A stretch of 64,000 nucleotides of DNA, from NCBI GenBank assembly GCA_029210585.1, contig JARGFP010000021.1, positions 20,759 to 84,758 of the forward strand, in the 5' to 3' direction. Below are positions 1 to 64,000 of this stretch, piece after piece. Source of the stretch: Bacteroidales bacterium (lineage in GTDB: Bacteria > Bacteroidota > Bacteroidia > Bacteroidales > GCA-2748055). Numbering within the stretch: position 1 is the stretch's first letter; each line of letters starts with the position of its first letter. The notes beneath the pieces were generated by a model. It did not search any database. It worked only from the letters and a program-made list of their open reading frames with translations, and was not told where the DNA came from. A program made the position numbers and the translations under genes.

Positions 1-521
1 ATGGTCCACTCCGAAGCAAACCACAGCATCCCGGGACCGTCGACATATTCATCCCTTACCGCCCTGGAATCGGTGTACTCCCACGCCTCCCCGGTGCCGT
101 CGGTATTGGTCGCTCCGTAGATATCGTGCAGACTCCCGGTTTCATGGTTCCCACCGATGTAGAGTGAATAGGGATCATCGCCGTTCCCTGTAAGGATTCC
201 CGTAACCAGGTCGGGTGCAAATCCATAAAGCGACTCAAAGGCACTGCCACCGATCACGTATGTGCGCCCCGGCGCTACTGTGCCTGTAAGCTGAACAGTT
301 CCCCAGGTGGTTCCGCCATTGCTCTGCCGGGTCAGGTACATCACCGTGGTGCCAAAATCGACAGTTTCACTGCCGGCATTGAAAAGCTCAATAAAACGAC
401 CTGTATACTCATCCGCGGGATCGGCAATCTCGGAGATGAACAGTCCGTCCTGCGCCTGGGTCGCAAAATGACTCACCAGGAACACAAGCATCCAGAATTT
501 TGTAAATTTTTTCATCATCAT
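1..521 (-). CDS. Secreted lamin-tail-domain protein (partial, 3' end outside window)
   Basis: The reading frame is open from an ATG cluster (three consecutive Met codons at 521, 518 and 515) to the left edge, so about 173 N-terminal residues are visible. It begins with a signal peptide (MKKFTKFWMLVFLVSHFATQAQ). A lamin-tail (LTD) fold follows directly: DGLFISEIADP, then FIELFNAGSETVDF, then GRTYVIGGSAF. In Bacteroidota such domains usually sit at the start of large exported nucleases, metalloproteins or adhesins that end in a type IX sorting domain, but that part lies beyond the window. The first or third Met could be the real start. The LTD assignment is firm; the function of the whole protein cannot be told. 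Confidence 0.8.
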   Translation of the reverse strand, partial: MMMKKFTKFWMLVFLVSHFATQAQDGLFISEIADPADEYTGRFIELFNAGSETVDFGTTVMYLTRQSNGGTTWGTVQLTGTVAPGRTYVIGGSAFESLYGFAPDLVTGILTGNGDDPYSLYIGGNHETGSLHDIYGATNTDGTGEAWEYTDSRAVRDEYVDGPGMLWFASEWT

Positions 522-905
522 GTACTTTTTTGAGTTAATATTCAGCTGTTAATGTGATGAGCGGTCCGAATCTCACCCAAAAAGCCAAATGAGATGCATA
601 TTTTTTTCAGGTGTACTTGCCGGGGCAATGTGGGGAACTCCCTGACTGTCTGTATGTATGTCCCATTCAGAACAGTGCAAATGAAGCATCAGGAACCACC
701 TGCAAACTGAACGTTTTTTTTATTTGGTCTGAATAAGTATTGGGGAGAACATTCCGTATCTACCATGAGAAATCAATCTTTTTTTTCATAACTTGTCTCA
801 TGCCTACCCTACAGGAAAACCAGGGCGGCGCATTCTCTTACAAGCCTTCATGCAGGCAAGGTGTTGATACACATACAGGATTCCGAACCTCCTAATACAG
901 CAAGT
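522..905. other. Intergenic region between divergent genes
   Basis: This 384-bp stretch separates the minus-strand LTD gene from the plus-strand activase gene, so promoters for both should lie here. I see AT-rich patches (poly-T around 601-608 and 715-722) but no clean TAnnTTTG box, no RNA gene and no convincing ORF. The frame of the activase is open back to a GTG at 861, which I do not favour as its start. Confidence 0.5.
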
Positions 906-3900
906 ATGTCCAACGCAAGCGACAGGGTTCACCTCGGTTTCGATATCGGCTCTATCTCCATCAATACGGTGGTGATGGACGACCGGAAGCATATCATTGA
1001 AGAGCGTTACGACCATTGCCAGGGGAAGCCTTTTATGAAACTCCGGACGATCATGGAAGCACTGATCAGCAGGTATGGTCAGCACAGCTTCGGCAACCTC
1101 GGGTTTACAGGTACCGGAGGCAAACTGGCGGCCGAAAAGATGGGTGGACACTACATCAACGAAGTCATCGCCCAATCCACCTCCGTGGCCAGCCTCTACC
1201 CGCAGGTCAGGACGATCATTGAGATGGGCGGTGAAGACTCCAAGCTGATCTTCATGGAGGAGACTGAAGAGGGCGCCTCCAGGCTGTCGGATTTCACCAT
1301 GAATACATTGTGCGCCGCAGGAACCGGGTCGTTTCTCGACCAGCAGGCCAAGAGGGTGGGTGTGAAAATCGAAGATGAATTCGGCGCACTGGCGCTCAAA
1401 TCTGAAAATCCGCCCAGGATCGCAGGGCGTTGTTCGGTCTTTGCCAAAAGCGACATGATCCACCTGCAGCAAATTGCTACCCCGGTGCACGACATCGTTG
1501 CCGGGCTCTGTTTTGCCGTAGCGCGTAATTTCATCAGTACACTCGGACGAGGTAAAACCATTGAATATCCGGCGATATTCCAGGGAGGTGTAGCTGCCAA
1601 CAAGGGAATGGTACGTGCATTCAGGGAACTGCTGAAGACAGCGGAAGGCGACCTGGTCATCCCTGAACACCATGCTTCCATGGGAGCCATAGGGGCACTT
1701 TATTATATGCTCGACAGACGTGGAGAATCATTTGTCCCCTTCCAGGGTATGGAGCAACTCAATGCCTATATCGACGGGGAAAAATCCAGGGGCAAAACAT
1801 TTAAGCCACTGCATCAGCCGGATTCGAACATCAACAAGGAAGTATACCCGGTACCGGATGGGGTGTATGACTACCCGGTATACCTCGGGCTGGATATCGG
1901 TTCGCTGAGTACGAACGTGGTATTGATCGATGATGAGAACCGGGTGATCGCCCGGCGTTATCTTCCAACGGCCAGCAAGCCCCTTGAAGCGATCAGAAGG
2001 GGTATGAGCGAAATTTTTGAAGAGATCGGCGACCGGGTGGTCGTTCATGCTGCCGGCACCACCGGTTCGGGCAGGTACCTGACAGGTGATTTCATTGGTG
2101 CCGACCTGATCCGCAACGAGATCACCGCCCAGGCAACCGCTGCCATTGCTTTCGATCCGGAGGTGGACACCATTTTTGAGATCGGCGGTCAGGATTCCAA
2201 GTATATCAGCATCGATAACGGTGTGGTGGTGGACTTTGAAATGAACAAGGTCTGCGCAGCCGGTACCGGCTCCTTCCTCGAAGAGCAGGCTGAAAAACTG
2301 GGGATCAATATCGTAGATGAATTCGGCCGGATGGCACTTGGGGCAGGTCAGCCTGCGGGCCTGGGAGACCGCTGTACGGTATTTATGGAGTCCGACCTGA
2401 ACTCCTTCCAGCAACGGGGGGTTGAAACAGACAACCTGGTGGGCGGTCTCGCCTATTCCATTGTGCACAACTATATTCAGAAGGTAGTCAGGAAGAAAAG
2501 GATCGGGAAACATATCCTGTTCCAGGGCGGCGTTACCAACAACCGGTCGGTGGTGGCAGCTTTTGAACAGGTGACGGGGAAAAAGATCCATATTCCGCCG
2601 CATTTCGATGTGACCGGCGCCATCGGGGCCGCCATGCTGGCACGTGATCATGTAAAGGAAAACAAGCTGAAAACCCGGTTCAAAGGATTTGATATCAGTA
2701 AGATCCCCTATACTGTAGACAAATTCACATGCAAGGCCTGCTCCAACCAGTGTGAGATCAGGCGCGTGCGGATCGAAGGCGAAAGCAAACCGTTGTTCTA
2801 TGGTGGCCGGTGTGAAAAATATGAACTGGACGAACGCAAGGGAAAAGGCCTTGATATTCCCAATTATTTCGAAGAAAGGCTCGAAATGCTCCAGGAAAGC
2901 TATGAGGAACAACCCGCAGAAGAAAGAAAAGTCACCATCGGGATTCCACGCGGACTCATGATCTATTACCAGCAGTTCCCGTTCTGGAGGACCTTCTTCG
3001 AGGACCTTGGATTCAGGATCGTTGTGAGCGAGACGACCAATAACCAGACGGTGAAAAAGGCACTGAACCTGATCGTTGCAGAAACCTGCTTCCCGGTGGA
3101 AGTGATGCACGGACATATCTACGAACTGCTTGAGGATGAATCAGTGGATTATGTCTTTACACCTTTCATTATCAACAACAAGGGGGCCAAAGACAATCCC
3201 ACAACCAACTGCAACTGCCCCTGGGTGCAGACCTTCCCGTTCATGGTGAAAGCATCCGTCGACAGGAAGAAGCGGGAAAAGATGCTCATCCCGGCACTGA
3301 ATTTCAGGTATTTCGGATCCGTAACTGCCAACGAACTTTATAAAAGTATCGGGAAAAAGTTCGGGATTTCAAAACGTCGCATCACCGTGGCCATGCACAA
3401 GGCAGACATGAAGCAGACAGCATTTGAACAAAAGGTGGCAGCCCGGGGGCGCGAGGTCCTGGCCAACCTTCCGGAAGACAAGGAATGCGTTGTCGTTGTG
3501 GGACGGCCCTACAATACCGGTGATCCATCATTGAACCTGAGCATGGTGGAGAAACTGATCAACCTCGATGTGGTGCCTGTCCCCATGGATTACCTTCCCC
3601 TGGAAGAACAGCATATCACACGGGAATACGGACAGATGTACTGGCCCAACGGGCAGCGGATCCTTGCCGCCGCCAGGATCATCTCCGAACATCCTAAACT
3701 GCACGCGGTGTATATGGGGAACTTCCGGTGCGGACCCGACTCCTTCCTCGCCCATTTCTTCCACGAGGAGATGGCCGGCAAACCCTATATGGAAATTGAG
3801 ATCGATGAGCACAGTGCCGATGCAGGTATGATTACACGGTACGAAGCATTCCTCGACAGCCTGAAGGGATCAAAAGAGGAGGCCTCTGACGCCCCGAAAA

Positions 3901-5192
3901 CCATCAACCGGCCGGGTGTTTCTGCCACTTCCCCCATGGAGGGCAGGACCCTTTTCTTCCCATACATGAGTGATGCTTCCTACCTGGTGGCCGGGGCGTG
4001 CCGGGGATTCGGTATTAATTCTGAGTCCCTGCCGATGCAGACCGACGAAGACCTGGAACTGGCGCGAAAATATACTTCTGCAAGGGAATGTTTCCCGATG
4101 ATCGCAACCACCGGCAGTTTCCTGAAAAAACTGATGGCACCGGGGATCGATCCGACCAAAGTGAGCTTTTTCATGCCCGACCACAACGGCCCCTGCCGTT
4201 TCGGACAATACAACAAGTTCCAGCGGATCCTTTTCAACAGGCTGGGATTCGATAAGGCAGAGATCATCTCTCCCAGCAATGACAACAGTTATGAGGATAT
4301 TTCGGGTGGACATGGTACCCGGCTGCGGATCAACATCTGGAAATCCTTTGTTACCTTCGATATCCTCAGGAAATTCAAGCAGGAACACAAACCCTATGAA
4401 CTGATCCCCGGCAATACTGACCAGGTTTACAAGCACGGACTGGATCAGCTGGTGGCCTGTGCCGAAAACGGTGCAAAGGATATTCCTGAAACACTGGAGC
4501 GCATCGGGAAATCATTCAGGGATATCCCGCTTTCGAATGGAAAACGCAAACCGGTGGTGGCTGTGCTGGGTGAAATATTCATGCGGGACAACCCGTTCTG
4601 CAGCGCCTACCTGGTCGACCGGCTGGAAAAGTTCGGGGCCGAAACATGGATTGCAGGACTCTCGGAATGGCTCGTTTATTCCACCATACGCTATACGCGC
4701 GACAGCAAATGGAAAGGGGATTATGGCGGCATACTTAAATCAAAAATACAGGAGCTGACACAAAACATGTCTGCCAAAAAAATCATCAAACCCGTACAGG
4801 AAATGTTCGATCATCACCTGGAAGTATCGGTAATGGAAATGCTTGAGGCGTGCGGACCCTATGTACACAGGCATTATGACGGGGATCCCGCCCCCAACCT
4901 GGGCACATCGGTTGCACTGGCCAAACGCGGGATCTCCGGGATCGCCAACATCGAGCCCTTTACCTGCATGCCGGGAACCCTCGTCACTTCGCTGTCTGAC
5001 AGTTTCAGGGCAGACCACGGTAATATCCCGATGGTTGGGATCGCCTACGACGGTCAGGAAGACGCATCCATTGAGCTCAGGCTGCAGGCCTTCATGCACC
5101 AGGCCTACCAGTTCAGGGATGCGAAGGGATTTACACAATTTAATAAACACCTGAATCGCGATAAAGTAAACCAATCAGTCCTGGCGAAGTAA
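906..5192 (+). CDS. Giant 2-hydroxyacyl-CoA dehydratase activase-type protein (two BadF/BcrA ATPase domains plus dehydratase-like region)
   Basis: The protein has about 1,428 residues. Two ASKHA-type BadF/BadG/BcrA/BcrD ATPase domains come first. Domain 1 starts at GFDIGSISINTVV and domain 2 at GLDIGSLSTNVVL. Each carries the cluster-loop signature CAAGTGSFL and a second cysteine motif (GRCSVFAKSD, GDRCTVFMESD), which in HgdC-type activators hold a [4Fe-4S] cluster. A cysteine-rich linker (CKACSNQC...GGRCEKYE) leads to a long C-terminal DUF2229/2-hydroxyglutaryl-CoA dehydratase-like region. In the known family the ATPase drives ATP-dependent electron transfer to a dehydratase. The large fused form is widespread in anaerobes, but its substrate is not established. 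No separate dehydratase subunits lie nearby. The ATG at 906 is preferred over the GTG at 861 because the conserved fold starts ten residues after it. Confidence 0.9.
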   Translation: MSNASDRVHLGFDIGSISINTVVMDDRKHIIEERYDHCQGKPFMKLRTIMEALISRYGQHSFGNLGFTGTGGKLAAEKMGGHYINEVIAQSTSVASLYPQVRTIIEMGGEDSKLIFMEETEEGASRLSDFTMNTLCAAGTGSFLDQQAKRVGVKIEDEFGALALKSENPPRIAGRCSVFAKSDMIHLQQIATPVHDIVAGLCFAVARNFISTLGRGKTIEYPAIFQGGVAANKGMVRAFRELLKTAEGDLVIPEHHASMGAIGALYYMLDRRGESFVPFQGMEQLNAYIDGEKSRGKTFKPLHQPDSNINKEVYPVPDGVYDYPVYLGLDIGSLSTNVVLIDDENRVIARRYLPTASKPLEAIRRGMSEIFEEIGDRVVVHAAGTTGSGRYLTGDFIGADLIRNEITAQATAAIAFDPEVDTIFEIGGQDSKYISIDNGVVVDFEMNKVCAAGTGSFLEEQAEKLGINIVDEFGRMALGAGQPAGLGDRCTVFMESDLNSFQQRGVETDNLVGGLAYSIVHNYIQKVVRKKRIGKHILFQGGVTNNRSVVAAFEQVTGKKIHIPPHFDVTGAIGAAMLARDHVKENKLKTRFKGFDISKIPYTVDKFTCKACSNQCEIRRVRIEGESKPLFYGGRCEKYELDERKGKGLDIPNYFEERLEMLQESYEEQPAEERKVTIGIPRGLMIYYQQFPFWRTFFEDLGFRIVVSETTNNQTVKKALNLIVAETCFPVEVMHGHIYELLEDESVDYVFTPFIINNKGAKDNPTTNCNCPWVQTFPFMVKASVDRKKREKMLIPALNFRYFGSVTANELYKSIGKKFGISKRRITVAMHKADMKQTAFEQKVAARGREVLANLPEDKECVVVVGRPYNTGDPSLNLSMVEKLINLDVVPVPMDYLPLEEQHITREYGQMYWPNGQRILAAARIISEHPKLHAVYMGNFRCGPDSFLAHFFHEEMAGKPYMEIEIDEHSADAGMITRYEAFLDSLKGSKEEASDAPKTINRPGVSATSPMEGRTLFFPYMSDASYLVAGACRGFGINSESLPMQTDEDLELARKYTSARECFPMIATTGSFLKKLMAPGIDPTKVSFFMPDHNGPCRFGQYNKFQRILFNRLGFDKAEIISPSNDNSYEDISGGHGTRLRINIWKSFVTFDILRKFKQEHKPYELIPGNTDQVYKHGLDQLVACAENGAKDIPETLERIGKSFRDIPLSNGKRKPVVAVLGEIFMRDNPFCSAYLVDRLEKFGAETWIAGLSEWLVYSTIRYTRDSKWKGDYGGILKSKIQELTQNMSAKKIIKPVQEMFDHHLEVSVMEMLEACGPYVHRHYDGDPAPNLGTSVALAKRGISGIANIEPFTCMPGTLVTSLSDSFRADHGNIPMVGIAYDGQEDASIELRLQAFMHQAYQFRDAKGFTQFNKHLNRDKVNQSVLAK

Positions 5193-5224
5193 CCAGGCGA
5201 TCATGCCGCCAAACAGCCAAACCC

Positions 5225-5911
5225 TTAAAGCACCGGAAGCATCCTTGCAAAAGTGATTTCTTCCGGTGTTACTTTTGCCTGTACCACCAACACTTCAACG
5301 CCGGCAGCCATTGCTTTACCGAGTGCTGCTGCATACCCGGGATCGATCTCTGCTGCAGGTGCAAAGGAGTCCACATCCATACGCTGGACAAAATACAGCA
5401 TGACCGCCCGCATTCCCTGTTCCTTCACCCTGATCAGGGTTTCGAGGTGCTTCCGGCCGCGGGTGGTGACCGCATCGGGGAACATGGCCACATCATCCAC
5501 TTTAAGGGTCACGTTCTTGACCTCAACAAAACACTGCTCCTGTTCATTGGCAAGCCAGATATCAAAGCGGCTGTCTTCCCAATTCACCTCCCTGCGGAAT
5601 ACATCGTACTGCTCAAATCCGCCGATAACGCCCATCCTGATCCACTCGAATGCCACCTGGTTGGGAATGCCTGTATTGATTCCCACCCAGCCTTCGCCGA
5701 TCCTGATCATCTCCCAGGTGAACCTTGTCCTGCGTTTCGGATCCTTTGCCGGGCTGAAATATACCTCGGCACCCTCTTCCAGGCAGCTTTTCATGGAACC
5801 TGAATTGGCACAATGCGCAAGGATAACCGACCCGTCCTCCAGCGATATATCGGTAAGGAACCGTTTGTATCTTTTGATCAGTTTCCCTTTTTGTAATGAC
5901 TCATATTTCAT
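5225..5911 (-). CDS. sfsA: SfsA family protein (sugar fermentation stimulation / DNA-binding nuclease-like)
   Basis: The protein has 228 residues, the normal family length. Family hallmarks are the N-terminal KGKLIKRYKRFLTDI strand, LAHCANSGSM, then the nuclease-like centre RFDIWL, CFVEVKNVTL and FPDAVTTRGRKH, and a C-terminal VLYFVQR-type strand (here MLYFVQRMDVDSF). SfsA was named for an effect on maltose metabolism in E. coli. The E-V-K and D residues resemble a PD-(D/E)XK nuclease core with an N-terminal OB fold, so a nucleic-acid role is likely but its physiological task is unclear. The gene converges on the activase gene 32 bp away and seems to be a single-gene unit. Confidence 0.95.
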   Translation of the reverse strand: MKYESLQKGKLIKRYKRFLTDISLEDGSVILAHCANSGSMKSCLEEGAEVYFSPAKDPKRRTRFTWEMIRIGEGWVGINTGIPNQVAFEWIRMGVIGGFEQYDVFRREVNWEDSRFDIWLANEQEQCFVEVKNVTLKVDDVAMFPDAVTTRGRKHLETLIRVKEQGMRAVMLYFVQRMDVDSFAPAAEIDPGYAAALGKAMAAGVEVLVVQAKVTPEEITFARMLPVL

Positions 5912-6148
5912 AAACCTGTACGTTAATGAAAGCTTTACATTTTTTGTTTATAAGATAACCGATATTTCACTTCGAATGGTTTTATTCTTTAAATTTGTTG
6001 ATGGGGCACGCTGAACCCATGAGCTGTTTTTCTCATACTGAACATAACACCGCTATGTTTACAACAGCCAGGGCGTGGAATTGATCATGAGGATACGCTG
6101 TATATTGAACACTTGTCATCATATGATCTGAATTTAAAATATAAGAAA

Positions 6149-7189
6149 ATGAAAAAAATTGTCGCAATTGCACTCACATTATGTATTGCTGCACTCACCT
6201 CCACTGCCTATTCCCAGGTTGTCACCAGGCTAATCAACAAAGCTGCAAACAAAGCCGAAGACAAGACCGAAGAGCGCATTGAAGATGAAGCAGACAAAGC
6301 AGTGGAAAAACAGGTGAACAAAGCTTTTAATAAGCTATTCGGAAAGTCTGATGAAACATCCGATTCCATTGATTCTTCTGATAATACTCCTTCCGCATCA
6401 GGCAGCGGAGGATCTGCTTCTTCAGCAAGTTCACGGGCAGCGAAGAATGCATACCTGAACGCCCTGGGCATGTCCACCGGAACAGCCAATGTGAAACCCC
6501 TGTATGAATTCGACGGGTACATCGAGATGACTGTTTCGGAATTTGAAAAAGAGAAAGAGAAAGAAAAGACCATTTACACAACCTACATTGACTCCAAATC
6601 ATTTGATTATGGAATACATTTCAAAACTCCGGAAGAGGAGGATTACTCTCTCATGATCTTCGATACGGACAACAACCTGATGGTCACCCTGTCAGATGCC
6701 AACGGGGAAAAAACCGGGTTTGCCGTTGCATTCACGCCTGAACAGGCAGAAGCGATCGCAGAAGAGGCTGAAGAGGACACCGCTGAAGGGGATGCCGCAA
6801 CAGAAGATGCCTACAAAGCCTATAAAACAGGAAAAACCAAAAACATTCTCGGGTACACCTGTGAAGAATACCTCATCGAAGATGAAAACGAGACTGTAAC
6901 CATGTGGATCACCCGGGACCTGAATAAGGAGATGAAAAAAACATACATGAAGAATTCCACATTCACGGGACTGTTCTCATATGCATACTATACCGACGGG
7001 GTGGTAATGGAATATATCATCGAAGACAAGAAGGATGGCGACAAGAGTGTCATGACGGTCACCGATATTGATCTCAGCAAGAAATCTTCTTTCAATACCA
7101 TGGGATATACAATCATGGACATGAGCGGCATGATGCCCGATGAGGAAACGGGCACCGGGGATGCCGCGGAGGAAAGTGATGAAGAATAG
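6149..7189 (+). CDS. Secreted DUF4412 domain protein
   Basis: The protein has about 346 residues. The ATG at 6149 gives a textbook signal peptide (MKKIVAIALTLCIAALTSTAYSQ), whereas the longer frame from 6113 puts extra residues in front. After cleavage come a charged Ala/Lys/Glu helix (about residues 25-65), a Ser/Gly linker, and then the DUF4412-type beta-rich body with YTTYIDSKSFDYG, KTKNILGYTCEEYLIE and VTMWITRDLNKEMK. The domain is common in periplasmic proteins of Bacteroidota and has no known function. The acidic C-terminus ends in EESDEE. The next gene starts 5 bp after the stop, so the two are probably co-transcribed. A TAAATTTG box at 5990-5997 could be the promoter. Confidence 0.85.
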   Translation: MKKIVAIALTLCIAALTSTAYSQVVTRLINKAANKAEDKTEERIEDEADKAVEKQVNKAFNKLFGKSDETSDSIDSSDNTPSASGSGGSASSASSRAAKNAYLNALGMSTGTANVKPLYEFDGYIEMTVSEFEKEKEKEKTIYTTYIDSKSFDYGIHFKTPEEEDYSLMIFDTDNNLMVTLSDANGEKTGFAVAFTPEQAEAIAEEAEEDTAEGDAATEDAYKAYKTGKTKNILGYTCEEYLIEDENETVTMWITRDLNKEMKKTYMKNSTFTGLFSYAYYTDGVVMEYIIEDKKDGDKSVMTVTDIDLSKKSSFNTMGYTIMDMSGMMPDEETGTGDAAEESDEE

Positions 7190-7194
7190 CATTG

Positions 7195-7710
7195 ATGGAT
7201 CTGAAGGATTTCCTCACGCATGCAGTTGTATCTCTCAGGAAAGAGGAGATCGGAACGATCATTGGTCCCGATCCTGAACAATTCAACGCCCTTTTTGAAC
7301 TTGCATTTTCAAGGGAGATGCCTGTATGCTGGAGGGCGACCTGGATCATGGATTACCTGTCCGAATTGCACCCCTGGCTGGCGATACCCCATATTGAAAA
7401 AATATGGCAGGAGATTCCTGAACAACATCCCGATGGCGTGACACGAAGTGCGCTTCGGCTGCTTTCCCGCCACAAGATACCGGAAGACTTCCAGGGCATT
7501 GCTGCAGATCTCTGCCTGTCGTGGCTGGAGCAGGAGTCTGTCCCTGTGGCCATCAAGGCCTACAGTATGGAGGTGCTGCTGAAGATCGCCACTGCATATC
7601 CGGAATTCACCAATGAGTTTATCACTGTCATTGAAACACAGGCACCCCACAATTCAGCCGGGTTTAAAGCCCGTTCACACCATATTACAAGGGCCATGAA
7701 ACAACTCTGA
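7195..7710 (+). CDS. Small all-helical (HEAT-like) protein of unknown function
   Basis: The product has 171 residues, almost all predictable as amphipathic helices (for example CWRATWIMDYLSELHPWLAIPHIEKIW and AIKAYSMEVLLKIATAYPEF), a pattern like HEAT/ARM repeats. There is no signal peptide. The ATG at 7195 is chosen over the TTG at 7192 directly before it. The gene follows the DUF4412 gene by 5 bp. Its last seven codons, stop included, are duplicated immediately downstream (7690-7731). I do not recognise a named family; a scaffold or adaptor role is only a guess from the fold. Confidence 0.7.
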   Translation: MDLKDFLTHAVVSLRKEEIGTIIGPDPEQFNALFELAFSREMPVCWRATWIMDYLSELHPWLAIPHIEKIWQEIPEQHPDGVTRSALRLLSRHKIPEDFQGIAADLCLSWLEQESVPVAIKAYSMEVLLKIATAYPEFTNEFITVIETQAPHNSAGFKARSHHITRAMKQL

Positions 7711-7731
7711 AGGGCCATGGAACAACTCTGA
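7690..7731 (+). repeat. 21-bp tandem duplication spanning a stop codon
   Basis: Units at 7690-7710 and 7711-7731 differ at one base: AGGGCCATGAAACAACTCTG plus A against AGGGCCATGGAACAACTCTG plus A. The first unit encodes the final residues and stop of the helical protein; the second would encode the same tail in frame but lies beyond the stop. Confidence 0.9.
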
Positions 7732-7867
7732 CCGTTTCCGCTGCAGGACGAATTACATCATTCCGGCACTGAACAGGGCCTGCAGTGCGACAAAAACAGT
7801 GTTCACGGATCCTGGCGGAACTAACCGATGCTACCCGTATCTCCCGGGTGAACGTGGGCCAAACACA

Positions 7868-7886
7868 GATAACTTGGTTATCTTTG
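7868..7886 (+). promoter_or_regulatory. Promoter -7 box of trmJ overlapped by an inverted repeat
   Basis: TATCTTTG at 7879-7886 matches the Bacteroidota -7 consensus TAnnTTTG and sits 26 bp before the ATG at 7913. It is overlapped by a perfect inverted repeat AGATAAC-TTG-GTTATCT at 7868-7884, which could be an operator or a short hairpin. No good -33 box was found. Confidence 0.55.
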
Positions 7887-7912
7887 ATACTGAATTCTAA
7901 ATACATTGCTAC

Positions 7913-8725
7913 ATGGCAGACCCGGACTTCTGTTTCATACTGTACAGGCCGGCAGTACCCGGGAATATCGGTGCTGCTGCTCGTGCCATTAAAACCATGG
8001 GATTCAGCGAACTCCGACTGGTTGACCCGGCAGATCATCTCTCCGCTAAGGCGAAAATGATGGCACATGGCTCGCATGACATCCTGGAAAACAGCAAGGT
8101 ATACACAACCTACGAAGCTGCGGTGGATGATATTGATTTCATCGTGTGCACGACTGCGAAAAAGAAGGGTGCCAAAGTGGATTACGTCCCGTCCGGGCAG
8201 CTGAACAGGTTTATTGCTGAAAAAATACCGGTGGCGCGCAGGATCGGGATCGTGTTCGGAACCGAGGAAAGCGGATTGCCCAATTCCATCCTGTTAACTG
8301 CAGATGCCGGCGTGACCATTCCCATGGCCACCACCCACCCTTCCCTGAACCTTGCCCAGTCGGTAATGGTCATCGCCTACGAATTATCCGGCCTGTTGCA
8401 CAATGAAGCATCGAAAAGGCCTCCTAACCAGGTACCCGGGGGAGCGCAACAACTGCCGGATACTGCAGGAGCGCCGCAACAACAAGCGAACAGTGAAACA
8501 TCAAGAAAACAGGAGTCCGCGACAGTGCTGCAACAGCCGGAGACCTGGCGGCAACTGCGTGAACGAACTGAAACGATCCTCCAACAGGCCGGTATCCGGC
8601 CCGGCACACCCCTTTATCACCGCATCCTGGAACGCATGTCGTTTATGAAAGCTTCGGATGCCCGCCTGGCCCACTCGGTAACCAGCAGGGTGATGGACCT
8701 TATTGACCAGGTGTCACGGAAATAG
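7913..8725 (+). CDS. trmJ: TrmJ-type SPOUT RNA 2'-O-methyltransferase
   Basis: The protein has 270 residues and is cytoplasmic. The SPOUT knot signatures are in order: the N-terminal ILYRPAVPGNIGAAARAIKTMGF with the conserved Asn-Ile-Gly-Ala-Ala-Ala-Arg, the central GIVFGTEESGL, and the C-terminal SLNLAQSVMVIAYEL that forms the SAM-binding trefoil knot. The family methylates the ribose of tRNA position 32 using S-adenosylmethionine. A Gln/Ala-rich low-complexity insert (about residues 168-205, NQVPGGAQQLPDTAGAPQQQ and on) separates the knot from a C-terminal helical domain (TILQQAGIRPGTPLYHRILERMSFMK) typical of TrmJ. Some relatives act on rRNA, so the exact target is inferred from similarity. 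Confidence 0.85.
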   Translation: MADPDFCFILYRPAVPGNIGAAARAIKTMGFSELRLVDPADHLSAKAKMMAHGSHDILENSKVYTTYEAAVDDIDFIVCTTAKKKGAKVDYVPSGQLNRFIAEKIPVARRIGIVFGTEESGLPNSILLTADAGVTIPMATTHPSLNLAQSVMVIAYELSGLLHNEASKRPPNQVPGGAQQLPDTAGAPQQQANSETSRKQESATVLQQPETWRQLRERTETILQQAGIRPGTPLYHRILERMSFMKASDARLAHSVTSRVMDLIDQVSRK

Positions 8726-8789
8726 GTAACAGAAGGACCTGTATTTCAGCACCACGGAACACAGGCCTGGTTTTCGTCCGTTCACCCGG

Positions 8790-9917
8790 TTATTTTTCCG
8801 CATTCTGGAAAAAGATATCCATCAGTTCCTGGTCAACCTCGCCATTTTTATCGAAAATCCCAAAGCTGCCTTTGTAGCACCAATTGGCCCAGGCGACGCC
8901 CATTTCCTCCATCACAGTGATCATGTCGTTGTACCATCTCAGCGCGTCCTCACGGGGCGCAGGACTATATACACCGAACTCGCCGCAATACACAGGCAGG
9001 TTTCTTTCCCTTGCATATTCTACAGGCTTGCGCATCTGCTTCCTGATGGTATCGATTGTAAAGTACGTGCCGGCCCATCGCATCTGCTGGGCCAGTTCAT
9101 CGGGCCATCCTTCCAGGTCTTCCTCCTTCACAACCTGGCCGGGATATTGTACCGGTCCGTCGTAAGCCCTGATCCCGGTCCAGCTTGCCTGGTGGTGCGT
9201 AAGCGCGAAGGGAGAATAATAATGATAACTGAGCAGGATATGGGGATCCTCTTCCGGGATCTCCAGGTCGTCGAACGTATCCACCGACTGCCACCTGTTG
9301 GAGCCGATCACAATAATGCGTTCCGGCTCCAGCCCGCGAAGCACGGCAGTTGCCTCATCGATCAGCCTGTTCCACAATGCCGGATCATCAGCCACTGCCT
9401 CATTCATCAGCTCATACGCGACCATTCCCACCGGGTACTGGCTGAGCTCGGCGGAAAGGTCCCTCCACAGGTCAAAAAATTTTTCCTGTTCTTTCCTGTC
9501 GGTCCACAAGGGTTTCTCTCCTTCATTAAAGTGATGGGATCTCAGGATATGCAGGTCGACAATAACCCTGAGGCCGGTTTCCCTGCACCACCCGATGGCA
9601 TTATGCAATAGCTCGAATGCCTCCGTGTGCTGTTGCATGTTCTCGTCCCACATCTGCTCCTCATCGATGGGCAGCCTGATGTGGTCAAATCCAAGTGAGT
9701 CGATGAGCTGCACATCTTCGCGGGTAAAAAACGCTGCGCGTTCATCCCCCCTTTTATCACTCTGACTCAGAAAATGTGCAATGTTGGTTCCTCTCCTGAT
9801 TTCGAATGTTTCGAAGGCATTGCCTGTCTGGCCTGGCTGTCCGCAAGCAACCAGGGAAAAAATAAATACAGCAAGAAAAAACTTCGGTACGTGTTTGATT
9901 CCTGTTAGGTGTTTCAT
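8790..9917 (-). CDS. GH5-family glycoside hydrolase lipoprotein
   Basis: The protein has 375 residues. The N-terminus is a lipoprotein signal with a lipobox ending at Cys25 (FSLVAC). A (beta/alpha)8 barrel of the cellulase family follows: RRGTNIAHFL, HIRLPID with the conserved Arg near 81, VIVDLHIL, ELMNEA with Glu173 as likely acid/base, SYHYYSPF, and YCGEFG with Glu313 as likely nucleophile. GH5 enzymes cleave beta-linked glucans, mannans and related glycans with retention; the substrate cannot be read from sequence. The gene starts 13 bp after the alpha/beta hydrolase gene ends, so the two form an operon. Surface display on the outer membrane is plausible because residues right after the Cys lack an obvious inner-membrane retention signal. 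Confidence 0.88.
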   Translation of the reverse strand: MKHLTGIKHVPKFFLAVFIFSLVACGQPGQTGNAFETFEIRRGTNIAHFLSQSDKRGDERAAFFTREDVQLIDSLGFDHIRLPIDEEQMWDENMQQHTEAFELLHNAIGWCRETGLRVIVDLHILRSHHFNEGEKPLWTDRKEQEKFFDLWRDLSAELSQYPVGMVAYELMNEAVADDPALWNRLIDEATAVLRGLEPERIIVIGSNRWQSVDTFDDLEIPEEDPHILLSYHYYSPFALTHHQASWTGIRAYDGPVQYPGQVVKEEDLEGWPDELAQQMRWAGTYFTIDTIRKQMRKPVEYARERNLPVYCGEFGVYSPAPREDALRWYNDMITVMEEMGVAWANWCYKGSFGIFDKNGEVDQELMDIFFQNAEK

Positions 9918-9930
9918 AGTAGTTGGTATT

Positions 9931-12306
9931 TTAATGGTTCGTGAATCCGATATTATCGATGCTTACCATTCCATCCGGGGCACGATCGAATATAAATTGA
10001 ATCGAAGACAATTTTTCTTTATCAAATGCGGGATTGCCCGAATAAAAATACTGCAAATTGATTTCCACATGCTGGGGTACAGGCTCCGGTGTTGTGTCGA
10101 AATTAAATGCCTTTAATTTGTACATCGGGATTTGCTCAGGAACCATGAGCGTGTAATGCTCCGAAACAGCCACACTTGCTGTATTCCCCGCCTTGTCGGT
10201 CAGCAAGATCGTAAACCCGGTTTCCCCCGGCTCCCCGTCGCCCGTTTCATACCATGCGGATCCGGTCTCCCCGTTATCCTGACTGGTGACACCATCATTC
10301 ATCTCATCGCCTCCCGGGGATTCCCCTTGATTCATTCGTTCTCCAGGGTACCGGTCGATCACCGCCACATCAAATTGAAATGCCCCGAACGAGCGGGCTT
10401 TCAGATCGAGTGGCGGGTCAAAACGGATCATGTATTTTCCAGGGGAATCGGCATCGGAATTGTTCCACCCGATCATTGCCGTTTTCGTTCCAAGGGTTCC
10501 TTTGCGCAATTCATTTTCTTCTTCAAACAATGCAGCCAACCCATCGAAGTCAATGGCAGCGCTGTCGCCCAGTGAAGCAGTAAGCAAGTCCACATCCTCT
10601 TCAAAATCAGCTATGATATACATCCTGTTGTCGGCAAACTGGCTGATGTAGCCGGTTTCCGGAAGCCAGTCACGCCCGGTGAGATGGTCCCGGAACAGCT
10701 GTACATACCCTTTTTCCTCATCCAGCGCAGCTTTCACAAAGGCAGTTATCAGGACAAGTGCTGCCTGCTCCTGTGCTTCGGCGCTCAGAAGCACGCTCCG
10801 GTTCAGTAGCAGTCCGTTCGGATACCCCGCATCATTCACTCCCCAGCTGGTATTGAACTGTCCATGATTTGCATTCAGGATGTATAACCCGGCTTTGAAA
10901 TGATAGTCTGAATCAGAAAAACGAATCCTGTTAAACTGGTGCAGGCCCATGTAGGAATCCAGGTCCGCATCCATGGAGCCCTGTATCGCCAGGTAATTCA
11001 CATCCGAAATCGGAGTGGGCCGGTTCCCGGGGGTATACTGTCCGTCCACCGGGGCGATGGCAACAATTCCCCGGACGCCGAAACTGAAATCAAATTTTTC
11101 ACTTGCATCGTCGGGGAAACATGACAGCGCATTAAAGCAGGCAGCGATACTGACGGCTTCCCCGCCGCGTGAATGACCAACCAGGATCACCTGTTCGGTA
11201 TCTGCTTTCCCAAAAAAAGCCGAAGTCCTGTCACTGTTCCAGTTACGCAGCAGCTCCAGGTGCTTCAGCACCAGCCAGCCCCGTGCGTCATTCTCTTCCT
11301 CAAGAGAATGGTTGAAATCTGTCAGTCCATGGTTCAGGAAATTTTCATCAACGGATACGGTAAGATAGCCATGAGATGCCAGGTGTTCTGCAAGGTAGGC
11401 ATAGCCGGAATCTGAAAAATCCCTGTCAAAATGATTGCCGTGAACGATCAGGATCACAGGAAAAGGACCCGCGCCTTCAGGCATCCATACGCGTCCGTTC
11501 AGTGGCAACGCTCCTGGTCCGAATCCCCAGTAGGCGCTTCGCAGTTTACCGGGAAGCCGGTCCCAGCCTCCGAGGAACGTGCTGCCATCAACTGTCCCGG
11601 AAAGTACTGACGCTGTTTCACCAAATTCTTTCCTGTGCTTGTCGTTACCGGCACCATAGGTCAGCACATCAACTCCGTACCCTCCCGGTTGCGAAGGATC
11701 AGGAAGCGCCAGCTGGCCGACAGGATGCAGCACCTCCCGGTGCGCATCAGTATACGACGCCTGTTCCCGTCCGGGAAACGAAAGAAAAATGGTTGCCACG
11801 ATCAGGTTGGTTACACCCACACACAGGAAAAAGATATTCAGCAGCCTTTTCCTCCGGTGCAACTGTTTCCATCCCCGCGACAGGATATTTGACAATGCAC
11901 CTGCAATGAATATAAACGTGAACAGGATATAAAACAGCAGGATGAGCACTCCTTTCAGCGGAAGACTGAAATAGATAAAAAACAGGGCGCCTGCTGAAAA
12001 GAGAAGCCAGCCTGCGTGCACCGGAATCCTCCCTGCAATGATCAGCCCGGTCTTGATCATTCCGCCATACATGATGGGGAAGGCAGCTGCGATCAGTCCG
12101 GCGATGAGCATCCACCAGGGATGGAGGGATCCCAGGTGAAATATCATGTTTCCGGCAACATACAGGAGAATAACCAGCAGTGAAGCTGCAGATATCCATT
12201 TCCAGTTGCGCCTGTTCAGGCAGAAAAGGTCCTTTGTCAGTGTTGCCCACACATACCGGATTCCAGCAATGAAGTTCCTGAGTGTATCTTTCAACGGGGC
12301 GTACAT
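9931..12306 (-). CDS. Membrane-anchored alpha/beta hydrolase (esterase-like) with large C-terminal domain
   Basis: The protein has 791 residues. About five hydrophobic helices occupy residues 30-180 (for example WISAASLLVILLYVAGNMIF and LLFSAGALFFIYFSLPL). A soluble alpha/beta hydrolase domain follows: VILIVHGNHFDRDF supplies the oxyanion strand, and VILVGHSRGGEAVSIA is the nucleophile elbow with Ser in GHSRG. A late HGQF in ILNANHGQFNTSW is the candidate catalytic His. The last 250 residues look like a beta-sandwich that could bind carbohydrate. The hydrolase domain resembles chlorophyllase/PAF-acetylhydrolase-like esterases. Co-transcription with the GH5 gene suggests deacylation of a glycan or surface substrate, which is inference. 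It has its own upstream region, separated by a terminator from the oxidoreductase gene. Confidence 0.75.
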   Translation of the reverse strand: MYAPLKDTLRNFIAGIRYVWATLTKDLFCLNRRNWKWISAASLLVILLYVAGNMIFHLGSLHPWWMLIAGLIAAAFPIMYGGMIKTGLIIAGRIPVHAGWLLFSAGALFFIYFSLPLKGVLILLFYILFTFIFIAGALSNILSRGWKQLHRRKRLLNIFFLCVGVTNLIVATIFLSFPGREQASYTDAHREVLHPVGQLALPDPSQPGGYGVDVLTYGAGNDKHRKEFGETASVLSGTVDGSTFLGGWDRLPGKLRSAYWGFGPGALPLNGRVWMPEGAGPFPVILIVHGNHFDRDFSDSGYAYLAEHLASHGYLTVSVDENFLNHGLTDFNHSLEEENDARGWLVLKHLELLRNWNSDRTSAFFGKADTEQVILVGHSRGGEAVSIAACFNALSCFPDDASEKFDFSFGVRGIVAIAPVDGQYTPGNRPTPISDVNYLAIQGSMDADLDSYMGLHQFNRIRFSDSDYHFKAGLYILNANHGQFNTSWGVNDAGYPNGLLLNRSVLLSAEAQEQAALVLITAFVKAALDEEKGYVQLFRDHLTGRDWLPETGYISQFADNRMYIIADFEEDVDLLTASLGDSAAIDFDGLAALFEEENELRKGTLGTKTAMIGWNNSDADSPGKYMIRFDPPLDLKARSFGAFQFDVAVIDRYPGERMNQGESPGGDEMNDGVTSQDNGETGSAWYETGDGEPGETGFTILLTDKAGNTASVAVSEHYTLMVPEQIPMYKLKAFNFDTTPEPVPQHVEINLQYFYSGNPAFDKEKLSSIQFIFDRAPDGMVSIDNIGFTNH

Positions 12307-12364
12307 AAGCCAGTTATTGGAAATGGCGGGTTTGTTATGCTGAGATCAGGGCAAAGATGAGAAA

Positions 12365-12395
12365 AAAAGGCTGACATCTGAAATGCCAGCCTTTT
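12365..12395 (-). terminator. Rho-independent terminator of the Gfo/Idh gene
   Basis: A stem of AAAAGGCTG (12365-12373) and CAGCCTTTT (12387-12395) with an inner CAT/ATG pairing lies just beyond the stop of the minus-strand oxidoreductase gene. The A-run at 12362-12368 reads as a U-run on the minus strand. Confidence 0.75.
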
Positions 12396-12412
12396 ATCAT
12401 ACCAATAACAGG

Positions 12413-13906
12413 TTACAATAACTTCCAGCCTTCCCTGTATTCGTGCCTGATCATTTCTTCAGCAAATGGTTTGGCCTTCACTGTTGCGTGTTCGGTCTCG
12501 AAGTGCGGATGGCCGTTCTTCACGTAGAAAGTGTCTGAGCTAACAATCCTCACTTCGTCGTTGTCATTGATGTTGGTGATCTTCATTGCTTCACCATCCC
12601 AATGCAATTCGCATTTGAGATCCTGAAGGCGCACGGCCAGGTTCCCCATTACCACCATTTCATTCAGTGGTCCGGAATAATTGAAGTTCGAGCTGGGCTC
12701 CACCCTGTTTTCCGGGCTTTCCTTGCAGGCACGTACCCAATCCATCTCGTGGGAGGTTTCAACCCTGCGCAGCACCTTGGGTGCCTTGTATTCACTGGTG
12801 GCTTCCTTACCACCGATCCACAACCTTGGATTTGCAGCATAGCATCCACACATGATCTTTCCTTTCTCCCCTTCAAAGACAACACCTCCGCTCCAGTCGC
12901 CCATCATCTCTCCGTCTTTAAGTTCCGGGATCCGTTCGGGCATCATGCCGCCATCATACCAGGTGGCATGCACAGCCGGCATTGCAAACTTCGGCATATT
13001 CTCCCTGGCAGGGAATTTATAATGCACCACTTCTGCCTGGGGCGCACTTTCCGTATTGAACTGCGTGGAGCTTGCCTGGACTGCCGTTGGGTGACCAAGT
13101 TTCAGTCCCATGAAAACAGGATCCAGGATATGGCAGGCCATATCTCCCAGTGCACCTGTACCAAAGTCCCACCAGCCTCTCCAGTTCCATGGTGTATACG
13201 CTTCATGATAGGGTCGCATGGGTGCGGGGCCGATAAAGAGGTCCCAATTAAGGGTCTTCGGTACCTTCATCTTTTCATCCGGGCGTTCCAGTCCCTGCGG
13301 CCAGATCGGGCGGTTGGTCCAGGCATGCACCCGTTCAACCGCACCAATTGCGCCATCCCACAGCCATTCGCATATCGTGCGCAGTCCGTCGCCCGAATTT
13401 CCCTGGTTGCCCATCTGGGTGGCAATGCCATATTCTTCTGCTTTCAGGCGCAGTATCCTTGATTCATATACTGTATGGGTAAGCGGTTTCTGAACATACA
13501 CATGTTTGCCCAATTGCATGGCTGCCATTGCAGTGATCGCATGTGTGTGGTCGGGTGTGGCAATGACGACGGCATCAATAGAGTCTGCCATCTCATCAAA
13601 CATCTTGCGGAAATCCCGGTATTTTTTTGCACTGGGATAGTCAGCAAAGGTACCTTCCGAATAGTTCCAGTCCACATCACAGAGGGCCACGATATTTTCC
13701 GACTTCATGTTATTGATATTGGTGTGTCCCACTCCGCCAATACCGATGCCGGCAATATTCAGCTTATCACTTGGAGCAGTCCGGCCCCTGGCGCTGATAA
13801 TACCACTTGGCAGGATGGTCAGGCCGGCAGCTGCGGCTGCAGAGGTGGCAACAAACCGCCGACGTGAAACATGGTTTTTCTCACGGGGACTTTCAGGTTT
13901 TTTCAT
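12413..13906 (-). CDS. Tat-exported Gfo/Idh/MocA family oxidoreductase
   Basis: The protein has 497 residues. It begins with a twin-arginine signal (SRRRFVATSAAAAAGLTILP), so it should be folded with its cofactor before export to the periplasm. The Rossmann domain starts at LNIAGIGIGGVGHTNINN and contains the family motif VQKPLTHTVYESR (an EKP-like catalytic loop with Gln in place of Glu) and PDHTHAITAMAAM. The C-terminal half has the Gfo_Idh_MocA C-domain pattern (NWDLFIGPAPMRPYH, WRGWWDFGTGALGDMACHILD). Such exported members act on sugars or inositols with bound NAD(P); the substrate is unknown. Its stop is followed by a terminator, so it is probably monocistronic although next to the esterase/GH5 pair. 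Confidence 0.88.
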   Translation of the reverse strand: MKKPESPREKNHVSRRRFVATSAAAAAGLTILPSGIISARGRTAPSDKLNIAGIGIGGVGHTNINNMKSENIVALCDVDWNYSEGTFADYPSAKKYRDFRKMFDEMADSIDAVVIATPDHTHAITAMAAMQLGKHVYVQKPLTHTVYESRILRLKAEEYGIATQMGNQGNSGDGLRTICEWLWDGAIGAVERVHAWTNRPIWPQGLERPDEKMKVPKTLNWDLFIGPAPMRPYHEAYTPWNWRGWWDFGTGALGDMACHILDPVFMGLKLGHPTAVQASSTQFNTESAPQAEVVHYKFPARENMPKFAMPAVHATWYDGGMMPERIPELKDGEMMGDWSGGVVFEGEKGKIMCGCYAANPRLWIGGKEATSEYKAPKVLRRVETSHEMDWVRACKESPENRVEPSSNFNYSGPLNEMVVMGNLAVRLQDLKCELHWDGEAMKITNINDNDEVRIVSSDTFYVKNGHPHFETEHATVKAKPFAEEMIRHEYREGWKLL

Positions 13907-14066
13907 AGTAATTGGTTTTTATAAATTGATAGAATAATGAATAGTCATTGACAGAAACAGGCTTGAAAGTTAACAATTCAGTTTAAAAATTCCTAAACAA
14001 TACTGCGCCTCCTTGTACCTGCTGACTTTGAAAAGAAAATTAACTGAAAAATCGCCCGGGACATAT

Positions 14067-14074
14067 TACCTTTG
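14067..14074 (+). promoter_or_regulatory. Promoter -7 box for the AlbA_2 gene (possibly leaderless transcript)
   Basis: TACCTTTG matches TAnnTTTG and lies only five bases before the ATG at 14080. With the usual spacing, transcription would start at or very near the A of the start codon. No clear -33 box. Confidence 0.5.
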
Positions 14075-14079
14075 TACCC

Positions 14080-14727
14080 ATGCGGGGTGATGATGAAAAA
14101 TATATCAGGGACCTTATTGCTGAGGGAGAGCACCAGCAGCAGGACTTCAAATTTGAGATCACAAGTTCCAGGAAGATCGCTAAAACACTGGTTGCTTTTG
14201 CCAATACGGATGGGGGAAGGTTGCTGATCGGGGTGAAGGACAACGGGAAAATTTCAGGCATCAAAACCGATGAAGAGTATTACATGATCGAAGCGGCGGC
14301 ATCCCTGTTCAGCAAACCGGAAATTCCATTTGAAAGCCACCACAGGATCGTGGAGGGAAAAACCATCCTGGAAATCACGATTCTCCCGTCGGAAAAAAAA
14401 CCACACTATGCCCGCAGCGAGGAAAACCGGTGGCTGGCCTATCATCGCGTTAATGACAAGAACTTCCTGGCAGATTACATCCTGCTGCAGGTATGGAAAC
14501 GGGAAAAAAGAACCAGGGGTACCTTCATTGTTTATTCAGATAATGAGCAGAAAGTACTGGAGACATTGAACACCGGGGAATGGCTTGATCTCAATGAAAT
14601 CCATGAGCAGACCCGTTTTGGAAAAAAGACGCTGCAGCAGATTCTGATCAATCTTGTGTCACTGCAGGCGGTGAAAATGAGTTTTCGGGAAGAACAAATA
14701 CGCTTCGCCCTGGAAGAACAGCCATAA
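14080..14727 (+). CDS. AlbA_2 / Schlafen-type DNA-binding domain protein
   Basis: The protein has 215 residues and is cytoplasmic. The N-terminal 130 residues match the AlbA_2 (Schlafen-like) fold: EGEHQQQDFKFEITSSRKIAKTLVAFANTDGG, then LLIGVKDNGKISGI, then KTILEITILPSEKKPHYA, the usual E-x-K-F and AFANTDGG/GVxDxG signatures. The remaining part is a helical region that looks like a winged helix (EVLETLNTGEWLDLNEIHEQ is close to the real LETLNTGEWLDLNEIHEQ segment, then GKKTLQQILINLVSL), consistent with a regulator. Relatives are annotated as putative transcription factors or nucleic-acid-binding ATPases, without a firm role. No partner gene is adjacent in the same direction. Confidence 0.8.
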   Translation: MRGDDEKYIRDLIAEGEHQQQDFKFEITSSRKIAKTLVAFANTDGGRLLIGVKDNGKISGIKTDEEYYMIEAAASLFSKPEIPFESHHRIVEGKTILEITILPSEKKPHYARSEENRWLAYHRVNDKNFLADYILLQVWKREKRTRGTFIVYSDNEQKVLETLNTGEWLDLNEIHEQTRFGKKTLQQILINLVSLQAVKMSFREEQIRFALEEQP

Positions 14728-14783
14728 GATTTGTCGGTCGGCCTGGTTACAGGGAGCAGAACGGTTGACAGGGAGCCGGTATG

Positions 14784-15488
14784 TTAACCATTGTAACTGC
14801 TTTCTATACGCTGCAGCAACGTGGTCAGGATCCGCTTCCCGTCGGCATCCCTCCTGAATTCGGAAACAGCCCTTTCAGGCTGCGGAATCATACCGAAAAC
14901 GGTATGTTCAGGGTTGCTGATACCGGCGATATTGTCCTTTGAACCGGTTTCATTAACTGATTCCGTGATCCGTCCTTCATAATCGCAGTAACGAAACAGG
15001 ATCTGTCCTTCCTGGCGCATTCCCACAAGCACCTTTTCATCTGCTTCAAAGTTGCCAAAGGCAGTTGCTATGGGCGTACGGAAAACCTCATCCGGATCCA
15101 AATCAGCTGTTATTGCATTCAGCTGGTTTTCTGCCTTAATATACACATGTTTGCAGATGAACCTTCCCGTGCTGTTCAGCTTCAGCTCCCCCTGCAGCAG
15201 TCCTGTCTCGCATAGCAACCGGAAACCGTTGCCGAACCCGATCACATATCCCCCCCGGGAAACAAATGTTTCCAGGTAATGCAATGCCGGCGATTCGTCG
15301 AGACACTGATGCCCCGGCTCAAGGTGGTTGCAGGGAAAACCTCCCCCGATGAACAGCGCACCCAGGTCCGCATACGATTCTTCCAGGTACCATACTTCAC
15401 GGACCTCCTTATTGAAATACTGCCTGAGAATATGGACCAGTTCCGCATCTCCGTGTCCACCGGGATATTTCAGTACGCCAAATTTCAT
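14784..15488 (-). CDS. PurQ-like glutaminase homologue lacking catalytic Cys and His
   Basis: The protein has 234 residues, the PurQ length. PurQ landmarks are present: MKFGVLKYPGGHGD, GALFIGGGFP, FICKHVYIKAEN, ILFRYCD, GSKDNIAGISNP and PQPERA. In active PurQ the nucleophile lies in GICNGFQ and the triad His in MPHPE. Here the first motif reads GFGNGFR, with Gly86 replacing Cys, and the second reads IPQPE, with Gln203 replacing His; only Glu205 remains. The IAHGEG loop is also changed to IATAFG. It therefore should not hydrolyse glutamine for FGAM synthesis. It may be a structural or regulatory pseudo-glutaminase or may feed on free ammonia. A strong promoter (15510-15540) argues that it is expressed. 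Confidence 0.85.
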   Translation of the reverse strand: MKFGVLKYPGGHGDAELVHILRQYFNKEVREVWYLEESYADLGALFIGGGFPCNHLEPGHQCLDESPALHYLETFVSRGGYVIGFGNGFRLLCETGLLQGELKLNSTGRFICKHVYIKAENQLNAITADLDPDEVFRTPIATAFGNFEADEKVLVGMRQEGQILFRYCDYEGRITESVNETGSKDNIAGISNPEHTVFGMIPQPERAVSEFRRDADGKRILTTLLQRIESSYNG

Positions 15489-15509
15489 AGAAAGCAAGCT
15501 TGATGGTTT

Positions 15510-15540
15510 CAAAGTTATATATAAAAGTGAATCAGCCAAA
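15510..15540 (-). promoter_or_regulatory. Promoter of the PurQ-like gene
   Basis: On the minus strand, TTTG (15540-15537), 19 bp, then TAACTTTG (15517-15510). Both boxes and their spacing fit the Bacteroidota consensus TTTG-N19-21-TAnnTTTG. The ATG follows 21 bp downstream at 15488. Confidence 0.7.
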
Positions 15541-15652
15541 TGGCAGAGTGATGTCATTTCAGCAGAAGACAGTCCCTGCAACCAGTTCCTTTGTTGTTAT
15601 CCGATTAATCATTAGATTTACAAAGCACCTTACAGCACAGCAAGAAAGTGAT

Positions 15653-16504
15653 ATGGATATAGATGAAAAGGAGATCAGGCGCTTTCAGTCAACGATCAGC
15701 AAACATTCCACATACGATTTCAGTGAGTACTCCGTCAACTCCCTTAAAAGAAGATTATCAAAGCTGCTGAAGGATTACGGATCAGATTTCAACAGGCTCA
15801 TCATGACAATTGAGTCTGATGCTGTCGTCATGGAGCAGGTGGTAAAGAGAATTACCGTTAACACAACCGAACTTTTCCGGGACCCGAAAATATGGCGAAA
15901 CATCATGCTGGAGCTGCTGCCTCGCTTCAGCACATACCCCTCTATAAACGTCTGGCATCCGGGGTGCTCTACAGGACAGGAAGTCTATTCCATGATGATT
16001 GTCCTGGATCAGCTCGGATTGCTTGAAAGATCCAATATCTTCGCAAGCGACCTGAATACGGACGTGCTTGAAAAGGCCAGGGCCGGGACTTACAGGCTCA
16101 GGTTCAACAGGGAGTATGTCGACAATTTCAATGAAGTATTTCAGCAGGGGGTAAATGGCCGGCCGGAACAGGAATACAAACCATTCCGGTCCTATTTCAG
16201 TATCGATGAAACCAGGGACCTGATCAGGATGAATAAATTCCTTTGTGAAAAGCCGGTGTACAAAAAAATTGACCTGGTGATGGATGATAATCCCTTTTTT
16301 ATGAATTTTGACATTATCATCTGCAGGAACGTAATTATCTATTTCAATTATGCATTGCAAAACAGGGTCCTGTCATTGTTCCACCGGAACATGCACGAAA
16401 ACGGGTGCCTGGTCCTGGGGCTGCATGAATCCATTATTGGTCCATGTGGCAACCTGTTCACGAAACGGGATCATTTTTATGTAAAGCGAGACAATAAAAC
16501 CTGA
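15653..16504 (+). CDS. cheR: CheR-type protein-glutamate methyltransferase
   Basis: The protein has 283 residues. An N-terminal helical CheR domain (KEIRRFQSTISKHSTYDFSEYSVNSLKRRLSKLL) precedes the SAM-binding domain: VNTTELFRDPKIWRNI, then VWHPGCSTGQEVYSMMI (motif I), FASDLNTDVLEKARAGTY, and FDIIICRNVIIYFNYALQ. This family methylates glutamates of chemoreceptors. No CheB, CheA, CheW or MCP gene is seen in the window. Instead it heads a run of GAF/PAS sensor genes and starts 9 bp before the first, so a target among those membrane sensors is a reasonable inference. The start at 15653 is preferred because the CheR fold begins right there; the open frame extends up to 15500 without homology. Confidence 0.9.
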   Translation: MDIDEKEIRRFQSTISKHSTYDFSEYSVNSLKRRLSKLLKDYGSDFNRLIMTIESDAVVMEQVVKRITVNTTELFRDPKIWRNIMLELLPRFSTYPSINVWHPGCSTGQEVYSMMIVLDQLGLLERSNIFASDLNTDVLEKARAGTYRLRFNREYVDNFNEVFQQGVNGRPEQEYKPFRSYFSIDETRDLIRMNKFLCEKPVYKKIDLVMDDNPFFMNFDIIICRNVIIYFNYALQNRVLSLFHRNMHENGCLVLGLHESIIGPCGNLFTKRDHFYVKRDNKT

Positions 16505-16513
16505 CGGACCAAT

Positions 16514-18493
16514 ATGAATTTTTTTGAGCGGACATCAGTAAAAATAAGATACCTGTACCTGATCCTGGTCATCATCATCTTCACTGTTGTCTCAGCACTC
16601 ACTTTTCTGCATACCCTCCATTCCATTGCCGCACTGGGTGAACTGAAAAAAGAAGTGGATACCTGCTTTACTGACATTCACCTCCTCGATCACCAGCTCG
16701 CGGATTTTGGAGCAGCCCTCACGGATTCATCACAGGATGTGGCAACGATCAGGCAGGAGATCTTTACAATGTGCGATGACTTTGCGGCAGCAATGGCGTT
16801 GCTGAAAAATGAACCGCTGATCAGGGATACCGATACGATTCCCCAACATATCGACCTGGTCATGGCAGGCATTACCGGAATCAAAAAGAGTGTGTCTGAT
16901 CTTCCTGCGGATGCCGGGCCGGGGAATCACGGAATGGTTGTTTCCGGTCTGCACAATGCCTTGATCGACCCACTCCTTGAAGCACATGCAACGATCCGGG
17001 AATCGCTCTACCAGGCATCCTTCCTTCAACAAAAAAAATACACCCTGAACCTGGTCTTCATACTGTTCATCAGTATCACCGCCCTGATCCTGATGGTGTC
17101 GCTGACTGAAATCAGCAATTACAGGAACATCAGGCAAATTCTGGATTTCTCCTTGGACCTTGAACGGGGCGACCGGAAGGCAAAGATCCGTCTTACCTCG
17201 GGCAGGGAATTCGTGGAAATCTCCCGGAAGCTTAACAGCTTCCTTGAAAAACAATCGGAAAAGATCCGTTTCCTGAGGACCATCGGCGAGGGAAAAGATC
17301 ACAGCAGTTTTGAGCCGGAAAGCGCTGACATCCTCGGGAACGAAATCATGGTGATGGCCGGCCGGCTGCGCAGGAGCCAGGAAGAAGAGACAAACCGGCA
17401 GGCAGAAGACAGCCGGCGAAACTGGACTTCTGAAGGGATTGCACAATTTTACGAGCTGCTTCGTTCCGAACGCGAAAATGTCAGGGAACTTGCACACCTG
17501 GTGATCCAAAAGCTGGTCACCTACCTGCATATTGAAATGGGAACCCTGTTCCTCGCCATGGAAGATGAGCAGAAGGAGCGGTGGCTGGAGACCATCGCTG
17601 CCTATGCGTATGACCGGAGAAAGTACATCAACGCTACGTTTCGGTTCGGGGAAGGACTGCCGGGAACATGCGCTTTGGAAAAAGAGAAGATTTATATGAA
17701 CGATATTCCTGAAACATTCAGTAATATTATTTCCGGTACAGGTCAGACCAGGCCCAGGCACGCACTGCTGGTACCCCTCAGGATCAGGGAGGAGATCTTC
17801 GGGGTCCTTGAACTGGCATCGTTCAGGGCCCTTGAAAAACATGAGCTTGATTTCGTCGACCAGATCGCAGACAGCATTGCCTCGGGCCTGGAAGCGGTAA
17901 GGAACAACGAGCGGACTGCGCTCCTGCTTCAGCAATCCAGAGACCAGGAAAAACAATTGCGCCAGCAGGAGGAGGAGCTGCGGATCAACCTGCAAATGCT
18001 GGAAAGTGCTCGCGAAGAATCCCTGGAAAAGGAATCAGAGATCTCGGGTATCCTGTATGCGGTCAACGAATCCTCCATGGTGGCAGAATACAGTACCACC
18101 GGTCGCTTTACGCAGATCAACGATAAATTCCTTGAATTTCTGGAAGCCCAGGGCGATATGGTACTTGGGAAACATCATTCAGAATTTGCTGTTATTGACC
18201 GACATACAGATGAATACAAAAAATTCTGGGAAGCCCTGAAATCCGGGGAGATCATCAACAGGGATGAAATGTTCAGATTGTTCTCGGGGAAAGAGGTCTG
18301 GCTGCGACAAACCTACACCCCAGTGCTTAACGAAGAGGGAAAAGTATCCAGGATCCTGAACATTGCATCCGACATCACAACCATGAAAAAACAACAGGAG
18401 CTGCTGAACAGGCAGGATGCTGAAACCACAGCCTTACAGCGGGAACTTGAAAGTATCCGCAGTGAACTTGACAGGTTAAAAAAGCAATTCTGA
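16514..18493 (+). CDS. Membrane sensor with GAF and PAS domains, no output domain
   Basis: The protein has 659 residues. A first membrane helix spans about residues 12-34, an extracytoplasmic helical sensor region 35-175, and a second helix about 176-197. A HAMP-like linker follows (RQILDFSLDLERGDRKAKIRL). A GAF domain covers about 320-462 (VIQKLVTYLHIEMGTLFLAM...HALLVPLRIREEIFGVLELA), then a Gln/Glu-rich coiled coil (465-510), a PAS domain (about 508-626, MVAEYSTTGRFTQINDKFLEFL), and a final coiled coil. The layout resembles a chemoreceptor or hybrid kinase without the signalling domain. It lies 9 bp after cheR and upstream of the PP2C gene. It most likely passes signals to a partner protein by coiled-coil contact. 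Confidence 0.85.
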   Translation: MNFFERTSVKIRYLYLILVIIIFTVVSALTFLHTLHSIAALGELKKEVDTCFTDIHLLDHQLADFGAALTDSSQDVATIRQEIFTMCDDFAAAMALLKNEPLIRDTDTIPQHIDLVMAGITGIKKSVSDLPADAGPGNHGMVVSGLHNALIDPLLEAHATIRESLYQASFLQQKKYTLNLVFILFISITALILMVSLTEISNYRNIRQILDFSLDLERGDRKAKIRLTSGREFVEISRKLNSFLEKQSEKIRFLRTIGEGKDHSSFEPESADILGNEIMVMAGRLRRSQEEETNRQAEDSRRNWTSEGIAQFYELLRSERENVRELAHLVIQKLVTYLHIEMGTLFLAMEDEQKERWLETIAAYAYDRRKYINATFRFGEGLPGTCALEKEKIYMNDIPETFSNIISGTGQTRPRHALLVPLRIREEIFGVLELASFRALEKHELDFVDQIADSIASGLEAVRNNERTALLLQQSRDQEKQLRQQEEELRINLQMLESAREESLEKESEISGILYAVNESSMVAEYSTTGRFTQINDKFLEFLEAQGDMVLGKHHSEFAVIDRHTDEYKKFWEALKSGEIINRDEMFRLFSGKEVWLRQTYTPVLNEEGKVSRILNIASDITTMKKQQELLNRQDAETTALQRELESIRSELDRLKKQF

Positions 18494-18525
18494 ATCCAGG
18501 CAATACAACATAGAAACAATAATTA

Positions 18526-19293
18526 ATGGGCATCAGGAAACAACAATACATTTTCACCTGGATCGCACTGATCTCAATTATCACCGCGGCTACCGTGCTG
18601 CTTCTGATTCCGTCATTTGTATCCCTGTCGGCCGGAATGAGGACACTGATCGCTTTCATTGCCTGGGGACTGACGGTGGTCCCGGCGATATTTCTTTTTC
18701 TTGCAGGTTCCAGGGGAACGCTTGCAAAAATGATCCGCACAAAAGAGGTCCCGGAATCAGATACCGATACACCCCTGAACCGGTCCCTGGTGTCCGGGCA
18801 GAAAGAAACCATGAATATCCAGTCAGTGGCAGGAAAAATAACGCGAAGGACCGATCCCCGGCAACCGCCCGGGCAATGGGGCAGGGAACTCATCAACATG
18901 CTCGTTTCAGAAATTGAGATCATGTCTGGACTCTTCTTTTACCGGGATCAGCAAGACACATTTACAGCACTGGCTACTTATGCGTTTCCGCACAATGAAG
19001 CACCGCGCCGGTTCGTCGAAGGCGAAGGACTGAACGGCCAGGTGGCAAAAAACGGCCAGGTACAGGTCATCAGGAACATCCCCGACCATTACGCAACAGT
19101 GTTTTCGGGACTTGGGTCAGGAAAACCAGCCTACCTGGCCATCATTCCGCTGGTTGCGAACGAACACACCCTTGCGGTGATTGAAGTGGCCGGATTCAGG
19201 TGGTCCGATGACAACCTCGAACAATTGTTCCACGTCATTGCCCGCACATTATCGGAGAAAATTCAGGCTGCAGACCAGGAACAGAAGCTATGA
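18526..19293 (+). CDS. Two-helix membrane protein with cytoplasmic GAF domain
   Basis: The protein has 255 residues. Two adjacent membrane helices occupy about residues 9-30 and 38-60 (YIFTWIALISIITAATVLLL; LIAFIAWGLTVVPAIFLFLA). After a polar linker a GAF domain covers about 120-255 (FYRDQQDTFTALATYAF, FVEGEGLNGQVAKNG, AYLAIIPLVANEHTLAVIEVAG). There is no catalytic domain. The domain is closely similar in style to the GAF domains of the genes on either side, suggesting duplication. Its stop codon overlaps the start of the next gene (ATGA at 19290-19293), which points to translational coupling with the PP2C phosphatase. Confidence 0.82.
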   Translation: MGIRKQQYIFTWIALISIITAATVLLLIPSFVSLSAGMRTLIAFIAWGLTVVPAIFLFLAGSRGTLAKMIRTKEVPESDTDTPLNRSLVSGQKETMNIQSVAGKITRRTDPRQPPGQWGRELINMLVSEIEIMSGLFFYRDQQDTFTALATYAFPHNEAPRRFVEGEGLNGQVAKNGQVQVIRNIPDHYATVFSGLGSGKPAYLAIIPLVANEHTLAVIEVAGFRWSDDNLEQLFHVIARTLSEKIQAADQEQKL

Positions 19294-21917
19294 AAAAAGC
19301 AATAAGGAAGCACCCGTCTGACCGGTACAGGGCGCTGCTGGCATCGCGCAACATCATGCTGTATACCCTTGCCGGTCTGCTCCTGGTCGTCGTTGCAATG
19401 ATCAGCCTTTCCTGGAATCCGGGAACCGGTTTTCGCTTTGAAACCCTGGTGCAACTGCACCAGGCTCATCCGGCCATCTTCCTGCTCGAGGCATTGCCGG
19501 TCTATATCTGGATCATCCTCCGGGTGGCGCGAAAAAATCTTCAGAAAACTGAAAGATCCTACCGCCTGGAAGTTGAAAAGACCACGGAAATCCTGGAGAA
19601 GAATTCCGGATATGCCAGGGCTGTTTCTGAAGGGGATGATCCTGCGCCGTTTGACGGGATGCTGGATACGGAACTCGGACAGGCACTCAAGCTGATCCAC
19701 CTGAACATCCGGTCGAACCGCAGGAAGGAAAGAGAAATCACCTGGATCACCGAAGGCAAGGATATGATTTCCCGTGTCCTGAGGATCCACAACGAGATCG
19801 ACACGCTCTCCTATCAGGTGCTGAAGAGCCTGGGAAAGTACATTGATGCGGTCCAGGGAGCCATGTACCTGTTTGATGAAGAAACGCAGCGGATCAGGAA
19901 TGTGGCGCTATACGCCTATAACAGGAGAAAATATGCGGGACAGGAATTTGGGATCGGTGAAGGACTGGTGGGACAGTGCGCCTATGAAATGGATTACATT
20001 TACCGGACCGAGATACCGGATGATTACATTACCATAACCTCGGGAATCCTGGGCGACCGGAAACCGTCATGTATCCTGCTGGTACCCCTGATCACGAATG
20101 ATCAGCTCCAGGGGATCATCGAATTTGCATTCCTCGAACCAAGGATCCCGAAACTGACCATCCAGTTCATGCTGGAACTGGGGGAAATCATTGCCCGGAC
20201 CCTGTTCAACCTGCAGGTAAACATGAAGACCCGCATGCTCCTGGAGGAATCAAGAAAAATGACAGCGGAACTGCAGCAAAACGAACTGTTGATGAAACGC
20301 AACGCAGAAGAGATGCAGTCCACCCAGCAGCAGCTTCAGAATGCCAATGCCCAGCTGCAAAAAAAGATCGGGGAAGAGAAACTGGCGCAGGACAGGTTGC
20401 ACTGGTTGCTTGAAAACGCTTCCGAGGTGATTTCCATTTACGACAAGGATTACCAGCTGAAATACATCAGTCCTTCCGTGGAACGCATCCTCGGTTACCG
20501 GCCCGGGGAGATGGTCACGGGCAAGGATTTTGAACGCATCGACCAGAAAAGCAGCAACGATATCAGGAAGGCATTCGAATTGCTGATAGAAGCTCCGGCA
20601 CAAACAATTCGTCTCGAGTACAGCTATATCAGGAAAGACGGCAAAAGGATTTTTCTCTCGTCCAGTATCCGGAACCTGCTGAATGACCCGTCTGTGAACG
20701 GCTTTATTTTCAACACGCGCGACATCACCGAATCAAAACAGGTTGAAAAAGAACAGCGGCTGAAGTCAAGGATGCAATCCCTTTCAGAGAATTCCCTGGA
20801 CCTCATCCTGAGAATCAGTACCTCCGGTATGATCTATTATGCCAATCCGGTTGTGGAGGATTATTCAGGAGTCGCGCCCTCGCGGATCGTTAACAAGCCG
20901 CTGGAGGAAGTTACCTTCAACAAGGCAATCACGGAACTATTGAAAGATACCCTGCACAAGGTGACCGGGAACCCTCAGAAAATGAACAGGGAAATCACCA
21001 TTCCGGTTGCCATAGGAGGAAGGAGTGGGGAAAGGATCATCCACTTTAATATCATCCCTGAATTCCAGGACCAGGAGCTGGAGACCATCCTCTTTGTGGG
21101 ACATGATATCACCGAGGCAAAAAGAATCGAAAAGGAAATCAAAATTACCAACAGGAAGATGCAGGACAGTATCAATTACGCGGAACGCATCCAGTCCTCC
21201 ATATTACCATCTACGCAGAGCATCCGGAAAGCATTCCCCGAAAGTTTTGTTTTCTATATGCCCCGGGATGTGATCTCCGGAGATTTTCCCTGGTTCGTCG
21301 AAACAAAAGACGCGTATTTCATTGCTGCAATTGACTGTACCGGTCACGGGGTTCCCGGTGCGCTGCTATCGTTCATTGGTTTTTTCCTGCTGAACAATAT
21401 TACGGTGCTCAATGCAGGGAAAAAGGTGGGGGAAATCTGTGACGAACTGAACAGGGAGGTTCGCCGGACGCTGAAGCAGGACAGGAAAGACCCTGAAACA
21501 AGGGATGGGATGGACCTTGCACTCTGTAAAATTTATAAAAAAAAGGAGAAAGTTGAATTCGCAGGGGCACATCGCCCGATGTACCTGCTGAGGGAAGGAG
21601 AGATTTCCGTATACAAGGGAGACCGCAGATCGATTGGTGGAATTGTACACCCCCGCAGGCCGGAGAAAGACTTCACTACCGTTGAAGTCCAGCTCCGTAA
21701 GGGCGATCAGCTTTTTATCTTCACGGATGGATTGACAGATCAGCTGGGAGGACCCGATGGGTTGAAATATGCTGCTGCCAGGGTCAGGGAAATGCTGCTT
21801 CAACACCCGGGGATGACCATGGAGCAATACCATGATCATTTCAGGGATGATTTTGCAAGCTGGCTCAGTGGACATCCCCAGATCGATGATGTATTGATGA
21901 TCGGACTAGGGTTCTGA
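19290..21917 (+). CDS. Membrane-bound GAF-PAS-PAS-SpoIIE/PP2C phosphatase (SiaA-like)
   Basis: The protein has 875 residues. Membrane helices lie at about 25-42 and 62-80. A GAF domain covers about 165-310 (YAYNRRKYAGQEFGIGEG; ILLVPLITNDQLQGIIEFAF), followed by a coiled coil, PAS 1 (about 370-480, VISIYDKDYQLKYISPSVERIL), PAS 2 (about 495-610, RISTSGMIYYANPVVEDYSG) and a SpoIIE-type PP2C domain to the end. PP2C metal-site motifs are RDVISGDFPWF, IAAIDCTGHGVPGALLS, LFIFTDGLTDQ and IDDVLMIGL. Such phosphatases dephosphorylate a small STAS/SiaC-like protein in response to sensory input. With the SiaB-type kinase and SiaC-type gene downstream it should form a partner-switching circuit. Confidence 0.9.
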   Translation: MKKAIRKHPSDRYRALLASRNIMLYTLAGLLLVVVAMISLSWNPGTGFRFETLVQLHQAHPAIFLLEALPVYIWIILRVARKNLQKTERSYRLEVEKTTEILEKNSGYARAVSEGDDPAPFDGMLDTELGQALKLIHLNIRSNRRKEREITWITEGKDMISRVLRIHNEIDTLSYQVLKSLGKYIDAVQGAMYLFDEETQRIRNVALYAYNRRKYAGQEFGIGEGLVGQCAYEMDYIYRTEIPDDYITITSGILGDRKPSCILLVPLITNDQLQGIIEFAFLEPRIPKLTIQFMLELGEIIARTLFNLQVNMKTRMLLEESRKMTAELQQNELLMKRNAEEMQSTQQQLQNANAQLQKKIGEEKLAQDRLHWLLENASEVISIYDKDYQLKYISPSVERILGYRPGEMVTGKDFERIDQKSSNDIRKAFELLIEAPAQTIRLEYSYIRKDGKRIFLSSSIRNLLNDPSVNGFIFNTRDITESKQVEKEQRLKSRMQSLSENSLDLILRISTSGMIYYANPVVEDYSGVAPSRIVNKPLEEVTFNKAITELLKDTLHKVTGNPQKMNREITIPVAIGGRSGERIIHFNIIPEFQDQELETILFVGHDITEAKRIEKEIKITNRKMQDSINYAERIQSSILPSTQSIRKAFPESFVFYMPRDVISGDFPWFVETKDAYFIAAIDCTGHGVPGALLSFIGFFLLNNITVLNAGKKVGEICDELNREVRRTLKQDRKDPETRDGMDLALCKIYKKKEKVEFAGAHRPMYLLREGEISVYKGDRRSIGGIVHPRRPEKDFTTVEVQLRKGDQLFIFTDGLTDQLGGPDGLKYAAARVREMLLQHPGMTMEQYHDHFRDDFASWLSGHPQIDDVLMIGLGF

Positions 21918-22060
21918 GTTGAAACTTGTTGATTGATTTTTCGTATCCATACATGTCTTTACAGGTATTATATATATATTTATCGGTCTTCTCTGAGGAT
22001 AACATGAAATGTACAATTAAGAAAGCACAACCCGGTAACATGCGATCTGCCTAATTCCAC

Positions 22061-22639
22061 ATGAGCATGATGGATACTGTCAAAGGATATTTTGCACTGA
22101 TTAATGAATATTACAGCAACCTCCTGGAAAAAGAAATCATCATTGCCTATGATGGGGATGTTACCCACCAGGTAATGAAGGCTTTTACCTCGCTGTTAGA
22201 ACAGAAACTGATCAGTGAGCATGAAAAAGAAACAGTCATCAGGAGATTGTACCACATCCTCGTGGAATGCCTGCAGAATATCAACCGGCATGCAGAGGGG
22301 TTCTATCCGAAAGAACATGTCGAGGACTACCCCGGTCGCGGGGCCTTGCTGGTAAGCAAATCAGATGAGTTTTACAGGGTCATCACTGCCAACCTGGTGC
22401 GAACAGAACATGCCGCAGTACTGAAAACCTTCCTGGATAAGATCAATCCACTGAACCGTGCCGAACTGAACGAATACTATAAAACACAACTCATGAACGG
22501 GGACCTCTCTTCAAAAGGAGGTGCCGGACTGGGCTTTATTGACATCAGGAGAAAAACTTCCAGGAAGCTGGATTTCCATTTTGTTGATTTTGACGGGGAG
22601 TACTCTTTTTTCCTGTGTAACGTAACATTATCAAGGTAA
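22061..22639 (+). CDS. SiaB-family protein kinase
   Basis: The protein has 192 residues and is soluble. It matches the SiaB (DUF6272) layout: ILVECLQNINRHAEGFYPKE resembles the N-box of GHKL kinases (the Glu/Asn pair in ECLQNINRHA), and GDLSSKGGAGLGFIDIRRKT resembles the Gly-rich ATP lid. In Pseudomonas SiaB phosphorylates SiaC while the phosphatase SiaA reverses it. The gene starts 143 bp after the phosphatase gene and ends 4 bp before the SiaC-like gene. MSMMD at the start leaves the exact Met uncertain by a few residues. Confidence 0.85.
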   Translation: MSMMDTVKGYFALINEYYSNLLEKEIIIAYDGDVTHQVMKAFTSLLEQKLISEHEKETVIRRLYHILVECLQNINRHAEGFYPKEHVEDYPGRGALLVSKSDEFYRVITANLVRTEHAAVLKTFLDKINPLNRAELNEYYKTQLMNGDLSSKGGAGLGFIDIRRKTSRKLDFHFVDFDGEYSFFLCNVTLSR

Positions 22640-22643
22640 GCTT

Positions 22644-23024
22644 ATGGCAGCATTAAGAATTGAACCTGCAGATGATACGCCGCTGATTATTCTCAATCGC
22701 GAAGAGGAACGATTTGAGATCTCCGGAAAGTCGATGCCGGAAGATGTCATCGATTTCTATCAGCCGGTGCTTGACTGGCTTGCATCATACAGGTCAGCTC
22801 CGCTTGAAAAGACCATTTTTGACATCCGGCTGATTTACTTCAATACCGCCTCTTCAAAACTCCTGCTCGATCTGCTGATGATCCTCGAAGAAATCCGTGA
22901 GCAGGGACATGAGGTACTGGTCAGGTGGCATTCCATGACCTACGATGAAGACATGCAGGAAGCTGGTCGGGAATATGCCGACATGGTTGACCTGGATTTC
23001 GAATACCTTACCTACGATAAATAA
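22644..23024 (+). CDS. SiaC-family regulatory phosphoprotein (DUF1987)
   Basis: The protein has 126 residues with the DUF1987 pattern: an N-terminal LNREEERFEISGKSMPEDVIDFYQPVLDWL, a strand FDIRLIYFNTASSKLLLDLLMIL, and VLVRWHSMTYDEDMQEAG. Thr68 in FNTASSK falls where the phospho-accepting Thr of Pseudomonas SiaC lies (also residue 68, from memory). In that system unphosphorylated SiaC activates a diguanylate cyclase. No GGDEF gene is present here, so the downstream target must differ. The gene follows the kinase by 4 bp. Confidence 0.88.
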   Translation: MAALRIEPADDTPLIILNREEERFEISGKSMPEDVIDFYQPVLDWLASYRSAPLEKTIFDIRLIYFNTASSKLLLDLLMILEEIREQGHEVLVRWHSMTYDEDMQEAGREYADMVDLDFEYLTYDK

Positions 23025-23121
23025 TTGTCTGTCTATATATTACAGCGTATGTGCCATATTTTTCCAAGATCGGTGCGTACGGACATTATGGACAGATACT
23101 GAATAAATACTGTAAAAATAC

Positions 23122-26100
23122 ATGAGCGAAGAGGTCCTGCGGGCATTGATGGAATTGTTCGCCATCATCATCAAACAGGATGGCGGACTTTCAGAGCGTG
23201 AGAAATCCTATGTGCACAGATTCCTGGTACAACAGATCGGCATTGAATCGGCACAGAAATATTTCGCCCTTTTCCTCGCTACCGCAAACTCCGATCAGGA
23301 CAAAAAGCAGGATAACAAGAAACACCTGACCTCGGTTCTGGATTCGGTAAAGATTCTGAAGATCGGAAAAAAGATCAGCAAGACCCTCAATCAGCAGCAG
23401 AAAGTGGTGGTGCTGATACGCGCCATCGAATTGATCAATACCGAATACAAGCTTACCGACCAGCGCCAGGAAATCATCAAAACCCTCGCTGATGTATTCC
23501 GGATCAACAGGGTTGAATACAAGAGTATGCTGAATTTTGCAACCGGGCAGTTAACTGTTGCACTGCAGGATGCGCATATACTGGTGATTTCTCAGCGCTC
23601 CGGCACTGCTGAAGGGGATCATGTTGCGGCAGAGGGCAGCGCAGGTGATGAAAGTGCAGGAAAAGTCAGGAACAAACCTGATGCGGATGCAGCAGGGACC
23701 AAAGAAGAACCTGCACCGAAACGTATCCTGGTGGAAAGCCTCGACAGGCCGATCCATGTGCTGCGGGTCCCCTCCGTGGAGCTGTACTTTCTGAAATATG
23801 CAGGGAATCTCGAAATCCAGCTCAACGGCCATCCGTTGCATGTTGAAACGATCTACATCCTGGCAAATGGCAGCAGCATCAGGCTTCCTGTTGGTCAGCC
23901 GCTCTATTACAGCGACATCGTTTCGCGGTTCCTTTCGAACCGCAGTACGGTGAGGATCAGCCTCACAGCCCGGAAAATCTCCTATTCTTTCTCTCAGCAC
24001 GTGAAGGGTCTCCAGGACATTACCTTTTCGGCTGAGCAGGGCAACCTGGTCGGGATCATGGGAGCCAGCGGCTCAGGCAAAACCACCCTGCTGAATGTGC
24101 TTTCAGGCGTATACACCCCTACCTCCGGTGAACTGTTCATCAACAATACCGATCTTTTCAGGGAGCCGGAAAAATTACGCGGTATCATGGGATATGTCCC
24201 GCAGGACGATCTCCTGGTCGAGGAACTGACTGTATTTCAGAATCTCTGGTACAATGCAAAGTTTTGTTTCAGCGACCTGCCTGATGAAAAAATCCGGGAG
24301 AAAGTCGACAACATGCTCGACCAGCTGGGTCTGCTGGAAAAAAAAGACCTGAAAGTGGGGTCGTTGATGAACAAGACCATTTCGGGCGGACAGCGAAAAA
24401 GGCTGAACATCGCCCTGGAACTGATCCGGGAACCTGCGATACTGTTCCTGGACGAACCCACCTCGGGGCTCTCCTCCCGCGATTCCGAAAATGTAATAGA
24501 CCTCCTCAGGCAACTGGCCATACGTGGAAAACTGGTATTCAACGTGATCCACCAGCCCTCTTCCGAGCTGTATAAAATGTTCGACCAGGTGATTGTCCTG
24601 GACGAGGGTGGTCAGATGGTGTATTTTGGCAACCCGGTGGAGGCGGTGGTGTATTTCAGGAAGATCGACCAGCAGGTCAATTACGGGATCGGGGAATGCC
24701 CGGTGTGCGGGAACACCAATCCTGAGCAGATCTTCAATATCATCGAGGCAAGGCAGGTGGATGAATTCGGAAATTACACCAGCCAGCGCAAGATCAGTCC
24801 GGAGAAGTGGCGCGAATATTTTGAAGCCTCAAGGAATACCGGGGCGCGTCCCTTGCCGAAGGAACCTCCCGCTTCAAATCTGAACGTCCCTGCCTGGCCC
24901 GGTCAGTTCCTCAACTACCTGAAAAGGGATTTCAGGTCCAGGATCAGCAACCGGCAATACATCTTCCTGGTAGTGGCTGTTTCACCGCTGCTGGCAATCA
25001 TTCTTTCCTATATCACGAGGTATATTGCAGATCCCGGGAGCCGTAATTATATTTTCAGGGACAATGAAAATATTCCCATCTATATCTTTATATCGATCAT
25101 CGTGGCCCTGTTCCTGGGGCTGATCATGAGTGCAGAGGAGATTTTTCGTGACCGCAAGATCCTGGTACGTGAGAAATTTCTGCACCTGAGCCGCTCCGCC
25201 TACCTGTCGTCCAAGATCATCAACATATTTCTGATGTCTGCCTTCCAGGCCCTGCTTTTTATTCTGATCGCGAACAACGTGCTCGGGGTCAGGTACATGA
25301 CCTTTTACTACTGGTTTGCACTGTTCTCGGTGGCTGCATGCGCCAACCTGATCGGGTTGATCATCTCCTCTGCCTTCAATTCAGCAGTGACCATCTACAT
25401 CCTGGTCCCTCTTGTGATGATCCCGATGATGGTCCTGAGCGGCGCCATGTTCAGCTTTGAGAAACTGAACCGTACGATCACCAGTGTCAACAAGGTACCG
25501 CTTGTTGCCGAGGCCATGCCTACCCGCTGGGCTTACGAAGCGCTGATGGTCAAGCAATTCAGGGACAACCCGTTCCAGGAAACCTTCTTTGAACTCGACC
25601 GTGAGATCAGCCGTACCAATTTCAGATCGGCATATTATATTCCGGTGCTGGAAGACCGCGTGGCCGCACTTTCGGAGGCAGTTACTGAAACAGGGAGTAT
25701 CACCGGTCATGCCGATGCGCTTATAGTGCTGAAAAATGAGATCCTGCGCGAACAGGATTCCCTGGGCATTTCAACATTCACCGCAGCAGATTTTACACCG
25801 GAAAAATTCAGCCGGGAAACTGTAACTGCAATCACAGAATTCCTTTCCGGGTTAAACGATCATTACCTGCGGAAGTATGCGACCGCCAGCAGGGTGAAGC
25901 AGAATATGCTCAGCCAGGTGATGCGGCAGGACCGGTCGCTGTATTATTCAATGCTCAATAAATACCACAATGAAAGTATTTCTGAACATGTAAAAAAAAT
26001 CTATGAGAAGAACAAGATCATCGCATCAGGTGGCAGGCTCTACCAGCAGTCAGACCCGATATACCTGCTCCCCGAATCGGTACGATCCCATTTTTATGCC

Positions 26101-26256
26101 CCGTTAAAATATTTTTTCGGCACCTATGTGGATACCTACTGGTTCAACATGGCCATGATCTGGGTGCTCTCTGTCCTCTTTTACCTGGTGTTGTATTTCG
26201 ACCTGTTGCGACGGTTGATCGCCATGCCGGTTTTCAGGAAAAAAAGCTACATTTGA
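23122..26256 (+). CDS. TerB-like domain fused to an ABCG-type ABC transporter
   Basis: The protein has 1,044 residues. Residues 1-150 form a TerB-like helical domain (LMELFAIIIKQDGGLSEREKSYVHRFL). A beta-rich segment at about 205-285 (IHVLRVPSVELYFLKYAG) may be FHA-like. The ATP-binding domain follows: Walker A GASGSGKTT (about 313-321), signature SGGQRKR (about 421), Walker B ILFLDEP (about 439) and the ABCG-type HQPSSELYKMFD switch. An ABC-2 membrane domain spans about 610-800, and a last helix lies near 1010-1035 after a long soluble insert. ABCG half-transporters usually export lipids or hydrophobic compounds as dimers. Position behind the Sia-type switch hints that its activity is a regulated output. 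The lipoprotein gene starts 16 bp later. Confidence 0.85.
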   Translation: MSEEVLRALMELFAIIIKQDGGLSEREKSYVHRFLVQQIGIESAQKYFALFLATANSDQDKKQDNKKHLTSVLDSVKILKIGKKISKTLNQQQKVVVLIRAIELINTEYKLTDQRQEIIKTLADVFRINRVEYKSMLNFATGQLTVALQDAHILVISQRSGTAEGDHVAAEGSAGDESAGKVRNKPDADAAGTKEEPAPKRILVESLDRPIHVLRVPSVELYFLKYAGNLEIQLNGHPLHVETIYILANGSSIRLPVGQPLYYSDIVSRFLSNRSTVRISLTARKISYSFSQHVKGLQDITFSAEQGNLVGIMGASGSGKTTLLNVLSGVYTPTSGELFINNTDLFREPEKLRGIMGYVPQDDLLVEELTVFQNLWYNAKFCFSDLPDEKIREKVDNMLDQLGLLEKKDLKVGSLMNKTISGGQRKRLNIALELIREPAILFLDEPTSGLSSRDSENVIDLLRQLAIRGKLVFNVIHQPSSELYKMFDQVIVLDEGGQMVYFGNPVEAVVYFRKIDQQVNYGIGECPVCGNTNPEQIFNIIEARQVDEFGNYTSQRKISPEKWREYFEASRNTGARPLPKEPPASNLNVPAWPGQFLNYLKRDFRSRISNRQYIFLVVAVSPLLAIILSYITRYIADPGSRNYIFRDNENIPIYIFISIIVALFLGLIMSAEEIFRDRKILVREKFLHLSRSAYLSSKIINIFLMSAFQALLFILIANNVLGVRYMTFYYWFALFSVAACANLIGLIISSAFNSAVTIYILVPLVMIPMMVLSGAMFSFEKLNRTITSVNKVPLVAEAMPTRWAYEALMVKQFRDNPFQETFFELDREISRTNFRSAYYIPVLEDRVAALSEAVTETGSITGHADALIVLKNEILREQDSLGISTFTAADFTPEKFSRETVTAITEFLSGLNDHYLRKYATASRVKQNMLSQVMRQDRSLYYSMLNKYHNESISEHVKKIYEKNKIIASGGRLYQQSDPIYLLPESVRSHFYAPLKYFFGTYVDTYWFNMAMIWVLSVLFYLVLYFDLLRRLIAMPVFRKKSYI

Positions 26257-26272
26257 AATAAACTAACTGAAT

Positions 26273-27166
26273 ATGAAACAAAGATCCATCGCACTTTTCC
26301 TGGTGATCTTGATGCTCGGTTCCTGCGGAAATCGTAAAAAAGAAACGCTCCCGGTATCCTATGAAGAACCTGATCCTGATGAACTGGTGGTATCCGACGA
26401 AGCAATGGACGAAGTGATTGAAAATATCGCCAGTCCAATTGAAGTGGCTTCTCTTCTGAATGATCTGAATGTTCCCTTTTCGGTTTCCTACCTTGCCGAT
26501 CCGGACAAAATGTCCTCCTACGCAACCAACTACGAGATGGCCTATTACCTTGGGGCACTCAGTTCTGACCTGGGATACCTGAACATGTACAACAAAACCG
26601 GTTCGGCCATCAATTACCTGGGCACCATCAACAAGCTCACCGAAGCCCTTGATGTGGGTCAGTTCTTCGATTTCGTCAAGATGAAGCGACTGGCCACCGG
26701 GCAGAACACGCTGGATTCACTGCTGTTTGTTTCGATGAACAGCTATAACCAGATGGATGATTATCTGAAAGCCACCAGCCGCGGAAATCTCAGCGCGCTG
26801 ATGGTCTCCGGGGTATGGATCGAGGGGTTGTATCTTGCCACCCAGGTATATGATAAATCGGCAGTGGAGGAGATTCGTGATGTGATCGGACAGCAGAAGC
26901 TGATACTGAACAACCTGCTGATCATCATGGAAAAATACAAGTCGGATGATTATTTCGCCGTGTTGCTTGCAGATTATTACCTGATCAAGGACCAGTTCGA
27001 CAATGTGAAAATCACTTATGAGATCGGGGAACCCAAAACCGTGGAAGTTGACGGCATGCTGATGGTGATCCAGGACGAAAGCAGTTCCATTGATATCCCG
27101 GAGGAAACCCTGTCGGAGATCATAAAAGTGACTGAGCTGATTCGCAACAAACATTTAAACATCTGA
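26273..27166 (+). CDS. Lipoprotein of unknown function linked to the ABC transporter
   Basis: The protein has 297 residues. The signal peptide MKQRSIALFLVILMLGSCG ends in a lipobox with Cys18. The rest is mostly helical and acidic (EPDPDELVVSDEAMDEVIENI; SYATNYEMAYYLGALSSDLGYL; EEIRDVIGQQKLILNNLLIIMEKY). I do not recognise a named family. The 16-bp spacing to the transporter gene and the 4-bp spacing to the next gene indicate one operon, so it may be an envelope partner of the transporter or a sensor of its cargo. Confidence 0.75.
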   Translation: MKQRSIALFLVILMLGSCGNRKKETLPVSYEEPDPDELVVSDEAMDEVIENIASPIEVASLLNDLNVPFSVSYLADPDKMSSYATNYEMAYYLGALSSDLGYLNMYNKTGSAINYLGTINKLTEALDVGQFFDFVKMKRLATGQNTLDSLLFVSMNSYNQMDDYLKATSRGNLSALMVSGVWIEGLYLATQVYDKSAVEEIRDVIGQQKLILNNLLIIMEKYKSDDYFAVLLADYYLIKDQFDNVKITYEIGEPKTVEVDGMLMVIQDESSSIDIPEETLSEIIKVTELIRNKHLNI

Positions 27167-27170
27167 TCCC

Positions 27171-27602
27171 ATGAGAACATTCTACAATATACTGGCCATT
27201 GTGATGTTTCTCGGGACAACAGGGTTTTTGTCACAGGATACATCGGATGAAGTGATGGAGTGTGCTGACAAGGCCGGGAAATCGGCTGTCTACCTGAAAG
27301 ACTTCCAGGTGGAATTGCCGGCTGCCGAACCGGGTGAACGTCCGCCCATGTTCCGACAGGCACTGGTACTGCGCGGAAATAATATTTACCGTTTCAATCT
27401 CTGCAATCAACAGGGCGAGGCCGTGATCAGGATCTATGACAGTTCCCGCATGTTGCTGTCCTCTTACGATACCGCCTCCGGGGAGGAATACAACCCCATC
27501 CAGTTCCTCTGCCAGAAAACCGGTCCGTACAACATTGTGATCACCTTCAAAAACGGCACCGCCGGTGAGGCGATCGGGATCATGAGTCATGTGAAACGGT
27601 AG
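27171..27602 (+). CDS. Small exported protein of unknown function
   Basis: The protein has 143 residues with an N-terminal hydrophobic segment (FYNILAIVMFLGTTGFLSQ) that looks like a signal peptide. The mature part has a beta-sandwich feel: ALVLRGNNIYRFNLCNQQGEAVIRIYDSSRMLL, YNPIQFLCQKTGPYNIVITFKNGTAG, similar in pattern to pre-peptidase C-type domains that bind the cell envelope. Two cysteines in the mature part could pair. It is the last gene of the plus-strand run, 4 bp after the lipoprotein gene. Confidence 0.7.
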   Translation: MRTFYNILAIVMFLGTTGFLSQDTSDEVMECADKAGKSAVYLKDFQVELPAAEPGERPPMFRQALVLRGNNIYRFNLCNQQGEAVIRIYDSSRMLLSSYDTASGEEYNPIQFLCQKTGPYNIVITFKNGTAGEAIGIMSHVKR

Positions 27603-27632
27603 CAGTTATTTGGCTGTTAAGTCCAATAACTG
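27603..27632. terminator. Weak hairpin between convergent genes
   Basis: CAGTTATTTGG (27603-27613) can pair with CCAATAACTG (27623-27632) with a one-base bulge. There is no clear U-run after it, so its role in termination is uncertain. Confidence 0.3.
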
Positions 27633-27746
27633 TGTTACGCTTGTTCTAAAATTGGTCATTTACAACAGTAAGCCCACATTTTTCAAACTGCGCAGCCTTG
27701 TTATTGAACTTTTTAGTTCAAACACATAGTTATATGGACAGGCTGG

Positions 27747-28790
27747 TCAGTGGCCCCCCATGAACTTCCTGATCCGCCAGCGCTGGAGAATACTCCACAA
27801 CACAGCCCATTTATACCTTGCACCGGGCTTGAGCCCGAACAGGTAGAGGTGGCGGTTCAACTTCGTCCCGGGGCCCGGCAGTTCCGGTCCCAGGATCCGC
27901 TGCTCACAACGCGCTGCAAGCCTTTGCACTGCCTTGTTTTCTGAGACCAGCTCCCGGTATGGCTCCGGTACCTCCGCTGCAAACCAGCGTTCAGCCAGCA
28001 ACAGGGCAATCCCGGCCATCCGCTCGAGTCCGAGGGAACGCATTTTTTCAAGAATCTTTGCATGGTCGAGCTCCCACTGCTGCAGTGCCTCTGCCACATC
28101 GCGCAGCCAGAACAGCCTGAAAAACTGGTGCAGGCAGCCGTGGTACACCAGGTAGATGAAGGTGGTGGCCCGATCGAACACGACGAGCGCTTCGTTATGA
28201 AGTTCCACCCGTTCCGTCGCATCGCGGATCGCCGGTTCATCGGCACGCCGCAACAGTTCATGCACATAGATGCCGTAGTGCAACTCGATAAACATCCGCT
28301 GCTCCCGGTTGTAGAACCCGACATCCTTCTTGTACCGGGCGTAGATCCGCTCCTGCCGCGGGGTAAGCCTGCGCGGATAAGACTGGCTGTACCCGCAGCC
28401 TGTCAGCACACGGGCGGTCCGGTCTATATCGGCCCGGTTGATCAACAGGTCGATATCGTTGCAATGACGCAGTCCCACATCCCCGTAAAGCATTTGTGCC
28501 AGCACCGAACCCTTCAGGGGAATGGCAACGACACCCTCCTGTTTCAGCAGTTGGATCAGTCGCGCCGTTTCGGCAGAGAGTTGCAACGAATGAAGGGTCT
28601 TTTGCTGCAACAGTTTTTTCCACTGTTCCTGCTGCTCCTCCGGAAGCTGCTCCCGCACCGCTGACGACAGAGGCATCAGGCGGTGTCGCTGAAACATCTG
28701 CAGCAGCCTGTCCGCATCGGTTCCCTCCGGCAGGGAGGTCAACTCCCCCCGCAGTAAACGAAACAATACCTCTTGCTCTGTCGTGAACAT
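27747..28790 (-). CDS. Nucleotidyltransferase-fold protein (NTP_transf_5 family), lasso-cluster associated
   Basis: The protein has 347 residues and no signal peptide. The catalytic motif of the polymerase-beta-like nucleotidyltransferase fold is visible: IPLKGSVLAQMLYGDVGLRHCNDIDLLINR, with the G...R...D-x-D-L-L pattern. The C-terminal half is helical (TFIYLVYHGCLHQFFRLFWLRDVAEAL), as in the family often found near asparagine-synthetase-like, PqqD-like and HPr-kinase-like genes in RiPP loci. It shares strand with the cyclase gene, with a KilA-N gene between. Its G+C is much higher than that of the rest of the cluster, so it may be resident or acquired separately. It could add a nucleotide to the modified peptide, which is inference. 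Confidence 0.8.
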   Translation of the reverse strand: MFTTEQEVLFRLLRGELTSLPEGTDADRLLQMFQRHRLMPLSSAVREQLPEEQQEQWKKLLQQKTLHSLQLSAETARLIQLLKQEGVVAIPLKGSVLAQMLYGDVGLRHCNDIDLLINRADIDRTARVLTGCGYSQSYPRRLTPRQERIYARYKKDVGFYNREQRMFIELHYGIYVHELLRRADEPAIRDATERVELHNEALVVFDRATTFIYLVYHGCLHQFFRLFWLRDVAEALQQWELDHAKILEKMRSLGLERMAGIALLLAERWFAAEVPEPYRELVSENKAVQRLAARCEQRILGPELPGPGTKLNRHLYLFGLKPGARYKWAVLWSILQRWRIRKFMGGH

Positions 28791-28910
28791 TCTTAATTTC
28801 GGTAATTTATCAATATATACTTTGCACTTGTGATTAGAATGGAGTATTCAGCTCTTTGAAAAGTGTATTGGTGGCCAGAAGCAAAACTCTTTCCATTAGA
28901 TGAAAGATTA

Positions 28911-29687
28911 TCATTTAGTGAGATTTTTCAGATTTGAATTATTAACCAAAGAAGTCATTTGAGTAATGGCGATCTGGTTAAGCTGCTTTAAACGTTGAGA
29001 TTGGTTTAAGTCGTGCCTGATCAATAAGGCATTAATGCTTTCAAGATTAGATAGGACCACCAGTTGTTCCAGGGTTGCATAATCCCGCATATTGCCTTTA
29101 GCCTCCTGATTTTCCTCTCGCCAATTTGAGGCTGTCGTGCCAAAGAGAGCCATATTAAGTAAATCAGCTTCCGAAGCATATACCGACGAAGTTTGCTTTG
29201 CTGTGAGTTTACCAGGGATTAATCTTTCTTTAATGGCATCGGTGTGAATAATATAATTAACTTTTGCCAGGGTCCGTTGCAAGTTCCAATCGAGTTGATG
29301 GCGATCGTTTTCTTGCTGTTTTAATCGTTTGTATTCCTGAATAAGGTATACTTTAAACTCGGCACTTATCCACATCCCAAATTCCAAGGCTATGTCAACA
29401 TGTGCATATGTACCACCATAACGACCTGCTTTTGCCTTTACGCCTATCGCATTGGTCTTTTCGGTCCACTCTTTAACACTGATTTTGTAATTATTCAGAC
29501 CGGCTTGATTTCTAATTGTGGCAAATTCGCCATAATTAAAATCAGGATTATTAACAGATTCCCATACGCCAAGAAATTCAACTGTATTACGGTTTCTTAG
29601 CCAATCTGAAATAAAAAAATCACCATCTTTTTCCTGAATAACTGCTATTCGGGTTCCTTTAACATCAATTTCTTTATTCTTTGTCAT
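28911..29687 (-). CDS. KilA-N domain protein
   Basis: The protein has 258 residues. The KilA-N DNA-binding domain fills the first 130 residues: FFISDWLRNRNTVEFLGVWE, NYGEFATIRNQAGLNNYKISVKEW, AIGVKAKAGRYGGTYAHVDIALEFGMWISAEFKVYLIQEYKRL. The C-terminal helical part (YATLEQLVVLSNLESINALLIRHDL) is found in chromosomal members. The family is typical of phages and of mobile elements in Bacteroidota, where it may regulate or process DNA. The gene is AT-rich and sits between two genes of the presumed lasso cluster, so it is probably an insertion. No transposase or inverted repeats are visible around it. Confidence 0.88.
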   Translation of the reverse strand: MTKNKEIDVKGTRIAVIQEKDGDFFISDWLRNRNTVEFLGVWESVNNPDFNYGEFATIRNQAGLNNYKISVKEWTEKTNAIGVKAKAGRYGGTYAHVDIALEFGMWISAEFKVYLIQEYKRLKQQENDRHQLDWNLQRTLAKVNYIIHTDAIKERLIPGKLTAKQTSSVYASEADLLNMALFGTTASNWREENQEAKGNMRDYATLEQLVVLSNLESINALLIRHDLNQSQRLKQLNQIAITQMTSLVNNSNLKNLTK

Positions 29688-29769
29688 AGCGCCATTTTAA
29701 CATTCCAAATTAATCCTTTTCAGCATCTTGCACAAAAAATATATGTTTTCGCTGCCTCTGTACATATTC

Positions 29770-31659
29770 CTACCACCTGATCCCCGACCGGAACGTTCCC
29801 TCCCGTTCCATCTCCTGCAACAGCAAAATCTGCAGTGAGTTGAGAAACCCTACAGGATAAACTGGTTGCCTGAGGTTCCTGCGATTTTCAATTTTGCTCT
29901 GCCATTCAAGCATCCTTGCATAATCAAGATAATGATATCGATTTTTTTCCTGCGACCTTTTTATAAGTTTCTCGATTGAATTATGATCTTCAATTATTCG
30001 TAATTGAAGTGACGGCAAGGTATTTCCAAATTTATCTTTCCGGGTCCTTATGCTTTCAGGGACTTTACCTTTCAACACCTCCCTGTAAATATACCTGTCT
30101 TCACCAGGCCTTGTTTTAAATTGTCTTGGCAATTGGTAATAAAATTCAATCAAATCCAGATCCAGTAAAGGATATAGATACTCGATATTAAAATAGCGTG
30201 CAGTATGATATGAAAATTCAAGGCGTTGCGAAAAAGCAGATGAGCTGAGACGCATCAACATATTCTCTTTCATACTTGATCCATTTTGTCCCATTCTCAG
30301 CTTTTTTGTCCGGTCTTTTAGTAGATTTGGATCTTTATAGAACGAACTGACAGCAAAATTTTCCAGTCTTTTATTCACGATCTTGTTTGATATGCCTGGT
30401 TCATTGAGGAGCCACCTTCTGCTGACAGGAAAAACTTTCAACAGTATGTATTTCAGGTTTTTTCTCAGGCTAGCCGTATTATTATTATGTAGAATAAAAT
30501 TCCGCAAATCAGCCCACTCTGCTTCTGCAATCAACTCCTGATAGAGGCCTGAATTCTTAGCTGTAATACCCTCATCACCTCCATGCCCTGAAAAAAGATA
30601 GCGTATATCCATATCTTTCACCGATTTCAACAACTGGTCAGAAAGCATATGATAGCTGCCTTGAGAGGGTCCTGACTGAATAAATATATCATTGCTCAAT
30701 GAGTTCAAAACACCACTTCCCTCACCGGTAATGATAGAGTGCTCATCTGTACCCAAATAATCACAAACTTCCATTGAAAACTTTCTTTCATCTTTATAGG
30801 GAAACAAAGTGTTATGAAAAGATTCAGGCAAACCATGAGAAAATGCGTGGAAAGGAACACCAGCATCCTGACATGCCATGTATAAGAGGCTTGAGATACC
30901 AGAAGAATCCAAACCCCCACTTAATTCAGAGCCTACAGAATCTAACGAAGACATTCGCTTCAATACAGCATTTTGAAGAAATTGAAAAAAAACTTTTACT
31001 TCATCTCCATGATATCCAACCGTAGAATCAGGTGTGCTCACCAAGTGCCAATACCTGGATTTTTTAATGTGAGTATTGTAATACAAGCGCTCTGCAGGCT
31101 CCAGTTTTCGAATGTTTTTGTAATAAGTTCGGAAAGATTCAGATCGCGTTGCAGTAATGCAATCTGACAAATACATCTCATCAATTTCAAAAGAATCAAT
31201 TTTTGTCAACGAGGCTATTTCTGTGGAGAAGGCAATAAAAGAAGTTGTTTCAAAATAATACAATGGTCTGGCTCCCAGCTGATCCCTTATCAGTACCAAT
31301 TGATCATCAAACTTATCATAAACCGCAGCAACAAAATCTCCCCGCAATAATTGTGGATTATTAACAATCCTTTCAATTTGATGATAAGTAAAGCCTATAT
31401 TTCTTTCGCTTTCTTGTTCTTTTCCGGATTCATCAAATCGAGCATTAATTGCTCCAAGGTATCGTTCATTTTCTATAATCGTACGCTCCTCTTCATCAAT
31501 CAATCCGGATAATTTTTCAGCTGCCAATGCAAATCTATTAACATATGATCTTTGCATCTCCATAGATGCATCATAAGCGACAAGCATATTTTCAAGCAAT
31601 CTTTTATCAACTTTTTGCTGCTTCTTCATTAATACCCCACAAAAAGATCGTATTGGCAT
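29770..31659 (-). CDS. Asparagine-synthetase-like lasso cyclase (C protein)
   Basis: The protein has about 629 residues from the ATG at 31659. An N-terminal class II glutaminase-like domain (RSFCGVLMKKQQ... LVLIRDQLGARPLYYFET, AFSTEIASL) is followed by the ATP-pyrophosphatase domain: VGSELSGGLDSSGISSLL is the nucleotide-binding loop, and FSGHGGDEG and YLYPLLDLDLIEFYYQLP are further AsnB landmarks. The Cys in FCG is not at the mature N-terminus, so glutamine hydrolysis is unlikely, as in known lasso cyclases. Those enzymes adenylate a Glu/Asp side chain of the core peptide so the N-terminus closes a ring. The divergent neighbours B1, B2 and precursor support this reading. The frame stays open to 31734, but that start would overlap the opposite promoter. 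Confidence 0.85.
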   Translation of the reverse strand: MPIRSFCGVLMKKQQKVDKRLLENMLVAYDASMEMQRSYVNRFALAAEKLSGLIDEEERTIIENERYLGAINARFDESGKEQESERNIGFTYHQIERIVNNPQLLRGDFVAAVYDKFDDQLVLIRDQLGARPLYYFETTSFIAFSTEIASLTKIDSFEIDEMYLSDCITATRSESFRTYYKNIRKLEPAERLYYNTHIKKSRYWHLVSTPDSTVGYHGDEVKVFFQFLQNAVLKRMSSLDSVGSELSGGLDSSGISSLLYMACQDAGVPFHAFSHGLPESFHNTLFPYKDERKFSMEVCDYLGTDEHSIITGEGSGVLNSLSNDIFIQSGPSQGSYHMLSDQLLKSVKDMDIRYLFSGHGGDEGITAKNSGLYQELIAEAEWADLRNFILHNNNTASLRKNLKYILLKVFPVSRRWLLNEPGISNKIVNKRLENFAVSSFYKDPNLLKDRTKKLRMGQNGSSMKENMLMRLSSSAFSQRLEFSYHTARYFNIEYLYPLLDLDLIEFYYQLPRQFKTRPGEDRYIYREVLKGKVPESIRTRKDKFGNTLPSLQLRIIEDHNSIEKLIKRSQEKNRYHYLDYARMLEWQSKIENRRNLRQPVYPVGFLNSLQILLLQEMEREGTFRSGIRW

Positions 31660-31721
31660 AGCTAATTTTATCTTGTAAATCTGGTCACTCCGCACATATT
31701 CCTGAAAGCTTAAAATTACCT

Positions 31722-31729
31722 TATCTTTG
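31722..31729 (+). promoter_or_regulatory. Promoter -7 box in front of the kinase gene
   Basis: TATCTTTG matches TAnnTTTG. It overlaps the TTG at 31727, which therefore is unlikely to be the kinase start; the next in-frame TTG at 31742 is favoured. No clear -33 box. Confidence 0.5.
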
Positions 31730-31741
31730 CACAAAAAACAA

Positions 31742-32647
31742 TTGATCCATAATTATAAATACCTGGCATTCGGACTCAAAATACAATCTGAATTATGTTT
31801 TCCAGAATTACACTCTTCTGAATTTAAAGATCCGGATGTCCAAATCAGCTTTGGTAAAAATCCCAAAGAATTGACCGATATCAAATCTGTCGGGGTGCTT
31901 TTTCAGGCAAAAAAGAATGATTTTCTTTTCAGACTTGATACTGTTGGCTCCTTTAGGGTTCAAAATGGTAACAGCATCATTATTGAACCTTCCAAAAGTG
32001 CAACAGAAGAAGAGGTACGGTTATTCCTTCTTGGATCAGCCATCGGGGCATTGTTACAACAGCTTGACCTGTTCACATTTCATGGGAGCACAGTTATAAA
32101 AGACGATATTGCTTATGTTATAGGAGGGAAAAGTGGCACAGGAAAATCAAGTCTTGCAGCCACGCTGTTAAACAAAGGTTTTCAATTACTGGCAGATGAT
32201 ATTTCAATTATAAAAAACATAAAAGGAATACCGATGGTTTACCCAGGAATTCCACATTTAAAATTATGGGCTGATGTCATGGAAGCCTTGAAGCTGGATA
32301 TAGAATCATATCCAAAGGTAAGGCCCCAAATTCTTAAATACCGAAAACCCGTCCTGCATAAATTCTCTAATAGTCCTCATAAGCTTGGATCTATCGTAAT
32401 ACTCAACACAAAAAACACATTAGATTTTGAAATAGAAGAAATCAAAGGATCTAAAAAATTTGAACTGCTCAAAGAAAATACATACAGGTACCGATTCCTT
32501 GAGGGACTTGAAAAAACAAACGAACATTTTCATGCGGTAACCTTACTGGCTGGTTCATCTAATCTCTTTCTTATAAAGCGCCCAGGCACACCGTTACAAT
32601 TATTTGACCTTGCAGATTTCTTTATCAAAAATATCGTTGATTCCTGA
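31742..32647 (+). CDS. HPr-kinase-like peptide kinase of the lasso cluster
   Basis: The protein has about 301 residues. The fold resembles the catalytic domain of HPr kinase/phosphorylase: FTFHGSTVIKDDIAYVIGGKSGTGKSSLAATLLNKG is split here as FHGSTV with the conserved His, the Walker A loop GGKSGTGKSS, and FQLLADDIS with the acidic metal site. In the paeninodin-type lasso pathway a homologous kinase phosphorylates the C-terminal Ser of the precursor; the precursor found here also ends in Ser. The start is uncertain: TTG at 31742 gives MIHNYKYLAFGLKI, and no in-frame ATG lies close by. The stop precedes the sulfotransferase ATG by 19 bp. Confidence 0.82.
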   Translation: MIHNYKYLAFGLKIQSELCFPELHSSEFKDPDVQISFGKNPKELTDIKSVGVLFQAKKNDFLFRLDTVGSFRVQNGNSIIIEPSKSATEEEVRLFLLGSAIGALLQQLDLFTFHGSTVIKDDIAYVIGGKSGTGKSSLAATLLNKGFQLLADDISIIKNIKGIPMVYPGIPHLKLWADVMEALKLDIESYPKVRPQILKYRKPVLHKFSNSPHKLGSIVILNTKNTLDFEIEEIKGSKKFELLKENTYRYRFLEGLEKTNEHFHAVTLLAGSSNLFLIKRPGTPLQLFDLADFFIKNIVDS

Positions 32648-32666
32648 GCCTGTTAATAATCACCCG

Positions 32667-33515
32667 ATGGAAAGAGACAACAGGAAAATAGTGTGGATTG
32701 CATCATACCCGAAATCCGGGAACACATGGTTCAGACTTGTGCTTTCACATCTTTTGGAAAAAAATGATATTCCACTAAATATTAACAATATATATTCTGC
32801 TTCAATTGCCAGTTCAAGAGTTCACTTTGATAATATTTCCGGCGTTTCCGGTTCCGATCTCACCTCTGAGGAAATCGATGCAATCCGTCCGGAAATATAT
32901 AGGCGCATGGCAGTGGAATCTGAAGACCTGATCTTTAAAAAAGTCCATGATGCATGGACGATCAATGAGGCTGGAAAACAAATCTTCCCGACAGATATTA
33001 CAAAGGCCGTCGTATACATGATCAGAAACCCGCTTGATGTTGCAGTTTCATATGCATTTCATTCCGGCACTAACTTTGCAAACATTATTGAGGATATGAG
33101 CAACAGTAAACATGCGTTGGCTGATAAACCCGGAAAGCTACACAACCAACTCAGACAAAAACTTCTGAATTGGTCAGAACATGTAATAAGCTGGATTGAT
33201 TCGTCCGGGATGCCGGTTAAAGTTATCCGATATGAAGATCTGATAGAAAATCCTTTTAAGGAATTTAGTACCGCATTCAACTTTATCGGGATGAATTATG
33301 AAGCTGAGGACCTCATTCGGGCAATAAAAAATTCTGAATTTAGCAAAGTATCCCAACAGGAAGAAAAATTCGGATTCAAGGAAAAGCCTTTACAAATGAG
33401 CCTGTTTTTCAGAAAAGGAGAACCGGGTGATTGGAAGAACCATCTTAGCGTTCAACTAGCGGATGAAATAAGGAAAAAGCACAGTGATATAATGAAAAGA
33501 TTCAATTATTTGTGA
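32667..33515 (+). CDS. PAPS-dependent sulfotransferase in the lasso cluster
   Basis: The protein has 282 residues. All three landmarks of cytosolic-type sulfotransferases are present: the 5'-phosphosulfate loop SYPKSGNTWFR (residues 13-23), the 3'-phosphate motif YMIRNPLDVAVSY (about 115), and the C-terminal RKGEPGDWKNHL (about 250-261). His in FKKVHDAWT is a candidate catalytic base. The enzyme moves sulfate from PAPS to a hydroxyl or amine. Its position between the peptide kinase and the B1/B2/precursor genes suggests the lasso peptide as acceptor; Tyr12, Ser13, Thr5, Thr11 or Ser16 of the predicted core are options. The ATG at 32667 is chosen because homology begins at once after it. Confidence 0.88.
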   Translation: MERDNRKIVWIASYPKSGNTWFRLVLSHLLEKNDIPLNINNIYSASIASSRVHFDNISGVSGSDLTSEEIDAIRPEIYRRMAVESEDLIFKKVHDAWTINEAGKQIFPTDITKAVVYMIRNPLDVAVSYAFHSGTNFANIIEDMSNSKHALADKPGKLHNQLRQKLLNWSEHVISWIDSSGMPVKVIRYEDLIENPFKEFSTAFNFIGMNYEAEDLIRAIKNSEFSKVSQQEEKFGFKEKPLQMSLFFRKGEPGDWKNHLSVQLADEIRKKHSDIMKRFNYL

Positions 33516-33553
33516 TAATCTAACATTTAAGACAATTACTTACGTATTTTTTG

Positions 33554-33561
33554 TAAATTTG
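33554..33561 (+). promoter_or_regulatory. Internal promoter -7 box for the B1-B2-precursor genes
   Basis: TAAATTTG matches TAnnTTTG and lies 31 bp before the B1 ATG at 33593, in the only sizeable gap of the plus-strand lasso genes. It would let B1, B2 and the precursor be made separately from the kinase and sulfotransferase. No convincing -33 box at the right distance. Confidence 0.5.
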
Positions 33562-33592
33562 ATTGGGAGGAAAAGAAGCGCGAAAGGAAACC

Positions 33593-33895
33593 ATGAAGAA
33601 AAATAAAACAGAAAAGTTATCTGTTAATTCTGTTGTGCAAAGGAATCCTGCTCAGGAATTCTCCAAAATTGATGAAGAAATCATCATGCTCAATGTAAAC
33701 AAAGGTGAGTATTATGCGTTAAACGACGTTGCCTCCAGAATTTGGGAAATGATCGACACACCTGTTCAAGTAAACGACCTTTTAAACAAATTGATTGAAG
33801 AGTATGAAATTGACACGCAAACATGCCAGCAAGATACGCTCAGATGCCTGGAAGATTTCAGAAATAAGTCAATCATTATCATTGAGAATGAATAA
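33593..33895 (+). CDS. PqqD-like RiPP recognition protein (lasso B1)
   Basis: The protein has 100 residues. It has the PqqD/RRE winged-helix pattern: an N-terminal strand region VVQRNPAQEFSKIDEEIIMLNVNKGEYYALNDVASRIWEMID appears here as the segments EEIIMLNVNKGEYYALN and ASRIWEMIDTPVQVNDLL, followed by a third helix and IDTQTCQQDTLRCLEDF. B1 proteins bind the YxxPxL motif of the leader peptide and hand it to B2 and the cyclase. The ATG at 33593 is preferred to the TTG at 33563. The gene overlaps the B2 start by 8 bp (33888-33895). Confidence 0.9.
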   Translation: MKKNKTEKLSVNSVVQRNPAQEFSKIDEEIIMLNVNKGEYYALNDVASRIWEMIDTPVQVNDLLNKLIEEYEIDTQTCQQDTLRCLEDFRNKSIIIIENE

Positions 33896-34274
33896 AAAGC
33901 TTTGGAAATACAGGAAACTGATCTGGCTGGTTGTAATTGTTTTTACTAAATACCAGATATTGAGAAGTTTTACAAGTGATAAAGCTTTTTTAAATTCAAT
34001 TCGCCGGGAAAAAGAATCTTGTCGTTTACCTGATGAATCGAACATGCAACCTTTTAAAAACTACTCCCGTCTAATTGATATTATAATCAATAAATTAGCT
34101 CCCTCATCAACCTGTGTCATCCGAAGTTTGGTAAAAAGGGATGTTTTATCAAATTATGGATTAAAAACAGAGGTGTTTTTTGGTTTGTTAAGAAAAGATA
34201 ATGAAATTCGTGCTCATGCCTGGCTATCAACTGAGCACGATCATGGCTATTCAAAAGTATATAAAGTATCATGA
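33888..34274 (+). CDS. Transglutaminase-type leader peptidase (lasso B2)
   Basis: The protein has 128 residues. A hydrophobic N-terminal stretch (LIWLVVIVFTKYQIL) precedes the core of the B2 cysteine protease fold: SSTCVIRSLVKRDVLSNYG carries the catalytic Cys, TEVFFGLLRKDNEIRAHAWLS carries the catalytic His, and an Asp follows in EHDHG. B2 cuts the precursor after the leader. The protein stops only about a dozen residues after the His, shorter than most relatives. It overlaps B1 by 8 bp and shares ATGA with the precursor gene (34271-34274), tight coupling expected for a precursor-processing pair. Confidence 0.85.
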   Translation: MNKKLWKYRKLIWLVVIVFTKYQILRSFTSDKAFLNSIRREKESCRLPDESNMQPFKNYSRLIDIIINKLAPSSTCVIRSLVKRDVLSNYGLKTEVFFGLLRKDNEIRAHAWLSTEHDHGYSKVYKVS

Positions 34275-34405
34275 AGCATAGGAAAGAAACTATAAAGAAA
34301 AAATGGAATCAACCAAAATTGGAATCAATTCCCTTTAAAAATACACTCACTGGAGGTTTCGTGGACACTCTTGCTGAAGATGCCACGTATTCACTCCCGT
34401 CTTAA
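34271..34405 (+). CDS. Lasso-type precursor peptide (44 residues)
   Basis: This short ORF encodes 44 residues and overlaps the B2 stop by 4 bp. Leader residues 12-28 read WNQPKLESIPFKNTLTG: W12-x2-P15-x-L17 fits the RRE-binding YxxPxL motif with Trp for Tyr, and Thr27, twelve residues after the Pro, fits the conserved Thr at -2. The predicted core is residues 29-44, GFVDTLAEDATYSLPS. Gly1 would form the macrolactam with Glu8 or Asp9, leaving a tail of seven or eight residues. The C-terminal Ser matches the phosphorylation site of kinase-containing lasso clusters. The call rests on motif fit and position. An alternative core starting at Gly28 would put Glu at position 9. Confidence 0.82.
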   Translation: MKHRKETIKKKWNQPKLESIPFKNTLTGGFVDTLAEDATYSLPS

Positions 34406-34416
34406 AACCCAAATTT

Positions 34417-37071
34417 ATGAAATACCTAATTGGATTCATTACTGCATTTATATTCCTGGCTGGTCTAAATGGTCAGGGTATTATTTCATCAGGAGCGATA
34501 AATGGGAATGGTGATATTACCATCATTCAATCAGAATCTTCATCTAATGGAGATATCTATGTATTTGGGCATTTCACTGGCACAATTGACTACCCCTCTG
34601 TTCTGGGCACCTCTTTAGGTGGTCGTGATTATTTCATTGCAAAAATTGACAGTTCACTTAAAGTACAATGGTTAAGTCAACTATCCAGTCCGTTAAGTGT
34701 TTATGTATACGGCGGAATAACAGTAGATGCAAATAATGATGTGTATGTTACGGGGGGATTCAGAAATTATATCAGGGTCAGTGATGCAGACAGCATATTC
34801 TCCAGTGGTGCATTTGATACGTTCCTCGCAAAATATGATGCTTCCGGTACACCACTTTGGTTAAAAGCTGTTGGTGAAGGAGGTCGTAATGAAAGACCTA
34901 ATGCCTTATCTGTTGATCTGAGCGGCGACCTTCTCATCGGAGCTTTCTTTTCAGATAGCATTCAATTCGATGATAATCTCACATTATACAGTGATGATGG
35001 CATAGATGATTATTTCTATGGAAAGTTTGATCCCAATACAGGGGATAGAATCTGGGCCAGACAGATCATTGGTATTAACAATAACCTCTCGGGTCGAATA
35101 TTCGATATAGTGGCCACATCAGATTCATATTACATGACCGGTCCTTACGCAGATTCAATAGGGTTTGAAAATGATACCATCGTATCCGTCAACAATAATT
35201 ATGACGTGCATTTAATTAAGACCGATCTGGATGGAAATGTGAACTGGGTTCGCTCAATTAAAGGTGATCTGGCAGACAATTCCTGGTCCTTGACCACGGA
35301 TGAGAATGATAATGTGTATATAGCTGGCTGGTATGATACGCCTGCCGGACTTATAGTAGATTCAACTGATTCAGATGAGGTTACTTTCCCCGGCAGTGAT
35401 GGAGATGAGCAACTGAACGTTTTTATAGCCAAATACGATACGCAAGGAACACTCCAATGGATAAGAGCTGGTGACCGTGCAAATCATGGTGGAATTGTTG
35501 ATGAAAAAATATTTGATATAGAAATTTTTGGCGGGCAGTTAAATGTCTGTGGCTATTATGAAAATGTATTCACTTGGGGAGCCAACACCTTAACAAGTAA
35601 TGGCCCTGGTGACTTCAATATGTTTGTTGCAAGTATGACCTTTAACGGTGAGTACCGTAGCGCTGTCAGCTACTCAAGACAGGAAACAAAAAATGGTTAT
35701 GAGGCTTCGAGAACACTATTTCAAAGAGGAGATGAGCTTTATGTTGTCATTGAATCAACCAGCACTAGACTCGTGTATCAGGATAGTATTTACGATAATA
35801 CAGACGGCTTATTGATGGTAGCTATCCTTCAAATAGGATGCCTTCCTTTAGCAATAGGCAATACAGTAGTAACTGATGTGGTAGGATGTAATGGGGATAG
35901 TAAAGGTTCTATTCAAATTGTTGTATCAGCCGATTCTTCGGGCTGGGGGTCACCCTATCTATTTTCTATTGACAATGGGAGCACATACCAGGAAAGTCCG
36001 TTCTTTGATGAATTACCTGCCGGAACATATAATCCTGTAATTTATGATAGCAGGGGGTGTACTTTCGCTGGCGATCCGATTGTGATTGATCAGCCTGATC
36101 CAATTGTTATAGATACAAATTCTGAGAGTGTTCTTTGTTTTGGTGACAATTCAGGATCAATTACGATCAATGTAACAGGAGGAGTGTCACCCTACCAGTA
36201 CTCATCTGATGGTGGTACCACATTCCAGGCAGCTTCAACTTTCTCAGCCCTCACATTCGGAGATTATCCTATCCAGGTACTTGACAGCGATGCCTGTCTT
36301 GCAGAGGGAGATACGATTGAAATCACTCAACCCGAATCACCACTCACCATTGCTCTTGTATCAACAACCGATGTACCATGCAATGGAAAGACGAATGGAG
36401 CGATTGAGGTCAGTGCTGATGGTGGAACTAAACCATACGAATATTCCATCGACGGTTCCAACTACCAGGCAGAAGCAACTCTTGGTTCACTTTCGGCAGG
36501 CACATATACACCTTTGGTATTGGATGCAAATGATTGTGTAACGCAATTAGACGCCGTTGTAACTATTGATGAACCGAAACCTCTTACAATATCCATCGAT
36601 AGTATCAAATCCAAACAAGGAAATGACCTTGGATTAATAATTGCCACTGCATCAGGTGAAACAGGAAATTATACTTTTTCTATTGATCCGGCTATTGGAA
36701 ATCAGGATGAACCTGGTAAATTTACTAATCTTGATAAAGGTATTTACACTGTCACGGTGACAGATGATTTATGTAATAGTACTGATTCTGAAAGTTCTAT
36801 TGAGATTGTAGGTTTCTTTAACTTAGAATACATCCCAGCCTCCATCTACCCGAACCCGTCCTCCGGGATGGTCACGGTGGAATTCACTACCGACAAGCAG
36901 GAGATGACGCTGGAGATTTTTAGTATCGACGGAAGAAGCGTGATGCACCGACAGGTGTACAGCGCTGGCGGGCAGGTTAGGGAAACACTGGATCTTTCAG
37001 GGCTCGACAAAGGCATGTATATGCTCCGGATCGACCAGCAGACCCTCACCAGTGGTGTTGTACTGAAGTAG
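34417..37071 (+). CDS. Type IX-secreted SprB-repeat protein
   Basis: The protein has 884 residues with a signal peptide (MKYLIGFITAFIFLAGLNGQ). The N-terminal half has beta-propeller-like SBBP/PQQ-type repeats (DIYVFGHFTGTIDYP, DVYVTGGFRNYIRV, NVYIAGWYDTPAG). Then come three SprB-type repeats built on C-G/N-G...GG..PY.YS.DGG...L..GTY (near VGCNGDSKGSIQI, LCFGDNSGSITI and PCNGKTNGAIEV). The end is a type A type IX sorting domain (IYPNPSSGMVTVEF ... GLDKGMYMLRI ... SGVVLK). It should be exported and anchored at the surface. The gene starts 11 bp after the precursor stop. Base composition changes abruptly at about 36838: the sorting domain is GC-rich, the rest AT-rich. Confidence 0.88.
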   Translation: MKYLIGFITAFIFLAGLNGQGIISSGAINGNGDITIIQSESSSNGDIYVFGHFTGTIDYPSVLGTSLGGRDYFIAKIDSSLKVQWLSQLSSPLSVYVYGGITVDANNDVYVTGGFRNYIRVSDADSIFSSGAFDTFLAKYDASGTPLWLKAVGEGGRNERPNALSVDLSGDLLIGAFFSDSIQFDDNLTLYSDDGIDDYFYGKFDPNTGDRIWARQIIGINNNLSGRIFDIVATSDSYYMTGPYADSIGFENDTIVSVNNNYDVHLIKTDLDGNVNWVRSIKGDLADNSWSLTTDENDNVYIAGWYDTPAGLIVDSTDSDEVTFPGSDGDEQLNVFIAKYDTQGTLQWIRAGDRANHGGIVDEKIFDIEIFGGQLNVCGYYENVFTWGANTLTSNGPGDFNMFVASMTFNGEYRSAVSYSRQETKNGYEASRTLFQRGDELYVVIESTSTRLVYQDSIYDNTDGLLMVAILQIGCLPLAIGNTVVTDVVGCNGDSKGSIQIVVSADSSGWGSPYLFSIDNGSTYQESPFFDELPAGTYNPVIYDSRGCTFAGDPIVIDQPDPIVIDTNSESVLCFGDNSGSITINVTGGVSPYQYSSDGGTTFQAASTFSALTFGDYPIQVLDSDACLAEGDTIEITQPESPLTIALVSTTDVPCNGKTNGAIEVSADGGTKPYEYSIDGSNYQAEATLGSLSAGTYTPLVLDANDCVTQLDAVVTIDEPKPLTISIDSIKSKQGNDLGLIIATASGETGNYTFSIDPAIGNQDEPGKFTNLDKGIYTVTVTDDLCNSTDSESSIEIVGFFNLEYIPASIYPNPSSGMVTVEFTTDKQEMTLEIFSIDGRSVMHRQVYSAGGQVRETLDLSGLDKGMYMLRIDQQTLTSGVVLK

Positions 37072-37101
37072 AACCAGTTCACTCACATAGCACAGGAAAG
37101 C

Positions 37102-37129
37102 GCGGAGCCACAAGCTTCGCTCTTTTTTT
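37102..37129 (+). terminator. Rho-independent terminator after the SprB-repeat gene
   Basis: Stem GCGGAGC (37102-37108) with GCTTCGC (37114-37120), loop CACAA, then a T-run at 37123-37129. It ends the plus-strand lasso/T9SS transcription unit. Confidence 0.8.
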
Positions 37130-37251
37130 GCGCACTCCCTTCTCCATTCATTCATTTTATATTGCCCCGTGTCACCTCTTCCCCTAAACCTGGCTCCCCG
37201 TACTTGAAATTTTCCTATCTTCGTATCCATAACCTGTAAAACACTGCATCC

Positions 37252-38520
37252 ATGAATATCCTTATCCTTGGTTCGGGCGGACGCGAACATGCACTGGCCT
37301 GGAAAATCGCACAGAGTAAAAAACTCACCCGGCTGTTCATCGCCCCGGGAAACGCCGGAACAGCGGCACTCGGAACCAACCTCGACCTTCCCGCCGAAGA
37401 TTTTGAAGCAGTGAAACAGGCGGTACTCGAAAACCATATCCATATGGTGATCGTCGGACCGGAAGCTCCACTCGTAGAAGGGATTCACGATTTCTTCCTG
37501 GACAATGACGACCTGAAGGAGATCCCGGTAATCGGTCCCACTAAAGCCGGTGCAAGACTGGAGGGCAGCAAGGATTTTGCCAAGCTGTTCATGCTGAAAT
37601 TCAATATCCCGACGGCCGATTTCCGCACCTTCCTCGACTACACCATGCACGAAGGACAAAAATACCTGGCAACGATACAACCACCTTATGTGCTGAAAGC
37701 CGACGGACTGGCGGCAGGGAAAGGGGTGCTGATCCTGCACGACCTGGAAGAGGCGCAACAGGAACTGGAAAATATGATCAGCGGAAAATTTGGTGCGGCA
37801 TCCAAAAAAGTAGTGGTGGAAGAATTCCTGAGCGGCGTGGAGCTCTCTGTGTTCGTGCTCACCGACGGTAAAGGATATGTCGTCCTGCCCGAAGCAAAGG
37901 ATTACAAACGCATCGGGGAAGGAGACACCGGGCTGAATACCGGCGGAATGGGCGCTGTGTCCCCCGTGCCTTTCGCCGACAAAACGTTCATGGAAAAGGT
38001 GGAAAAAAGGATCATCCAACCCACCATTGAGGGACTGATCAGTGAAGGAATTCCCTACAGGGGATTCATCTTCTTCGGACTCATCAACGTGAAAGGCGAT
38101 CCTTATGTAATTGAATACAACGTACGCATGGGGGATCCGGAGGCAGAAGTGGTGCTCCCGAGAATAAAAAGCGATTTCGTGGACCTGCTGACTGCCACGG
38201 CAGAGGGCACACTGAAGGAGGTCACGCTGGAGATCGATCCGCAAACGGTCACAACCGTAATGCTGGTATCCGGTGGCTATCCCGGCAGCTATGAAAAAAA
38301 CAAGCATATTTCCGGTCTGGAAAAGGTGGATGACAGCATCGCCTTCCATGCTGGTACCAGGCTTGCCGGAAAAGAGGTCCTCACCAACGGGGGCAGGGTC
38401 ATCGCCGTCAGCGCCTATGGGGAAAACATGCGGGATGCCCTGTCAAAATCCTACAAAAACGCCGAAATAATCGATTTTGAAAAAAAGAACTACAGGAAAG
38501 ACATTGGATTCGATCTGTAA
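37252..38520 (+). CDS. purD: Phosphoribosylamine-glycine ligase
   Basis: The protein has 422 residues, the standard length. It catalyses the second step of purine synthesis, joining glycine to phosphoribosylamine with ATP. It shows the N-terminal MNILILGSGGREHALAWKIAQS, the ATP-grasp region (YVLKADGLAAGKGVLIL; KVVVEEFLSGVELSVF), the GDTGLNTGGMGAVSPVP signature, and IEYNVRMGDPEAEVVLPR. A TATCTTCG box at 37216-37223 may be the promoter. A membrane-protein gene follows 27 bp later. Confidence 0.97.
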   Translation: MNILILGSGGREHALAWKIAQSKKLTRLFIAPGNAGTAALGTNLDLPAEDFEAVKQAVLENHIHMVIVGPEAPLVEGIHDFFLDNDDLKEIPVIGPTKAGARLEGSKDFAKLFMLKFNIPTADFRTFLDYTMHEGQKYLATIQPPYVLKADGLAAGKGVLILHDLEEAQQELENMISGKFGAASKKVVVEEFLSGVELSVFVLTDGKGYVVLPEAKDYKRIGEGDTGLNTGGMGAVSPVPFADKTFMEKVEKRIIQPTIEGLISEGIPYRGFIFFGLINVKGDPYVIEYNVRMGDPEAEVVLPRIKSDFVDLLTATAEGTLKEVTLEIDPQTVTTVMLVSGGYPGSYEKNKHISGLEKVDDSIAFHAGTRLAGKEVLTNGGRVIAVSAYGENMRDALSKSYKNAEIIDFEKKNYRKDIGFDL

Positions 38521-38547
38521 GAATTTGCCTGGTAACAGGAATCGCAT

Positions 38548-39540
38548 ATGATCCTTCAACTGCTGAAAAACAACCACCTTCCGGGAATCATCTTCCTTGT
38601 ATTCCTGGTTGCGCTTACCTGGCTGAGGTCATTCATTGCCCTGCCGGAACCAGGAGAGGTTGTCTCCATGCCCTTCTACCAACTCGTCTTTGGCGCATTC
38701 GAAGGAAATAAAGTGTTGCCACTGATCTCCGGTATTGTCGTCTATACCATCATCATGTTGCTGATCATCAGGCTGAATGTGCTGCATTTCCTGCTTGATG
38801 ACCGCTCCTACATGCCGGCAGCATTCTTCCTGATGATCGCCGCTTCATGGCCACCTGCCCTGCAGATAAATCCCATCCTGCTAAGCAGTCCATTCCTTGT
38901 ACTGGCCCTGCTGGTGCTGATACGTGGAGACAAACACAGGGCAGAGCCACTGGCCCTTTTCAATGCCACCCTGATTCTCGCACTCGGCAGCCTGTTCTAC
39001 CTGAAAATCATCTGGTTGATCCCCTTCCTGTGGATCTCCGCCTCGGTGATCAGGCCCCTGAAATGGCGGGGGATCATCAACCCGCTGCTTGTATTGCTGC
39101 TCATGGGATTGTTCTTTGTCACTTATTACTGGGTGATCAGGGAAAACCTGTCATTGCTGCCCGAACTGCTTGAAAAACAACTCGCATTCTCCCTCAGGGA
39201 ATTTCCAGGCTTTGATACGCCGGTATACCTGTTACTCGGATACCTGTTTTTGTTAATCCTCATCGCCAGCGTGCATCTCCTTGGCAGGTTCCAGTTCAAA
39301 AAGATCATGGTAAGGAAACTCTACCAGGTATTGTTCATCCTGTTCATCTATTGCCTGCTGTTCTATGTTTTTATTTCCGGGTTCAGATCAGAAGTGCTTA
39401 CGCTGGTGGCCATACCGGTTGCCTACCTGCTGTCCAATTTCTTTCAGCAAAAAAATACCGGGTGGCTGCATGAACTGATGATCTGGATATGGCTGATCCT
39501 GATCATCTATGTCCATTTTGAGGAACTGATCTTTACGTGA
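38548..39540 (+). CDS. DUF6427-type multi-pass membrane protein
   Basis: The protein has 330 residues with about nine or ten hydrophobic helices (GIIFLVFLVALTWL, VLPLISGIVVYTIIMLLII, PFLVLALLVLI, IINPLLVLLLMGLFFVTYYWVI, MVRKLYQVLFILFIYCLLFYVFISG). It fits the DUF6427 family, found next to purD or polyprenyl-related genes in Bacteroidota; no function is known. It follows purD by 27 bp. Its stop overlaps the convergent deacetylase gene by 8 bp (39533-39540). Confidence 0.8.
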   Translation: MILQLLKNNHLPGIIFLVFLVALTWLRSFIALPEPGEVVSMPFYQLVFGAFEGNKVLPLISGIVVYTIIMLLIIRLNVLHFLLDDRSYMPAAFFLMIAASWPPALQINPILLSSPFLVLALLVLIRGDKHRAEPLALFNATLILALGSLFYLKIIWLIPFLWISASVIRPLKWRGIINPLLVLLLMGLFFVTYYWVIRENLSLLPELLEKQLAFSLREFPGFDTPVYLLLGYLFLLILIASVHLLGRFQFKKIMVRKLYQVLFILFIYCLLFYVFISGFRSEVLTLVAIPVAYLLSNFFQQKNTGWLHELMIWIWLILIIYVHFEELIFT

Positions 39541-40144
39541 TTATTTTTGGCTGGTATCCCTCCCGGTGCAAAAATTCAAGCACCCCGGGCAGCGCGGCAA
39601 ACAGGTTTTTACTTGCCTTCACAGAATCATGAAATACGATGACCGAGCCGGGACGAACATTTTCCAGCACGTTCCTGACAACCTGTTCTCCCGGTATACC
39701 GGCGTTATAGTCTACGCTTAACACCGACCACATAATGATCCGGTAGTTCTTATTCAGTGCCCTGACCTGCGCAGGCAGGATCCTGCCATAGGGAGGACGG
39801 AACAAATCCGAATGAATCAGCTCCGCGGCATTGTCCACATCTTCAACATAACTGCGCACGGATGTCCTGAATCCCTTTTTGTGGGAATAGGAATGATTCC
39901 CGACAGCATGTCCCCGCTCAAGGATCTTTGCATAGATCCCGGGGTGTGTTTCCACATTATTCCCAAGACAAAAAAAGGTAGCCCTGAACTGGTGTGCATC
40001 CAGCTGCTCTAACGCCCATTCTGTAATCCCGGGGGTGGGTCCATCATCGAAAGTCAGGTACACATTCTTCTCCCCTGCAGGAAGTTCCCAGGTAAGCGAT
40101 CTGAAGGTCCTGCGTAATAAACGCGGTATCCTGGCGATGAGCAT
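39533..40144 (-). CDS. Polysaccharide deacetylase (NodB-like, CE4)
   Basis: The protein has 203 residues. The CE4 metal motif set is clear: VYLTFDDGPTPGITEW (motif 1 with the Asp pair), GHAVGNHSYSHKKG (motif 2, H-x3-H), FRPPYGRI (motif 3), then MWSVLSVDYNAG and VIVFHDSVKA (motifs 4 and 5). It should remove acetyl groups from an N-acetylated glycan such as peptidoglycan. No clear signal peptide is seen; the N-terminus is short and basic (MLIARIPRLLRRTFRSLTW). The start overlaps the stop of the DUF2723 gene by one base (TGATG). Confidence 0.92.
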   Translation of the reverse strand: MLIARIPRLLRRTFRSLTWELPAGEKNVYLTFDDGPTPGITEWALEQLDAHQFRATFFCLGNNVETHPGIYAKILERGHAVGNHSYSHKKGFRTSVRSYVEDVDNAAELIHSDLFRPPYGRILPAQVRALNKNYRIIMWSVLSVDYNAGIPGEQVVRNVLENVRPGSVIVFHDSVKASKNLFAALPGVLEFLHREGYQPKIIT

Positions 40145-43100
40145 CAGGGACGGTAATATTGCTCAAACACCGGGACGAATCCATCCACCTTTTGCTGCAA
40201 ACGAAGCGCTGTATCGGTTTCACCATATCCCCTGGCTATACTGCTCAATGTATTCAGATCACGGATCATCTGCAGGAAATCATTCTGCATTTTTCCTGCT
40301 TTTGCAGGTTTTGACCGGATCACTTTGCTGAAATATTCCAGCTCCTGCTCGGTAACCTGCTCCATCTTTTCCGTCAGATCCAGGGCTTTCTCCACTGCGC
40401 CTGCAGCATAATAACTCTGGATCAGCGGTACAATGGAAAAATTAAAGGGAATCCGCTCGTGCGGCATATGTTCCATGCAATAATCCAGCACCTCAACTGC
40501 TTTTTCATCGTTGCCCTCATCGGCCAGTGCGCGGGCAAGGGTAGCGTATGCATACCGGTACTTGATGGTCATCCGTACATTGTTCTCATCCATATACACA
40601 TCCGGATTGTCCAGCCCGCCCCATTCAAATTCTTCAACCAGCCGCTGGTACATGCGATCGGTATCGATCACACCCAGCATCGACGAATTTTCAATATTAA
40701 TGGGTGCCACACGATATGCCAGGCCTTCCTGCACAAATGATTGCTCAAGACCCAGGAAATTGTCGTTGGAAACCGTGTTCGAGAAATAAATCGGCCGCTC
40801 CCAGTTGTTATTTGCCAGCATGTCAAGCTGGGCAATGGCATTCTTATAAATAACTTCTTCTCCCAGCCTGAACCGCACCTGGTCAACCAGGTAAGGCGTA
40901 ATTGCTTCGGTTTTGACCATGTCACTCAATCCTGCTGTATCCACCGGCAGCACAAATTTCCTGGCAGGAATAAAATACCTTGAATCCCTGAAGCGCGGAT
41001 CGTCAGAAGCAAGGAAATCAATAGCGTCCTTTAATGGTGCGTAGTCGGAATCGATCGTCCTGATCAGGCTTTCCATGTTCCCGATAAGGTCCTGCAGCCC
41101 TTCCGTGTCGATCGAAATTCTTTCCGCAACTTCATCTCCTGCAAATGCCCGCAAATAAGAATAGAGTCTGAAAGGATCCATCTCATTCTCCAGCGCCTGG
41201 AAAGCTTTGTAATCATTTGGGAATCCCGAAGGAATCCTCGAGGCTTCCACAAGGTCTGCGGCACTGCGGTAGAGGCGCATCACTTCATCATCGTACTTTT
41301 CCCTGTTGGCCGCATACTTCTGCCTGATCAGTGCAGTGGCGGTTTCAACCAGGTAGGCATAATCCCTTGTTCCCTGCCTGTATTGCCTGGTGGTCATGCT
41401 CAGCGGAAGCGGCTCCGACTCATAGAACTTGTACATCATCTGTTCAATGTACCAGTCGGCCGTAAGGTAACTGAGGTTGACCACCCTGACATCGGTACGG
41501 AATCCTTCCACTTCCTGAACATACCAGAGTGGAAAGGTATCGTTATCTCCATTGGTGAAGATGATCGCATTCTCATCACAGGAGTTCAGGTAATTGCGTG
41601 CAAATGCCCTGGCAGTGTAACGCTCCGACCTGTCATGATCATCCCAGTTCTCAACAGCCATCAGACCGGGAACTGCAACCAGCGATATGGCTGTTGCCAA
41701 AATGGGTATGGCTGCATGATCGACGTTCTTCCTGATGTACTCAATGATCCCGACCACCCCAAGACCGATCCATATGGAAAAAGCATAAAAGGATCCGGCA
41801 TAGGCATAATCCCGTTCCCGGGGTTGCAGCGGGTACTGGTTCAAATAAACGACAATGGCAAGCCCGGTAAGTATGAACAGCAGGGCCACGACCCATGCAT
41901 CTTCAATCTTCCTCCTGAAGTGGAAAATCATCCCGATGAGTCCGAAAATCAGCGGCAGGAAGTAATACTTATTATGGGCCTTGTTGTTTTTAATGGAATC
42001 AGGCAGTTCATCCTGGGGCCCCAGCCTGGCTTCATCGATGAATTTTATCCCGCTGATCCAGTTGCCCTTGTGCAGTTCACCATGTCCCTGCAGGTCGTTC
42101 TGCCTGCCGGCAAAATTCCACATGAAATACCGCATGTACATATGTCCAACCTGGTAACGGAAAAAGAACCGCATATTTTCCGCAAAGGTTGGCTTGTCCT
42201 TGGGCGAATTCCTGTCGAACTGCATTTCTCCCATCCGTCCGACCACCGGCTGACCATTTGCATCTGTACGCACGTTATAGAGCCTTGACTCCTTCAGTTT
42301 ACCCCAGTAAATATAATCCTCGGCATGGTTCGCCTGGCTGCTCCACATCCGTGGCAGGAATCCTTCAAATGTATTGTTGTACACATATTTCCGGTCTTTC
42401 ACTATCTCTTCATATTCTTCGTCTCCCTTGTAGTAGCTGGACTTTCCTTCCTCCACCGCCTCGGGCCGGGCATTGAAATAGGCGCCATGAAACAGCGGCC
42501 GGTCGCCATACTGCTCCCTGTTGAGATAGCTGGACAGTGTAAAGATGGTTTCCGGATTACTTTCATCAAGCGGGGTGTTGGCCACCGACCTGATCATAAT
42601 CACTGTATACGTGGAGTACCCCACCATGATCACGAAAAAAGCCAGGAGCACAGTATTCCATATCGCTTTCCCTTTTTTACGGGTGGTATAGATCCCGAAA
42701 ATGATCAGTCCGAACAGCAGGAGCATGGAAAAGATCACTCCTGAATAGAACGGGAGCCCGAAGCTGTTAACAAACAGCAGCTCCACCCTGGAAGCAAACA
42801 CGGGTACGCCGAGAATAATCACCTCCAGGATGACCGCAAGGATCAGCACTGATACCCCGATGGAAGTAAGAAATCCCCTGACCGAGAAGGTATACTTACG
42901 AAAATAGTAAATGAACACGAGTGCCGGCAGGGCCAGCAGGTTCAGCAGGTGCGTCCCGATTGAAATCCCCATCACAAATGCAATGAGGATCAGCCAGCGG
43001 TTGGCATAGGGTTCATCCGCGATGTTCTCCCATTTCAGCATGGCCCAGAATACGAAAGCGGTAAAGAGCGACGAGGTGGCATACACTTCAGCTTCCACTG

Positions 43101-43521
43101 CCGAAAACCAGAAGGTGTCGGAAAAAGTATATGCCAGTGCACCCAGCGCACCTGCTCCCAGGATGGTGATCAGTTCGGGAAGTGCATATTTTTTACTGTG
43201 TCCGTAAAACTTCCTTACCAGGTGGGTGATGGTCCAGAAGAGGAACAGGATCGTAAAGGCACTTGCAAGTCCTGACAATACATTCATGGTATATGCCACG
43301 GCCAGTTCATTTCCCCCGGCAAACAATGTGAAAAACCTCCCCAGGATCATAAAGAACGGTGCTCCAGGCGGGTGGCCCACTTCCAGTTTATAGGCTGTGG
43401 CGATGAATTCACCACAATCCCAGAAGGAGGTGGTGGGTTCAATGGTCAGCAGGTAGGTGACGGCTGCAATCAGGAAAACCGACCAGCCTGTTATTAAATT
43501 ATAGAATCTGAAATTCCTCAT
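40144..43521 (-). CDS. DUF2723 membrane protein (GT-C glycosyltransferase-like)
   Basis: The protein has about 1,125 residues. The N-terminal region is the DUF2723 module: WSVFLIAAVTYLLTIEPTT, SFWDCGEFIATAYKLEVGHPPG and APFFMILGRFFTL, with the Asp and Glu expected at a GT-C active site, followed by about a dozen membrane helices to near residue 600. The rest is a periplasmic part with NGDNDTFPLWYVQEVEG and TPR-like helices near the end. Relatives such as TMEM260 act in protein O-mannosylation, so glycan transfer across the membrane is likely. The ATG at 43521 is preferred to the TTG at 43545 because a TATCTTTG promoter box lies at 43549-43542. Confidence 0.87.
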   Translation of the reverse strand: MRNFRFYNLITGWSVFLIAAVTYLLTIEPTTSFWDCGEFIATAYKLEVGHPPGAPFFMILGRFFTLFAGGNELAVAYTMNVLSGLASAFTILFLFWTITHLVRKFYGHSKKYALPELITILGAGALGALAYTFSDTFWFSAVEAEVYATSSLFTAFVFWAMLKWENIADEPYANRWLILIAFVMGISIGTHLLNLLALPALVFIYYFRKYTFSVRGFLTSIGVSVLILAVILEVIILGVPVFASRVELLFVNSFGLPFYSGVIFSMLLLFGLIIFGIYTTRKKGKAIWNTVLLAFFVIMVGYSTYTVIMIRSVANTPLDESNPETIFTLSSYLNREQYGDRPLFHGAYFNARPEAVEEGKSSYYKGDEEYEEIVKDRKYVYNNTFEGFLPRMWSSQANHAEDYIYWGKLKESRLYNVRTDANGQPVVGRMGEMQFDRNSPKDKPTFAENMRFFFRYQVGHMYMRYFMWNFAGRQNDLQGHGELHKGNWISGIKFIDEARLGPQDELPDSIKNNKAHNKYYFLPLIFGLIGMIFHFRRKIEDAWVVALLFILTGLAIVVYLNQYPLQPRERDYAYAGSFYAFSIWIGLGVVGIIEYIRKNVDHAAIPILATAISLVAVPGLMAVENWDDHDRSERYTARAFARNYLNSCDENAIIFTNGDNDTFPLWYVQEVEGFRTDVRVVNLSYLTADWYIEQMMYKFYESEPLPLSMTTRQYRQGTRDYAYLVETATALIRQKYAANREKYDDEVMRLYRSAADLVEASRIPSGFPNDYKAFQALENEMDPFRLYSYLRAFAGDEVAERISIDTEGLQDLIGNMESLIRTIDSDYAPLKDAIDFLASDDPRFRDSRYFIPARKFVLPVDTAGLSDMVKTEAITPYLVDQVRFRLGEEVIYKNAIAQLDMLANNNWERPIYFSNTVSNDNFLGLEQSFVQEGLAYRVAPINIENSSMLGVIDTDRMYQRLVEEFEWGGLDNPDVYMDENNVRMTIKYRYAYATLARALADEGNDEKAVEVLDYCMEHMPHERIPFNFSIVPLIQSYYAAGAVEKALDLTEKMEQVTEQELEYFSKVIRSKPAKAGKMQNDFLQMIRDLNTLSSIARGYGETDTALRLQQKVDGFVPVFEQYYRP

Positions 43522-43541
43522 GATCTGTGATTTGTATCCCG

Positions 43542-43549
43542 ACAAAGAT
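43542..43549 (-). promoter_or_regulatory. Promoter -7 box of the DUF2723 gene
   Basis: Reads TATCTTTG on the minus strand, 20 bp upstream of the ATG at 43521. It would be followed by DUF2723 and the coupled deacetylase gene. No -33 match seen. Confidence 0.5.
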
Positions 43550-43582
43550 AAAAGGATATCTTAAATGTGGAGGTATAAAAAT

Positions 43583-44107
43583 TTATTTTCCATCCTGTTT
43601 CAGCAGGTACCTCCATGGCTTGTTTTTCCATACCTCACCGGCATAATCGATGCCAATACGCGGATGCGTGGTAAAAGCTGCTTCCCGGCCGGTTCCTTCG
43701 ATCCAGATCCGCTCAGAATGCAACAGGTCCTCGCCATTAAAGGAGCCATTCAACCCAAGCGCCTTTGTGAGGCGACCCGGTCCACTCACCTCCCGGAGTC
43801 CCCTGATCAGCACTGCCTGGGGCACATCCCGTGCGCCGGTTACCACGTTCATCATCCAGTACATGCCGTATATCAGGTACATATATAACACCCCGCCCTG
43901 CGCAAACATTACTTTTGTACGCGCGGTCATGCCTTTGCTTGCATGACAGGCTTTGTCCTCTGTACCCCGGTAGGCTTCTGTCTCCGAAATAGTATATGTA
44001 GTAAGAAATCCTGAAGAATGCCTGCAAACCAGCTTTTGGCCAAGCAGCGATGGGGCTACGACAAGCACATCCTGTAAATAAAACTCAAGTGGCAGCCTGT
44101 GCTCCAT
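43583..44107 (-). CDS. DNA-3-methyladenine glycosylase (AAG/MPG family)
   Basis: The protein has 174 residues, slightly short for the family. It removes alkylated purines from DNA to start base excision repair. Motifs: LLGQKLVCR, ISETEAYRGTEDKACHASKGMT with the catalytic Glu and the His of the family, VMFAQGGVLYMYLIYGMYWMMNVVTG as FAQGGVLYMYLIYGMYWMMN, then AVLIRGLRE and GPGRLTKALGL. The deaminase gene upstream ends 3 bp before this start, so both are in one operon. Confidence 0.93.
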   Translation of the reverse strand: MEHRLPLEFYLQDVLVVAPSLLGQKLVCRHSSGFLTTYTISETEAYRGTEDKACHASKGMTARTKVMFAQGGVLYMYLIYGMYWMMNVVTGARDVPQAVLIRGLREVSGPGRLTKALGLNGSFNGEDLLHSERIWIEGTGREAAFTTHPRIGIDYAGEVWKNKPWRYLLKQDGK

Positions 44108-44110
44108 CTT

Positions 44111-44575
44111 TCAATACCTGGTTTTGTCCGACTTTTCATTCCACCTGCGGAACACGAGATCTGCGGAAGGGTCCTTCATCCGGATCATTTTAAGTTTCCT
44201 TTCCCCGATTGGCCTTGACAGCTCTTCATAAATCAGGCTGTCGTCGAATCCTCCAGCTTCGGCATCCTGCCTGTCGGAAGCATAATATACGGCCGACAGC
44301 CTGGCCCAGTATATGGCACCCAGGCACATGGGACAAGGTTCACAGGATGCATAAAGGGTACAGCCGGAAAGATCAAAATCCCCCAGCTGTCCGCCCGCCT
44401 TCCTGATTGCCATCACCTCTGCGTGCGCGGTCGGATCATTCAGCACGGTGACTTTGTTGGAAGCCTCTGCGATGATCTTACCGTCTTTTACAATCACTGC
44501 GCCGAAAGGACCTCCCCCGGCATCAATATTTTTTCCGGCAATCTCAATGGCCCGCTTCATAAAAGGATCATGCAT
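44111..44575 (-). CDS. Nucleoside/base deaminase (guanine deaminase-like)
   Basis: The protein has 154 residues. The zinc site of the cytidine deaminase superfamily is visible: HAE (His51, Glu53) and PCPMC (Cys81, Cys84). The pattern FMKRAIEIAGKNIDAGGGPFGAVIVKDG is here as FMKRAIEIAGKNI and GGPFGAVIVKDGKII. The C-terminal FDDSLIYEELSRPIGERKLKMI is closer to bacterial guanine deaminases than to TadA. It converts a purine base by hydrolytic deamination. The ATG at 44575 is preferred; an upstream ATG at 44656 would add 27 residues with no family match. Confidence 0.88.
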   Translation of the reverse strand: MHDPFMKRAIEIAGKNIDAGGGPFGAVIVKDGKIIAEASNKVTVLNDPTAHAEVMAIRKAGGQLGDFDLSGCTLYASCEPCPMCLGAIYWARLSAVYYASDRQDAEAGGFDDSLIYEELSRPIGERKLKMIRMKDPSADLVFRRWNEKSDKTRY

Positions 44576-44677
44576 AAACGAATGGTTCTGTTTCAACACA
44601 CAAAGATAGGATTTGACAGCCGCAACCAAAACAGAAACAGCCGCATTTTTCAGCAAAATTTCCCGGGGTGATCAGAT

Positions 44678-46285
44678 TTACCCGGTGTCTGACCGTTCAG
44701 ACTTTTTTGTACGCCAGGGCCAGCCGGGACCAAAAACGAAGAGTGCATAGAACAATCCGAAAATATCTGCGCCAGGCGTATTCTTCAGCGTATCCTCATC
44801 AAGCATCGAAAGGACCATGGTAAGAATAAACACCAGGGTCATAAAGGAGCGCCAGCGATCGTTCATGAACACAGGCAAGGCCAGGGCAAGAAGGCAGATC
44901 AGCAGTCCGGGTATCCCAAAGGCAACGACCAGGGTAAGGTATTGATTGTGCGCCCCCCGTCTTCGTTCCAGGCGCAATGGCGAATCATTTTCCTCGTAGA
45001 ACTTATCAAATGCCTGGCGTACATCACCTGTTCCAACGCCATACAGCAGGTTCTCGGAAGCAATACTGATACCGGCCCTGAGATAATAATACCGCTGCAC
45101 CAGGGATTTGTCGTTTGGACTGAAGCCCAGCCGGTACCTGTCAAATTCCCAGATCACCTCGTATATCCGTGGATAAAGCCTGAACCTGTTCAGGTAAATA
45201 TGATTTGCAATTCCACTTTCAATGGCCCCGATATCCGTACTGTCCAGCTGCCTGACCCCCGCAGCATCCTTTCGTAATCCTTTGGACGTAAGATACCTGA
45301 TAAGCGTAAACCTGATAAAACCGCCATTGCTGGCTTCGCCCATGTAATCATATTCACTTACCTTTTCCCACTCCCGTTCAAGCTCGGGCGGACACACATT
45401 GATCCATACGAAATTTCCGTTTTCCGTCTCCCTGTTCTCAGGAGAATGTATATACGGATTCCCCTCAATGGTCAGGGAGTCAAGATCATTGGGATCAATC
45501 TGCTCAAAACTGTAGAACCTGTTGATGGCACTTCCCACATATATAATAAGGAAAAGCGGGATGGTAATGATCAGTACCGTCAGCATGAACCGTCCGGCCC
45601 GGTCGGGAACCGTCCTGACCAGCAACATCGAAAGGAACAAAACAATCAGCACAATGATCACGATCCCCGACAATGACCTGAGTATGACAAGGAATACCGG
45701 CAGCCATAGCAAGGCGAGCAGGTACAGTATCCGCAGGTACTTCTTTTCCCCTGCTTCCCGTTTAAAAAACAAGTATACCGAAAACATGATCGACAGAACA
45801 ACCATCAGTGAAAAACGGATGTGGCTGATAAACAATGAAGCATTGCGGTAATTGTCCATTTCAGCCGGGATCCATTTCAGTAAAGCAAGCAGGCTGCCCA
45901 GCGACCCGATCATGTTACCGGCAATGAATGCGGCAAGAATGGAACGGATCTGCCTGATGGATAAATCTTCGGAGGATACAACAACAAACGGGATGACCAG
46001 CAGCGGCAGCTTGATCCTGAGATCCCGCAACCCATATTGCAGGTCGGATGACCACAACATCCCAAGGATATGTACAACGTAAAAAATTACATATACCTGG
46101 AAAGCCCGGCTGCGGGTAATTCGCTTCCATTTTTCAGCATACCTGCCCTCCACGCCCCAGTTGATCACCAGCAAAAACTGGATCACAGATGTGGCAAAAA
46201 TGGACAAAGGCAATGTAGCCGCAAGCAGCATCAGCAAATAGAAATAAATCTGCTGGTGAATGTTGCCTTTGCTGTTCAAAACCAT
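44678..46285 (-). CDS. O-antigen ligase/polymerase-type membrane protein
   Basis: The protein has about 535 residues with around ten or eleven membrane helices (YFYLLMLLAATLPLSIFATSV, VIFYVVHILGMLW, LPLLVIPFVVVSS, GIVIIVLIVLFLSMLLV, LTVLIITIPLFLIIYVGSAI). A large exported loop (about residues 250-400) precedes the Wzy_C-like motif LLYGVGTGDVRQAF ... RRGAHNQYLTLVVAFGIPGLL, with the His-x-Gln typical of O-antigen ligases. It probably joins or polymerises surface polysaccharide. The ATG at 46285 overlaps the upstream gene's end by 10 bp, so both are likely co-translated. Confidence 0.85.
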   Translation of the reverse strand: MVLNSKGNIHQQIYFYLLMLLAATLPLSIFATSVIQFLLVINWGVEGRYAEKWKRITRSRAFQVYVIFYVVHILGMLWSSDLQYGLRDLRIKLPLLVIPFVVVSSEDLSIRQIRSILAAFIAGNMIGSLGSLLALLKWIPAEMDNYRNASLFISHIRFSLMVVLSIMFSVYLFFKREAGEKKYLRILYLLALLWLPVFLVILRSLSGIVIIVLIVLFLSMLLVRTVPDRAGRFMLTVLIITIPLFLIIYVGSAINRFYSFEQIDPNDLDSLTIEGNPYIHSPENRETENGNFVWINVCPPELEREWEKVSEYDYMGEASNGGFIRFTLIRYLTSKGLRKDAAGVRQLDSTDIGAIESGIANHIYLNRFRLYPRIYEVIWEFDRYRLGFSPNDKSLVQRYYYLRAGISIASENLLYGVGTGDVRQAFDKFYEENDSPLRLERRRGAHNQYLTLVVAFGIPGLLICLLALALPVFMNDRWRSFMTLVFILTMVLSMLDEDTLKNTPGADIFGLFYALFVFGPGWPWRTKKSERSDTG

Positions 46286-47247
46286 ACGCAAATTAATAGT
46301 TGCTGTGAATGATGTAACCCCTCTCCCGGAACAAAATGAAAGCTCCATCCGATCTTTGAATCTATATTTTTCAGCCTGAACGGGTCCGCAAAAATATCCA
46401 TCCTGCCATAATTACCAGCCCTGTAAAAAGGATCTCCGTATTCAAATGCGATCGGTGTGCCAAAATAATAAACTCCTTTGAAACCAAAAATAGTGTAACG
46501 CAGATCAATATTTGTTATCCAACCCTTTCCCCAGGTGAGGTCTTCGGGCCGCAGCCGGTTATAGGAAGCAATATACCCGGCAGAAAGGCGCATGGAAAAC
46601 CCCTGTGTGTCACCAACCAAAGCCCCTGCCATCATTGAAAACACTCCATTATCCCGGATCGGACGAACATCAGCTGGATCATAACTCCTTGCCTGGTGAT
46701 ACATCAGGAAAGATGGATTCACAAAAAAATGTGCAACACTAACAGTGGCATCCATTCCCGCCAGGAAAGCCTCTCTCGTAGTCTCTGAAACCCGCCCGGT
46801 CCAGTCCACAAACCCATATGCCTCCAGGTGCCTGCCACCGAAGGCAATATAACCTCCTTCCACATTGGGACGGTAATAGTGCAACGTATCGGTAAGAAAA
46901 ACCAGGGGCATTTCGATCCTGTCTTTCCTGGGAAAGGATCCCAAAGCCATTTCCAGCTGATCCGTTTTATAGGTATAATACAGATTCACCTGGGGGGCTG
47001 CTCCAAGGACAGAACTGCCGTGCTCGTAAAGGTAATTCAACCCTGCCGCAAAACTGTGCATGGTGTCGATTGAAAAAACAAGTGAGGCATCCAGTCGGGC
47101 TCCGAATATGGTTTGCGGAAATGCAAATTCAGAAAAGTATTCCCGGTTGTCAAAAACCTGGTAAAAAGAAATAGCATACCCCGGACGTTGTCCCCGGGCA
47201 GAAAGGCATGCAAGCGCTAAAACAATGATGAATAATGATTTTTTCAC
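46276..47247 (-). CDS. Outer-membrane beta-barrel protein of unknown function
   Basis: The protein has 323 residues with a signal peptide (MKKSLFIIVLALACLSARGQ). The mature chain shows alternating hydrophobic/aromatic strands (YAISFYQVFDNREYFSEFAF, HSFAAGLNYLYEHGS, APQVNLYYTYKTDQLEMALGSF, FVNPSFLMYHQARSYD, FSMRLSAGYIASYNRL, WITNIDLRYTIFGFKGVYYFG) as expected for a 12- to 14-strand barrel. No named family is recognised. The gene overlaps the O-antigen ligase-like gene. Confidence 0.72.
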   Translation of the reverse strand: MKKSLFIIVLALACLSARGQRPGYAISFYQVFDNREYFSEFAFPQTIFGARLDASLVFSIDTMHSFAAGLNYLYEHGSSVLGAAPQVNLYYTYKTDQLEMALGSFPRKDRIEMPLVFLTDTLHYYRPNVEGGYIAFGGRHLEAYGFVDWTGRVSETTREAFLAGMDATVSVAHFFVNPSFLMYHQARSYDPADVRPIRDNGVFSMMAGALVGDTQGFSMRLSAGYIASYNRLRPEDLTWGKGWITNIDLRYTIFGFKGVYYFGTPIAFEYGDPFYRAGNYGRMDIFADPFRLKNIDSKIGWSFHFVPGEGLHHSQQLLICVWF

Positions 47248-47401
47248 TTACCAGAAATCTTTTACCAGCCTTAAAGGTAAAACAAAACTTGAAGATGTTG
47301 ATAAAAGGCATCAAATCAGTCTGAAACCACACTGAAATTGCCCTCTATCTTTCAGAATTTCTGAGATTTACGAAATTTGGAAATAAATTGTTGATATGTT
47401 A

Positions 47402-47430
47402 TTGTATTAAAAAAAAGATTTGTATTTTTG
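47402..47430 (+). promoter_or_regulatory. Promoter of the rplM-rpsI-rpsB-tsf genes
   Basis: TTG at 47402-47404, an 18-bp gap, then TATTTTTG at 47423-47430, close to the Bacteroidota consensus. It lies in a 234-bp AT-rich gap 51 bp before the rplM start, leaving room for an untranslated leader; no classical L13 operator structure was recognised. Confidence 0.65.
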
Positions 47431-47481
47431 CGAACCACAAAATCAGGTGATAGAATTTATCAGGTAAAAAAATAAAAAGAC

Positions 47482-47937
47482 GTGGATACATTAAGTTACA
47501 AGACCGTTTCAGCGAATAAAAACACCGTCAATAAGGAATGGGTATTGGTTGATGCTACCGACCAGATTCTGGGGCGTCTCGCAGCCAGGGTGGCAATGAT
47601 TCTCAGGGGAAAGCACAAACCCAGTTTCACACCACATGTTGATTGTGGAGACAACGTAATCATTATCAATGCTGAAAAGATAAAACTCACTGGCAACAAG
47701 TTAACCCAGAGAGAATATGTCCGTCACACTGGTTACCCTGGTGGACAAAGGACTGAAACTGTTGAAAGCCTGCTGAAAAGAAGGCCCATTGCAGTGGTTG
47801 AGAGGTCTGTTAAAGGCATGCTGCCAAAAAGCAGGCTCGGAAGTGAACAGTTCAGAAATCTGTATGTATTCGAGGGGGAAACGCATCCGCACGAAGCACA
47901 ACAGCCAAAAAAGATCGATTTAAATACCATTAAATAA
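47482..47937 (+). CDS. rplM: Ribosomal protein L13
   Basis: The protein has 151 residues with GTG start. The sequence DTLSYKTVSANKNTVNKEWV followed by DATDQILGRLAARVAMILRGK and MLPKSRLG is characteristic. L13 is an early assembly protein of the 50S subunit. It is followed 6 bp later by rpsI, the conserved L13-S9 pair. Confidence 0.98.
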   Translation: MDTLSYKTVSANKNTVNKEWVLVDATDQILGRLAARVAMILRGKHKPSFTPHVDCGDNVIIINAEKIKLTGNKLTQREYVRHTGYPGGQRTETVESLLKRRPIAVVERSVKGMLPKSRLGSEQFRNLYVFEGETHPHEAQQPKKIDLNTIK

Positions 47938-47943
47938 GAATTC

Positions 47944-48330
47944 ATGGAGGTCATTAACACACTAGGCAGAAGAAAAAGAGCTATTGCCAGGGTATATCTC
48001 AGCGACGGTAAAGGCCAGATCACCGTCAATGACAAAGATTACAAAGAATATTTTCCATTCGAGCAACTCCACTATATCGTGGACCAGCCACTAAACCTGC
48101 TTGAAGTTAAAGACAAATACGACATCAAAGCCAACCTTACGGGTGGCGGCATCAAAGGACAGGCGGAAGCATTGCGTCTCGGTATCGCAAGAGCACTTGT
48201 AAAGATTGATGCAGAGAACAAACCCAAACTTCGCGCAGAAGGCTTCATGACAAGGGATCCGAGGGCCGTTGAAAGGAAGAAGCCCGGACAACCCAAAGCA
48301 AGGAAGAGGTTCCAGTTCAGTAAACGTTAA
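47944..48330 (+). CDS. rpsI: Ribosomal protein S9
   Basis: The protein has 128 residues. It has the N-terminal GRRKRAIARVYLSDGKGQITVN, the central GGGIKGQAEALRLGIARAL and the basic C-terminus RKKPGQPKARKRFQFSKR whose last residues reach the P-site tRNA in the 30S subunit. It is co-transcribed with rplM, and rpsB follows after 85 bp. Confidence 0.98.
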   Translation: MEVINTLGRRKRAIARVYLSDGKGQITVNDKDYKEYFPFEQLHYIVDQPLNLLEVKDKYDIKANLTGGGIKGQAEALRLGIARALVKIDAENKPKLRAEGFMTRDPRAVERKKPGQPKARKRFQFSKR

Positions 48331-48415
48331 TCCTTATTACATAAATATTAAACGCGAAACCGGCAGGACTTCCTTTGCGAACTACCTGTGGGTTGCCTAA
48401 GCAAAAATTAAAAAA

Positions 48416-49360
48416 ATGCCAAAGACAAGTTTCAACGAACTATTGGATGCAGGTGTACATTTTGGTCACCTGAAAAGAAAATGGAATCCCGCAATGGCTC
48501 CGTATATTTTTATGGAGAAGAACGGGATCCACATCATTGACCTCAACAAAACCGAGGCCAAACTTGAGGAAGCAGCAAATGCACTCAAGCAAATTGCAAA
48601 ATCAGGAAGGAAGATCCTTTTTGTAGCTACAAAAAAACAGGCGAAAGATATCGTTTCCGAAAAAGTAAAAGCGATCAACATGCCTTATGTCACTGAACGG
48701 TGGCCAGGTGGTATGCTTACCAATTTCCCGACCATCAGGAAGGCGGTTAAAAAGATGTCTTCAATTGATAAAATGGCCACCGATGGTACATTTGAAACAC
48801 TTTCCAAACGAGAAAAACTTCAGATTGCCCGTCAGCGTGCCAAGCTGGAGAAGATGCTCGGAAGTATATCCGACCTCACCAGGCTTCCGGCCGCAATGTT
48901 CATTGTTGACGTTGCCAAGGAATATATCGCCGTTCGCGAGGCCAAGCGCCTGAATATCCCGGTATTCGCCATGGTGGATACAAATTCTGACCCGAAGAAC
49001 ATTGATTTCCCGATCCCGGCAAATGACGATGCATCAAAATCCATTTCACTGATCCTTGATTACATCTGCGATTCAATCGCTGAAGGACTGAATGAACGGA
49101 AAATGGAAAAAGAAAAAGAAGTCGTTGCTGCCAAAGAGAAAAAGGACAAGGAAAAAGAGAAGAAAGAGGCCGAATCCCAAAAGAAAGAAGAAGAAAAATC
49201 AGCTGCCAAGTTAGCAAAGCCGGAGAAGGAGGCCGCCAAGGTTGAAAAGGCTGAGGAGAAGGAATCTGCCAAAGTCGAGAAGAAAGAAGTAAAGGAAGAA
49301 GCCAAAGCCGAAAAGAAAACGGAAAAGGAAGCGGCAAAATCCGAGAAAAAAGAGGAATAG
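48416..49360 (+). CDS. rpsB: Ribosomal protein S2 with long Lys/Glu/Ala-rich tail
   Basis: The protein has 314 residues. The first 228 or so are normal S2: LLDAGVHFGHLKRKWNP, IHIIDLNKTEAKLEEA, RWPGGMLTNFPTIRK, VFAMVDTNSDPKNIDFPIPANDDASKSI. S2 is among the last proteins to join the 30S subunit. After residue 228 an 85-residue tail consists almost only of Lys, Glu, Ala and Ser, likely a single charged helix or a disordered arm. Tails of this type occur in some Bacteroidota S2 proteins, but this one is long. tsf follows after 120 bp, the usual partner. Confidence 0.97.
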   Translation: MPKTSFNELLDAGVHFGHLKRKWNPAMAPYIFMEKNGIHIIDLNKTEAKLEEAANALKQIAKSGRKILFVATKKQAKDIVSEKVKAINMPYVTERWPGGMLTNFPTIRKAVKKMSSIDKMATDGTFETLSKREKLQIARQRAKLEKMLGSISDLTRLPAAMFIVDVAKEYIAVREAKRLNIPVFAMVDTNSDPKNIDFPIPANDDASKSISLILDYICDSIAEGLNERKMEKEKEVVAAKEKKDKEKEKKEAESQKKEEEKSAAKLAKPEKEAAKVEKAEEKESAKVEKKEVKEEAKAEKKTEKEAAKSEKKEE

Positions 49361-49480
49361 CATCCCCTGTTAAAGGTTCGGACGGGCACCGGGACCTGGC
49401 CGGGCATATTCCCCCTGCTCCCATTCCCTGAATCGCTCTTAGAATGTACAGAAGTTTCAAACGATAAAAAATATTTTACA

Positions 49481-50299
49481 ATGGCTGATATAAAAGCTGC
49501 AGACGTAAGCAAACTGAGAAAAATCACCGGTGCCGGTATGATGGACTGCAAAAATGCGCTCCAGGAGGCAGAAGGAGATTTCGATAAAGCCATCGAGATC
49601 ATTCGCAAAAAAGGAATGGCCGTGGCAAACAAGCGTGCCGATCGCGAAGCCAGCGAAGGTACCGTTCAGGCAAAAGTTGAAGATGGTTTCGGAGCAATTG
49701 TCTCCCTGAACTGCGAAACTGATTTTGTTGCCAAGAATGAGAATTTTGTTGCTTTTGCGCAAAAAATCCTTGATACAGCAATGGCAGAAAAGCCTGCTGA
49801 CCTGGAGGCGTTAAAGGCACTGGAAATAGATGGAAAAACCATCGAAACGCTGGTCACCGAACAAACCGGTATCATCGGCGAAAAACTGGAACTTTCCTAT
49901 TATGACAAGGTGGAAGCTCCCTATGTGATCGCATACAACCATTTCGGAAACAACCTTGCCACCCTCGTCGGGTTCAGCAAAGTGGTGGAAATGCAGGTTG
50001 CAAAGGATGTGGCCATGCAGGTAGCTGCGATGTCCCCGGTATCAGTAAGTGAAGCTGAAGTACCTGCCGAGACCATCGAGAGCGAAAGAAGAATTGGCCG
50101 CGAAAAAGCCCTGGCCGAAGGAAAACCTGAAAACATCGTAGACAGGATCGCTGAAGGAATGGTGAAAAAATTCCTGAAAGAGAATACACTGATGAGCCAG
50201 GAATTTACAAAAGATGCAAAAATCACCGTAGAGCAATATATCAAGAATGCTGACGCTGACGTGAAGGTGACCGAATTCAAAAGGTTTGCCATCAAATAA
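49481..50299 (+). CDS. tsf: Elongation factor Ts
   Basis: The protein has 272 residues. It recharges EF-Tu with GTP. The signature TGAGMMDCKNALQEAEGD and the core region IVSLNCETDFVAKNENF are clear, and the C-terminal SQEFTKDAKITVEQYI is typical. It follows rpsB and is closed by a strong terminator 17 bp after the stop. Confidence 0.98.
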   Translation: MADIKAADVSKLRKITGAGMMDCKNALQEAEGDFDKAIEIIRKKGMAVANKRADREASEGTVQAKVEDGFGAIVSLNCETDFVAKNENFVAFAQKILDTAMAEKPADLEALKALEIDGKTIETLVTEQTGIIGEKLELSYYDKVEAPYVIAYNHFGNNLATLVGFSKVVEMQVAKDVAMQVAAMSPVSVSEAEVPAETIESERRIGREKALAEGKPENIVDRIAEGMVKKFLKENTLMSQEFTKDAKITVEQYIKNADADVKVTEFKRFAIK

Positions 50300-50315
50300 T
50301 TCAAAGCAATCGCAC

Positions 50316-50355
50316 AAAAAAAGGATGTCTCAGTAAAATGGGGCATCCTTTTTTT
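50316..50355 (+). terminator. Rho-independent terminator after tsf
   Basis: AAAAAAAGGATG (50316-50327) pairs with CATCCTTTTTTT (50344-50355) around a 16-base loop. The arrangement could terminate in both directions, but no minus-strand gene ends here. Confidence 0.85.
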
Positions 50356-50512
50356 ATTCCGTCCGGCAGCCCTATCATTTGCTTAGCCGTTCATATTGGT
50401 TATTGGCCTTTAACGCATATAGACCAGCCATCATACCTTTACTGGCAATGTTTTGAGGCTACCCGGTTTTACTATTGCCCCAATTTCCATATCTTCGTAG
50501 AAATTTCATACA

Positions 50513-51223
50513 ATGCTTGCATATAAAAGAATATTGCTCAAACTAAGTGGTGAAGCTCTCATGGCAGGACGCTCCCACGGAATCGACCCCCGTCGGCTGA
50601 ATGACTACATCGATGAGGTCATCGAGGTGAATCAGTCAGGGGTACAGGTAGCCATCGTTATTGGCGGAGGTAATATTTTCCGCGGAATCTCCGGTGTAGA
50701 AGAAGGATATGACCGCGTAAAGGGAGATTATATGGGCATGCTTGCAACCGTAATCAATGGTCTTGCCCTTGAATCGGCATTTCATTCAAAAAAAGCTGCA
50801 GCTAAGTTGTTTACGGCATTCCGGATGGAACCGGTTGCCGAGTTCTATTCCAGGAACAATGCCATTGAAGCACTTGAAAAAGGCCAGATCGTAATCTTCT
50901 CCGGGGGGACCGGTAATCCGTTTTTTACCACCGATACAGCTTCATCGCTCAGGGCAGTGGAAATCAATGCCGATGTAATGCTGAAAGGGACGCGTGTCGA
51001 TGGCGTATATACCGGTGATCCTGAGAAAGATCCGGATGCGGAAAAATTCGATATGCTGACCTTTGATGAAGCCCTGGAGAAAAACCTCCGGATCCTCGAT
51101 CAGACCGCTTTCACCATGTGCAGGGAAAATGAACTGCCCGTTGTTGTATTCAATATGAATGAAAGGGGAAACCTGAAAAAGCTTATTTCGGGGGAAAAAA
51201 TTGGAACTTTAGTTAAAATTTAA
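50513..51223 (+). CDS. pyrH: Uridylate kinase
   Basis: The protein has 236 residues. It phosphorylates UMP to UDP. Landmarks of the amino-acid-kinase fold: RILLKLSGEALMA, VIGGGNIFRGISG, FSGGTGNPFFTTDTASSLRA and LKGTRVDGVYTGDP. A TATCTTCG box near 50490 may be its promoter, as the tsf terminator separates the units. frr follows after 30 bp. Confidence 0.97.
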   Translation: MLAYKRILLKLSGEALMAGRSHGIDPRRLNDYIDEVIEVNQSGVQVAIVIGGGNIFRGISGVEEGYDRVKGDYMGMLATVINGLALESAFHSKKAAAKLFTAFRMEPVAEFYSRNNAIEALEKGQIVIFSGGTGNPFFTTDTASSLRAVEINADVMLKGTRVDGVYTGDPEKDPDAEKFDMLTFDEALEKNLRILDQTAFTMCRENELPVVVFNMNERGNLKKLISGEKIGTLVKI

Positions 51224-51253
51224 ATAATTTAGGGACCGATTAATACTTTCGCT

Positions 51254-51817
51254 ATGAATGAAGAAGTTCAACTGGTCTATGAAATGAGCCGCGAGAAAAT
51301 GGACAAGGCGCTCGAGCACCTTGAAACCGAACTGAGCCGAATCCGGGCAGGCAAGGCAAACATCCATATCCTTGACGGAATTATGGTTGATTATTACGGG
51401 GCCATGACACCTCTTAACCAGGTGTCCAATATCAGTACCCCGGATGCAAAAACCATCGCTATCCAGCCGTGGGAGAAAAAAATGATTGATCCGATCGAAA
51501 AAGCCATCCAGCAGGCAAACATTGGCATCAACCCGATCAATAACGGTGAATTGATCCGTTTGATCATACCACCCCTGACAGAGGAACGAAGGGGAGAACT
51601 GGTGAAGCAGGTGAAAAATGAAGGTGAAAATGCCAGGGTCAGCATCAGGAACAGCCGCCGTGAAGCAAATGAGGAATACAAGCAGATGCAGAAGTCAGGC
51701 CTCGCAGAAGACGATGCCAAACGGGCCGAAGAGAACATCCAGGAGCTCACGAACGAATACTCTGAGAAAATAGAAAAGATCGTCGAAGCGAAGGAGGAAG
51801 ACATCATGACCATTTAA
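51254..51817 (+). CDS. frr: Ribosome recycling factor
   Basis: The protein has 187 residues. With EF-G it splits ribosomes after termination. The start MSREKMDKALEHLETELSRI, the loop YYGAMTPLNQVSNIS and the C-terminal RREANEEYKQMQKSGLAEDD are diagnostic. It is paired with pyrH as in most bacteria and ends at a strong terminator. Confidence 0.97.
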   Translation: MNEEVQLVYEMSREKMDKALEHLETELSRIRAGKANIHILDGIMVDYYGAMTPLNQVSNISTPDAKTIAIQPWEKKMIDPIEKAIQQANIGINPINNGELIRLIIPPLTEERRGELVKQVKNEGENARVSIRNSRREANEEYKQMQKSGLAEDDAKRAEENIQELTNEYSEKIEKIVEAKEEDIMTI

Positions 51818-51840
51818 TACGAACCCGGAGAAACAATACG

Positions 51841-51887
51841 GACCGCAATCGGGCCAGGAGGATCCTGCTGTATTGCGGTCTTTTTTT
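51841..51887 (+). terminator. Rho-independent terminator after frr
   Basis: GACCGCAAT (51841-51849) pairs with ATTGCGGTC (51872-51880), followed by seven T at 51881-51887. The next gene starts only 8 bp later, so that gene may depend on read-through. Confidence 0.88.
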
Positions 51888-51895
51888 GGAATACC

Positions 51896-53203
51896 ATGTT
51901 GCGCAAATACAGGACAGAAATCATCATCATACTGTTGATCCATACAGGATTCATGGTGTACCAGTTGTTTGTACAACATTACCTTCCTGGCAGCTCAACG
52001 GAGTACATCACCACCGCCGACAACCTGCACAATGCAGGAACCCTCTACAGCGGTGATCTCAGTCAGCACATCGAACCAGAGCTCTACACCAAATATTCTC
52101 CCGGTTATCCATTGGTCCTGTTGCTTACCGGGTTGTTTACACAAAGTATGGTCCCGCTTATACTGCTTCAGCTGGCGCTTTCCATGCTATCGTTCATTAC
52201 CATGCTCAGGATTTTTCAGCCTGAAGGTTACGCCAGGATCCTGGCCACAGCATTCGTTCTTTTATACCCGGCCCAATTCATCTATACCAACCTGGTCTTG
52301 CCCGGGATTCTGTTCCAGTTCCTGCTCATGATGGCAGCCCTTATCCTGTATAAGTACCTGCAGAAAGAACGGTTCAGGCTGTTGTTTTTCTACCAGTTGA
52401 TGATCGTCCTGGCCATTTTTGTAAAGCCCATGCTGTACCCCTTTGTCATTCTGAATATGATCCTGTTCCTGGTGCTTTATTACAGGTACAGGCAACGCCT
52501 GCTGATCATATCCAGCCTGGTACCCGTGGTTTTCGTAATCATTTATGCCAGTTTCAACCAGCAGCGGACAAGCTATTTCCATGTTTCCAGTATCCATGAA
52601 ACCAGGCTGGTGGACCACCATCTCTATTATTATCTGATGGACCGGCAGGGCGAGGAGGAAGCGATGGAGATCACACGGGAGATCAGAGCAAACTGTGGCC
52701 GGGAAACCGATTTCAGCAAGCGGTCAGCGTGCCTGTCGGCTGCAGCCACAAAAATTTTAAAAGAAGACCCGGTAAGCTACGGCTGGTTCCTCCTGAAAGG
52801 GACAGGCAGGTTTTTTATTGATCCCGGTGGGGATCAACTGTTCCGTTTTTTCGGGATAGAAAGCTCAGCGGAAAAGGGGTTCATGCACCATGCCAATAAG
52901 AGCGGGATCAAAGGTGCATGGGAATACCTTCGTATGCAGCAGACAGGAATGGTCATCCTGCTGCTTGTCGTCTCAGTTTTTAACCTCCTCCGGATAGCCG
53001 GCTTCCTGTTTTTCCTCTTCAACAGGAAGATCGATCTGGCATTCCGTCTTTTTCTCTTCTTCCTGGCCGGCTTCCTGGCATTTGCATCGGGTCCCCTGGG
53101 GATGCAAGGTTCCATGCTGCCCCTGGTCCTGTTTTTCACGGGCGCTGCAGCATACCAGTACGGGTCATGGCTCAGCATGTTCTCCATTTCCCGGCGAGCG
53201 TAA
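51896..53203 (+). CDS. GT-C-like membrane glycosyltransferase (ArnT/PMT-like)
   Basis: The protein has 435 residues with about ten membrane helices (TEIIIILLIHTGFMVYQLFV, MVPLILLQLALSMLSFITML, GILFQFLLMMAALILYKYL, VILLLVVSVFNLLRIAGFLFFLF). The first exported loop carries acidic residues (EYITTADNLHNAGTL) and TKYSPGYPLVLLL, a pattern of GT-C enzymes that use polyprenyl-phosphate sugars. A large soluble loop around residues 235-320 has two Cys. The donor and acceptor cannot be inferred. The start is 8 bp past the frr terminator T-run. Confidence 0.7.
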   Translation: MLRKYRTEIIIILLIHTGFMVYQLFVQHYLPGSSTEYITTADNLHNAGTLYSGDLSQHIEPELYTKYSPGYPLVLLLTGLFTQSMVPLILLQLALSMLSFITMLRIFQPEGYARILATAFVLLYPAQFIYTNLVLPGILFQFLLMMAALILYKYLQKERFRLLFFYQLMIVLAIFVKPMLYPFVILNMILFLVLYYRYRQRLLIISSLVPVVFVIIYASFNQQRTSYFHVSSIHETRLVDHHLYYYLMDRQGEEEAMEITREIRANCGRETDFSKRSACLSAAATKILKEDPVSYGWFLLKGTGRFFIDPGGDQLFRFFGIESSAEKGFMHHANKSGIKGAWEYLRMQQTGMVILLLVVSVFNLLRIAGFLFFLFNRKIDLAFRLFLFFLAGFLAFASGPLGMQGSMLPLVLFFTGAAAYQYGSWLSMFSISRRA

Positions 53204-53235
53204 CGCGGCAAACAGGCATTGTGGACAGCAAAGGT

Positions 53236-54234
53236 TTACTGCAGGTCGAGGATCCTGTAAAGCTCATCCAAATCGGGGGACAGGATGATTTCAGTCCTCC
53301 TGTTCCTGGCCCGTGCCTCGGGTGTATCTGCCGGATCAACCGGGAGGTACTCTCCCCTGCCGGCAACCGTAATACGTTTGGGGTCTATACGCTGGGCATC
53401 CAATAGAATCCGGACTATGGAAGTGGCCCGCAGAACGCTCAGATCCCAGTTGTCCTTGATCGATGATCCCTGTCGGAACGGCACATCATCGGTATGCCCT
53501 TCAATCATGATATCGATATCGGGATTCTGGGCCAGTACAGCCGCCAGTTGGCGCAATGCCCTTTGTCCTTCCGAATCCACGACGGTACTTCCGGAACCAA
53601 ACAGCAATTTGTTCTGAAGGGATACATAGACTTTCCCGTTCTTTTGGGTCACAGTCAGGCCCTGTCCCTCAAATCCCAGCAAGGCATCTGCAACCGTCTG
53701 CCGCAGTTCATTCATCAACTGGTCTTTCCTGTTGAGCATATCCTCCAGCTCCATCAGCCGGGCATTCCTGGCTTCAATTTCTGCGCGCAGTCGGGTTACC
53801 GCCTGGCGTTGCTCCGAGACATTTCCCTGGAGATCCTCCAGTGTTTGTTGCTTCCTGGCAAGGTCTTCCTGTGCGGTTTGTAATTCACTCAACAGGCGCC
53901 TGGTCTCCCTCGCATTCCCGCGCAACAGGGCATCATGTGATTCCTGGAGATCATTATATTTTCGGGTGAGTGTATTGATTTCGCTCTTTGCCTTATCAAT
54001 TTCCCTGTAGAGCCTGATACTGTCTTCAACAAACTTCTCCCTTTGTTCCTCCACCTGGTTGATCATTGCCTTCATCTCCCGGTTCTCCACCGTGAGTCGT
54101 TCATTTTCAGCAAATATTTCATCCCGGTTTTCCTGGATCGCATCTCTCTTTTTGTCCACCTCGCGAAACTGTGTTGCAGGCACACATGACAAGGCCGTTG
54201 CAATCAACGCTGCAAATATGGATATTTTTCTCAT
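53236..54234 (-). CDS. OmpA-family lipoprotein with long coiled coil
   Basis: The protein has 332 residues. The N-terminus MRKISIFAALIATALSC looks like a lipoprotein signal with Cys17. Residues 25-180 form one long coiled coil (AIQENRDEIFAENERLTVENREMK, and so on). The OmpA peptidoglycan-binding domain covers about 200-325: LLFGSGSTVVDSEGQRALRQLA, IMIEGHTDDVPF, NWDLSVLRATSIVRIL, ITVAGRGEYLPV and NRRTEIIL, with the Asp and Arg that hold diaminopimelate. It should tether the outer membrane to peptidoglycan. It is divergent from dxs. Confidence 0.9.
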   Translation of the reverse strand: MRKISIFAALIATALSCVPATQFREVDKKRDAIQENRDEIFAENERLTVENREMKAMINQVEEQREKFVEDSIRLYREIDKAKSEINTLTRKYNDLQESHDALLRGNARETRRLLSELQTAQEDLARKQQTLEDLQGNVSEQRQAVTRLRAEIEARNARLMELEDMLNRKDQLMNELRQTVADALLGFEGQGLTVTQKNGKVYVSLQNKLLFGSGSTVVDSEGQRALRQLAAVLAQNPDIDIMIEGHTDDVPFRQGSSIKDNWDLSVLRATSIVRILLDAQRIDPKRITVAGRGEYLPVDPADTPEARARNRRTEIILSPDLDELYRILDLQ

Positions 54235-54391
54235 GGTACTTTTTCCTCCTATGATTTTTCAGACTGCAAAAATAACTGGTTTTATCCAATAATATAACGT
54301 AGCAGACCGTTGCAAATTACACAAAAAATCAGGTCACCAACGGATGATTTATCCCAATTGAAATGAAGATATCAACATCAGCAGAAATTCG

Positions 54392-54399
54392 TATCTTTG
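54392..54399 (+). promoter_or_regulatory. Promoter -7 box of dxs
   Basis: TATCTTTG matches TAnnTTTG, 20 bp before the dxs ATG at 54420, in the gap between divergent genes. No -33 box at proper distance. Confidence 0.5.
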
Positions 54400-54419
54400 T
54401 GGACCAATTGTATTGAGGT

Positions 54420-56348
54420 ATGGGTGCAGATAATGAGGTATTTCCATTGCTGAGCAGGATCGACAGCCCTGCAGACATGAAAGGGCTTTCTCCCGGTGAA
54501 CTGGTACAACTCAGCAATGAACTGAGGGACTATATCATAGAGATTGTCTCTTCAAATCCCGGCCACTTCGGGGCAAGTCTCGGCGTAGTTGAACTCACCG
54601 TTGCGCTGCACCATGTATTCAATACACCCCACGATAAGATCATATGGGATGTGGGCCACCAGGCATACGGGCACAAGATCCTCACCGGCAGGAGGGATCA
54701 ATTTCATACCAACAGGAAACACAAGGGGATAAGCGGTTTTCCCAAGCCTTCAGAAAGTGAATACGACGCATTTGGTGTCGGGCACTCTTCCACCTCGATT
54801 TCCGCAGCGCTTGGCATGGCGGTTGCCAGGGATCAGAAGCAAAAGAAAAACAAGATCATCGCGGTGATCGGCGATGGTTCGCTCTCCGGCGGGATGGCCT
54901 ACGAAGCCCTGAACAATGCCGGTCATGAGAAAAAGGACCTGCTGGTGATCCTGAACGACAATAACATTTCCATCGACCCCAGTGTGGGAGCGATGAAGGA
55001 ATACCTGCTGGATATCACCACTTCACAGGCCTACAACAAGGTGAAGAATGATATCTGGAATTTACTCGGAACGCTTAATAAGATCAACCCCAATACCCGC
55101 CAGTATTTCCAGAAACTGGAAAATGCCATCAAATCCATTGTCCTCAAACAGAGCAACCTGTTTGAATCCATGAATTTTCGTTATTTCGGCCCTGTCGACG
55201 GCCACGATGTGGTGCATCTTTCAAGCGTACTGGAAGACATCAAAAAAATACCCGGTCCGAAGTTGCTGCATGTGATCACAAAGAAGGGAAAAGGATTTCC
55301 CATGGCAGAGCTGAACCAAACGACGTTCCATGCAACCGGTTCAAAATTCGACAAGAACACTGGTGAATTCCTGCCATCCAAAGGATCTCCTGCATCGCCC
55401 CGCTACCAGGAAGTGTTTGGTGAAACTTTGCTTGAGCTGGCCAGGAACAATAAAAAAATCATAGGCATTACCCCTGCCATGACGACCGGTGCCGCCCTCA
55501 ATAAAATGATGGAAGAGCTCCCGGACAGGACCTTTGACGTGGGGATTGCAGAGCAGCACGCCGTTACATTTGCAGCCGGGCTTGCAGCCGCCGGAATGGT
55601 GCCCTATTGCACGATCTATTCCACGTTCCTGCAGCGTGCATATGACCAGGTGATCCACGATGTGGCCATTCAGCATCTCCCCGTGGTATTATGTATCGAC
55701 CGTGCCGGACTCGTGGGTGCCGACGGGGCCACGCATCACGGGGTGTTTGACCTCGCTTTTCTCCGCTGTATTCCCAATCTCACCATCAGCTCTCCCCTGA
55801 ATGAAATTGAATTCAGGAACATGCTGTTTTCCGCCCAGCACAATATTGACGGTCCTGTCGCCATCAGGTATCCACGTGCGCGAGGGGTATTGAAAGAATG
55901 GAAGCAGGAATTCTCGGAAATTGAAAAAGGCACCGGGCAACTCCTCAGGGATGGGGACGACCTGGCATTTATTTCCCTTGGTCCGATCGGCAACGAGGTA
56001 GCCGCTGCCATTGATGAACTGGAAAAAATCGATCTGCACATTGCACACCTCGACCTCCGTTTTCTTAAACCGCTCGATGAAAAACTCCTGAAGCAGTTCT
56101 TCAAAAAACACAGGAAAGTCATTACCGTGGAAGATGGATCCGTAAATGGAGGCATGGGCAGTGCTATCCTGGAGTTTATCTCCGAAAAGGGAATCACCGC
56201 GGAGATCCGCCGAATAGGCATCCCCGACCGGTTCATCGATCATGGAACCATCGAGGAACTTTTCAAGGAATGCGGTATGGACAAGGAAAGCATCATCCAG
56301 GCAGCCAAAGCCATGATCGGCTCCAAAGTATTGTTTAAGGCCATCTGA
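54420..56348 (+). CDS. dxs: 1-Deoxy-D-xylulose-5-phosphate synthase
   Basis: The protein has 642 residues. It condenses pyruvate and glyceraldehyde 3-phosphate with thiamine diphosphate, the first step of the MEP isoprenoid pathway. The thiamine-binding motif runs from GDGSLSGGMAYEALNNAG to LNDNNISI; GHQAYGHKILTGR carries the catalytic His; DVGIAEQHAVTFAAGLA carries the Glu that activates the cofactor; and the C-terminal IPDRFIDHGTIEEL is typical. It has a promoter of its own and no operon partner downstream. Confidence 0.97.
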   Translation: MGADNEVFPLLSRIDSPADMKGLSPGELVQLSNELRDYIIEIVSSNPGHFGASLGVVELTVALHHVFNTPHDKIIWDVGHQAYGHKILTGRRDQFHTNRKHKGISGFPKPSESEYDAFGVGHSSTSISAALGMAVARDQKQKKNKIIAVIGDGSLSGGMAYEALNNAGHEKKDLLVILNDNNISIDPSVGAMKEYLLDITTSQAYNKVKNDIWNLLGTLNKINPNTRQYFQKLENAIKSIVLKQSNLFESMNFRYFGPVDGHDVVHLSSVLEDIKKIPGPKLLHVITKKGKGFPMAELNQTTFHATGSKFDKNTGEFLPSKGSPASPRYQEVFGETLLELARNNKKIIGITPAMTTGAALNKMMEELPDRTFDVGIAEQHAVTFAAGLAAAGMVPYCTIYSTFLQRAYDQVIHDVAIQHLPVVLCIDRAGLVGADGATHHGVFDLAFLRCIPNLTISSPLNEIEFRNMLFSAQHNIDGPVAIRYPRARGVLKEWKQEFSEIEKGTGQLLRDGDDLAFISLGPIGNEVAAAIDELEKIDLHIAHLDLRFLKPLDEKLLKQFFKKHRKVITVEDGSVNGGMGSAILEFISEKGITAEIRRIGIPDRFIDHGTIEELFKECGMDKESIIQAAKAMIGSKVLFKAI

Positions 56349-56507
56349 TCCGGGCCCGCATCAATGAATATTTTCCTGTTTCCCGAAACAAAATTGCCCG
56401 ATTGCGAAATACAATTTCAATGCCGGGCAGGTAAGATTTAAAGCACTGATGCCTTTCTGAGCTCAACAGAAAGAAGTACCTCATCCCTGCAACTCGGCCA
56501 GGAGCCG

Positions 56508-58070
<1,563 letters not shown>

Positions 58071-58402
58071 GATCCTGGTCATATTTTGGTACGTAGCAAA
58101 ATTAAAAATGTCGCTGAGCTTTTAAGCTATTAAAGAACATGTATGTTACAAAAACAGATATGCTGAACAACCTGTCCCCTCAGCAGGTGATTCAAATCCC
58201 CTTAGCAGCTGGTTCAGAAAGCATCTGTAACCATCTTAAAGTCGATCCTTTATTAATACTGGTCTTCAAGGACCTGTTGCCAGAATTGAAAATCCAGCTG
58301 TATATCCGAAAACCAACAGACATTCTGCGCAACACCACAGGCCAGGGATGGCGTCAATATTGTTTGTCATAAATCTGAAATTGTACTATCTTCGCAATCC
58401 TG
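58071..58402. other. Intergenic region without a supported gene
   Basis: About 330 bp between the ALDH gene and the tandem repeat. It holds presumed ALDH promoter sequence and a TATCTTCG motif at about 58388, the counterpart of the box found in the repeats that follow. A 77-codon open frame at 58139-58372 is not convincing. Confidence 0.4.
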
Positions 58403-58748
58403 AAGTCTACAGAATAAAATTGCCCGGATGGCAGGACCGACCGTAGATAATTGCTCCGGTGGAGCAATTTAGGGAGGGGCCAGGCTGCAGGGATGGCCAA
58501 TTTCGCCGTCCCAAATATAAAGGATCTTTGGTTTGAATGTTGAGTTGACGTATTTTTGAAAAGTCTACAGAATAAAATTGCCCGGATGGCAGGACCGACC
58601 GTAGATAATTGCTCCGGTGGAGCAATTTAGGGAGGGGCCAGGCTGCAGGGATGGCCAATTTCGCCGTCCCAAATATAAAGGATCTTTGGTTTGAATGTTG
58701 AGTTGACGTATTTTTGAAAAGTCTACAGAATAAAATTGCCCGGATGGC
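58403..58748 (+). repeat. 158-bp tandem repeat with promoter and 5' tRNA-Leu fragment
   Basis: Two complete copies at 58403-58560 and 58561-58718 appear identical by eye. A third copy starts at 58719 and runs into the real tRNA-Leu gene until about 58748. Each unit begins AAGTCTACAGAATAAAATT, then the first eleven bases of the tRNA (GCCCGGATGGC), then a perfect hairpin AATTGCTCC-GGT-GGAGCAATT, and ends with a complete promoter (TTTG-N20-TATTTTTG). Confidence 0.92.
58685..58716 (+). promoter_or_regulatory. tRNA-Leu promoter
   Basis: TTTG (58685-58688), 20 bp, TATTTTTG (58709-58716), an excellent Bacteroidota promoter 21 bp before the tRNA. The same promoter sits 158 bp upstream (58527-58558) in the other repeat copy. 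Confidence 0.75.
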
Positions 58749-58821
58749 GGAATTGGTAGACGCGCTGGTCTCAAACACCAGTGGCCGCAAGGCTGTGCCG
58801 GTTCGACCCCGGCTCCGGGTA
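58738..58821 (+). tRNA. tRNA-Leu (anticodon CAA)
   Basis: An 84-base cloverleaf with a long variable arm. Acceptor stem GCCCGGA/TCCGGGT (first pair G-T), D-arm region GGCGGAATTGGTAGACGC, anticodon stem CTGGT/ACCAG with loop CTCAAAC giving anticodon CAA, variable arm TGGCCGCAAGGCTGT, and T-arm GCCGGTTCGACCCCGGC. Discriminator A at 58821; CCA is not encoded in full. It reads UUG codons. Confidence 0.95.
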
Positions 58822-58909
58822 CAAAAACAGCGTGAGAGTGAAGAGCGAGAGCGTGTCGCCTTAGCTTTAGCGGTGGCACAGAGCGATGAACAGTCCGGTT
58901 GGGGGTACA
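58816..58909 (+). repeat. Repeat downstream of tRNA-Leu, copy A (with 21-bp direct repeat)
   Basis: From 58816 the sequence GGGTACAAAAACAG continues through GTGAGAGTGAAGAGCG and GTGTCGCCTTAGCTTTAGCG to a 21-bp block at 58889-58909 (begins AACAGTCCGG, ends GGGGGTACA). The same elements recur in a shifted order at 63569-63665. Confidence 0.85.
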
Positions 58910-58915
58910 GAAACG

Positions 58916-58951
58916 GAAGAAACGGATTTTTTATCTGTTTCTTCTTTTTTT
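58916..58951 (+). terminator. Rho-independent terminator after tRNA-Leu
   Basis: GAAGAAACGGAT (58916-58927) pairs with ATCTGTTTCTTC (58933-58944), one G-T pair, followed by seven T. It would end the tRNA transcript after the repeat. Confidence 0.82.
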
Positions 58952-59072
58952 ATCCTATAACTCATTAGTATCCTAAAGTATACACTCCAAAATTTTATTT
59001 TAGAAATGGTTCGATATATTTCTCCGGCAGGTCAGATTTTTCATTAAAAAACATTCCGAGAATAACTCTGGT

Positions 59073-60893
59073 TCAAATAGTCTTTTGAATCCACCGGTCT
59101 ATCTTCTCCTCAAGAAGAACCAATGGGATGCTACCCGAATCCAGTATCTGGTTGTGAAATTCTTTTATATCGAATTTATTTCCCAACTCACTTTCTGCTC
59201 TGATTCTTAAATCCCTGATTTTGACCTGACCGATTTTATAAGAGAGCGCCTGTCCGGGAATTACCATATACCTCTCTACCTCAGCAATAATTTCCGCTTC
59301 GGATAGAGCCTCATGATCCAGAGAGTATTGGATCGCTTCTTCACGCGTCCATCCTTTCACATGAATTCCTACATCCAAAACCAGTCTTATGGCCCGGTGT
59401 AAATCCATAGTAAGCATACCAAAATATTGATATGGATCTTCTAATAATCCCAATTCCTTTCCCAAAGATTCGGTATATAGTGCCCACCCTTCAATGTAAG
59501 CATTGGATTCTACAAATATTCTTTGAAAAGTCGGTAACTGTTGGTTTTCTTGCTGAATGGATATCTGATAATGGTGACCTGGTATGGCTTCGTGCAGAAA
59601 GAGATCTTCATCGTAAAATATATTGTAGCTCTTTACATCAGGAAGTGGCACATAGAAAATACCATTTCTTGATCCATCAGGCGATCCTGGCACATACTCT
59701 GGTGATGCCGTTTTTTCCCGAAAGCCTTCGGTCCGCATAACTTCAAAACCGGTTTTTGGTTTTAGATCAAATAATTCGTCAAGATGGGGTTTCATTCTTT
59801 CATGAATAGAATTAAAATGATCAATTACCTCAACAGCCTCTGTGAATGGCATTAATTCCTTATTCGTCCTGACAAAGTCAAAAAAGCCCTTTAAATCACC
59901 TTCATAACCTACCTGTGATTTGACACATTCCATTTCTGCCATGATGCGGGAAACTTCAGATTGACCTAACTCAAATATCTCGTCCGCTGTCATATTGGTT
60001 GATGTATGGTACTTAATAAGGTATTCATAAGTTCCCAAACCTCCTGGTACTGACCCAAGCCCGGCCTCCTCCCTGCAAGCCGGCAAATATTCATTTTTCA
60101 AAAATTCAAGTAATTTGTCATAAGTCGGCCCGATTTTGTTTTCCACCATTTTCCGATACAATTCTTCCATACGAATTGAATCCTTCTCACTAAAACTCTC
60201 AGGCATTAATTTTATGGGAGTGTAAAATAAGTGGTTGTCAATATTTGCATTGATACCTTCCAACTGCTCAATTACACGGTCCATAATAATTCTCGGTTGG
60301 GTTATATTTCTCATCATGCCTTCTTTCATATTTAAAATGGCTGAATTGATCCACTCTAAGTAATCTTCAATCCTCTGTAGCCAATTTTCATAATCTTCAA
60401 CTGTATTGAATGGTTGTATGCTCTGCCCACTTGCCAACTGCCCCATATAGAGGTCAAATGACGAGAATTGATTGATAGGCATTAGAACAAATTCTGGCCA
60501 CCAATAAGGTGGAGACTCAACAAGTTGTATTTTATTTCCAAGTCCTTCACGCATTAATTGACAATTATATAGGATCAGTTTTAAGCCTAAAAGCTGAGAT
60601 TCGTCCAGGTTTTCAACATTGTATTTAATACATAAGTCTTCATATTTCAGATAGAATTCCATGAATTTCTGACGATTTTCTTCCGACAAAAAGTCGACTA
60701 AGAAACTGTCGTAGCGAGAATCTCCAACTGAGGTGGCTGTTAATGGATTAAGTGCCAGTCTTTCCTGATAATAAGATTCAAAAAGGCTATCAATATCCAT
60801 TTGATTATTTGAAACTGTATTCCCTGATTTTTCTCTATTGCAGGAAGCCAATATCAAAGAAACTGACAAGAGGTAAAAAAAAATTCTTTTCAC
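59073..60893 (-). CDS. DUF885 family lipoprotein (zinc-peptidase-like)
   Basis: The protein has about 606 residues. With a GTG start at 60893 it begins MKRIFFYLLSVSLILASC, a clear lipoprotein signal; the longer frame from 60995 adds 34 residues without sense. The body is DUF885: DSLFESYYQERLALNPLTATSVGD at the start, and LFLHEAIPGHHYQISIQQE with an H-E-x3-G-H site, then EGWALYTESLGKELGL. The family is related to M3/M32-like helical metallopeptidases, but few members have been tested. It is AT-rich like the following genes. The small lipoprotein gene lies 52 bp upstream on the same strand. Confidence 0.87.
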   Translation of the reverse strand: MKRIFFYLLSVSLILASCNREKSGNTVSNNQMDIDSLFESYYQERLALNPLTATSVGDSRYDSFLVDFLSEENRQKFMEFYLKYEDLCIKYNVENLDESQLLGLKLILYNCQLMREGLGNKIQLVESPPYWWPEFVLMPINQFSSFDLYMGQLASGQSIQPFNTVEDYENWLQRIEDYLEWINSAILNMKEGMMRNITQPRIIMDRVIEQLEGINANIDNHLFYTPIKLMPESFSEKDSIRMEELYRKMVENKIGPTYDKLLEFLKNEYLPACREEAGLGSVPGGLGTYEYLIKYHTSTNMTADEIFELGQSEVSRIMAEMECVKSQVGYEGDLKGFFDFVRTNKELMPFTEAVEVIDHFNSIHERMKPHLDELFDLKPKTGFEVMRTEGFREKTASPEYVPGSPDGSRNGIFYVPLPDVKSYNIFYDEDLFLHEAIPGHHYQISIQQENQQLPTFQRIFVESNAYIEGWALYTESLGKELGLLEDPYQYFGMLTMDLHRAIRLVLDVGIHVKGWTREEAIQYSLDHEALSEAEIIAEVERYMVIPGQALSYKIGQVKIRDLRIRAESELGNKFDIKEFHNQILDSGSIPLVLLEEKIDRWIQKTI

Positions 60894-60945
60894 ATATCTA
60901 TGTTTTATAGTACAGAAATATGGTAAAAAAATGAGTGCTTTCAGC

Positions 60946-61518
60946 TCAGAATGAATTAGAGGACTCTGAATCCTTACTCGCTGCATATTCAACAAATCCT
61001 CTCACCATGGCCTGAACACACTCACATGGCGTGGTTCCTTTTTCCCAAATACCTTCACAGGGTAACTCTATAAGTTCGGGCCGGTTTAGTTTCACCCATT
61101 CTTTTGCCTGGTAATACTGCACCGGATCATTTGAGGAAGTATTTACAGAACGAATTTGTTGGTTTACAATAGTTAAATGAAATGTATCTGTAACATAAAA
61201 ATCAATTTGAAGTGCACCAAGTAAATCATCCTTGACTGTGACAGGGCATAGGATTAGGGAGTCATTTTTAACAATGCACTTGGGACGATCAACTATTTCA
61301 TAGTTACCGCATTCTGCCCATCCCTGATAAAACAAAATACTTTGCCTGGTTTCATCAGCCTGAGAGAGAATGGATTGCAAGCTGTCTTTATTAAAAGAAT
61401 AAAAAGCATCAATAAATTCGCTGGCAACTTTTAGATTACCTATAAGGTCAGAATGAGAAGCATTTTTGCAACCATATATAAGAAAAAGCGAGATTAATAG
61501 TAAAAACACTATCCTCAT
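60946..61518 (-). CDS. Small lipoprotein of unknown function
   Basis: The protein has 190 residues. MRIVFLLLISLFLIYGC is a lipoprotein signal with Cys17. The mature part has a fold reminiscent of NTF2-like or meta-type domains (LKVASEFIDAFYSFNKDSLQSIL, IDFYVTDTFHLTIVNQQIRSV), which is a guess from spacing. Four further Cys are present, among them the CEGIWEKGTTPCEC cluster. Same strand and similar base composition as the DUF885 gene suggest joint transcription. Confidence 0.7.
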   Translation of the reverse strand: MRIVFLLLISLFLIYGCKNASHSDLIGNLKVASEFIDAFYSFNKDSLQSILSQADETRQSILFYQGWAECGNYEIVDRPKCIVKNDSLILCPVTVKDDLLGALQIDFYVTDTFHLTIVNQQIRSVNTSSNDPVQYYQAKEWVKLNRPELIELPCEGIWEKGTTPCECVQAMVRGFVEYAASKDSESSNSF

Positions 61519-61721
61519 AATCAGTTAATAAGAAACAACGAATAAATTTAAAAAATTTCATCCCCAACTCAAAATAGGATTACTTTTACTACACATTGGG
61601 TTTTTTCTGGGAACCGGGCACTTTGTAATCCTTACTTGTATCGTCAATCACCAGTGATACTAAAATTATTTTATGGCTCTGCCTGATCATATCCACTAGT
61701 ATTTTCAACTTCCCTTATATT

Positions 61722-63029
61722 TCAGAATTTGAGATTTAAAAGGGTTTTGGCTATTTCATCCCTTAAAGTGGTATTTACATTCACGTCATCGGCAAACTCT
61801 TTCCATTGATTTACAGTGTCGTTAATTTCATCAATAATCTCAGATGCTTTCTTACACCGAATGGATTTCCCAATGACCAGTAAATCCGCTTTAGTAATTT
61901 CTTTTCTCTTGCCGTTGATGCTTAAGGCATGCTGACTGACCCATTCACTGCCAGGACGATAAGCATGACACAGGTCATAGGCGGGAGACAACTCCCACTT
62001 GCCTCCTTGCTTCAATATGAAGGAAAAATTCTTGGTGTGGTTATCACAATTTCGCGCAATGACGTTGAACACCATTCTTCTGAACATCTGCTCAGCATCT
62101 GCATAGGTAAGTTTCAATTCTCTCATGCACTGAAAGAGTTGCTCATAACTGAAACTATTCACCAGGTTATAGTCAAAATGCTTTAGTGCACAGAAGGTTT
62201 GTATGTGATGTTTAACTTCATTACCCTCCCGATCAAAGCGTTTGGTCATGAAGTGTGCCCTTCCGTTTTCTTCGAGCAACCGTGAAGGCATTATTTCTAT
62301 GCCACACGCTAAGGCCATGTTGTAATAGGCCATTTCTACCCTGCCGTATCCATGACTGTTGCCTAACTGTATATCGTTTACCCCATCGAGCTTGATGAGC
62401 CAATGTTCAAATCCTTTAGGCGCTTTGGTTTGTCCCGATTTTACTTCTCCGCTTTTTTCATTCCATGCAATCACAGCCTTTGGACGGGCACCACCAGCAG
62501 ACGTTCCAATCTTTAAAATCTCCCTTACCGCTTGTTCTTCTTCTTTATTAAGATTGGTCGTAAATGCTTCACGTTTGCCCAGCATTTTTTGGGCAGTATC
62601 AACAAGGCTATCGATTTCTATTGAAAATGTCCGTTTGGTTTCCTTTAGCACAGACGGCTCAAATTCAAGAGCGCCCATACCCCGGGTTCCGATAAAACAG
62701 AGCATTTCTACCGGATTCATACTATCCTGTGGCCGTCCTTGCTGTGCCAGCCATAGGTTAATTAGTTGGTTTCCATATCTATCGGGTAATGCATCTGCCA
62801 ACAATCCAGGTAACCCCTTGAAGGCGTCGTATTCCGAATTTTTGTCCTTCCGAAGTTCGGGAAAAGAAAAGAGCCGAATGGCTGAATCAAGCGGCATTTT
62901 TAACGGAGACAAATCCCAACCAAGCTGCCTGAAGGTTGGTTCATATTCAAAGAAGGCATAGCCTGTTTCTTCATCCCAGGCTACTGCTCCGACATGCTTT
63001 CCCCATATTTTTATTTCTGCTACAGTCAT
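61722..63029 (-). CDS. hipA: HipA-family toxin kinase
   Basis: The protein has 435 residues, full length. HipA kinases phosphorylate a translation factor or tRNA synthetase (GltX in E. coli) and cause dormancy. N-terminal domain: IKIWGKHVGAVAWDEETGYAFFEYEP. Kinase motifs: GTSAGGARPKAVIAW (Gly-rich loop with the Ser that is autophosphorylated in relatives), HWLIKLDG with the ATP Lys, YGRVEMAYYNMALACGIEIMPSRL, the catalytic NVIARNCDNHTKNFSF and ELSPAYDLCHA. All key residues appear intact. It lies 3 bp behind the antitoxin gene. Confidence 0.93.
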   Translation of the reverse strand: MTVAEIKIWGKHVGAVAWDEETGYAFFEYEPTFRQLGWDLSPLKMPLDSAIRLFSFPELRKDKNSEYDAFKGLPGLLADALPDRYGNQLINLWLAQQGRPQDSMNPVEMLCFIGTRGMGALEFEPSVLKETKRTFSIEIDSLVDTAQKMLGKREAFTTNLNKEEEQAVREILKIGTSAGGARPKAVIAWNEKSGEVKSGQTKAPKGFEHWLIKLDGVNDIQLGNSHGYGRVEMAYYNMALACGIEIMPSRLLEENGRAHFMTKRFDREGNEVKHHIQTFCALKHFDYNLVNSFSYEQLFQCMRELKLTYADAEQMFRRMVFNVIARNCDNHTKNFSFILKQGGKWELSPAYDLCHAYRPGSEWVSQHALSINGKRKEITKADLLVIGKSIRCKKASEIIDEINDTVNQWKEFADDVNVNTTLRDEIAKTLLNLKF

Positions 63030-63032
63030 AAT

Positions 63033-63389
63033 CTACCAGTCTATACTTTCTGAATGATCTTCTGTTTTTCCTGGTTTACTCCTTGCTCTTTGCCGTTTTT
63101 CTTTTTGTTTTTTAGCCAATGCCAAAGGGCTAAGAGTCTCTTTTACTTCAAATACGGATAATGCCGGTAATTGATCTAAAATCCGCAGGACCTGTATAAG
63201 AGTGGTGACAGTAACCGTTTCTCCTCTTTCAAGTAAGCTCAGTGTAGAGCGACTGATACCGGCTGCTGCTGACAGTTCATCTTGCGTTTTATTTTGTTCC
63301 AGGCGATGATGCCTGACAAATGCCCCAATAAATTTGGTTAAAGCTTTATCGCTCATGGAGGCCCATTTCTTGAATGATATTTCAGTCAT
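63033..63389 (-). CDS. hipB: HipB-type antitoxin (XRE helix-turn-helix)
   Basis: The protein has 118 residues. The helix-turn-helix is FVRHHRLEQNKTQDELSAAAG followed by ISRSTLSLLERGETVTVTTLIQVLRIL, here given in two parts. The Lys/Arg-rich C-terminus (KKQKEKRQRARSKPGKTEDH) may contact HipA. The ATG at 63389 is at the edge of an operator-like site (63371-63387); a start at 63356 (MSDKALTKF) would also leave the HTH whole. It should neutralise HipA and repress the operon through the four sites upstream. Confidence 0.92.
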   Translation of the reverse strand: MTEISFKKWASMSDKALTKFIGAFVRHHRLEQNKTQDELSAAAGISRSTLSLLERGETVTVTTLIQVLRILDQLPALSVFEVKETLSPLALAKKQKEKRQRARSKPGKTEDHSESIDW

Positions 63390-63521
63390 AAAACTATCTT
63401 TTACTAATTTGCGAATGTTTTATCATTCAAAGATAGTGATATTTTATCAAGTAGCAACTGTTGCGAACGATATTTCATTCATTAAGCTCTAATATTAATG
63501 TTAACGAATGATATCTCACTC
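63371..63521 (-). promoter_or_regulatory. hipBA control region: promoter and four operator-like 17-mers
   Basis: Four related 17-mers read on the plus strand: TGAATGATATTTCAGTC (63371), CGAATGTTTTATCATTC (63412), CGAACGATATTTCATTC (63464) and CGAATGATATCTCACTC (63505). They have a partial GAATG...CATTC dyad and spacings of 41, 52 and 41 bp. The minus-strand promoter TTG (63457-63455)-N20-TATCTTTG (63434-63427) lies between sites 2 and 3. An ACTATCTTT/AAAGATAGT inverted repeat also frames site 2. Confidence 0.72.
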
Positions 63522-63568
63522 ACCTTAGACTCCAAATCCACTCCAGATCCCTCAGAAATGGTTCTAAA

Positions 63569-63665
63569 AACAGTCCGGTTGGGGGTACAAAAAACAGAGT
63601 GAGAGTGAGAGTGAAGAGCGACCGCGTGTCGCCTTAGCTTCAGCGGTGGCACAGAGCGAGGAACA
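63569..63665 (+). repeat. Repeat copy B, matching the region after tRNA-Leu
   Basis: It starts with the same 21-bp block as 58889-58909, then runs AAAAAACAG, GTGAGAGTGAGAGTGAAGAGCG and GTGTCGCCTTAGCTTCAGCG to GAGCGAGGAACA. Relative to copy A the 21-bp block is at the front instead of the end, as expected if both are parts of one tandem array split by an insertion. Confidence 0.82.
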
Positions 63666-63703
63666 TTCACCCGGTTGGTTCTATATTTATCACGGATATT
63701 CAC

Positions 63704-64000
63704 GGAAATAATAAGACGTACTAATATTTTCCGAAAAAAAGCCCATTATCTCTGCAAGCCTTTGTTAACAAGGCTTTCGCTGAGTCTTATTTCTTTGCAA
63801 GTTCTTGTAACTACGTATTATATATATGCATAGATTTTCATTCACACATTTATTGCGATCCATTCTTTGACGCAGGCTCCTGTGTTGCTTTATTAACAGG
63901 GTTTATAGGGTATTGTTGATAAATCGCTATGATTTTAATAAAATATATAATATCTTTAACACGGTATCATATACACGTAATCATGACGCCTGATCAATTT
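63704..64000. other. AT-rich intergenic end of the window with a 7-7-7 palindrome
   Basis: An inverted repeat AAGCCTT-TGTTAAC-AAGGCTT lies at 63756-63776. Sequences like this occur near recombinase and attachment sites in Bacteroidota, but no such gene is visible. A possible ATG at 63983 (M-T-P-D-Q-F) opens a frame that runs off the right edge, preceded by a TATCTTTA box near 63951; six codons are too few to call. Confidence 0.4.

Follow-up and report, generated by a model that had tools for sequence, protein, structure and literature searches.

What is made by the gene block at 27.7-37.1 kb of a 64,000-nucleotide stretch of a Bacteroidales genome (here called the window), in which lasso peptide enzymes stand beside a kinase and a sulfotransferase? 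As judged from sequence, the block encodes a lasso-type cyclase (C), a leader-binding protein (B1), a leader peptidase (B2), an HPr-type kinase homologue (K), a sulfotransferase (S), a nucleotidyltransferase-family protein (N), a predicted 44-residue precursor (A), and a protein (T) that has a tail for type IX secretion (T9SS) and is predicted to form a beta-propeller (Table 1). We think it fairly probable, though by no means certain, that together they yield a small lasso peptide, likely phosphorylated and sulfated, that is predicted to meet the propeller protein at the cell surface.

Table 1. Features of the lasso peptide block, in window coordinates
Feature	Position	Strand	Evidence or remark
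Stretch to which the corresponding locus of G001, a genome of the same genus, gives no DNA match	27597..36843	.	Matches stop at 27596 and start again at 36844
N, NTP_transf_5 protein of the nucleotidyltransferase family, which also occurs in pseudomycoidin-type clusters	27747..28790	-	PF14907 5.4e-46; motifs
KilA-N domain gene between C and N	28911..29687	-	PF04383 2.5e-16; PADLOC PDC-S22 9.3e-118; phrog_2657 4.8e-52
C, AsnB-like lasso cyclase	29770..31659	-	PF00733 (Asn_synthase) 1.5e-32; NF033535; motifs; tree
TAnnTTTG promoter-like box of kinase operon, Bacteroidota-type	31722..31729	+	Pattern match; kept with surroundings in contig C91
K, HPr-type peptide kinase	31742..32647	+	PF07475 1.4e-07; TTG start inferred, 31727 also possible
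S, PAPS-type sulfotransferase	32667..33515	+	PF00685 (Sulfotransfer_1) 1.1e-25; motifs; PDB relatives
B1, PqqD-like leader-binding protein (RRE)	33593..33895	+	PF05402 4.5e-18; NF033536 8.8e-21
B2, Cys/His leader peptidase	33888..34274	+	PF13471 (Transglut_core3) 5.6e-08; motifs
A, 44-aa precursor	34271..34405	+	4-base overlap with B2 end; leader motif WNQP at 34304
Predicted core	34355..34402	+	Gly1, Glu8/Asp9 acceptor, Tyr12, C-terminal Ser16
T, surface protein sorted by T9SS, with predicted beta-propeller, SprB repeats, and Por_Secre_tail	34417..37071	+	SprB 1.3e-20; Por_Secre_tail 8e-15; SBBP 1e-05
Propeller domain of T	34471..35826	+	
Intrinsic terminator-like hairpin 3' of T	37102..37120	+	Consensus match only

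Profile searches recovered, with intact motifs, all the proteins named in the initial annotation, i.e., a cyclase with an SGGLDSS loop, B1, B2, the kinase, the sulfotransferase, and the NTP_transf_5 protein. The PP-loop was found in the cyclase, which carries SGGLDSS at 30901-30921 and SGHGGDEG at 30568-30591; its first in-frame ATG is at 31659, and the ORF read from a TTG extends to 31734. The lasso cyclase model NF033535 was the best NCBIfam match of this protein (1.5e-55), but its 189 bits are far below the 525-bit cut-off. B1 scored 73.9 bits with NF033536, under the 80-bit cut-off, and B2 scored 31 bits (2.8e-07) with NF033537, under the 33-bit cut-off; B2 has the motifs TCVIRSL at 34110 and AHAWL at 34212, with Cys and His kept in its alignment. 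That C, B1, and B2 all fall under NCBIfam cut-offs, and K under its Pfam cut-off, counts against the reading given above. In a cyclase tree with three AsnB-type controls, of which only L001 is convincing as a full AsnB, the window cyclase grouped with cyclases of other lasso loci, in a five-row clade with 98/97 support and with weak deeper forks; the clustering with non-lasso families that would have spoken against the initial annotation was not seen. Because two cyclases of the same family (L036 and L040) lie outside the clade of the window, inheritance has not been simply vertical. A RiPP-unrelated AsnB gene as the identity of C was rejected by B1, B2, the precursor, and the tree.

The 44-residue precursor has the sequence MKHRKETIKKKWNQPKLESIPFKNTLTGGFVDTLAEDATYSLPS, with the predicted core GFVDTLAEDATYSLPS. 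It has an aromatic-xxP leader motif, Thr(-2), and an acceptor Glu/Asp at positions 7-9, and it ends in YSLPS, with Ser last as in phosphorylated (paeninodin-type) lasso peptides. A core start one Gly earlier would make Glu9 the acceptor; the E8 versus E9 register is ambiguous and was argued from relatives. The top precursor score, designed after the precursor of the window had been seen and with no term for C-terminal Ser, was reached by 47 of 41,412 ORFs near clusters and by none of 26,706 away from them, which argues that the precursor is not a chance ORF. Ser was the last residue in 40 of these 47, compared to 6,182 of 69,418 ORFs. Among 12 precursors of family f97, the 17-residue end of the leader was 80% identical and the core 29% (first two and last residues excluded); conserved leaders with highly variable cores within one bacterial family look like a diversifying system. 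The interval of the initial annotation ended at 34405, the end of this ORF, which was not named there; the precursor gene and the linked T9SS propeller gene were missed, and N lay outside the interval.

The kinase carries HGS at 32081, GKSGTGKSS at 32126, and LADD at 32189. Its score with Hpr_kinase_C, 31.6 bits, is slightly below the 33.3 cut-off, and its best PDB match, Hpr kinase 3tqf, is weak (0.0033); the His-Lys-Asp-Asp set was found, with H119, K140, and D158 invariant and D157 conserved in at least 90% of 35 homologues. S contains SYPKSGNTW at 32703, KVHDAW at 32940, RNPLDVAVS at 33024, and RKGEPGDWK at 33411, among which we take the 5'-PSB loop, 3'-PB motif, catalytic His, and GxxGDWK to be all present. 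Its PDB relatives include SULT1C3, Teg12, Teg14, and StaL. The last three belong to the same PAPS sulfotransferase superfamily, with low similarity to S, and act on peptide natural products, the non-ribosomal glycopeptides; the presence of aryl SULTs and glycopeptide enzymes among the solved relatives was counted in favor of the reading given above. N has the motifs LKGS at 28506-28517 and NDIDLLI at 28440-28460, differs from the remaining cluster in its GC content of 58.5%, and adjoins C in many relatives, e.g., L148 and L215. The KilA-N gene was unmatched at 1e-10 in all the other loci used for comparison, and it is probably a later insertion, outside the pathway.

The genes, motifs, precursor ORF, gene order, and repeated linkage were observed directly, and the divergent layout described around 31.7 kb is real, with C on the minus strand and the kinase operon on the plus strand. 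A single predicted operon would comprise K, S, B1, B2, A, and T, with the TATCTTTG box at its head and the 37.1-kb hairpin at its end; none of its genes encodes an ABC exporter. The box is weak when taken alone because matches to TAnnTTTG number 0.34 per kb of strand within the window; it is kept in contig C91 together with its surroundings, as a 37-bp stretch with 94.6% identity. Since 10 terminator-like sites were found, compared to a mean of 6.6 in shuffles, and another lies at 34454 within T, the hairpin is to be read as a consensus match. An Rfam search of 27-38 kb gave no match, and a search of viral contigs gave no relative.

The set is not confined to the window: in a survey of 132 lasso loci with K, 70 of them with S, S lies directly 3' of K in 69 of the 70 fetched loci that bear it. 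Precursor candidates were found in 72 of the 132 loci, and relatives thus retain the precursor ORFs whose loss would have weakened the lasso reading; the 60 loci with no candidate include some cut by contig ends. After 7 of 80 candidate rows had been dropped by judgement (L062, L067, L199 twice, L204, L205, and L036 on the minus strand), C-terminal Ser was present in 39 of 48 precursors from loci with S and in 19 of 25 from loci without it; in five loci of the Bacteroidota set with K and S (L045, L156, L159, L163, and L178), the precursor ends in neither Ser nor Thr. Tail Tyr was found in 27/48 precursors with S versus 6/25 without S (Fisher p 0.013, in a test that ignores kinship). Tyr is missing from the other 21 of the 48 tails, several f97 cores having Phe or Thr at that position, and L050 has a DEAY tail yet no S in its locus. 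Tyr as an obligatory sulfation site was rejected on the 21 tails without it. Sulfation of a sugar only was also rejected, since S occurs in some loci, e.g., L032 and L033, with no detected N; a sugar from N is therefore not needed everywhere.

T bears a C-terminal sorting domain of the kind that marks type IX secretion cargo, and Pfam sorting tails were present in all 7 proteins of relatives that were scanned. In a count of 77 rows, which includes four precursors added by eye (L035, L175, L215, and a third in L044), a propeller-type T lies directly behind A in 22 loci, i.e., the window and 21 other genomes, all with K and S. Among eight chosen genomes of the family, the propeller was found in 2/2 with the cluster and 0/6 without it. 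In twelve further loci of the Bacteroidota set that carry K, S, and a precursor, A is not immediately followed by T; in two of these a propeller gene stands beside C. One more such locus, L158, is truncated by a contig end. In L179 and L182 the propeller gene follows C, and no purD match was found in those stretches. The A-T-purD order is conserved in several families (purD follows T in f1, f97, f42, and UBA5072 loci), and part of the A-T linkage may therefore be inherited neighborhood. The propeller model aligns to about residues 247-659 of CylK, whose Arg105 lies in the N-terminal domain (excerpts of PMC8916777). As the model already begins at residue 19 of T, too few residues precede it to hold that domain, and T as a CylK-like alkylating enzyme was rejected; T differs from this Friedel-Crafts alkylase also in having an SprB stalk and a T9SS tail. 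Literature searches joining lasso peptide with 'type IX secretion' or 'T9SS' found nothing.

At the G001 site, the block has no counterpart from N through the propeller, the gene list of the site contains no lasso genes, and the SprB part is matched only at the protein level, by a protein that aligns to T from residue 428 on and has SprB and the tail and no propeller. GC content is 33-40% from the KilA-N gene to the propeller versus 47-52% in the flanks. A further C-K-S copy is seen on contig C91 and may be either a second locus or a strain allele; B1 was found once in the genome, so the assembly did not yield the remainder of a second cluster.

From these data we infer the chemical steps, their sites, and the role of T as follows, with phosphate, sulfate, and a threaded macrolactam as predicted features of the product. 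In the predicted order, B1 would hold the leader (WNQPKL...), K would phosphorylate the linear precursor on C-terminal Ser16, and S would then add sulfate from PAPS, the most likely acceptor being Tyr12, which lies next to the acidic residues of the ring. B2 would next cut the leader behind Thr-Gly, and C would join Gly1 to Glu8 (or Asp9). N would modify the phosphate; by analogy with PsmN, a sugar is a likelier addition than a nucleotide. The type IX system would secrete T, which outside the cell may bind the peptide, display it, or give protection against it. Counting against the Ser16 step, the related kinase BsfK phosphorylates Ser3 and not the last Ser, according to excerpts of PMC10368454. 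In its most far-reaching form, the proposal is that a dedicated, type IX-secreted, CylK-type propeller on an SprB stalk captures or displays, outside the cell, a doubly charged (phosphate and sulfate) Bacteroidota lasso peptide for which the operon contains no exporter, and that strains exchange the enzymes, the precursor, and the propeller as a single unit; we regard this form as less likely than not.

Several observations could be read differently. A phosphorylated lasso peptide may carry its sulfate not on Tyr but beside or on the kinase product, in the C-terminal Ser/Thr region, or on a sugar added by N to the phosphate, T being a mere neighbor. This account, which we regard as conceivable and rather doubtful, draws on the K-S adjacency in the survey, on C-terminal Ser as the commonest shared hydroxyl while Tyr is absent from many tails, and on the joint presence of N and S in most f97 loci, whereas the enrichment of Tyr with S, the loci with S and no detected N, and the recurring T linkage stand against it. 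That the cluster is an ordinary phospholasso cluster, with S acting on another cell component and T a vertically inherited surface protein on the purD side, appears unlikely: the sulfotransferase family of S is large (4,501 proteins among 4,780 scored candidates), T9SS tails are frequent, with 103 matches in the source genome, and purD recurs after T, but S is tied to K in loci of several phyla, and the propeller is missing both from the six cluster-less family members and from the G001 site, where SprB and tail remain. Least probable, and in our view quite improbable, is a degenerate or silent cluster in which the copy in the window is foreign, is decaying, and has replaced a native C-K-S copy now seen on C91; the low GC content, the KilA-N insertion between C and N, and the long cyclase branch (1.12 versus 0.54 for C91) would fit decay, but every ORF is open, all motifs are intact, and the precursor has the expected features.

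To our knowledge, the pseudomycoidin cluster (PsmK, PsmN) contains no sulfotransferase; it resembles the window in combining a kinase with a nucleotidyltransferase-type protein and differs in its phylum and in having no T9SS protein. The paeninodin cluster (PadeK) and the ThcoK/SyanK relatives share with the window the cyclase, split B1/B2, an HPr-type kinase with His-Lys-Asp-Asp, and a Ser-ending precursor (excerpts of PMC9266682 and PMC8498205), whereas the window adds a sulfotransferase and a T9SS propeller gene, places the precursor beyond the last enzyme gene of the operon, and has a divergent cyclase and no ABC exporter in the operon. The Bradymonas bsf cluster likewise joins a kinase and a nucleotidyltransferase, with BsfK acting on Ser3, an Ile(-2) leader, and an ABC transporter as its own features (excerpts of PMC10368454). 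PsmN adds one or two hexoses to phospho-Ser, as described in parts of PMC8498205 and PMC9266682. The lasso machinery, a precursor, and a kinase/sulfotransferase pair are supported, and the suggestion in the initial annotation of an added nucleotide lacks support. The combination is also less new than proposed there, because lasso clusters of Firmicutes had previously been described as containing genes for a sulfotransferase and a nucleotidyltransferase (excerpt of PMC8498205, citing Zhu 2016c); these differ from the window in phylum, layout, and partner genes, and that excerpt reports no sulfated product. Phrase searches of the literature found no paper on a sulfated lasso peptide or on an enzyme that would sulfate one. 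Lasso peptide and sulfotransferase are named together in 15 papers, and a single paper names lasso peptide, kinase, sulfotransferase, and nucleotidyltransferase. As far as these searches reach, a sulfated lasso peptide would, if true, be a new tailoring for the class. The recurring precursor-propeller pair offers a testable outside partner for the lasso peptides of Bacteroidota and bears on the purpose of phosphorylated lasso peptides.

The source genome (4.6 Mb in 116 contigs, with the window on contig C30) contains type IX sorting domains and the TAnnTTTG box, and several of the closest kinase relatives carry a Bacteroidales label; these features together point to the phylum Bacteroidota. 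The genes expected from the initial annotation, which had proposed a lasso-type cluster with kinase, sulfotransferase and NTP_transf_5 protein, were found, with intact motifs in C, K, S, B2 and N; C, B1 and B2 score under the NCBIfam cut-offs and K slightly under Pfam's. The block is very likely a lasso cluster with a kinase and a sulfotransferase. An ABC gene at 23.1-26.3 kb was rejected as a member, being a conserved flank that also occurs in G001, a cluster-less genome of the same genus. The KilA-N gene that separates C from N has matches to both PADLOC PDC-S22 (9.3e-118) and a phage regulator family; a counterpart was not matched in the other loci compared.

Genes of the block in the window; the plus-strand genes run from 31.7 kb
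Gene	Position	Strand	Product
N		minus	NTP_transf_5 protein
KilA-N	28911-29687	minus	KilA-N protein
C	29770-31659	minus	lasso cyclase
K		plus	HPr-type kinase
S		plus	PAPS-type sulfotransferase
B1		plus	PqqD-like leader-binding protein
B2		plus	Cys/His leader peptidase
A	34271-34405	plus	44-aa precursor
T	34417-37071	plus	predicted propeller, SprB repeats, T9SS sorting tail

With the kinase as query at E up to 1e-3, 64 of 393 genomes in the order gave hits, often weak ones, and a kinase alignment (E up to 1e-15) matched 15/395 of the class, 29/395 of the phylum and 17/25 of one family, f97. K occurs with one or more core lasso genes in 132 loci; 70 of these contain S, directly behind K in 69 of the 70, so lasso clusters with kinase and sulfotransferase are common. 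The initial annotation knew of no characterised lasso peptide with this combination. Excerpts of PMC8498205 already report that lasso clusters of Firmicutes can contain sulfotransferase and nucleotidyltransferase genes, and that the N protein of pseudomycoidin transfers hexoses; a sulfated lasso peptide was not met among term matches in the 2026 review PMC13352647. At L224:5223-8482, S and K directly adjoin purD; C, B1, B2, precursor and propeller were not found there, perhaps through a joint loss. The cluster-less same-genus genome G003 has next to purD (L213:2915-5274) a kinase-like protein of greater length that adjoins an N-like one, and no cyclase was found; this is perhaps a different system with an HPr-type kinase.

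The last four bases of B2 lie within precursor A, which reads W-x-x-P-x-L, NTLTGG, then FVDTLAEDATYSLPS. One register of the core places Thr at -2 and gives G1 and E8/D9; the other, one Gly earlier, gives G1 and E9; this fits the 'GG...E9-D10' arrangement that many relatives show but puts Leu at -2. Non-Thr residues at -2 are known but rare, according to excerpts of PMC10368454. A search of the loci, which set no requirement for a C-terminal Ser, returned 80 candidate rows in 72/132 loci. The top score was reached by 47 of 41,412 ORFs near clusters vs 0 of 26,706 elsewhere, and 40 of these 47 end in Ser, compared to 6,182 of 69,418 ORFs overall. Within f97 (12 precursors), leader ends are 80% identical and cores 29%. 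Four precursors (L035:3615-3806, L044:1019-1168, L048:9709-9969 and L215:5795-5986) have the acceptor Glu 11 residues after the leader Thr, reflecting either a Thr(-3) cut or a 10-residue ring, which would exceed the known lasso ring sizes of 7-9 residues. The L044 record (1019-10187), labelled a Bacillota MAG, carries two kinases and three precursors in a row, with a leader resembling those of Bacteroidota, and is possibly misbinned.

By analogy, phosphate would likely be carried on Ser16 of the core, because of precedent. Three tandem candidates at L188:11346-12071 end in ...YRT, ...YRT and ...YRS, and from these ends Thr may also be accepted by the kinase; candidates in the kinase and sulfotransferase clusters L045, L156, L159, L163 and L178 end in neither Ser nor Thr. 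The peptide is likely sulfated, with the chance that Tyr12 is the site about even. A nucleotide on the peptide, the further idea of the initial annotation, is a possibility suggested by the family assignment of N. Many tails have E-D-x-Y or E-D-x-x-Y right after the ring (EDATY in the window; also L035, L044, L045, L150, L153, L156 and L159). A tail Tyr occurs in 27/48 precursors with S vs 6/25 without (p 0.013, a statistic that ignores kinship), an enrichment that favours Tyr as the sulfate site without making it general. Solved relatives of S in a structure-database comparison include aryl and glycopeptide sulfotransferases.

The flanks have a GC content of 47-52%; it falls to 33-40% over the stretch that runs from KilA-N through the propeller and reaches 58.5% in N. 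A second C-K-S set, on contig C91 of the source genome (L030:1-3595; GC 50-54% for C and K), ends at the contig end with S incomplete. It matches the end of the window's C (29770-29843) over 74 bp at 98.6% identity and the promoter (31708-31744) over 37 bp at 94.6%, while the genes are far more diverged (identity 60% for K and 37% for C). Such near-identical short DNA alongside diverged genes suggests recombination or a strain allele, C91 being either a paralogue or a strain allele; from the sequence pattern, it looks like one cluster version was replaced by another.

T begins 11 bases after A and is followed by a hairpin with T run at 37102; another terminator-like site lies inside it at 34454. 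Of 77 precursor rows, 22 have a propeller-type T as the next gene after A; they come from 22 different genomes, the window's among them, and every one has K and S. Another 54 rows, including every one from named non-Bacteroidota records, lack it there, and the remaining row is truncated by its contig. In several of these 22 loci the retrieved sequence or the contig ends before T does, and the L156 match is weak, with 92 residues visible. In the Bacteroidota-set loci L175 and L178, an ABC transporter-like protein (judged by eye) follows A. Because the locus upstream of purD is common to several families, part of the A-T linkage may be inherited gene order. Three observations favour a genuine link: the propeller was found in 2/2 cluster-bearing and 0/6 cluster-less genomes of eight chosen from the family; in G001, DNA similarity to the window is interrupted between 27,596 and 36,844, with no lasso genes at the corresponding site and a T9SS protein having SprB and tail without propeller; and in L179 and L182 a propeller gene sits after C, while nothing in those stretches matches purD. 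The structure closest to the propeller model (pLDDT 85.7) is CylK, which has a first domain before its propeller. Since T lacks that domain, a CylK-like enzyme was rejected and the modelled protein is read as a putative binding head on a stalk. T is predicted to be a likely functional partner of the cluster.
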